Source of the DNA: a virus
Length of the DNA: 23,384 nucleotides
Reading direction: 5' to 3' (one strand)
Virus record (IMG/VR): IMGVR_UViG_3300047494_000280
Location: 1 to 23,384 of that record
How positions within the stretch are numbered: the first letter of the stretch is position 1; each line of letters begins with the position of its first letter. Shown here in pieces: positions 1 to 23,384 of this stretch. The position numbers were made by a program, and so were the translations under genes. The notes below the pieces were generated by a model. That model saw only the letters and a list, made by a program, of their open reading frames with translations. It ran no database searches and had not been told where the DNA came from.

Positions 1-504
1 GACGAAGCCAGAGTGGGGCAGAAGGGTGGGCATGCTTATATTTGGGCGGAGATCGGCTCGCGGCCGTTGATGGTGCGCGACAACCGCCACGATTCCGCAC
101 ATCTGTTCGGCGCGATATGCCCCGCGCGCGCGGTTGGCGCCGCGATCATCATGTCGGCCGTCAATACCGAGGCGATGAACGAGCATCTGAAGAAAATCAG
201 CACCCAGGTGGCGCAGGGCGCGCACGCGGTGCTGGTTCTGGACGGCGCCGGCTGGCACCGGACTGGCGGGAAGCTGGCCGTGCCAGACAACATTACGCTG
301 CTGCCGATGCCGCCCTACTCACCGGAATTGAACCCGATGGAGAACGTTTGGGCATATCTGCGGGCCAACAAGCTGTGTGCTCTCGTTTGGAACAGCTACG
401 AGGCCATCGTCGGAGCCTGTCGAGATGCCTGGACGTTCCTGATCAACGACTCAGAGCGCATCCAATCCATCGGAACCCGCCAGTGGGCGTGTGTCAATAT
501 TTAG
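1..504 (+). CDS. IS630-family transposase, C-terminal part (5' end outside window)
   Basis: This is the catalytic DDE domain of an IS630/Tc1-mariner-type transposase, which cuts and joins element ends. The frame is open from base 1 and begins with DEARVGQKGG, whose first Asp is the expected first catalytic acid. The second lies in VLDGAGWH and the Glu in the hallmark PYSPELNPMENVW. All three catalytic residues are therefore present, and the C-terminus runs to the TAG at 502-504. The N-terminal helix-turn-helix part is upstream of the window, or lost, so I cannot say whether the element is intact; a GTG at 13 would be only an internal codon. Codon use is visibly more G+C-rich than in the phage genes downstream, so it is a separate acquisition. 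Family assignment is firm and activity is unknown. Confidence 0.9.
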   Translation, partial: DEARVGQKGGHAYIWAEIGSRPLMVRDNRHDSAHLFGAICPARAVGAAIIMSAVNTEAMNEHLKKISTQVAQGAHAVLVLDGAGWHRTGGKLAVPDNITLLPMPPYSPELNPMENVWAYLRANKLCALVWNSYEAIVGACRDAWTFLINDSERIQSIGTRQWACVNI

Positions 505-532
505 GCGGACTGGAATTAAACATAGAACCGCC

Positions 533-770
533 GCGGAAGCTGTTGGCGTTGCTGCCGTCTTTGTAGCCTGCCGCGATCATCAGCATGCGGATGCGGATGA
601 TCTCGTCCAGCTCCCGCCAAACCCGCTCCTGGGTGCGCGCGTCGCTGATGCACGCGGGAGGCGTGATGCGATGCCAAGCCGCTGGTCGACCTCGTGCACG
701 GTCAGCCGCTCACCGTCCGACGACATGCTGGCGCCGTCGAACGCGCCACCATCGACCTGCCAAGATCGGT
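533..770 (-). pseudogene. Frameshifted N-terminal fragment of an IS1380-type transposase
   Basis: Read on the minus strand, about 750 down to 660 encodes VDGGAFDGASMSSDGERL then VHEVDQRLGIASRL. This matches the GG-(R)-SSDGG-LLLR-VDRRLGL pattern at the start of IS1380-family transposases. The match then jumps to another frame: ACISDARTQERVWRELDEI followed by RIRMLMIAAGYKDGSNANSF, matching the family's CI-D-R-P-RV-HSL-D--R-R---IA-GYEDANDANALR block. The frame change falls near 655-660. Homology stops near 533, just beyond the end of the IS630 transposase gene, so the rest of the element is missing. It cannot make a functional transposase. The call rests on remembered family motifs. The open minus-strand frame through here is only the first half of this remnant extended by chance. 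Confidence 0.7.
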
Positions 771-895
771 GACAGGCCGCAGAGGATTGGGGGGTAGAGA
801 CCTTTAACCGACAGGCTCTTTTGGACGGCGAAGGATCGGCTTCATCCCCCGAACTCTGCATCAATCGGTAGTCTGTACTATTCCCGTCAGCTCTG
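771..895. other. Non-coding spacer between IS debris and phage genes
   Basis: No convincing gene is seen here. Near the end, TGCATCA at 857-863 is matched by its inverted copy TGATGCA at 894-900, and six T follow. The 30-base loop makes this a poor intrinsic terminator. Base composition shifts from G+C-rich to mixed across this stretch, so the boundary between IS debris and phage DNA probably lies in it. Confidence 0.4.
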
Positions 896-1141
896 ATGCA
901 TTTTTTAGCTAGCGAGCACATGGCCCTCATATTTTTCTTGCCCAAGCTCCCCAGCAATGGTAGCTACTTCTCTATACTAGAGGGGCTGACGTGCAGCACT
1001 GCTGTGGCAGATGCGACATCCGAGGCGCGCCGTATGACGTTATCCCTATCTTGGTATAGCGATGGTCGGAGCAGACCTTATTTGAATTTTATTTTTTGCT
1101 CGCTAAGGTGTCCTCAGCGATATCCAAGATGCCAGCGTTGA
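896..1141 (+). CDS. Small ORF, possible degenerate terminase small subunit
   Basis: An 81-codon ORF lies directly upstream of the large terminase and overlaps its ATG by 13 bases, the usual place and coupling for a small terminase subunit, which recognises phage DNA for packaging. Residues about 26-66 (FSILEGLTCSTAVADATSEA, then a stretch with WYSDGRSRPYL) loosely recall the helix-turn-helix pattern F-L--L---SV--A---A-----Y-WR--D--F of small terminases. The rest is Phe- and Cys-rich and atypical, no good ribosome binding site precedes the ATG, and the family's usual acidic C-terminus is absent. It may be a decayed gene, a truncated one or chance. I rely on position more than on sequence. Confidence 0.27.
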   Translation: MHFLASEHMALIFFLPKLPSNGSYFSILEGLTCSTAVADATSEARRMTLSLSWYSDGRSRPYLNFIFCSLRCPQRYPRCQR

Positions 1142-2550
1142 GTCGCCAGCCGATAGAGACTAAATTCGAAACAGCTCTCCGACAATCACTCAGAAGTAGT
1201 TTAAACAATTGGGCTAGTTTTGTCGTATCACGCACGGGCCAGCGACCTGCAGCTCACCATCGCCTGCTGCTAGCAAACCTCGAGAAGATAAGCGTCGGCG
1301 AAATCGACCGTCTTATGGTTCTCATGCCACCCGGATCTGCCAAATCGACTTACGCGTCTATAATATTTCCTTCATGGTGGTTTGTTCATCACCCGCGAAC
1401 GGCTGTCATTGGGGCATCTCATACCGCCGATCTTGCTAGGCGTTTTAGCCGACGTGTACGGGATACCATTAGTCAGCACGGTGGTCGTATAGGTTACGGA
1501 ATATCATCATCAGATCGCGCTGCTGCACAATGGACAACTACTACAGGCGGTGAATACTACTCTGCTGGAACTAGAGGGACGCTTATCGGACGCCGCGCTG
1601 ATCTTGTTGTCATAGACGACCCTGTCAAGTCGCAGTTTGAGGCCGACAGCCCCTTAATGCGTGAGCGAGTCTGGGATTGGTATCAGTCTGATGTAATGAC
1701 AAGACTGAAACCTCATGCACGGATTCTCTTGATTATGACGCGTTGGCATCAAGACGATCTTGGCGGCCGGTTGCTCGAGGGCAATGCGTCGGAGTGGACA
1801 ATACTTCGCCTACCAGCTTTAGCGGAGGATGGAGATCCGCTTGGCAGGGAGCCAGGCAGCCCTCTTTGGCCGGCTTGGGAGGATGCGAATGCGCTGGATC
1901 GGAAGAGGCGATCTATGGGCGAGCGTACATGGGCAGCCTTATTTCAGCAATCACCACAGCCACCGGCCGGTAGTATATTTGATGTATCGAAGCTAAACAT
2001 AAAGAGCGAACTCGCTAATGATCCGAATAATATTATCGTCCGTGCTTGGGATTTAGCCGCAACAGCCCCTACTGGCATGAATGACCCTGACTGGACAGTA
2101 GGGCTGAAACTCGCGAAGACTGACGATGACACATACATTGTCGTCGACGTCGTTCGCCTGCGCGGTCTACCTCATGAAGTAGAGCAAGCAATCTTACAGA
2201 CTGCGGACCAGGATGGGCAAGCTGTACGTATTGGTTTGCCGGTGGACCCGGGACAGGCTGGAAAGAGTCAGGTTGCTAATCTAACGCGCCGACTAAGCGG
2301 ATACCATGTCGTCTCGTCCAGAGAAATTGGCTCAAAATCAGCTAGGGCAGCGCCAGTCGCCTCGCAATGGAATATAGGGAACATTGCTATCATTCGATCA
2401 AAATGGAACCATGCATTCGTTACGGAATTGCGCGATTTCCCTTCAGGGTCGAAAGATGATCACGTTGATGCGCTTGCGCGAGCGTTCGGATTGATCAATG
2501 TATCATCACGCCAAGCCCGAATATTGAGGGTTCCATTTATCATGAGGTAG
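1129..2550 (+). CDS. terL: Phage terminase large subunit
   Basis: This is the motor and nuclease that pumps DNA into the procapsid at the portal. Counting from the ATG at 1129 (473 aa), the ATPase half has Walker A PPGSAKST at 67-74, Walker B LVVIDD at 159-164 and the coupling motif MTRWHQDD at 203-210. The RNase-H-like nuclease half has acidic residues at D308 (RAWDLAATAP), D373 (PVDPGQAGKS) and D444/D447 (DDHVDALA). All expected catalytic residues are present and length is normal. The start is uncertain: the frame is open back to a TTG at 1096 and neither start has a clear ribosome binding site. I prefer the ATG because it overlaps the end of the preceding ORF. The gene opens the head module and appears functional. 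Confidence 0.95.
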   Translation: MPALSRQPIETKFETALRQSLRSSLNNWASFVVSRTGQRPAAHHRLLLANLEKISVGEIDRLMVLMPPGSAKSTYASIIFPSWWFVHHPRTAVIGASHTADLARRFSRRVRDTISQHGGRIGYGISSSDRAAAQWTTTTGGEYYSAGTRGTLIGRRADLVVIDDPVKSQFEADSPLMRERVWDWYQSDVMTRLKPHARILLIMTRWHQDDLGGRLLEGNASEWTILRLPALAEDGDPLGREPGSPLWPAWEDANALDRKRRSMGERTWAALFQQSPQPPAGSIFDVSKLNIKSELANDPNNIIVRAWDLAATAPTGMNDPDWTVGLKLAKTDDDTYIVVDVVRLRGLPHEVEQAILQTADQDGQAVRIGLPVDPGQAGKSQVANLTRRLSGYHVVSSREIGSKSARAAPVASQWNIGNIAIIRSKWNHAFVTELRDFPSGSKDDHVDALARAFGLINVSSRQARILRVPFIMR

Positions 2551-2612
2551 CTAGGGAACCGGCTGGAATTAGGAACGGCAATAGACACCAATCTCATCCC
2601 GTAGGCTGCCAA

Positions 2613-4034
2613 ATGTTCGAAACGATCTGCAGGCTCATACCGCAAGATGATGACTACCCGCCTCGTGTAAGAGTACTCGACATCTTAGCGAGAGTGTTGG
2701 AAGGTCGTCTATATGATGTGCTACCTTATGAATTTCACCAGGAGCGTTCGTTAAGCGGCGAATACATACCTTTGCGCAGCCGAAGACCTAATGTCCGTTA
2801 CCCCCTGGCAAGACTAGTCGTAGAAGATAGTGTATCCTTACTATTTAGTGAAGCGCATTTTCCGCAGTTCGGATGTCCAGACAAGTACCTTCAATCCTTA
2901 TTCTCTAGCATCTCCAAAGAACTCCGTTTGAACCTTGTAATGACGGAGGCGGCTGTAAAAGGTTCTGTCGGTTCAGTCGCCATCTTGATGCGGGTGTTAC
3001 AGGGACGTCTATTTGTAGAACCAATGGCGACAACTTTTTTAACCGCCATGTGGAACCCGTGCTGTCCAGATGCGCTGTCGGTTGTGCGTGAAGCATACAA
3101 GGTCTCTGGTCGAATGCTAACTGCCAACGGCTATGCGGTTTCTGACCCAAATTCGATGTATTGGTTTGTTAGGCAGTGGGATACCGATGCGGAAACGTGG
3201 TTTAACCCTTCACTTGTCGCAGATGGGCCGCCTACTACGATAGATCATGCACGAACCGTACGCCACCGCCTCGGATTTGTTCCGGTAATTTGGATCAAGA
3301 ACCTGCCCGGGGTCTCGTCCACGGGAGACAGGAACGACGGGGCATGCACGTTTCGTGCCGCTATCGAAAGTCAGATCGAAATTGAATATCAATTAAGTCA
3401 AGCAGGCAGAGGGCTAAAATACAGTAGTGATCCCACCTTACTGATAAAGGAGCCAGCAGCATCAGAATCCGAGATCATCAAGGGCTCTGGCAATGCTCTA
3501 GTGGTGACAGAAAGGGGCGATGCTCGTCTACTAGAAATTAATGGTACGGCTTCCGCCGCCGTAGTCGACTATGTGAGGACACTTAGGGAGTTCGCACTTG
3601 AAAGTGTGCATGGTAATCGTGTGAACCCGGAACGACTTGGGGCATCGCAATCCGGGAAAGCAATCGAACTGTTGAATCAGGGCTTGGTATGGCTCTCAGA
3701 CAACCTGAGGATCACCTACGGCGAGATAGCGCTATTAGAACTAGCTCGTATGATTATTAAGGCTTCGCACGTGTATCAATTAAAAGTCTTTGGACAAGAG
3801 ATTGAGCCTATAAAGATTGATTTACAGATGTCACTGATTTGGCCTCGCTGGTTCCAACCGACGGCAGATGACCGTCAGAAGGACGCTCAAACTGTATTGG
3901 CGTTGTCGAAGTCGGGGTTGATCAGCCGGGAATCGGCGGTCAAATCCATTGCGACAAATTATGATATAGAGGATATCGCCGCAGAGCTTTCGAAAGCTTC
4001 TAAGAGCAGCATTCCCGAGGTTAACAATGAGTGA
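2613..4034 (+). CDS. Phage portal protein (SPP1 gp6-like)
   Basis: A 473-residue protein that would form the dodecameric ring at the capsid vertex through which the terminase threads DNA. Support is position (after the large terminase), length, and a C-terminal half with RVNPERLGASQSGKAIELLN, a version of the SGKAL/SAKAME helix typical of SPP1-gp6-like portals. After it come the LIWPRWFQPTADDRQKDAQT segment and a Ser/Lys-rich tail. N-terminal residues carry YPLARLVVEDSVSLLFSE, the usual first conserved block. The ATG at 2613 has a weak ribosome binding site, and the 62-base gap before it holds no gene. The end overlaps the next gene by eight bases, so translation is probably coupled. Confidence 0.88.
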   Translation: MFETICRLIPQDDDYPPRVRVLDILARVLEGRLYDVLPYEFHQERSLSGEYIPLRSRRPNVRYPLARLVVEDSVSLLFSEAHFPQFGCPDKYLQSLFSSISKELRLNLVMTEAAVKGSVGSVAILMRVLQGRLFVEPMATTFLTAMWNPCCPDALSVVREAYKVSGRMLTANGYAVSDPNSMYWFVRQWDTDAETWFNPSLVADGPPTTIDHARTVRHRLGFVPVIWIKNLPGVSSTGDRNDGACTFRAAIESQIEIEYQLSQAGRGLKYSSDPTLLIKEPAASESEIIKGSGNALVVTERGDARLLEINGTASAAVVDYVRTLREFALESVHGNRVNPERLGASQSGKAIELLNQGLVWLSDNLRITYGEIALLELARMIIKASHVYQLKVFGQEIEPIKIDLQMSLIWPRWFQPTADDRQKDAQTVLALSKSGLISRESAVKSIATNYDIEDIAAELSKASKSSIPEVNNE

Positions 4035-4437
4035 AGTCGCAGTTTGTGAAGTGGACGAAATCGACATAGAGGGTTTAAAGCGCCAGAATGAAGAGCTTGC
4101 TCAGACACTCTTGGAGGTAAGGCAGGATGTGCGCTCGCGGGTCCTGCTGTCAGAGCTAAAAGTGGAGGCAGTTCGCGCAGGTATTATTGATGTCGACTGC
4201 ATAAAAATACTCGATTTAGATCAAATAAATGCCGAGGAGCAGAACATCACGAAGATCGTCGCTCAGCTCATTCGTGATTTTAAGCTCGAGAAACCGTGGT
4301 TATTCCAATCTACATCGTCATCGACGATGGTAGCTCTGCCGTCGGCGGAAGCATCAGCCCAGAGGCGGGTGATGGAAATGACAGATGCTGAATATAGATC
4401 GGCTCGAGCGGAGATGCTTCGCCAGATGTCGTTGTAG
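4027..4437 (+). CDS. Putative capsid scaffolding protein
   Basis: A 136-residue, acidic, mainly helical protein between portal and major capsid genes, the standard place for a scaffold that guides shell assembly and then leaves. Residues about 10-45 (IEGLKRQNEELAQTLLEVRQ and onwards) have coiled-coil heptad character. The middle has VRAGIIDVDCIKILDLDQIN then LIRDFKLEKPWLFQ, which recalls the -AG--D-D-LKLLD- and -L-KPWLF- pattern of phage gp20-like scaffold proteins. The C-terminus has a short helical basic end that could contact the shell. It starts inside the end of the portal gene. No protease is fused or nearby, consistent with a P22-like scaffold that exits without cleavage. The role is inferred from position and pattern. 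Confidence 0.68.
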   Translation: MSEVAVCEVDEIDIEGLKRQNEELAQTLLEVRQDVRSRVLLSELKVEAVRAGIIDVDCIKILDLDQINAEEQNITKIVAQLIRDFKLEKPWLFQSTSSSTMVALPSAEASAQRRVMEMTDAEYRSARAEMLRQMSL

Positions 4438-4517
4438 ACCACTACCTCCCAACATATCCGAACTGTAATTCAAAGCAGTTAGATTGTCTCCAACGATTGG
4501 GCTAACAAGGAACAATT

Positions 4518-5840
4518 ATGTCGATTCAGAACTTTCCACTTGCCCTCCAGCCGATCATCCAGCAAGGGTTCCTCGAACGAGAGTTCGATCAGGCCCTTAG
4601 GTCGAGGTTGGGCTATCGTGCCTGTGCCGACAGGGAACAAATTGCCGTTGGCATAGGTGAAACGATTACCAAGACCAGGGTTGGGTTGAAACCTACGGTC
4701 ACACTCCCGCTCCTTGCTGCGAATAATACCAATCTTGATAACGGGCTGACGCCAACGTCGTGGAATGTTGAGCAGTATACGTTGGGCATGAACCATTATG
4801 CAGCCACTACGGACTTAAACATGGTCACAAGCCGAGTTGGCATCGCTTCTCAGTTTCTTCAAAATGCTTATATTAATGGCGAGCAGGCCGCACGCAGCCT
4901 TGATGAACTAGCGAGGAATGCGTTATTTAACGCATATTTTAGTGGTAACACCCGAATACGGATCACACTAGCGAGTCCAGGATCAACAGTCGCGGTAGAT
5001 GATTTGCGTGGCTTCCAGACGGTCTTCGTGAATGGGGGTCAGCAGCCTGTGAGCAGCACTGTGTCGTTGACCATCACGATAGGTTCGGGCCAATACAACG
5101 TCGTTAGCACGACTGCCGACTTGATAAACCTGTCTACCACGCCTGGGGGAATATCAGGAACTCTCGGTCTTGGAGCAAGCGTATCAGTAATTGACGGAAC
5201 AGCAGGAAACACAGTCCAGGCAAGCAATGCGGCGGTCATTATAAGGCCATCGCAGCGAAGCAACACGACACAACTCGCCGTTACCGATATGCTGAATATG
5301 TCATGCCTACTTGATGCAGTATCGAAGCTCCGGATGAACGCTGTACCCGAGATCGATGGAGTCTACAATTGCTATCTTGATCCCGTCTCCGCCAGGCAAT
5401 TATTTTCTGATCCGGACTTCAAGCAACTGTTTCAGGGTGCGACTTCCGCTAATCAGGTGTTTCATAAGGGGATGACCAACGACTTTCTAGGGCTACGGTT
5501 CATATCAACCACCGAGACATTCGTTCAGCCGCACCCGGTGCTGGCCGCTATGACTGTACGACGTCCTATTGTGTGCGGGAGAGGGGCGCTGGTTGAGGGC
5601 GACTTTGCTGGAATGGCAGCCATGGATGTCGCTCCGGCGGATTCAATTGTTTCAGTTATAGATGGAGTCGCTATGGTGACACGGGAGCCCGTTGACCGGC
5701 TCCAGCAGATTATCGCCCAGTCCTGGTACTGGATTGGTGGGTTCTGTGCTCCTTCAGACATGACAACCAACCCATCCACTGTTCCCACAGCGACAAACGC
5801 CGCTTTTAAACGTGCTGTGATGATCGAGCATATTGGCTGA
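4518..5840 (+). CDS. Major capsid protein (HK97 fold, P22/N4 coat-like)
   Basis: At 440 residues this is the shell subunit. It starts at an ATG with AAGGAA about seven bases upstream, the best such site in the head module, as expected for the most abundant product. The C-terminal half has YNCYLDPVSARQLFSDPDFK, the conserved coat motif of P22/N4-gp56-like capsids, and the N-terminal half has the TLPLLAANNTNLDNGLTPT arm-like segment. Residues about 152-247 form a Thr/Ser/Val-rich beta insertion that interrupts the core, comparable in position to the P22 insertion domain. No N-terminal delta domain is evident, in line with the lack of a protease gene. The last codons overlap the open frame of the next gene. 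Confidence 0.85.
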   Translation: MSIQNFPLALQPIIQQGFLEREFDQALRSRLGYRACADREQIAVGIGETITKTRVGLKPTVTLPLLAANNTNLDNGLTPTSWNVEQYTLGMNHYAATTDLNMVTSRVGIASQFLQNAYINGEQAARSLDELARNALFNAYFSGNTRIRITLASPGSTVAVDDLRGFQTVFVNGGQQPVSSTVSLTITIGSGQYNVVSTTADLINLSTTPGGISGTLGLGASVSVIDGTAGNTVQASNAAVIIRPSQRSNTTQLAVTDMLNMSCLLDAVSKLRMNAVPEIDGVYNCYLDPVSARQLFSDPDFKQLFQGATSANQVFHKGMTNDFLGLRFISTTETFVQPHPVLAAMTVRRPIVCGRGALVEGDFAGMAAMDVAPADSIVSVIDGVAMVTREPVDRLQQIIAQSWYWIGGFCAPSDMTTNPSTVPTATNAAFKRAVMIEHIG

Positions 5841-5856
5841 GAAGGAGCTTAGGAGG

Positions 5857-6165
5857 ATGGCGTTAGGATCAGCAAGTGCCTTTCGGCCCAGCGGCACCGT
5901 CTCTATCGCCGCTACAACGACAACAACGGCGTTGGCGCTCAGCGGAGGAGGCGATAGCGTTGTGGTAACAAACACCTCAGCGGCTCTTGCATTTGTGCGC
6001 TTTGGGGCCGACTTGTCGGTAACGGCATCTAGTGCCGACATGCCAATTTTGGCGGGTCGCCAAGCGATGTTGGCGATCAATCCGTTGGTAAGCCACGCAG
6101 CTGCTGTCTTATTGAGCGGCTCAGGTGCTATCTTAATTAGCCGCGGCGACGGTTCATATATTTAA
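5857..6165 (+). CDS. Small beta-rich structural protein, decoration-like
   Basis: A 102-residue protein directly after the capsid gene, rich in Ala, Ser, Thr and Val with almost no long helices: VSIAATTTTTALAL, then DSVVVTNTSAALAFVRFGAD, then LAINPLVSHAAAVLLSGSG. This looks like a small beta-sandwich and suits a capsid decoration or stabilising protein, though that role is inferred from position. The frame is open from a TTG at 5833, but I choose ATG 5857 because AAGGAG (5842-5847) sits at good spacing; the AGGAGG touching the ATG is too close to serve. Its TAA overlaps the next ATG (TAATG), indicating coupled translation. Confidence 0.62.
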   Translation: MALGSASAFRPSGTVSIAATTTTTALALSGGGDSVVVTNTSAALAFVRFGADLSVTASSADMPILAGRQAMLAINPLVSHAAAVLLSGSGAILISRGDGSYI

Positions 6166-6545
6166 TGGCCCTTTCGGATGCCGAAAAAACCGACGTTCGT
6201 CGATATTGTGGGTATCAGGTGGTGGGCACGGCTGAGATGCAGCTTCTAACCTGGCCCGCCTACTACAGTCGCGGGACGCTGGAGTTCCGCATGAATACTC
6301 TTTCAGACGCCGAAGAAACCGTTCTGCGTCGTCAACTGGCACATTTGCTCGTATTGGAATGCGCTATACCTAGAGCGGGAGAGAACCTTGATACGGACGC
6401 TGCAGCTATGTGGACTCGCAATCGGTCGGAACAGGACGATCGCTTACGTTTGTTTGACACGTGGCGACGCCGTCTCTGTCAATTTTTAGGGGTATCGGCC
6501 GGACCTGGTTTAACTGCCAATGGCTGTATAGCTGTGGTTGTATGA
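6165..6545 (+). CDS. Probable head-tail connector protein
   Basis: A 126-residue helical protein that begins at the TAATG overlap with the preceding gene. MALSDAEKTDVRRYCGYQVV is the usual opening of a connector-type protein found after the capsid gene in many alphaproteobacterial prophages. It continues with charged helices (LSDAEETVLRRQLAHLLVLE, RSEQDDRLRLFDTWRRRLCQ). This arrangement fits an adaptor that sits under the portal (HK97 gp6/SPP1 gp15 type). I recognise the general pattern but cannot assign a named family with certainty. The end overlaps the next gene by ATGA. Confidence 0.6.
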   Translation: MALSDAEKTDVRRYCGYQVVGTAEMQLLTWPAYYSRGTLEFRMNTLSDAEETVLRRQLAHLLVLECAIPRAGENLDTDAAAMWTRNRSEQDDRLRLFDTWRRRLCQFLGVSAGPGLTANGCIAVVV

Positions 6546-7189
6546 TGGACGCCGAACGCATGCTCGATCGTGTACGGTGGGCAAATAACGTGTCAGCGCG
6601 TTCGCTAGGTGAACTTGCCGTAGTGTATCGTCCGAAGGATGAATGGCGGCCGTTGGATCCAGCGCACCGATATATTCGACTTCCCGTCCTGTTCATGCCG
6701 ACCCAAGGTGGATTTGATCGAACAGTTGGCTACGGGATACCATTCTGGGTAGGGATATATGATGCAGCTTACACCGACGTTGGTGATTACATCGTAATGC
6801 GCGATAAAACGTGGTTTATTGCGTCTCAAGACCGCTTTCTGCCGAATTTATGCGTTGAAACAAACCGCCGAGTGTCATTCGCTCGTGGGAGTCAAACGGT
6901 CGTGCCTGGTGCAAATGCTTACGCAGGCCTTACTGCCCGTTCATTGAGCGCCATGACTGGCATCTGGCCGGCGAGCGTGCTTGGCATATCAGCATCCGGG
7001 CATGATGTGGCAGATCTTCCAACCGATGTCCCAATTTCTTGTTGGACCGTTCTTTTGCCGCGCATCGGCGCTGTCCTCCTTAAACTGTCGGACATGATGA
7101 CCGATGATCTTGGTCGAACTGGAATCATCATGGCGACTGAGTTGACAAGACTTGGTTGGCGCCTAACCGTAAGGGACACCACAACGTGA
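6542..7189 (+). CDS. Probable neck / head-closure protein, unrecognised family
   Basis: I place the start at ATG 6542, which overlaps the previous stop as ATGA and gives MMDAERMLDRVRWANNVSAR (215 aa). The frame is open upstream to a GTG at 6461, but that part lies inside the previous gene and is not a plausible start. The first half is well ordered with aromatic residues (YRPKDEWRPLDPAHRYIRLP, GDYIVMRDKTWFIASQ) and looks like a small beta-barrel as in head-closure proteins. The second half has short hydrophobic strands. Position between connector and tail-terminator genes suggests a neck function. No specific motif decides it. Confidence 0.5.
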   Translation: MMDAERMLDRVRWANNVSARSLGELAVVYRPKDEWRPLDPAHRYIRLPVLFMPTQGGFDRTVGYGIPFWVGIYDAAYTDVGDYIVMRDKTWFIASQDRFLPNLCVETNRRVSFARGSQTVVPGANAYAGLTARSLSAMTGIWPASVLGISASGHDVADLPTDVPISCWTVLLPRIGAVLLKLSDMMTDDLGRTGIIMATELTRLGWRLTVRDTTT

Positions 7190-7232
7190 AGACTTCCCGA
7201 TCCTCGGAAGAGCCGCAAAGCAAGGAGGTGCG

Positions 7233-8042
7233 GTGGCTGACCTATCGGACGTCGAAGACGAGTTAGTCTCCCTTGTTGCAGCTTCGCTTTATCCGCAAGG
7301 TACAACTTCGGCTAGCATAGTAGGGGTCGAATGCCGAATCTACAGAGGGTGGCCTCTCGCGGCTTCCCTGAACGCTGACCTTGCAAATAATGTAATTAAT
7401 GTCACGGTTTTCCCCTCCGCAACGCCCGGGCGCTTGTTGACATTGCTACCGATAAAGTATTCTTCCACGACGTCTAGATCTACATTTTCGGTATCTGTCG
7501 ATAATCGTACCATTTTCTTTGCCGGCACGCCCGATACAAGCGAAAGAGCAGGCGTTATCATAAATGGACGATGCTACTCTTATCGCCCACAGGCCGGCGA
7601 TTCGGCCGAAGCAGTTGCCGCAGCATTGGCGGCGCTCGTCAGGGCCGATACCGTTGTCGCTCTATCCGGGACAAATTTCACCGTCCCGGCAGCGTCAACA
7701 ATAGTGGCTCGCATCGCGAGTGACAGTTCGTTCTTGCGTGAGGCGCGGCGCCAGTCACGAGATTTTGTTATTGCATGCTGGTGCCCCACACCGGCTCTGC
7801 GCGATGCTGTCGCCGGCGCGATAGATGCAGCTATGTTAGATCTACGTTTTTTTGCTATTCAGGATGGCACGAGCGCGCGTCTTATCTACATCACAACGAT
7901 GGAATATGATCAGGCGCAGAACTCCTTGCTATATCGTCGGGATATTACGTTTTCTGTTGAGTATAGCACAGTAGTCTTAGAAAACGAACCACGAATGGTG
8001 TTCGGCGATCTCTCTCTAGGTGGCGCGGATCTCATCGTTTAA
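7233..8042 (+). CDS. Probable tail terminator / tail completion protein
   Basis: A 269-residue protein started at GTG 7233 by a strong AAGGAGG (7222-7228) four bases upstream. It lies between the neck genes and the sheath, where tail terminators are normally found; these cap the growing tail tube and join it to the head. The C-terminal third has CWCPTPALRDAVAGAIDAAM, then a Tyr-rich segment ending YRRDITFSVEYSTVV, a pattern I associate with tail completion proteins of contractile alphaproteobacterial prophages. The first part has a typical opening (LSDVEDELVSLVAASLYPQG). The fifty-base gap that follows carries the ribosome binding site of the sheath gene. Confidence 0.55.
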   Translation: MADLSDVEDELVSLVAASLYPQGTTSASIVGVECRIYRGWPLAASLNADLANNVINVTVFPSATPGRLLTLLPIKYSSTTSRSTFSVSVDNRTIFFAGTPDTSERAGVIINGRCYSYRPQAGDSAEAVAAALAALVRADTVVALSGTNFTVPAASTIVARIASDSSFLREARRQSRDFVIACWCPTPALRDAVAGAIDAAMLDLRFFAIQDGTSARLIYITTMEYDQAQNSLLYRRDITFSVEYSTVVLENEPRMVFGDLSLGGADLIV

Positions 8043-8094
8043 TCGGATTGCCGCATCCTGGATCTACTATTTATTTAAGGGAGCATTCTTCTAA

Positions 8095-9663
8095 ATGCCA
8101 ATTGTCCAGCAGGGCGTCATTAACTCAGCAGCTATTGTTGTGCCTGATTTATACGTCCAGATTGTCCCGCCGCAAAATCTTATACTTAACGGCGTTCCTA
8201 CGAACGTTATTGGAGTAGTGGGCACGTCCTGCTGGGGACCTGTAAACCAACCAATTCTGGTAGGCACAATGGCCGATTATGTTGCGTGTCTTGGACCTGT
8301 TGTGCCCAGGAAGTTCGATATGGGTACTCAGGTTGCGATCGCTGTACAGCAGGGAGCACAAAACTTCCGGTGCGTACGCGTGACCGATGGAACAGACTCA
8401 GCGGCACAAGTCACGATTCCTGGAACAACAATTTCCATTACTGCGCTTTACACAGGTTCCCTTGGCAACTCAATTACCGTAAGTTTACAAGCGGGGTCTC
8501 AGGCCGGCACTTGGCGGATGACCGTCAGCCTTCCTGGTCTTCAGCCCGAGATCTTTGACAATGTCAGCGGATCAGGAGCTGCTTTTTGGCAGGCGCTGGC
8601 GAGGGCAGTAAATCAAGGGCAGGGGGTCTTCAGGGGGCAGTCACAGCTCGTGACAATGAATACAGGCGGGGCAACAGCGCCGCCAGTCAGCGTCAACCTC
8701 GCTCTCGGCTTGGTGGCATCGGGCACGGACGGCGCAATCTCTACCACCTCAATGACACTAGTTGGAGAGGATGGCCCGTCTAGGCGCGGTATGTATGCAC
8801 TCCGAGCCCAAGGCTGCAGTATCGGTGTGTTGGCGGATGCTGACGATTGGACTTGCTGGACGGATCAGGCTACTTTTGGACTGAGCGAAGGTGTATATAT
8901 GATCATGACCGGGCCGTCTGGCCAATCTGTTGAAGATGCTATTAACCTGTTGAGCCAGGCAGGAATAGACAGCTACTCGACAAAATTACTCTTTGGAGAC
9001 TGGCTGTGGTGGTCTGATCAGGCGAACAATGTTGTTCGTCTTGTTTCTCCGCAAGGCTTTGCGGCCGGCCGCCTAGCAAACCTTTCACCCGAGCAGTCTG
9101 GACTTAACAAACAAATCTATGGGGTAATCGGCAGCCAATGGAGCGGGGATCCTGGATCGCCACAGGTAGGCTCCTACTCCAATGCTGATCTTAATGCCCT
9201 ACTGGGCGCCGGGCTCGATTTGATATGTAGACCCCAACCTGGCGGCACTTATTGGGGGCTGCGAGGAGGTCATAACACGTCTTCCATTGTTGGAACTCAT
9301 GGCGACAACTACACGAGACTTACAAATTATATTGCAGCGACGCTTTCTACGGGCATGGGGAGTTATGTAGGACAGGTTGTTAACTCCGACCTGTTCAGAC
9401 AGATACGAGCGACCCTGCTGTCTTTTCTGCAGAATATGCATAACCAGAAGCTTCTTGGCTCGACCGCTACCGACGGGCGTTTACCTTTTAGTGTCATTTG
9501 CGACAGTTCAAACAATCCCCAAAGCCGTACGAGCTTAGGCTACGTTCAGGCGGACGTTCAAATCCAATATCAGTCGATCAATGAAAAATTTATTGTTAAC
9601 CTGGAGGGCGGGCAATCTGTCCAGGTGAGCTCGCAGATATTGCCTACCAGCATCTCATCGTAG
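8095..9663 (+). CDS. Contractile tail sheath protein
   Basis: A 522-residue sheath subunit, which polymerises around the tube and contracts to drive it through the host envelope. The N-terminal region has the signature VIGVVGTSCWGPVNQPILVG followed by the AIAVQQGAQNFRCVRVTDGT block. The C-terminal domain includes NYIAATLSTGMGSYVGQVVN and SFLQNMHNQKLLGS and closes with the conserved strand region VDVQIQYQSINEKFIVNLEG, matching the sheath handshake domain. A long variable middle (about 100-230) is rich in Gly, Ser and Thr and probably lies on the outer surface. ATG 8095 follows GGGAG at suitable spacing. This gene fixes the phage as a myovirus or contractile particle. Confidence 0.93.
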   Translation: MPIVQQGVINSAAIVVPDLYVQIVPPQNLILNGVPTNVIGVVGTSCWGPVNQPILVGTMADYVACLGPVVPRKFDMGTQVAIAVQQGAQNFRCVRVTDGTDSAAQVTIPGTTISITALYTGSLGNSITVSLQAGSQAGTWRMTVSLPGLQPEIFDNVSGSGAAFWQALARAVNQGQGVFRGQSQLVTMNTGGATAPPVSVNLALGLVASGTDGAISTTSMTLVGEDGPSRRGMYALRAQGCSIGVLADADDWTCWTDQATFGLSEGVYMIMTGPSGQSVEDAINLLSQAGIDSYSTKLLFGDWLWWSDQANNVVRLVSPQGFAAGRLANLSPEQSGLNKQIYGVIGSQWSGDPGSPQVGSYSNADLNALLGAGLDLICRPQPGGTYWGLRGGHNTSSIVGTHGDNYTRLTNYIAATLSTGMGSYVGQVVNSDLFRQIRATLLSFLQNMHNQKLLGSTATDGRLPFSVICDSSNNPQSRTSLGYVQADVQIQYQSINEKFIVNLEGGQSVQVSSQILPTSISS

Positions 9664-9672
9664 GAGGACTAT

Positions 9673-10101
9673 TTGTCGGTAGCTACGTTCTCAATTGGGC
9701 GCGACGCACAACTCGTCGTCATAGGTCCGCAAGGTCGCCTTGATCTCAGCTACGTAACCGGTTTCGAAGCGCGGCAATTGACCCAGGCCGTTCGGGTTAG
9801 CAGGCTCGATGGAGTACAGATGGGTACGGAACTTCCCAAAGGCTGGGAGGGAAATTTCGAACTCGAGCGTGGAAATTCGAATGTTGAAGATTTTATTGCG
9901 GCAACTGAGCAAAGTTTTTACAGCGGTACGCTGAATCCAAATTGCACTATGTACCAATACATATCCGAGCCGGACGGCTCAACTTCTACCTATCAATATG
10001 AGAACGTTAGCTTTCGTTTGAGTAGCGCTGGTCAATGGAAAGGCGACAGCAGCGTTAGGCAGAAGCTAGAGTTTTTCGCAGCACGCCGGAGGCGAATCTG
10101 A
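9673..10101 (+). CDS. Tail tube protein
   Basis: A 142-residue protein right after the sheath, the usual place of the tube subunit that stacks as hexameric rings inside the sheath. It starts at TTG 9673 with AGGAGG at 9662-9667, well spaced. Motifs fit small tube proteins of P2/Mu-like tails: DLSYVTGFEARQLTQAVRVS, PKGWEGNFELERGNSNVEDF, and a beta-rich end with YQYENVSFRLSSAGQWKGDS. The stop overlaps the first base of the next ATG (TGATGG), so expression is coupled with the chaperone gene. Length and order agree with the family. Confidence 0.85.
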   Translation: MSVATFSIGRDAQLVVIGPQGRLDLSYVTGFEARQLTQAVRVSRLDGVQMGTELPKGWEGNFELERGNSNVEDFIAATEQSFYSGTLNPNCTMYQYISEPDGSTSTYQYENVSFRLSSAGQWKGDSSVRQKLEFFAARRRRI

Positions 10102-10436
10102 TGGCCTCTATAGGAGAACGAGAGCCCTTTGGCGAAGCCCGGACTACCGTTGACTCGTTGGGACGGGTGCTCACGATCCGAAAACTAACGGTACTTGACC
10201 GGTTGAGGTTATTCAAGGCTGCTGGCCCCGCCTTGGCAGAAAACCATCCGTGGTTTGGTATGGCTATATTGGCCTCGTGTGCTACTGCCATTGACGAAAT
10301 TCCCGTTCCTAAGCCAACAACTGAGGCGCAAATTGAAGCTATCGTTGCACGGCTTGGAGAGGAGGGACTGGCAGCGATAGCAGACGAACTAAACTCGGAG
10401 GAGGATGGCGTCCATGAGGAAAGCGCGGGAAACTAG
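10101..10436 (+). CDS. Tail assembly chaperone, short (G-type) product
   Basis: The 111-residue zero-frame product of a tail assembly chaperone pair, comparable in role to lambda gpG or P2 gpE, which binds the tape measure during tail building. It lies between tube and tape-measure-slot genes, as in almost all long-tailed phages. The N-terminus has REPFGEARTTVDSLGRVLTI and LTVLDRLRLFKAAGPALAEN; the C-terminus is acidic (LNSEEDGVHEESAGN). It ends at TAG 10434-10436, the codon directly after the slippery heptamer. This product needs no frameshift and should be the major one. The tail chaperone role is secure from the frameshift arrangement, even though the sequence of the domain is not strongly diagnostic. 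Confidence 0.85.
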   Translation: MASIGEREPFGEARTTVDSLGRVLTIRKLTVLDRLRLFKAAGPALAENHPWFGMAILASCATAIDEIPVPKPTTEAQIEAIVARLGEEGLAAIADELNSEEDGVHEESAGN

Positions 10437-10603
10437 CCCGGCACCCCGACCTGATTGACTGCTTATACCTTGTCAGGAATGGGGTGCCCTTCGACATCGC
10501 ATTCAATCTCCCGGATGACGAAAGGATTGCCTACGTCATCATTATGGGCATATTTGGCGGCCACTCATTTGACTGGCAGACAATGCGCTGGGACGCTTTC
10601 TGA
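10101..10603 (+). CDS. Tail assembly chaperone, -1 frameshift fusion (GT-type) product
   Basis: A minor 167-residue protein made when ribosomes slip back one base at GGGAAAC (10427-10433). The first 111 residues equal the short product. After the slip the frame reads CTA (10433) onwards for 56 codons: LARHPDLIDCLYLVRNGVPF and so on, closing with GHSFDWQTMRWDAF and TGA at 10601-10603. This extension has no good start codon of its own (a TGA at 10415-10417 closes its frame just upstream), so it is reachable only by shifting. The YLVRNGVPFD-AF-L-D-ER block followed by an aromatic C-terminal FDW...W resembles the downstream part of such chaperones in alphaproteobacterial prophages. It would bind the tape measure and tube. 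Amount made relative to the short form is not known. Confidence 0.85.
10427..10488 (+). promoter_or_regulatory. -1 programmed ribosomal frameshift signal: slippery GGGAAAC plus stem-loop
   Basis: The heptamer G-GGA-AAC at 10427-10433 is in the correct phase for a -1 slip and is followed at once by TAG. Six bases after the heptamer, GGCACCCC (10440-10447) pairs perfectly with GGGGTGCC (10481-10488). Inside that stem, CCTGA (10450-10454) pairs with TCAGG (10473-10477), leaving an apical loop of about 16-18 bases. Spacer length and stem strength suit a stimulatory hairpin. All pairs are read directly from the sequence. Confidence 0.88.
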
Positions 10604-10658
10604 TGTGCTGATATGTAATCGAGACATATAAAACCATTTTGGACAGACACACTAGTAA

Positions 10659-11621
10659 GTGATGCCAACATTCGAGAATACACAAGTCCTGACCAGCATT
10701 TCGCTCGCAGAGACCGGCCGCCAAGGGTTGCTGCCATGGAATTCTGCAGCTTATTCGGCTGGTCGGGGGCTGTGGTCACCCGTGCGGATTAAAGCGCCGC
10801 ATCACGTTCGAGAGCCTAGTTTCCGGAACTCAAAGTCTCAATTCGACAAACTGCAATCACCGTTCGCGGCTTTATCAAAGGCAGCAGGTGGTTTGCTTAC
10901 TATGCCTAGCAAATTTCGACGGGGACCATGGTCCGAGAGTCGGTCGATAAAGAATCGGTATGTCGCGGGTAGGACACCCCGGCCTGGCCAAGGTGTCTCG
11001 CTTCAACGGTTAACGACACTAGGGGGGAGACCTGTGGAACAGAATAGTCGAACAATCGGAGAAGCCACTAGTTCTGCGCCTCCTAAGATCATCTCACCTC
11101 GCGCATCAAGGTCTAGTCGTGACCTAATAAACAATGCCATAACGCTTGTTGAGGTGCCTCTGGTGCAGCGGCTGCGTCGAAATGTTGTGTTTAGAGACAA
11201 GTGTCCAGCCATAGATTCAATAATATTGACTAGAACCGGAAAGAGAAGTGCTGGCTTAACAAAATCAAACGACGCTAGCCGTCTGAGGCATGTACTTATC
11301 ACACGTAGATCTTTAACTCCCGGCTACCAAGAACAGTCGGAGGTCACAGTCAATAATAATCTACCGAAACGGCAATGTAATCCGCCTAATCAAAATGATT
11401 CCGATGGCTTTAAGAACCTAGCATCAAGAGACGCACCAAACCTCCAGAACAACAACATGATGAGTCCCATCCTTTCAGGATGTATCATAATTGACGGGAA
11501 CGACCTGAGTAACTGGCTCGATCGGCATCTCGCCGACGTGTTACTCTTGTCTCCAACTGGGACAACGGGTCCTGACGCCCGTCTGACGCCGCCAAGCGCA
11601 GGTTCTTCCCTGGCCTTTTAA
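10659..11621 (+). CDS. Short protein in the tape-measure slot, unusual composition
   Basis: A 320-residue ORF (GTG 10659; ATG 10662 is the next codon) occupies the place where the tape measure protein should lie, between the chaperone pair and the gpU-like gene. It is basic and rich in Arg, Ser, Asn and Pro, with little helical or coiled-coil tendency and no transmembrane stretch, all unlike a normal tape measure, which is long and helical. The last 50 residues differ: GCIIIDGNDLSNWLDRHLAD, then LSPTGTTGPDARLTPPSAGS. This recalls a C-terminal IDG--LG-WL-------P--GTT--D-R--P motif I associate with tape-measure or tail proteins of related prophages. No ribosome binding site is obvious. It may be a very short tape measure, an internally deleted one, or another protein. 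Confidence 0.5.
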   Translation: MMPTFENTQVLTSISLAETGRQGLLPWNSAAYSAGRGLWSPVRIKAPHHVREPSFRNSKSQFDKLQSPFAALSKAAGGLLTMPSKFRRGPWSESRSIKNRYVAGRTPRPGQGVSLQRLTTLGGRPVEQNSRTIGEATSSAPPKIISPRASRSSRDLINNAITLVEVPLVQRLRRNVVFRDKCPAIDSIILTRTGKRSAGLTKSNDASRLRHVLITRRSLTPGYQEQSEVTVNNNLPKRQCNPPNQNDSDGFKNLASRDAPNLQNNNMMSPILSGCIIIDGNDLSNWLDRHLADVLLLSPTGTTGPDARLTPPSAGSSLAF

Positions 11622-11635
11622 GCCGAAGATGGTTC

Positions 11636-11695
11636 ATGGCGTGGTCTTCCTGGTATGAGAGATTTAGTAGATCCGCCAAAGCGGGAGACGTGTAG
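11636..11695 (+). other. 19-codon mini-ORF ending in a TAGTG overlap
   Basis: ATG 11636 opens MAWSSWYERFSRSAKAGDV and closes with TAG at 11693-11695, whose last G is the first base of the GTG start of the next gene. A leader that couples translation to the gpU-like gene would look like this. No ribosome binding site is clear and short frames arise by chance. Confidence 0.22.
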
Positions 11696-12396
11696 TGCGA
11701 CTTGGTTCTATCGAATTCAAAGACTATGAAGTGCCAACCAAAATTAACTTTGGTGGGCGCCAAGTCCTCGCTAGCCATAGACTGGCTGGTGGTCGCCGTG
11801 TCATTGACCTGCTCGGCCCCGATAGCGACGACATTACCTTCTCAGGTACGTTTTCCGGTCATGGAGCCTTGGTTCGCGCAAACGCCGTCGATTCCCTTCG
11901 AAGACGCGGGATTACAACTGTCTTGCTTTGGGACAATATTTCCTACGACGTCGTCGTGAGCGCATTTTCCGCCAGCTTCATGAACCAAACGTGGATACCA
12001 TATAAATGCGCCTGTTCCGTGATACATAAGGCGCCTAATCGTATAGGGAGAGAAACTCTATCTGGCAGTAGCTCGCGGCTTTCTCCCTCCATGCTTTCAA
12101 CAGTCGGAACCCTTATTCAAACATTGCCGGAACTGGCGGGATTATCTGCTAGCCATGAGACAGTAAGTGGTTCAGAATCCTCTTTAAGTGCTATCTTACA
12201 AGCTCAAGCTAGTGTAGTGGTTGCCCTAGCGGCTGCCGCACAACGGTTGACAACGAACTTGGACGTCAACTGTGTGTCTGCAGAGACAGCAATTGCTACC
12301 TTGGCGAACCTCGAGGCTGGTACTCACTCGCTGAGTATGTTGATAGCAGCTCGGTCCTATCTGGGTGCCGCGGCGTCCGGGACTGGGGTGCCTTAA
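11695..12396 (+). CDS. gpU-like tail protein with Ala/Ser-rich C-terminal extension
   Basis: A 233-residue protein starting at GTG 11695. Residues 1-112 (RLGSIEFKDYEVPTKINFGG, RRVIDLLGPDSDDITFSGTF, SLRRRGITTVLLWDNISYDV, then IPYKCACSV) follow the P2 gpU logic: alternating strands with LGP---DITFSG, an LR--G block and a final strand region. gpU-type proteins close the tail or join hub and tube; a DNA-circularization-N-like tail protein is the main alternative. The order tape slot, this gene, gpX-like, gpD-like is the same as in P2, supporting the call. Residues 113-233 are a helical Ala/Ser/Leu-rich extension absent from P2 gpU. Confidence 0.55.
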   Translation: MRLGSIEFKDYEVPTKINFGGRQVLASHRLAGGRRVIDLLGPDSDDITFSGTFSGHGALVRANAVDSLRRRGITTVLLWDNISYDVVVSAFSASFMNQTWIPYKCACSVIHKAPNRIGRETLSGSSSRLSPSMLSTVGTLIQTLPELAGLSASHETVSGSESSLSAILQAQASVVVALAAAAQRLTTNLDVNCVSAETAIATLANLEAGTHSLSMLIAARSYLGAAASGTGVP

Positions 12397-12397
12397 C

Positions 12398-12583
12398 GTG
12401 GGGGTTATCGTCATCAACAATGATAATTTGTTCTCCCTGGCCGCCCGGTTGCTGGGAGATGCGACGATGTGGATTTATATCGCAGAGGTAAATGGCGTCA
12501 AAGATCCGATGGTCCGGAATATGATGACCCTAAACGTCCCATCAACAGGGAACCTGAGAGGAGGGGGGATTGTTTTACAGTAA
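12398..12583 (+). CDS. Tail protein X-like (LysM-type domain)
   Basis: A 61-residue protein of the P2 gpX type, which has a LysM-like fold and joins tube to hub. The core NLFSLAARLLGDATMWIYIA then EVNGVKDPMV is close to the family consensus -LF-IAA--LGDA--W--IA--NG--DP. I place the start at GTG 12398, just after the previous TAA (12394-12396); the frame is open farther upstream but lies inside the preceding gene. The last bases overlap the TTG start of the next gene by 14 bases. Its size is normal for gpX. Confidence 0.78.
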   Translation: MGVIVINNDNLFSLAARLLGDATMWIYIAEVNGVKDPMVRNMMTLNVPSTGNLRGGGIVLQ

Positions 12584-13664
12584 CTCGGCGTCCATCACTA
12601 GACGGCCATCTCTACAAGTATACGCTGACGGCGTCCCGCTGCCAGGTGCCTTTGAAGCTCGCGTATCATCTAATAACTTCTACGGCCCAGACCGATTTTC
12701 GCTTCGTCTCTTACAGGGGTCGTCTCTCAACGGACAGCCCGACTATTTGAAACTGTCTGCTACAACAAACTATCAGATCACCGCGGCTTTAAATGCAGAA
12801 GACGGATTCACGTCGCTTTTCGTCGGGCGGGGCGATTCCTTGGTTTATGACAAGCTCTCCCGAGGAATCCGCATTGATGGGCGGGATCTGTCCGCCGGTT
12901 TGCAAGATAGCCCCTCAAATGATGTATTCCCTAACGTGACGTCGAGTGAGATTGTCACACAAGTGGCGTTACGTCATGCTTTGATACCTATGGCGACACA
13001 GACGATGAATCCTGTTGGCCGCTATTATCACGACGAAACATGTCAGATTTCGTACAGTCAGTTTAATCGCATTACGACGGAGTGGGATCTACTAACGTTC
13101 CTCGCGAGGTGCGAAAACTTTGACTTATTCGTGCGGGGAAGACAGTTATTTTTTCAGCCTGCGACGCCGATTAGCCCGCCTATGTTTTCGATCCGGCCCG
13201 AGAACTTGATTACGCTTCGGTTGAAACGCTATCTCCAAATGTCCGGCGACATAGCGGTTACCGTCAAGAGTTGGAATTCAAAAGCAAATCGGGCTGTCTC
13301 ACAGACCGCTATATCGCGACCGGTGCCTGCAAAGGTTGAAGCGGACTTTGTGTTCACGGCGGTGCCTCTGCATTACAACATTATACAACCGAACCTATCT
13401 GAGGAAAAAGCAAGTAGAGTTGCGCAAATTCGAGTCGGGGAGTTGTCACGTCATGAGCAATCGATTGAATGCACAATGCCAGGTGAATTGGATCTAACGC
13501 CACGCGACAGCTTTACATTAGAGGGTACTGAATCAATATTCGACCGCCAGTATCAAATAGATAAGATCGACCGCACCATTAGCCCTTCTACAGGTTTCAT
13601 TCAACGACTATTTGCTCATAGTATATCAACCCGAGAGGTTGTCCTTTCAGGTGAGGTATCATAA
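12570..13664 (+). CDS. Baseplate hub protein, gpD-like (Mu gpP/gp44 type)
   Basis: A 364-residue late-control-D-like hub protein, which joins the tail tube to the spike; T4 gp27 is the structural counterpart. The start is TTG 12570, preceded by the G-rich GAGGGGGG and overlapping the gpX-like gene by 14 bases. N-terminal pattern: LQVYADGVPLPGAFEARVSS then FYGPDRFSLRL, as in gpD/gpP hubs. Middle: RHALIPMATQTMNPVGRYYH, TTEWDLLTFLARCENFDLFV, typical of the hub's second domain. The rest is beta-rich with AVTVKSWNSKANRAV, a recurrent hub motif. Length and place before the gpV-like spike support the call. It appears complete. Confidence 0.85.
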   Translation: MFYSNSASITRRPSLQVYADGVPLPGAFEARVSSNNFYGPDRFSLRLLQGSSLNGQPDYLKLSATTNYQITAALNAEDGFTSLFVGRGDSLVYDKLSRGIRIDGRDLSAGLQDSPSNDVFPNVTSSEIVTQVALRHALIPMATQTMNPVGRYYHDETCQISYSQFNRITTEWDLLTFLARCENFDLFVRGRQLFFQPATPISPPMFSIRPENLITLRLKRYLQMSGDIAVTVKSWNSKANRAVSQTAISRPVPAKVEADFVFTAVPLHYNIIQPNLSEEKASRVAQIRVGELSRHEQSIECTMPGELDLTPRDSFTLEGTESIFDRQYQIDKIDRTISPSTGFIQRLFAHSISTREVVLSGEVS

Positions 13665-13667
13665 AGG

Positions 13668-14186
13668 GTGGAGCAGGTAGTCAACGCCTTCAAGGGTTAT
13701 GCATCTACGCTTGACCACTTGCAAGGCCCGCCGAGATTGGCAATTGTAGCTTCCGTCGACACAACTTCCACTTGCGTGCGAGTCTTGCATCAACCCGAAG
13801 GCCAACTAAGTGGATGGTTGCCAGTTATCTCGCTTTGGACAGGCAGCGGCTGGGGAATGATCTGCATGCCTAGTCCGGGTGACCAGGTTCTTGTATTATC
13901 GCATGATGGAGATGCAGCAAACGGCGTAGTGTGCGGTGCCCTGTTCTCAGACAATCGTCAAGCTCCCTCGGCGCCACTGGGGGAGTTTTGGCTTGTCCAT
14001 GCCAGTGGAAGCGCCCTAAAGATGTTAAATGACGGCTCGGTGCAAATCCTAGGTGACTTACATGTCACCGGAAATGTATATGACAAGGGGGGCTCTCTTG
14101 CTAGATTGCGTTCGGTTTATAACTCACACACCCACACTGACGCGTTGGGACGCCCGACGTCAGGCCCGACGGAACTGGACGTATGA
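13668..14186 (+). CDS. Baseplate assembly protein V-like spike (Mu gp45 type)
   Basis: A 172-residue trimeric membrane-piercing spike at the tip of the tail. It starts at GTG 13668, three bases after the hub gene's stop. The OB-fold-like N-terminal part has LAIVASVDTTSTCVRVLHQP and WLPVISLWTGSGWGMICMPS, then PGDQVLVLSHDGDAANGVVC, matching gpV/gp45 (-GD-VLV---DGD---GVV-GALF). The tip region has YNSHTHTDALGRPTSGPTEL, the His-containing end at which such spikes usually bind iron through HxH motifs. Metal binding here is inferred from the motif. It overlaps the gpW-like gene by ATGA. Confidence 0.88.
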   Translation: MEQVVNAFKGYASTLDHLQGPPRLAIVASVDTTSTCVRVLHQPEGQLSGWLPVISLWTGSGWGMICMPSPGDQVLVLSHDGDAANGVVCGALFSDNRQAPSAPLGEFWLVHASGSALKMLNDGSVQILGDLHVTGNVYDKGGSLARLRSVYNSHTHTDALGRPTSGPTELDV

Positions 14187-14572
14187 TAGTGGGAGACCTT
14201 CAGCATGAGTGGCGGTCCGATCTTGTCACAAACTCAACAGGAGACTTGGCGCTCACCACGAATGGCCTGCGCGGCCAGCAGCGTCTTCTCAGGCGACTTC
14301 TCACTAACCTCGGCGACTATATCTGGCATCTGGACTACGGGGGCGGCCTTGGCTCCTACGTCGGAGAGTGTGCAGACGTTAGCGGGCTCGCTGCGATCAT
14401 AAAGTCGCAAATGTTGCTCGAGTCGTCGGTGAGCTGGTCCCCGGAGCCGCGAATATCGGTCACTCAGCCGGCACCAGGAGGCGAGTCGCTCTGTGTCCAA
14501 ATACAGTATATGAGCGTTGAGATAAGCATGACAGAGGTATTAGTATTCAGCCTGAACAGTACATCACTATGA
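14183..14572 (+). CDS. Baseplate wedge protein W-like (Mu gp46 type)
   Basis: A 129-residue protein matching the small baseplate wedge subunit (P2 gpW, T4 gp25 relative) that starts sheath assembly at the hub. Conserved pattern: DLALTTNGLRGQQRLLRRLL followed by TNLGDYIWHLDYGGGLGSYV; the IW---YG-GL strand is diagnostic for gp46-like proteins. ATG 14183 overlaps the previous TGA, so translation is coupled, and the end overlaps the next ATG in the same way. Length fits the family and no defect is seen. Confidence 0.87.
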   Translation: MIVGDLQHEWRSDLVTNSTGDLALTTNGLRGQQRLLRRLLTNLGDYIWHLDYGGGLGSYVGECADVSGLAAIIKSQMLLESSVSWSPEPRISVTQPAPGGESLCVQIQYMSVEISMTEVLVFSLNSTSL

Positions 14573-15696
14573 ACCTTAATTTATTGACGTTCGATAGCAT
14601 TGTAGCTAACTCCGCAGCAGCTTTGCAGACGGCGACGTCGGCAGTTATTGACATCAGTGTCGGTTCCATATTTCGGGCGTTATTGGAAGCAAACGCTGCG
14701 ATCTGCCTGTGGATACAATGGCTGATCGTTTGCGTTTTGCGGGCAACCAGAGCATCCACCTCATCGGGGGCTGATCTTGACTCCTGGATGGCCGACTTTG
14801 GATTTACGCGTCTACCGTCGTCGTTTGCAGTGGGAAACGTTACGTTCTCGCGACACTCGGCGCTCATAAACGTCACCATACTCCCGGGCACGCTTGTCAA
14901 AACGTCCGACAATACACAAGCTTTTTGTGTCGTTGCGGACGCTCTTAATGGAGCTTGGAGCACGCAGGCAGGCGGATATGTCTTGGCATCCGGCACAACC
15001 TCTATTGAGGTTCCTGTCATCGCACAAACCGCAGGGAGCACGGGGAACGTCTTGCCACGCAAGATCACCGTAATATCGTCTGCACTCGCTGGAGTGGATC
15101 TCGTAACTAATCAGCTTGCTACAATGAATGGACAGGACGCCGAGACGGATCTGACTGCTCGGAAGCGGTTCGTCCTTTTCATCAATAGCCGGTCGAAGGC
15201 GACAATATCTTCGGTCGAAACGGCTATTTCTGGCGTGCAACAGGGGCTGTCTTACTATGTCTCTGAAAATACGGATTGTAGTAATGAGTATTGTCCTGGA
15301 AGCTTTGTTGTCACGGTTGACGACGGGTCCGGTAATCCCTCGGCTGCACTGCTCAGCGCTGTAAGCGTAGCTGTCGACGCCATACGGCCGGTAGGATCAG
15401 TGTTTAGCGTCCGTCCCCCTGTTGTGCAGCCCGTTACCCTTTCCTTCTCCGTCTTGCTCTCGGCCGATGCAAACCAAGCGGCCGTCCTAGCGGCGGTAGA
15501 AAATGCCGTTACATTGTATATCAATGGCCTATCGATCGGTGCACCTCTACCTATAACGAGGATTGCTCAAGTGGCATATGATTCCGATCCCAGGGTCTTG
15601 AATGTCACCGGCCTCACGTTGAATGGGGCGAGTTCGGATTTGACGCCAACGGTCTCCGAGTTGATAAAGCTTGCCAGCCTGTCGGTGATAGTATGA
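14569..15696 (+). CDS. Baseplate protein J-like (Mu gp47 type)
   Basis: A 375-residue baseplate wedge protein (P2 gpJ, T4 gp6 relative) that forms the ring around the hub. N-terminal pattern: IDISVGSIFRALLEANAAIC, RASTSSGADLDSWMADFGFT. The middle is the beta-rich segment (SSFAVGNVTFSRHSALINVT, LPGTLVKTSDNTQAFCVVAD), and the C-terminal domain has DAETDLTARKRFVLFINSRS, where DAE-D---R--F is the standard J-family motif, then DAIRPVGSVFSVRPPVVQPV. All expected blocks are in order. It overlaps both neighbours by ATGA, placing it in the V-W-J-I coupled block. Confidence 0.92.
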   Translation: MNLNLLTFDSIVANSAAALQTATSAVIDISVGSIFRALLEANAAICLWIQWLIVCVLRATRASTSSGADLDSWMADFGFTRLPSSFAVGNVTFSRHSALINVTILPGTLVKTSDNTQAFCVVADALNGAWSTQAGGYVLASGTTSIEVPVIAQTAGSTGNVLPRKITVISSALAGVDLVTNQLATMNGQDAETDLTARKRFVLFINSRSKATISSVETAISGVQQGLSYYVSENTDCSNEYCPGSFVVTVDDGSGNPSAALLSAVSVAVDAIRPVGSVFSVRPPVVQPVTLSFSVLLSADANQAAVLAAVENAVTLYINGLSIGAPLPITRIAQVAYDSDPRVLNVTGLTLNGASSDLTPTVSELIKLASLSVIV

Positions 15697-16367
15697 CGGG
15701 CGATAAAGATGATATTATCTGGCGGATACGATCGGTAATTCCGACCGGATGGTTTGCAGACCAAAGCCCTGTTTTAGATGCGCTCTTAGCCGGATTTGCA
15801 GCCTCGTGGTGCGGGCTCTATGCCCTTGCCAACTATGCCTTGAAACAAACTCGTATTGGAACTTCCTCTCATTTTTGGCTAGACCTATCAGCTTTTGATT
15901 TTTTTGGTCCTGCTTTGCGGAGGCTACCTGGTCAATCTGATGAAAGCTTCCGGGGGTATATACAAGGTAATTTACTTCGTGAAAAGGCCACTAGGCGTAG
16001 TGTCATCTCGACAGTGGAGAGCCTGACCGGGCGTACGCCGTTAGTTTTTGAGCCTGCATATGGTAGAGATACAGGCTTCTATAGCACTGCCGGGTGCCCG
16101 TTGGATGGCCTGGTATACAATGTTTGTGGAGGTTGGGGAAGTCTTCTACTCCCGTATCAAATCTTCATTACGGCTTATCGCCCAAACCTGGTGGGGGTGG
16201 CGTTTGTTTCTGGGTGGGGATGCCCCTCCGGCGCGTACGGCGCCGGATCTATCGAATATGGCGATATTTTATCCATGGAGGACCAAGTATCAAACGCTAA
16301 AATCCGCGAAACTATTTCTGACGTACTTCCGGTTTCAGTGATTGCATGGACCCGAATCTGCAACTAG
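15693..16367 (+). CDS. Tail protein I-like (Mu gp48 type)
   Basis: A 224-residue baseplate protein after J, where P2 gpI and Mu gp48 are found; it links wedge and fibre. The conserved region is LDLSAFDFFGPALRRLPGQS followed by DESFRGYIQGNLLREKATRR, a well-known gp48/gpI-like pattern (FFG--L-R-GQ-DE-FR--I---LLREKATR). The C-terminal half has Gly-, Trp- and Tyr-rich strands (VCGGWGSLLLPYQIFITAYR), suiting fibre attachment. The start overlaps J by ATGA. No start codon or frame problem is visible. Confidence 0.82.
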   Translation: MTGDKDDIIWRIRSVIPTGWFADQSPVLDALLAGFAASWCGLYALANYALKQTRIGTSSHFWLDLSAFDFFGPALRRLPGQSDESFRGYIQGNLLREKATRRSVISTVESLTGRTPLVFEPAYGRDTGFYSTAGCPLDGLVYNVCGGWGSLLLPYQIFITAYRPNLVGVAFVSGWGCPSGAYGAGSIEYGDILSMEDQVSNAKIRETISDVLPVSVIAWTRICN

Positions 16368-16381
16368 GAGAATAACAAGAA

Positions 16382-17635
16382 ATGGATCGTAATATTGTCT
16401 ACCCAGGAAGTATTCCATTGGATACCGACCTTCTTAATATCAATCGGAATATGATGGTAGCTGTTGGCTACCTTGCCCAGGCGGTAATGGGGGCTGGCCC
16501 TGTCGTGGACGGCCTGGCCTGCACACCAACTAATCCTGTATCCATGAAGATCAACGTAGCACCCGGGAGCATCACAAAGCTTTCGGTAATTGATGCAAGC
16601 GATTACGGGTCATTACGCGCAGACATGGCAACGCCATTAGTTAAGATGGGGATTATGACGGAGCCCGCCAGCTTCACTCTTGCGACTCCAACAGATCCGG
16701 GGCAAACAAATGCCTATCTGATACAGGCGAGCTTCCAGGAAGTCGACGCCGACGCGCTTGTTCTTCCTTATTATAACTCTACTAATCCATCTCAGCCTTA
16801 CAGCGGACCTTCGAATACTGGATCTGCACAAGCCACCTTGCGGACCCAACAGGTATCGTTGCAGCTGAAGTTAGCCACTTCTTTCAGCAGCGGCCCCGCG
16901 GTGATTCCGCCCATCGATGTCGGTTGGATAGGGCTGTACTCGATCAATATTCCTTTTAATCGTACATCAGTGGGAGTTAATGACATTGCTTGCCTGCCTA
17001 CAGCCCCCTTTATTTACTGGAAACTTCCTGCTTTGAGGCCAGGGTTTGCATCCGGCACGCAGTCCTTTGCTTCTTCGGGCATGTTTATAGTTCCCTCGGG
17101 TGTCGAGCAAGTCGAGGTAGAAGCATGGGGCGGCGGAGCTGGCAGCTTCGCTTCGGTCGGCTCGCTGTCGAGTGGCGGTGGGTCTGGCGGCGGGTATGCA
17201 CGCAAAAGAATAGTCGATTTAACGCCTGGGCAAAACATCGCCGTAACGGTCGGAAGTGGGGGCACAGGCGGAACGGTTACAGGAGCGCCTCCTTCGGCAG
17301 GCGGACCATCAAGCTTTGGCGGCATGGTGAGTGCCACAGGGGGATGCTTAAACTATTTGGCGACAGCCGAAAGCCCGTCCAACGGAGCCACACCCGCTGG
17401 ATGCGGCGTCGGCGGGGACGTAAATCTGACTGGATCGGCAGGACAGGCTGGATTTCTGAACCAGGGCGGGATGGGCGGGGCCGCGCCCATGGGTGGATCG
17501 CAGAACAGTGGGACAACGGGCGTAGCGGGGGTATTCCCAGGAGGGGGCGCTGCGGGCGCGGGAACCGGCGCAAACAGTGCTACGGCATATAATGGAGCAT
17601 CCGGAGCGGCGGGCTTGGTAGTCGTCAGGTGGTAG
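16382..17635 (+). CDS. Tail fibre with glycine-rich C-terminal tip
   Basis: A 417-residue fibre protein. Residues 1-50 (YPGSIPLDTDLLNINRNMMV) are a baseplate-binding N-terminus seen in many prophage fibres; residues about 100-185 form a beta domain (TNAYLIQASFQEVDADALVL). From about residue 249 to the end the chain is strikingly glycine-rich (GGGSGGGYARKR, VGSGGTGG, GGGAAGAGTGAN) and closes with GLVVVRW. Glycine-rich tips of this kind occur on receptor-binding proteins of the T4-like gp38 type, where they fold as polyglycine sandwiches, so this is probably a host-recognition tip. It is 15 bases downstream of the gpI-like gene, with AGGAG at suitable distance from ATG 16382. Confidence 0.82.
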   Translation: MDRNIVYPGSIPLDTDLLNINRNMMVAVGYLAQAVMGAGPVVDGLACTPTNPVSMKINVAPGSITKLSVIDASDYGSLRADMATPLVKMGIMTEPASFTLATPTDPGQTNAYLIQASFQEVDADALVLPYYNSTNPSQPYSGPSNTGSAQATLRTQQVSLQLKLATSFSSGPAVIPPIDVGWIGLYSINIPFNRTSVGVNDIACLPTAPFIYWKLPALRPGFASGTQSFASSGMFIVPSGVEQVEVEAWGGGAGSFASVGSLSSGGGSGGGYARKRIVDLTPGQNIAVTVGSGGTGGTVTGAPPSAGGPSSFGGMVSATGGCLNYLATAESPSNGATPAGCGVGGDVNLTGSAGQAGFLNQGGMGGAAPMGGSQNSGTTGVAGVFPGGGAAGAGTGANSATAYNGASGAAGLVVVRW

Positions 17636-17646
17636 GAAGCGCCAGC

Positions 17647-17763
17647 ATGTTTGGGCTGAAGGACAAAGTACTGCCGGCATCGCCCTTTCGCGGTGTACCA
17701 GCAATCGTCCATCTCTATCCCCTCAGGAGCGCGTTATGGCAACACCTGTTTCTCATTTCTTGA
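17647..17763 (+). other. 38-codon small ORF between fibre and adaptor
   Basis: ATG 17647 opens MFGLKDKVLPASPFRGVPAI, then VHLYPLRSALWQHLFLIS, ending at TGA 17761-17763 inside the adaptor gene. Otherwise the 100-base gap between the two larger genes would be empty. It has a few hydrophobic residues, no recognised family, and no obvious ribosome binding site. It might be real or chance. Confidence 0.22.
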
Positions 17764-18215
17764 AGCCGAGTTGCGCTCGGATCGTGGTAATCGACAGCTT
17801 TATTGCGGTCCCAAGGGGATCGGAGTGCGTGGCACCGCCTGTACTGAACTGGCCCGCAAAAGATCCGAGTGACGTGCTGGACTATATAATAGAGTTCTCG
17901 CCAGCAGTCATTGGTAACGACGCCGACGGAATCTCTACACTTGATGTTGCCATCACACCCAATGCGCCTGGTGACCTTCTTATGACATCGTCCGGAGGCG
18001 ATGGCACTCGAGGCATTTTATGGTTTTCTGGTGGACAAGCAGGAACAGTTTACGTCGTCACTATACTCGTAAACACCATGAACGGCCGTTCGATCCAAAG
18101 GAGTGTGCTTCTGCCGGTGCTCATGCTTTCGACACCCTCTGTGCCTGCCGCAGCTATTCAAACTTCCGCCGGACTGGTCATTACGGACCAGAATGGAAAC
18201 CCCGTTCTTACGTAA
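17736..18215 (+). CDS. Phage fibre-tail adaptor-like protein
   Basis: A 159-residue beta-rich protein starting at ATG 17736 with AGGAG nine bases upstream. The segment LNWPAKDPSDVLDYIIEFSP matches the W-KDP-DVLDY pattern of proteins annotated as fibre-tail adaptors, which are thought to connect fibres to the baseplate. The rest alternates strands and Gly/Thr turns (SGGDGTRGILWFSGGQAGTV, then YVVTILVNTMNGRSIQRSVL). It is located between two fibre genes, as is usual for these proteins. A role in fibre attachment is inferred from the resemblance and position. The stop is 69 bases upstream of the next fibre gene. Confidence 0.62.
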   Translation: MATPVSHFLKPSCARIVVIDSFIAVPRGSECVAPPVLNWPAKDPSDVLDYIIEFSPAVIGNDADGISTLDVAITPNAPGDLLMTSSGGDGTRGILWFSGGQAGTVYVVTILVNTMNGRSIQRSVLLPVLMLSTPSVPAAAIQTSAGLVITDQNGNPVLT

Positions 18216-18284
18216 TGACGCTGTTCAGTCTGACTGGCGTCGTCGTGTTGACAATGCCCCGTACTGACGTATAACCGAGGTCCT

Positions 18285-21200
18285 ATGCCTACAATCGATG
18301 AACTTGCTCCAGCAGTTGCGGCCGCAGACACAGACGAGATGTTGGTTAGCCAAACTGGGATAACACGCAAGATTACAAGGGCGCAGGTCATCGCCGGGCT
18401 GCAACCCCAACTTTCCCTTAACAAAGGCTATGTTTTGGGACGCAGCAGCACGGGGACTGGTACAGTCGAGACGATCGCCATCGGCAGCAACATCAACCTT
18501 ATATCCGGAACACTGTCTGCAAATGCCTCATCGTTCACGATGTCCGGCCTGCCCGCCGGAAACGTACCAAGCCCGGTTGATCTGGTCGCAATTTCGCAGG
18601 CTGGAACCGAAGTTTCTGTTAGCTACTCCCAGTTCGTAAGTAGCCTGTCCACCGTGCCGGGTGTGGACGTCTCGCATGCTGTCCTCACCCCTGCGGGTTC
18701 CTCCACCCCAACGCTTTTGGCTAATTTTGCGTCGACTTTTTTGCAGCAGAGCGGCGGAAGCCTGACTGGGCCGCTTATCCTTGTCGGCTCGCCGGCCGTG
18801 GGATTAGCGGCAGCCACGAAGGCGTATGTGGACGCAACCGCAGTGGCGTTGTTGCCGAAGACGGGAGGCTCCCTTACCGGCGCTCTCCTGCTGAACTCTG
18901 ATCCGGCAATTCCGGCACAGGCCGCGACAAAAAATTATACTGATAATTTGATTGCTGGGGCGCTACCCAAAGCTGGGGGAACACTTCTTGGCCCGGTGAC
19001 ATTGAGTGCTGATCCAACCGGGGCCCTGCACGCCGCGACAAAAGAATACGTTGATAGCCGCCTGCTCCGGACAGGTGACACTCTTGCCGGACCCTTAATC
19101 CTAGCTACAGCTCCGGTTCTGCCCTTACAAGCGGCGACGAAAGCGTATATTGACGCCTCTATCCAGACTGCGCTCCCGTTAAACGGCGGAACATTGGTAG
19201 GGACTCTCATCCTGTCGGCCGATCCGGTATGGCCGAGTCAGGCATCCACTAAGACCTATGTCGATGCGCAGGTTCTAACAAGCTTGTCTAAAACCGGCGG
19301 CTCGTTAACTGGTCCAATAGTCCTCGCTGCGGATCCTGCCTTATCTCTGCAAGCCGCCACAAAGCAGTATGTCGACACTCGTGTCATTCGTAGTGGCGAT
19401 ACATTCTCGGGGCCGCTTGCGCTTGCGGCGGACCCAATAGTCCCTCTCCAGGCGGCAACGAAAAATTATGTAGATAATCAGGTATCATCTGCTCTTCCGC
19501 GAACTGGTGGAAGTTTGTTGGGATCGGTTCAGCTTGCGGCCGATCCAGTAAGTGCGCTCCAGCCGGCTACCAAGCACTATGTTGACGTGCAAGTCGCAAC
19601 GGCCGTGCCGACTACCGGCGGGACGATTTCGGGATCGCTTTCTATGGCCGCGGCACCAGTAACTCCGGCAAGCGTTGCGAACAAGCAGTACGTTGACGCA
19701 CAGGTGTCACTGACCCTCCCTACGAGCGGGGGAACGATCTACGGGCCGTTAACGCTGGCGACGAACCCAACAGCAAACCTACATGCGTCCACGAAGCAAT
19801 ATGTCGATTCAGCTATAAAGTCTTATGACATAGTCAATCTAATACTTCCGCCATATAATGCAAAAGTCAACGGAACTGCTGACGACACTGCAGCTTTCTC
19901 TGCCGCATACCAAGCTGCCTCCGTTAACTCCGCTATTCACGTCCCAAACGGTGTTACAGTCCTGCAAAATCCCAGCGCGTGGAGTTTACCCACGACTAAA
20001 ACTGTTAAGTGGTTTGTAGATGGCACAACACTTCCTGATGGAACATCCTTGGCCAGCGCAATTCCCACCGGAGGGAATCCAGCCAGCCTCAGCCTGCCCG
20101 GCATCGTCGCGGGAAATTCTGCATCTGGTTTTGAGTTCTCGCGAGGATTCTCGACCACTGCTGATTTCGCAGTCTCCCATTCCTCATATGTAGTGAATCA
20201 TTCGAACGGAACGCAAGCTGTCATTGCAAACAGCCGAACTGACACAATGATTTACAATAGTCCTAACAATTATGTCTGGTCGGGCCTCGATAGGTTAGTA
20301 TGGGCCGGCGTCCAAACGCCGAACAGTACAACCGCAGCCCAGCATGTCGCGAGATATGCTCAGACGATCCGACAGAGTATCGGTACCAATTTAAGCGGCG
20401 TGGCGCTTCCTCAGCCACAGTTGTGGACGGCATGTCTAGAGTACCGTGATGCTACCGGTAAGCCATCCAGTTGGGCAAATGCCTCGTTGACTGTCGAAAT
20501 GGACTGGATAGGTAATGGGCCAGATGACGCTTCGTCTCGACAGGTCCAGTCACTTGTAATCGCGCAAAACAACACGACCGGTGCGCCCGTGGAAATATCC
20601 AGTGTTGTCGGGGTCTATCTCGGCGGCGGCTCGGCGGGGCACGCATACCGCGTCTTCAATGTTAACATCCCGTTCTCTACGTCGATTCTCGACACCACTG
20701 GTTCACAACAATTAGCCGGTGCTGCGGCTATAAGGATGGCTGCTGGTCATGCTATAGCATTTGAACCAACCGCAAGTAACACGTTGTCCTTTGATAGCTC
20801 TTCAGGAACTCTTCGGTGGAATCAGGGAGGTCTCTCTTACACCGTAGGAAAGGGCCTTGCCGTTGGGTGGGCGAACGTATGTACCTCTAACACGACACTT
20901 CCGTCTTACCTCGCCGGCAACATGGTGTTTCTCGTTGGATCGTCCTCATTCACCGTCACACTGCCGACCGCGACATCAACGCCCGTGGGAACTGGATTCA
21001 CGTTTTCAAACCTCACAAGCGCGGCTGTTACAATTCAACCGGCCGGAAGCGACGGCATAGACAACGGCCCCGTCATTCTCAGGCAGTCTGATAGATACCA
21101 CGTTGTATCCGACGGAGGCGGGACTTGGCGGGAAGTCTTTCGAACCAACTCTGTCAGCCCGCGGTTCACCGGCCCGCCAGTTCTACCCTCTTACACGGTC

Positions 21201-21356
21201 GGTTCGCTGCCCACTTCGCCTGGGATTGGGGCGAAGGCATTCACGACGAACGGCCGTAAACCGAATGAGGCCGCTGGGGCCGGTTCTGGAGTAGAGGTAT
21301 TCTTTGACGGCGCACGGTGGATCTGTGGATGGAGTGGTGCCCAGGTGCTATCGTAA
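18285..21356 (+). CDS. Long tail fibre with ten ATK-YVD repeats and pectate-lyase-like segment
   Basis: A 1023-residue fibre. Residues 1-121 hold two copies of a small module (MPTIDELAPAVAAADTDEML and SGLPAGNVPSPVDLVAISQA) also found in the last fibre of the window. Residues 156-510 are ten tandem repeats of the type GGSLTGPL-L--DP---LQAATK-YVD, known as tail-fibre repeats that build a trimeric shaft. Residues about 515-560 have PPYNAKVNGTADDTAAFSAA then AIHVPNGV, the usual start of a pectate-lyase-like beta-helix. The chain closes with ATSTPVGTGFTFSNLTSAAV, then a C-terminal KAFTTNGRKPNEAAGAGSGV box with FFDGARWICGW, common at the ends of prophage fibres. ATG 18285 is preceded by GAGGTCCT. 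It is probably the main receptor-binding fibre. Confidence 0.87.
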   Translation: MPTIDELAPAVAAADTDEMLVSQTGITRKITRAQVIAGLQPQLSLNKGYVLGRSSTGTGTVETIAIGSNINLISGTLSANASSFTMSGLPAGNVPSPVDLVAISQAGTEVSVSYSQFVSSLSTVPGVDVSHAVLTPAGSSTPTLLANFASTFLQQSGGSLTGPLILVGSPAVGLAAATKAYVDATAVALLPKTGGSLTGALLLNSDPAIPAQAATKNYTDNLIAGALPKAGGTLLGPVTLSADPTGALHAATKEYVDSRLLRTGDTLAGPLILATAPVLPLQAATKAYIDASIQTALPLNGGTLVGTLILSADPVWPSQASTKTYVDAQVLTSLSKTGGSLTGPIVLAADPALSLQAATKQYVDTRVIRSGDTFSGPLALAADPIVPLQAATKNYVDNQVSSALPRTGGSLLGSVQLAADPVSALQPATKHYVDVQVATAVPTTGGTISGSLSMAAAPVTPASVANKQYVDAQVSLTLPTSGGTIYGPLTLATNPTANLHASTKQYVDSAIKSYDIVNLILPPYNAKVNGTADDTAAFSAAYQAASVNSAIHVPNGVTVLQNPSAWSLPTTKTVKWFVDGTTLPDGTSLASAIPTGGNPASLSLPGIVAGNSASGFEFSRGFSTTADFAVSHSSYVVNHSNGTQAVIANSRTDTMIYNSPNNYVWSGLDRLVWAGVQTPNSTTAAQHVARYAQTIRQSIGTNLSGVALPQPQLWTACLEYRDATGKPSSWANASLTVEMDWIGNGPDDASSRQVQSLVIAQNNTTGAPVEISSVVGVYLGGGSAGHAYRVFNVNIPFSTSILDTTGSQQLAGAAAIRMAAGHAIAFEPTASNTLSFDSSSGTLRWNQGGLSYTVGKGLAVGWANVCTSNTTLPSYLAGNMVFLVGSSSFTVTLPTATSTPVGTGFTFSNLTSAAVTIQPAGSDGIDNGPVILRQSDRYHVVSDGGGTWREVFRTNSVSPRFTGPPVLPSYTVGSLPTSPGIGAKAFTTNGRKPNEAAGAGSGVEVFFDGARWICGWSGAQVLS
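18750..19814 (+). repeat. Ten tandem ATK-YVD fibre repeats (coding)
   Basis: Protein-level repeats of 32-37 residues, each with a G-G/D-T-L-GPL-L stretch followed by ATK-YVD, at residues 156-510 of the long fibre. DNA copies are diverged and not near-identical. Copies 3 and 6 are shortened before the next unit, and copies 4 and 7 begin with RTGDT or RSGDT instead of GG, indicating a three-unit higher period. Confidence 0.9.
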
Positions 21357-21539
21357 GTGTGGCCATCCCGAACTGGGACAATGATGCCCGCCCGAAGCCT
21401 TCATGCCGCTCCGCTGATCATAGGAGCCACTTTACTACCTAAACCAGATAACGCAGCGTAGCGTCGAGAATTGTCATTTTATCGCCAAACGTGGCGGGCC
21501 GTCGCTCGTGCTTTGGTCGATCTGTAGGGTAGACTTTAT
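21357..21539. other. Intergenic gap before the last fibre
   Basis: A 183-base stretch separates the two last fibre genes, long for this compact block. I find no good hairpin with a T run, no clear -35/-10 pair and no ORF with a ribosome binding site. TAGGG near 21527 could be a weak site for ATG 21540. Confidence 0.4.
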
Positions 21540-23384
21540 ATGCCAACGATCTCACAACTTCCACCCGTAAGATCTGTTACGGCGGCGGATATCATTCCAC
21601 TCGTTCAAGCTGGAACTGCGTCAAGCGTCAGTATTGGTACGTTGCTGGCTGGAGTGCAGCCCAGCATCAGTGTCCCACAAAATTCCTTGCTCGGAAGAGT
21701 TAGCATTGGATCTGGTGGCCCGGAGCCGATAACCTTAGCGGCCGGGCTCAGTTTAACCGGGGCGGGTTTATCTGCTGATGGTGGTGATCACGCTGACTTC
21801 CCGATCAAGAACACGTTTGAGTTGTCGGACGCTGTGGTAATCTCCAGCGATGGTGTCCCAAACCTGCTGCCATTAGGCGCGCTACGAAGTTTATTTTTGG
21901 CTGGGGACAATATCTCTATATCAAGCGATGGGAAAATATCTGCTGACTCCCAGTCGACACAGGAGCAGACTAGCTACATGGAAAACCTTCCGGTGATCTC
22001 GGAGCTGTCACCAGAAGATATGGTTTATGTGAGTCGAAATGGGGCCAGCTCTGCGGTCTCAGTTCGGGATTTTACTGGCGGAGAGAGTGTTGATGAAATT
22101 CCGTCCGCTGCTCTAACCTCCGATTCTGACGTCCTTGTCGTATCCCAAGGTGAGGCGATGTTGGTCCGCCAAACCTTTGGCGGTATATGGACCTGGATAA
22201 CTTCGAAAATCTGTGGCTACGAACTGCCGGTCGTCGAAATATCATCAGACACTTGCATTACCACAGCTAGCCATAATAGGCGGCTTGTTATATGCAGCCA
22301 ACCATTGACGCTCAGTGCGAAGGCAGCCGACCTAAACAGCGGCTTTCAATGCGAGGTGGTGAACGTCAGCCACGGCAGCGTAGATCTTTCTGGAACTCTT
22401 ATAACCTCGTCGGGCGGAACGACACTGCTGTCGGGCCAATCCATGACGATATTTAGCGCATGGTATTCAGCGGGAAATCTTATCTACGCAGCCCTAGCGG
22501 GATCATCGACATCTACAGCCCCGCCTGGTCAAGTGACGAATCTGGCTGCTACCCCCAGCATACCAGACAGCATTGAACTCACCTGGACGGCTCCCCCGAC
22601 AGAAAATAGTTTATCCTATACTGTTCTGAGCCGTCCCACCGGCTCAGAGCTTTGGACCTCCGTCGCTGCTGGCTTACCTGCGACCCAGATTGCAATAGCA
22701 TCTTTGCTTGCGTCTACTTCCTATGACTTTATCGTGATTCCGAATGTCAATGGAGTTTCCGGGCCACCTTCGAGCGTGGTCTCTGCGGTTACGAGAAGCG
22801 CGTTAAACCCGGTCGCTGCTCCAACTAACATCACCTTCTCCAACGCTACTTCGTCCAGCATCACCGTCGCGTGGAGCCCATCCTCCGGGTCTGTGGAGAC
22901 ATACAACGTTGAGTATCGCCAGACCGGAACCAACGCATGGACCAGTGAAAGTCAGTTGTTCACCTCGACGAGCTACACTGCCACCAGTTTGAATCCATCC
23001 CAAAGCTACGACTGGCAAATCACGGCTGTGGGAAGCGATAAATCGACGGCGACGTCCCCACTGGCGTTATATAGCACGACGGGACCATTGGGTTCAGTGA
23101 ATTCGATTGTTTGGAACTCTGTACCGAGCGGTCCAATCATGCATGGGACCGGCGTCTTGGCGGTTAATGTACATGCTTCACCATCAACCGCGCCCGTCAT
23201 GTTTGGAATGGCCAGGTCTTTAACAACATTGCCTTCAAGCTGGGTTGATGGATCGTTTGTGAACTCCGATCTGTGGGGAGCTTATCTTCCGACTCCGGAT
23301 AGCGCAGGAATCTGGTATGTCTGCTGTCAGGGGCTTGATGGCAGTTTCTCCACGTTCTATCCAACAGGCATTCAGATCACCTGA
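21540..23384 (+). CDS. Tail fibre with N-terminal module array and two fibronectin type III domains
   Basis: A 614-residue fibre with its stop exactly at the window end. Residues 1-38, about 85-122, 145-181 and 183-216 are four copies of a small module (MPTISQLPPVRSVTAADIIP, ELSDAVVISSDGVPNLLPLG, ISELSPEDMVYVSRNGASSA, LTSDSDVLVVSQGEAMLVRQ). Residues about 227-323 are a beta domain with LLSGQSMTIFSAWYSAGNLI. Two fibronectin type III domains follow at about 327-420 (QVTNLAATPSIPDSIELTWT) and 427-515 (NITFSNATSSSITVAWSPSS), each with the -L-W--P and Y-----V--- strands. Then comes a Trp-rich Ig-like end (WVDGSFVNSDLWGAYLPTPD). Such domains bind sugars or proteins at the cell surface, so this is probably an accessory host-binding fibre. 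The ATG at 21540 has only a weak ribosome binding site. Confidence 0.82.
   Translation: MPTISQLPPVRSVTAADIIPLVQAGTASSVSIGTLLAGVQPSISVPQNSLLGRVSIGSGGPEPITLAAGLSLTGAGLSADGGDHADFPIKNTFELSDAVVISSDGVPNLLPLGALRSLFLAGDNISISSDGKISADSQSTQEQTSYMENLPVISELSPEDMVYVSRNGASSAVSVRDFTGGESVDEIPSAALTSDSDVLVVSQGEAMLVRQTFGGIWTWITSKICGYELPVVEISSDTCITTASHNRRLVICSQPLTLSAKAADLNSGFQCEVVNVSHGSVDLSGTLITSSGGTTLLSGQSMTIFSAWYSAGNLIYAALAGSSTSTAPPGQVTNLAATPSIPDSIELTWTAPPTENSLSYTVLSRPTGSELWTSVAAGLPATQIAIASLLASTSYDFIVIPNVNGVSGPPSSVVSAVTRSALNPVAAPTNITFSNATSSSITVAWSPSSGSVETYNVEYRQTGTNAWTSESQLFTSTSYTATSLNPSQSYDWQITAVGSDKSTATSPLALYSTTGPLGSVNSIVWNSVPSGPIMHGTGVLAVNVHASPSTAPVMFGMARSLTTLPSSWVDGSFVNSDLWGAYLPTPDSAGIWYVCCQGLDGSFSTFYPTGIQIT

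Follow-up and report, generated by a model that had tools for sequence, protein, structure and literature searches.

The slippery heptamer of the lambda G/G-T frameshift is G_GGA_AAG. Frameshifting of this type is widespread in long-tailed phages; in lambda, many copies of the short form bind the tape measure protein, and the long form binds the tube protein through its T domain (PMC5009743). According to the passages of the respective papers that concern the frameshift, the gp18/gp19 pair of Burkholderia phage KL1 has GGGAAAC directly before the stop and a predicted downstream stem-loop (PMC3483164), and the Caulobacter phages phiCbK and Colossus use AAAAAAC and GGGAAAC, respectively (PMC3556154). 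A gene pair homologous to the one described here is present in the Komagataeibacter phages phiKX1 and phiKX2 (LC644975 and LC644976; PMC8566455); in phiKX2, each half of the pair is annotated as a hypothetical protein of its own, and the text of that paper does not contain the word frameshift. For the locus analyzed here, the sequence makes it very probable that a tail assembly chaperone gene carries a programmed -1 frameshift site of the lambda G/G-T type.

Gene order and anatomy of the site

The window, i.e., the whole stretch of DNA that was analyzed, comprises the 23,384 bases of a virus record. It is a contractile-tailed phage contig, in which profile matches and ORFs identify genes for terminase, portal, major capsid, contractile sheath (PHROG 23), and baseplate-type proteins. 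The chaperone gene is located between a probable tail tube gene, the stop of which overlaps the chaperone start, and a downstream gene in the tape measure position. The sheath was called by PHROG 23, and the tube and tape measure genes by position and family conservation, with no named profile. ORF 13-504, which precedes the terminase gene at the left end of the window, resembles by eye the C-terminal part of an IS630-type transposase. The features of the locus are as follows.

9673..10101, + strand: probable tail tube gene, after the sheath gene (PHROG 12993, E 1e-41, function unknown)
10101..10436, + strand: zero-frame product of 111 aa, read as a gpG-like tail assembly chaperone (ORF, PHROG, predicted fold, synteny)
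10416..10420, + strand: GAGGA, tentative candidate for a Shine-Dalgarno-like stimulator, 6 nt upstream of the heptamer (enrichment of such words)
10427..10433, + strand: slippery heptamer G_GGA_AAC (in phase; an in-phase heptamer in 95/95 loci)
10430..10603, + strand: extension in the -1 frame (T domain), 57 aa counted from the slipped Lys codon to the stop TGA (translation; kept in 95/95 loci)
10434..10436, + strand: zero-frame stop TAG adjoining the heptamer (equal spacing in 58/95 loci)
10434..10439, + strand: 6-nt spacer between heptamer and stem (spacing fixed in the ungapped 77-row alignment)
10440..10447, + strand: stem 5' arm GGCACCCC (folding, conservation, synonymous constraint)
10450..10454, + strand: inner stem 5' arm CCTGA (window fold; not conserved as such in relatives)
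10473..10477, + strand: inner stem 3' arm TCAGG (window fold)
10481..10488, + strand: stem 3' arm GGGGTGCC (folding, conservation, synonymous constraint)
10659..11621, + strand: gene in the tape measure position, 320 aa (C-terminal motif common to the same-position gene of 34 relatives)

The zero-frame ORF ends with GCG GGA AAC TAG, which places GGGAAAC in the X_XXY_YYZ phase with the TAG directly behind it, exactly as in the original prediction. The -1 frame is open from 10418, with a frame overlap of 19 nt, and from the AAA codon at 10430 to the TGA at 10601-10603 it encodes KLARHPDLIDCLYLVRNGVPFDIAFNLPDDERIAYVIIMGIFGGHSFDWQTMRWDAF; the plausible extension that had been proposed for this frame is conserved in the 95 loci introduced below. 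Taken alone, the heptamer is weak evidence because 20 other in-phase heptamers occur in the 6995 codons of the window's other ORFs (~0.0029 per codon), and the chance of finding one in a 19-nt overlap is roughly 2%. One of these, a second in-phase GGGAAAC at 14832-14838, lies inside ORF 14569-15696 with no frame change and was taken as a chance occurrence that serves as a control. Upstream of the heptamer, Shine-Dalgarno-like words were found in 32 of the 81 distinct loci, compared with ~10 in displaced windows, a count in which the Glu/Arg-rich peptide encoded there is uncontrolled for.

Conservation of the heptamer and the stem

Scans with the conceptual fusion yielded 95 loci, comprising the window, 43 loci from viral contigs, and 51 loci from genomes, the latter nearly all labelled Acetobacteraceae, Rhodospirillales, or Proteobacteria. 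The locus collections contain near-duplicates, and the number of distinct cores is 81. All 95 loci have an in-phase heptamer (GGGAAAC in 81, AAAAAAC in 11, AAAAAAA in two, and GGGAAAT in one), which removes the chance reading. In every locus, the extension is read in the -1 frame with respect to the first half, and none of the 95 has the two halves fused in one frame; thus, the frameshift reading withstood the alignment of homologues, a check named in the original prediction. The zero-frame stop directly follows the heptamer in 58 loci; in 36 it lies a further 18 nt downstream, and in one, 3 nt downstream. The frameshift signal is conserved in a group of phages of acetic-acid-type bacteria, where it was previously without annotation.

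Six nucleotides behind the heptamer, the window folds into an 8-bp outer hairpin (MFE -25.6 kcal/mol, z -5.3), which was matched in folding by none of 200 dinucleotide shuffles and by three of 300 codon-preserving shuffles. The spacing is within the 5-9 nt that separate a stable stimulatory stem from its heptamer. Both the 8-bp stem at this distance and the inner 5-bp stem, as originally predicted, are present in the window. A search of 10300-10650 against Rfam matched no family.

Among the relatives, the folding energy is better than that of codon-preserving shuffles in most of 31 distinct rows, and all eight outer pairs form in 64 of the 81 distinct cores. In the ungapped alignment of 77 rows (76 distinct), 97.9% of the cells of the outer helix are paired; with the 3' partners slid by 1-3 columns as a control, the paired fraction over the complete structure fell from 88.9% to 40-59%. 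A single outer pair is broken in some relatives, and three of the most distant loci (L043, L044, and L094) are without most of the stem. The inner stem was rejected as a general element: 74.5% of its cells are paired, and one pair is broken in 41 of the 76 rows. Given this weak conservation, only the outer stem is regarded as general. The layout of hairpin and stop that had been presented as notable is thus general only in part, the adjoining stop being seen in 58 of the 95 loci and the inner stem lacking general conservation.

Codons whose third base is paired in the outer stem show a strong synonymous bias. The His codon is CAC in 96% of cases, compared with 49% expected from the other codons of the same genes; the corresponding values are 89% and 25% for CCC (Pro), 83% and 23% for GGG (Gly), and 98% and 48% for GTG (Val). 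The Pro codon at the stem end, whose third base is unpaired, has no such bias (CCG 47% vs 51% expected). With respect to covariation, the number of paired cells and the covariation score exceed the shuffle control, and pairs with two-sided change are no more numerous than in shuffles; thus, synonymous constraint rather than covariation is the main RNA-level evidence. At pair 6, C-G is replaced by G-C in six rows, apparently from one clade, and this compensatory change may be a single event; the pair adjoining it on the loop side (columns 22/54) also occurs in A-U and G-U forms. Both the heptamer and the outer stem are under selection, and the stem is kept at the RNA level beyond the requirements of the peptide, with the synonymous constraint on paired codons as the strongest evidence at this level.

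In a different reading of the locus, the T half is a separate protein made by internal initiation, and the heptamer and stem are incidental. The original prediction had stated that the downstream frame has no usable start; this was slightly too strong, since a GTG at 10484, a weak possible start, is in frame with the T half and is preceded by AGGA at a distance of 6 nt, and the T half of phiKX2 is annotated as its own gene from an ATG. However, initiation at this GTG would cut off the conserved KLxRHPDLIDCLYLVRN part of the T half; moreover, the conservation of the GTG itself is explained by its pairing with CAC, and internal initiation leaves the in-phase heptamer of all 95 loci unexplained. 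We therefore regard separate initiation as very unlikely. Production of the fusion by transcriptional rather than ribosomal slippage could be suspected from the A6 or A7 runs at the site of some relatives; however, GGGAAAC in the window and most relatives contains no long homopolymer, and a stem at fixed spacing fits ribosomal pausing from what is generally known of recoding, which leaves this mechanism a negligible probability. A sequencing error or decayed gene, conceivable in a metagenomic contig of 23 kb, is already refuted by the homologues, as the identical split site and in-phase heptamer recur in a cultured phage and in 95 loci, some of them from isolate genomes.

Identity of the probable chaperone and its neighbors

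The first half matches PHROG 20383 (E 9e-18), a family without assigned function, and one member of the group touches PHROG 508, "tail assembly chaperone" (E 0.0096). Pfam scans of both halves and 12 members revealed no chaperone family and no match above the cut-off, and a sequence profile search against the PDB gave nothing significant. The AlphaFold2 model of the first half has a pLDDT of 87. Its best PDB match is the HK97 tail assembly chaperone 2ob9, a weak one (Z 5.1, Foldseek E 0.13, rmsd 5.6 over 95 residues), followed by 3klu (yqbN; Z 4.6). Both are below the level regarded as clear, and the list is led by chaperone-like entries only, none of which reaches that level. Gene order and predicted fold are consistent with an assignment to tail assembly chaperones, and in combination with the -1 arrangement they make this a well-supported reading of the zero-frame product.

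The gene at 10659..11621 is the probable client of the chaperones. The gene in this position encodes 248-444 aa in 33 of 34 relatives and 631 aa in L094; its length is 611-743 aa in the more distant L042, L043, L044, L094, and phiKX2. Assuming about 0.15 nm per residue, the short forms would predict contractile tails of only some 40-65 nm. Many relatives (L005, L012, L067, and L086 were compared) have an extra gene of ~100-130 aa that separates the T half from the tape measure gene; this extra gene is absent from the window (10603-10659), L019, L045, and L047. In the viral contig L006, a transposase-like set, with integrase-like ORFs recognized by eye, is located between the chaperone and tape measure genes from ~3467.

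Proposed mechanism and comparison with known systems

In the following scheme, we infer the occurrence of slippage, its rate, and the roles of both products. Most ribosomes would terminate at the TAG and release the 111-aa chaperone. A minority would pause at the hairpin 6 nt downstream while GGA occupies the P site and AAC the A site, and would slip back one base to GGG AAA; these ribosomes would then read 57 codons from the Lys codon and produce a fusion of about 167 aa. The second frame, which is in -1 phase, open through the site, and conserved, has only a weak start of its own. By analogy with lambda, the short form may form a coat on the tape measure protein, and the long form may recruit tail tube subunits, in a ratio presumably set by the signal.

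As a point against the frameshift reading, A_AAA_AAC sites are reported to be less shifty in E. coli than A_AAA_AAG sites (PMC5009743). The composition of the heptamer could point to an additional role of the host. In contrast to E. coli-type sites, no heptamer among the 95 has G as its last base; the A-site codon is Asn (AAC/AAT) in nearly all loci and AAG (Lys) in none. The genome with locus L086 (Acidisoma cellulosilyticum) encodes tRNA-Lys(CUU), tRNA-Lys(UUU), and tRNA-Asn(GUU), as identified by ARAGORN. Judging from this one genome, a dedicated CUU tRNA would read AAG without easy slipping, and AAC would therefore be the better second codon. We tentatively suggest that the slip site could be tuned to the host tRNAs, tRNA-Lys(CUU) making AAG less slippery and the strong hairpin offsetting the weaker heptamer, although we hold this to be somewhat doubtful.

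The locus provides a well-supported recoding site for a large group of phages and prophages of Acetobacteraceae, most of them uncultured; their chaperone genes lack a matching Pfam model and match only a PHROG without assigned function. It also corrects the annotation of the cultured relative phiKX2, which lists the two halves as hypothetical genes in their own right. Since the conservation of the hairpin RNA can be separated from protein constraint, the group offers a natural test set for relating heptamer, stem, and host tRNA set to the G to G-T ratio.

The phage group represented by the window resembles lambda gpG/gpG-T (PMC5009743) in that a single gene immediately preceding the tape measure gene is predicted to yield two chaperones, through -1 slippage close to where the first frame ends. 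Unlike lambda, it has the heptamer GGGAAAC, a strong conserved hairpin, a contractile tail, and no Pfam chaperone match. The HK97 chaperone, the best fold match of the zero-frame product, has 10% identity to it, and the match is of modest significance. The heptamer-stop-stem layout, which the original prediction had treated as special, was already published for KL1 and is identical to that of the window (PMC3483164); in contrast, KL1 is a siphovirus whose products are longer (142 and 264 aa) and in which another gene separates the pair from the tape measure gene, and the part of that paper concerned with the frameshift contains no conservation analysis of the stem. Both phiCbK and Colossus are alphaproteobacterial phages, and both of their heptamers are also found in the window group; however, they are large siphoviruses, for which the corresponding part of the source describes no stem (PMC3556154). 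The cultured phage phiKX2 has A_AAA_AAC TGA and the stem sequence and spacing of the window; the protein of phiKX1 and phiKX2 is only 35% identical to that of the window, and phiKX2 has a gene of 743 aa in the tape measure position. Thus, the frameshift signal is a genuine and conserved feature of the sequence that had not been described in this phage group, and belongs to a kind that is already known.

Follow-up and report, generated by a model that had tools for sequence, protein, structure and literature searches.

Apparent loss of the helical body from a tape-measure orthologue in contractile-tail modules of Acetobacteraceae

What kind of protein fills the tape-measure slot of a contractile-tail module when the gene in that slot encodes only 320 residues? 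The stretch of DNA analysed here (the window), 23,384 bases long, is an entry of IMG/VR and comprises a head module and a contractile tail (Table 1). The preliminary description placed the gene in the tape-measure slot, and we agree with this placement: sheath, tube and a frameshifting chaperone are located upstream and baseplate genes downstream. As that description had also stated, no second tape-measure candidate is present among the ORFs and profile matches of the window. The slippery heptamer of the chaperone gene occurs in 149 of 153 loci (GGGAAAC in 139), compared with a shuffled expectation of 4.4. In addition, an ORF resembling a transposase (13-504, named by eye) is situated at the module edge, and a fibre-like protein of 1023 aa (18285-21356) contains repeats which read by eye as “QAATKAYVDxxVxxxLPxxGGSLTGPLxLAADP”.

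Table 1. Features of the window around the tape-measure slot and their basis.
Feature	Coordinates	Strand	Basis
Head module: terminase large subunit (Terminase_6N/6C), portal (SPP1_portal)	1096..5840	+	profile matches
Head module, also: 136-aa protein; major capsid protein	within 1096..5840	+	capsid by position
Tail sheath	8095..9663	+	phrog_23, 2e-44
Tail tube	9673..10101	+	phrog_12993, unnamed in PHROGs; by position after sheath
Tail assembly chaperone, 0-frame product	10101..10436	+	phrog_20383, unnamed in PHROGs; position and frameshift
Slippery heptamer GGGAAAC immediately 5' of chaperone stop	10427..10433	+	sequence
Chaperone T-domain, via -1 frameshift	10436..10603	+	tblastx; kept in relatives
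Slot gene, putative shortened tape-measure orthologue	10659..11621	+	320 aa; GTG start, codon 2 = ATG
N-terminal and linker part, residues 1-271	10659..11471	+	AF2 disorder; sequence-free
C-terminal conserved segment, residues 272-311	11472..11591	+	tblastn, AF2 helix 280-296, family HHalign
Gene after slot (presumptive working label “circN”)	11695..12396	+	phrog_21362, unnamed
Small baseplate protein	12365..12583	+	phrog_975, 3e-4
Baseplate hub-like tail protein	12570..13664	+	phrog_52
Baseplate assembly/wedge genes	13668..16367	+	phrog_6142, phrog_6, phrog_26379 (“gpI”); unnamed gene 14183-14572

The composition and charge computed for the slot protein (R 10, S 12, P 8 and N 7%; net charge +21) agree with the initial portrayal of a basic chain of about 320 residues rich in these amino acids. 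AlphaFold2 (AF2), run on a 26-sequence alignment, returned a mean pLDDT of 52.9 and a sole helix at residues 280-296, with the remainder unstructured, while the highest 19-residue Kyte–Doolittle mean is 0.80; the reported lack of a coiled coil and of a membrane segment is thereby confirmed. The protein gave no match in Pfam (E ≤ 1) or PHROG (E ≤ 0.1) and no relative as a direct query of IMG/VR. In tblastn against the other loci, its match was confined to approximately residues 272-311 (best E 1.3e-4), in line with the earlier remark that family likeness is limited to the last 50 or so residues, and there was no significant match to the HMM of the family N-terminal motif MIDAYTIGITLAL (N-motif). 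GC3 provides no clear reading-frame signal in the window. A long α-helical or coiled-coil body is usual for tape measures, although it does not strictly define them; it is absent here as judged from AF2 and composition, and therefore we file the slot protein as a shortened orthologue, or variant, rather than a typical tape measure.

To find relatives, the tube protein and not the slot protein was used as a marker. Its matches comprised 73 IMG/VR loci and a further 79 loci of GTDB genomes, with titles mainly of Acetobacteraceae, Rhodospirillales, Rhodopila, Acidisphaera and Acidisoma, many of them MAGs; later searches covered the best 80 of 537 and the best 80 of 269 tube matches, as well as the best 80 of 246 gpI matches. 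At least 176 loci possess both the T-domain and the family C-terminus (those lacking either are outside this count), and their slot proteins comprise at least 153 distinct forms of 245-571 aa (median 338), identical proteins being counted once, the C-terminus itself having served as a search criterion, and L146 being excluded with its C-terminal ORF of only 145 aa and its N-motif located elsewhere. Judged from these sequences, the short form is the rule for the slot across the family and an old, family-wide state. A deletion peculiar to the window phage was rejected, since its relatives are all short. The internal deletion considered in the preliminary description thus holds insofar as the family keeps both ends without a body, but not as an event in this phage.

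In complete form, the short slot proteins begin with the N-motif and end with a segment of the type “LDG..LGRW..”, joined by a linker that is disordered and rich in Pro, Ala and Ser; in one of them (L035), AF2 placed helices at 3-51, 97-105 and 290-306. The amino acids of the linker vary with locus GC content (114 proteins; Spearman 0.88 for P+A+R+G and -0.85 for N+I+K+Y+F+M), and the window locus has the second lowest GC in this set. The Arg/Ser/Asn-rich look of its linker, compared with the Pro/Ala-rich look elsewhere, is largely due to this dependence. A wrong frame or a decayed gene was rejected on three grounds taken from the relatives: homology, conservation of the reading frame, and dN compared with dS. 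In six pairs of close relatives that lack the N-motif, dN is 0.04-0.11 for the C-terminus versus 0.34-0.73 for the linker, and the substitution pattern demonstrates, at the sequence level, that the ends of the short slot proteins are under purifying selection.

The origin of this family is indicated by phages related via gpI (among the best 80 of 246 matches), in which the corresponding slot encodes proteins of 593-718 aa; 26 of these were aligned, and their Pro content is at most 4.5%. Five of the seven long slot proteins tested match PHROG tape-measure families, the body of one long protein (L322) matches proteins annotated as tape measures in phages of Burkholderia and Acidovorax, and the slot protein of an Alsobacter prophage (609 aa) matches phrog_28 with E 4e-25. 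The profile-profile search proposed earlier was run at the family level, and both ends of the short proteins matched the long ones. For the C-termini (114 short versus 26 long), HHalign gave Prob 98.75, E 1.4e-16 and score 73, compared with a maximal score of 15.6 over 100 column shuffles; for the N-termini (71 short versus the motif-bearing long proteins), Prob 98.0, E 2.4e-13 and score 61.5 were obtained, with a column-shuffle maximum of 19.9 (one of the 100 shuffle values may be stale). With swapped ends, Prob dropped to 0.12 and 0.04. A separate comparison of the short family with phiKX1-like and Alsobacter proteins resulted in Prob 86 and 77 (shuffles 0/200). Because both ends match long tape measures from the same slot, the profile data show the short family, as far as homology can tell, to be a tape-measure orthologue that has lost its body. 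The window protein taken alone reaches E 0.32 against the long C-terminal HMM, its nearest relative (L076) 2e-6; its membership in the family is suggested by a chain of relatives connected through tblastn matches of their C-termini, and by position.

The preliminary description had called for proven tape measures of the same size, or a full tape measure elsewhere in the genome, to be looked for. Homologues of the same size are numerous, with no proven tape measure among them. A full tape measure was not found in 10 of the 13 short-slot genomes; the other three (G001, G003 and G011) have one on a separate contig, accompanied in G001 and G011 by its own sheath gene.

The N-terminal end of the slot protein is connected with a neighbouring gene. 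In many relatives, the slot is preceded by a gp10-like tail-completion gene (gene X; phrog_26/phrog_5, in Alsobacter PF04883). The N-motif is present in 92 of the 153 slot proteins and absent in 61, including that of the window, where gene X is absent too; both features occur together in 64 cases, the motif only in 28, gene X only in one (L101) and neither in 60. A Dollo count on the tube-plus-sheath tree gives 17 losses of the N-motif, with gene X absent in 16 of them, the losses being counted at the tree tips without branch support. In phage 80alpha, the corresponding passages of PMC11661146 describe contacts of the gp10-type tail completion protein with residues 1-37 of the tape-measure protein (TMP), and of the TMP C-termini with the baseplate protein Tal. 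It seems that loss of the head-side partner frees the N-terminus for loss. This co-loss is therefore an independent sign that the slot protein is a tape measure, while the joint absence of both features could in part reflect limited detection of diverged motifs. Of the three parts, the window protein would retain two, the chain and the anchor at its C-terminal end, the tail-completion gene presumably having been lost beforehand. Its C-terminal segment (residues 272-311) is likely the baseplate anchor, and the hub-like protein encoded downstream is the likely partner of this anchor.

We suppose that the slot protein is probably the tape measure of this element, cut down to the parts that are indispensable for a ruler. 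Its C-terminus would be seated in the centre of the assembling baseplate, chaperones from the frameshifting gene located just upstream would coat the chain, and the tube rings would polymerise along it up to its end. In relatives, a short N-terminal helix may dock at the head end, on the gp10-like tail-completion protein, and a C-terminal helix at the baseplate, with a disordered chain between them. According to this scheme, the length of the chain would count, while its sequence and helicity would not.

A “natural experiment” on this point is offered by a clade with seven distinct proteins of exactly 330 aa (L012, L020, L021, L024, L032, L035 and L049), in which length is frozen and sequence almost free. 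Their linkers align without a single gap at an identity of only 23-60%, with linker dN 0.27-0.89 and dS 0.5-1.7, compared with a tube dN of 0.02-0.05 in the pairs computed. Two neighbours of this clade show one insertion each (L026, +7; L011, +9). At one chromosomal locus, three genomes encode slot proteins of 300, 301 and 304 aa with linkers 28-42% identical. Length is less uniform elsewhere: in the most Pro-rich clade, slot proteins vary from 384 to 511 aa at a tube identity of 92-99%, and the window protein (320 aa) differs from that of L076 (334 aa). Hence near-free sequence combined with fixed length is demonstrated, by alignment, in one clade only.

An extended chain spans about 0.31 nm per residue, and in this conformation the slot protein would give the window a tail of about 85-100 nm; this is close to the 75-96 nm which helical relatives of 640 aa predict. 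If this holds, the short forms (median 338 aa) measure about 75-100 nm, as their helical ancestors of about 640 aa do. The helical scale comes from TP901-1 (tail 118 nm, zero-tail intercept 127 aa, 0.146 nm per residue; PMC5099701) and from phiKX1 and phiKX2, whose 742-aa slot proteins accompany tails measuring 98.9 and 95.0 nm, respectively (PMC8566455, Table 1). phiAO1 was left out of the calibration, as its tape measure was not identified. By analogy with these phages, an α-helical slot protein would correspond to a tail of about 28-40 nm. In its full form, the proposal of a disordered, extended-chain tape measure, selected for length but scarcely for its sequence, as part of a gene transfer agent (GTA) of Acetobacteraceae that has a contractile tail and is inherited vertically, is put forward tentatively, and we hold it to be somewhat doubtful.

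The slot protein may instead be an ordinary, very short tape measure whose chain becomes helical once assembled, in which case the particle would bear a mere stub of a tail, some 30-45 nm long. The calibration given above would allow such a tail for 320 aa, and short-tailed phages of acetic acid bacteria do exist, the tail of the A. orleanensis NBRC 3170 phage being given as 46.6 nm. The composition of the family speaks against helicity: median Pro is 12.4% in the short slot proteins versus 3.2% in the long relatives, stretches free of Pro and Gly have a median of 20 residues, and AF2 finds no long helices in the linker. We therefore regard a helical chain as unlikely. The two groups also differ in hydrophobic segments, a 19-residue hydropathy mean of at least 1.6 being reached in 11 of the 153 short and in 18 of the 26 long proteins, so that even the long proteins do not all possess such a segment.

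The ruler function itself might have been abandoned. The slot protein would then survive through its C-terminus, as a plug of the baseplate or a starter of assembly that trails a functionless tail, and the length of the phage tail would be set otherwise or not at all. The C-terminus is the sole part kept in every form (being also the search criterion), the N-terminal anchor was repeatedly lost, and linker length is free in the Pro-rich clade. According to the text extracted from PMC5099701, TP901-1 infectivity requires the N-terminal 154 residues of the TMP together with a hydrophobic region; the window slot protein has neither a hydrophobic region nor the N-terminal family motif, which counts against reading it as a ruler. 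Loss of measurement is, however, difficult to combine with the gap-free linkers of the 330-aa proteins at identities down to 23%, or with the nearly constant lengths at the chromosomal locus mentioned above. Furthermore, a functionless tail is expected to shrink, and no protein below 245 aa was found, the dropped L146 aside. This makes a plug without measuring function quite unlikely, in our opinion, and we retain the shortened tape measure as the preferred reading.

The slot gene has also been moved within the module. In four loci of one subclade (L317, L316, L236 and L244=L318), it lies directly after gpI and encodes proteins of 348, 349, 361 and 362 aa, respectively, and in L236 and L244 the old slot is empty. 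Nine loci (L018, L058, L218, L221, L235, L236, L243, L244 and L245), in which a gap of 494-652 bp separates the tube from the next gene, were at first read as having no tape measure at all; for L236 and L244 this reading was rejected when the gene was found after gpI. Stop-riddled old slots occur in the same clade at L237:3013-3981, L240:963-2015 and L242:10794-11357. In L244, a 55% homologue of window gene 17736-18215, normally located among the fibre genes, is found directly before the sheath (L244:1709-2191). Since the slot gene was kept after moving, it is unlikely to be dead. Decay in a dying prophage, to which the missing integrase, the terminal transposase fragment of the window and these stop-riddled slots might point, is highly improbable given this retention, the open frames in 153 distinct proteins, the constrained C-termini and the intact tube, sheath, portal and capsid genes.

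The chromosomal setting of the relatives suggests that these modules are inherited together with the host. In eight genomes (G003-G009 and G014, comprising R. globiformis, three uncultured Rhodopila, G007, G008, G009 and G014; loci L095, L096, L097, L099, L104, L112, L123 and L134), the whole module occupies the same position in the chromosome and is bordered by host genes that these genomes have in common, 13-29 flanking ORFs being common upstream and 8-27 downstream (1 in comparisons with G008, for which 4 kb was fetched). Two Acidisoma species have the module at another common site, while G001 and G010 have it at other sites. G001 carries the nearest relative of the window, and housekeeping-like genes flank its module on both sides (by eye, glutaminyl-tRNA synthetase upstream and YqgE-like and Der-like genes downstream). 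No integrase (PF00589) was found on the module contigs, save two matches about 48 kb off in the two Acidisoma. Because of the fixed site, the conserved host flanks and the absence of an integrase nearby, the relatives of the window are shown by comparative data to be, most plausibly, vertically inherited, GTA-like head-tail modules with contractile tails; this is read from the relatives, as the window sequence stops at the module. The module of the eight genomes represents a candidate GTA of the myovirus type in Acetobacteraceae.

Some of these modules carry further genes after the tail-fibre genes. A second sheath-like gene of about 636 aa is present in Acidisoma cellulosilyticum (L312:5226-7136; 56% identity to the window sheath) and Acidisoma silvae (L313:5007-6950). 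In Rhodopila globiformis, a 686-aa gene follows the last fibre gene (L304:5326-7386); it is kept in Acidisoma as well as in each of the four Rhodopila modules that were compared, and has no Pfam match.

To our knowledge, all known tape measures read as helical bundles, and their body also aids DNA delivery. In the short family the body was removed, in the window clade together with one anchor, and a nearly sequence-free chain was kept; therefore, measuring length may be separable from acting on the membrane and delivering DNA. The closest known systems are the P2/Mu-type contractile-tail tape measures (phrog_28 and relatives), which occupy the same slot and have homologous N- and C-terminal segments. 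The window protein differs from them in its length (320 aa instead of the 593-718 aa of related phages) and in having a Pro/Ser/Asn-rich disordered chain without a helical body, hydrophobic segment or N-terminal anchor. The slot protein of Komagataeibacter phages phiKX1 and phiKX2 (BCZ76066.1, BCZ76139.1), annotated as hypothetical, is encoded in the same gene order as in the window and resembles the short family in its N-terminal “IEAYEIGVNL” and C-terminal “YLDSDPIAA..TGTAPDP” segments, but it has 742 aa and a full-length body. The TMP of TP901-1 represents a functional analogy, with docking ends and a length-setting middle; according to PMC5099701, it differs in its approximately 937 residues (810 plus the 127 of the intercept), its repeats and its two hydrophobic regions.

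Among the titles and abstract openings listed by searches of the open literature on tape measures and GTAs, none describes a body-less ruler or a contractile, host-inherited particle of Acetobacteraceae, and the excerpted text of PMC9662315 names no contractile GTA and has no Acetobacter or Rhodospirill- term. The fixed chromosomal site points to such a contractile-tailed, host-inherited particle. RcGTA, BaGTA and other GTAs likewise have head-tail genes at a fixed chromosomal site with no integrase nearby; from these known agents the putative particle would be distinguished by its contractile tail and its Acetobacteraceae host.
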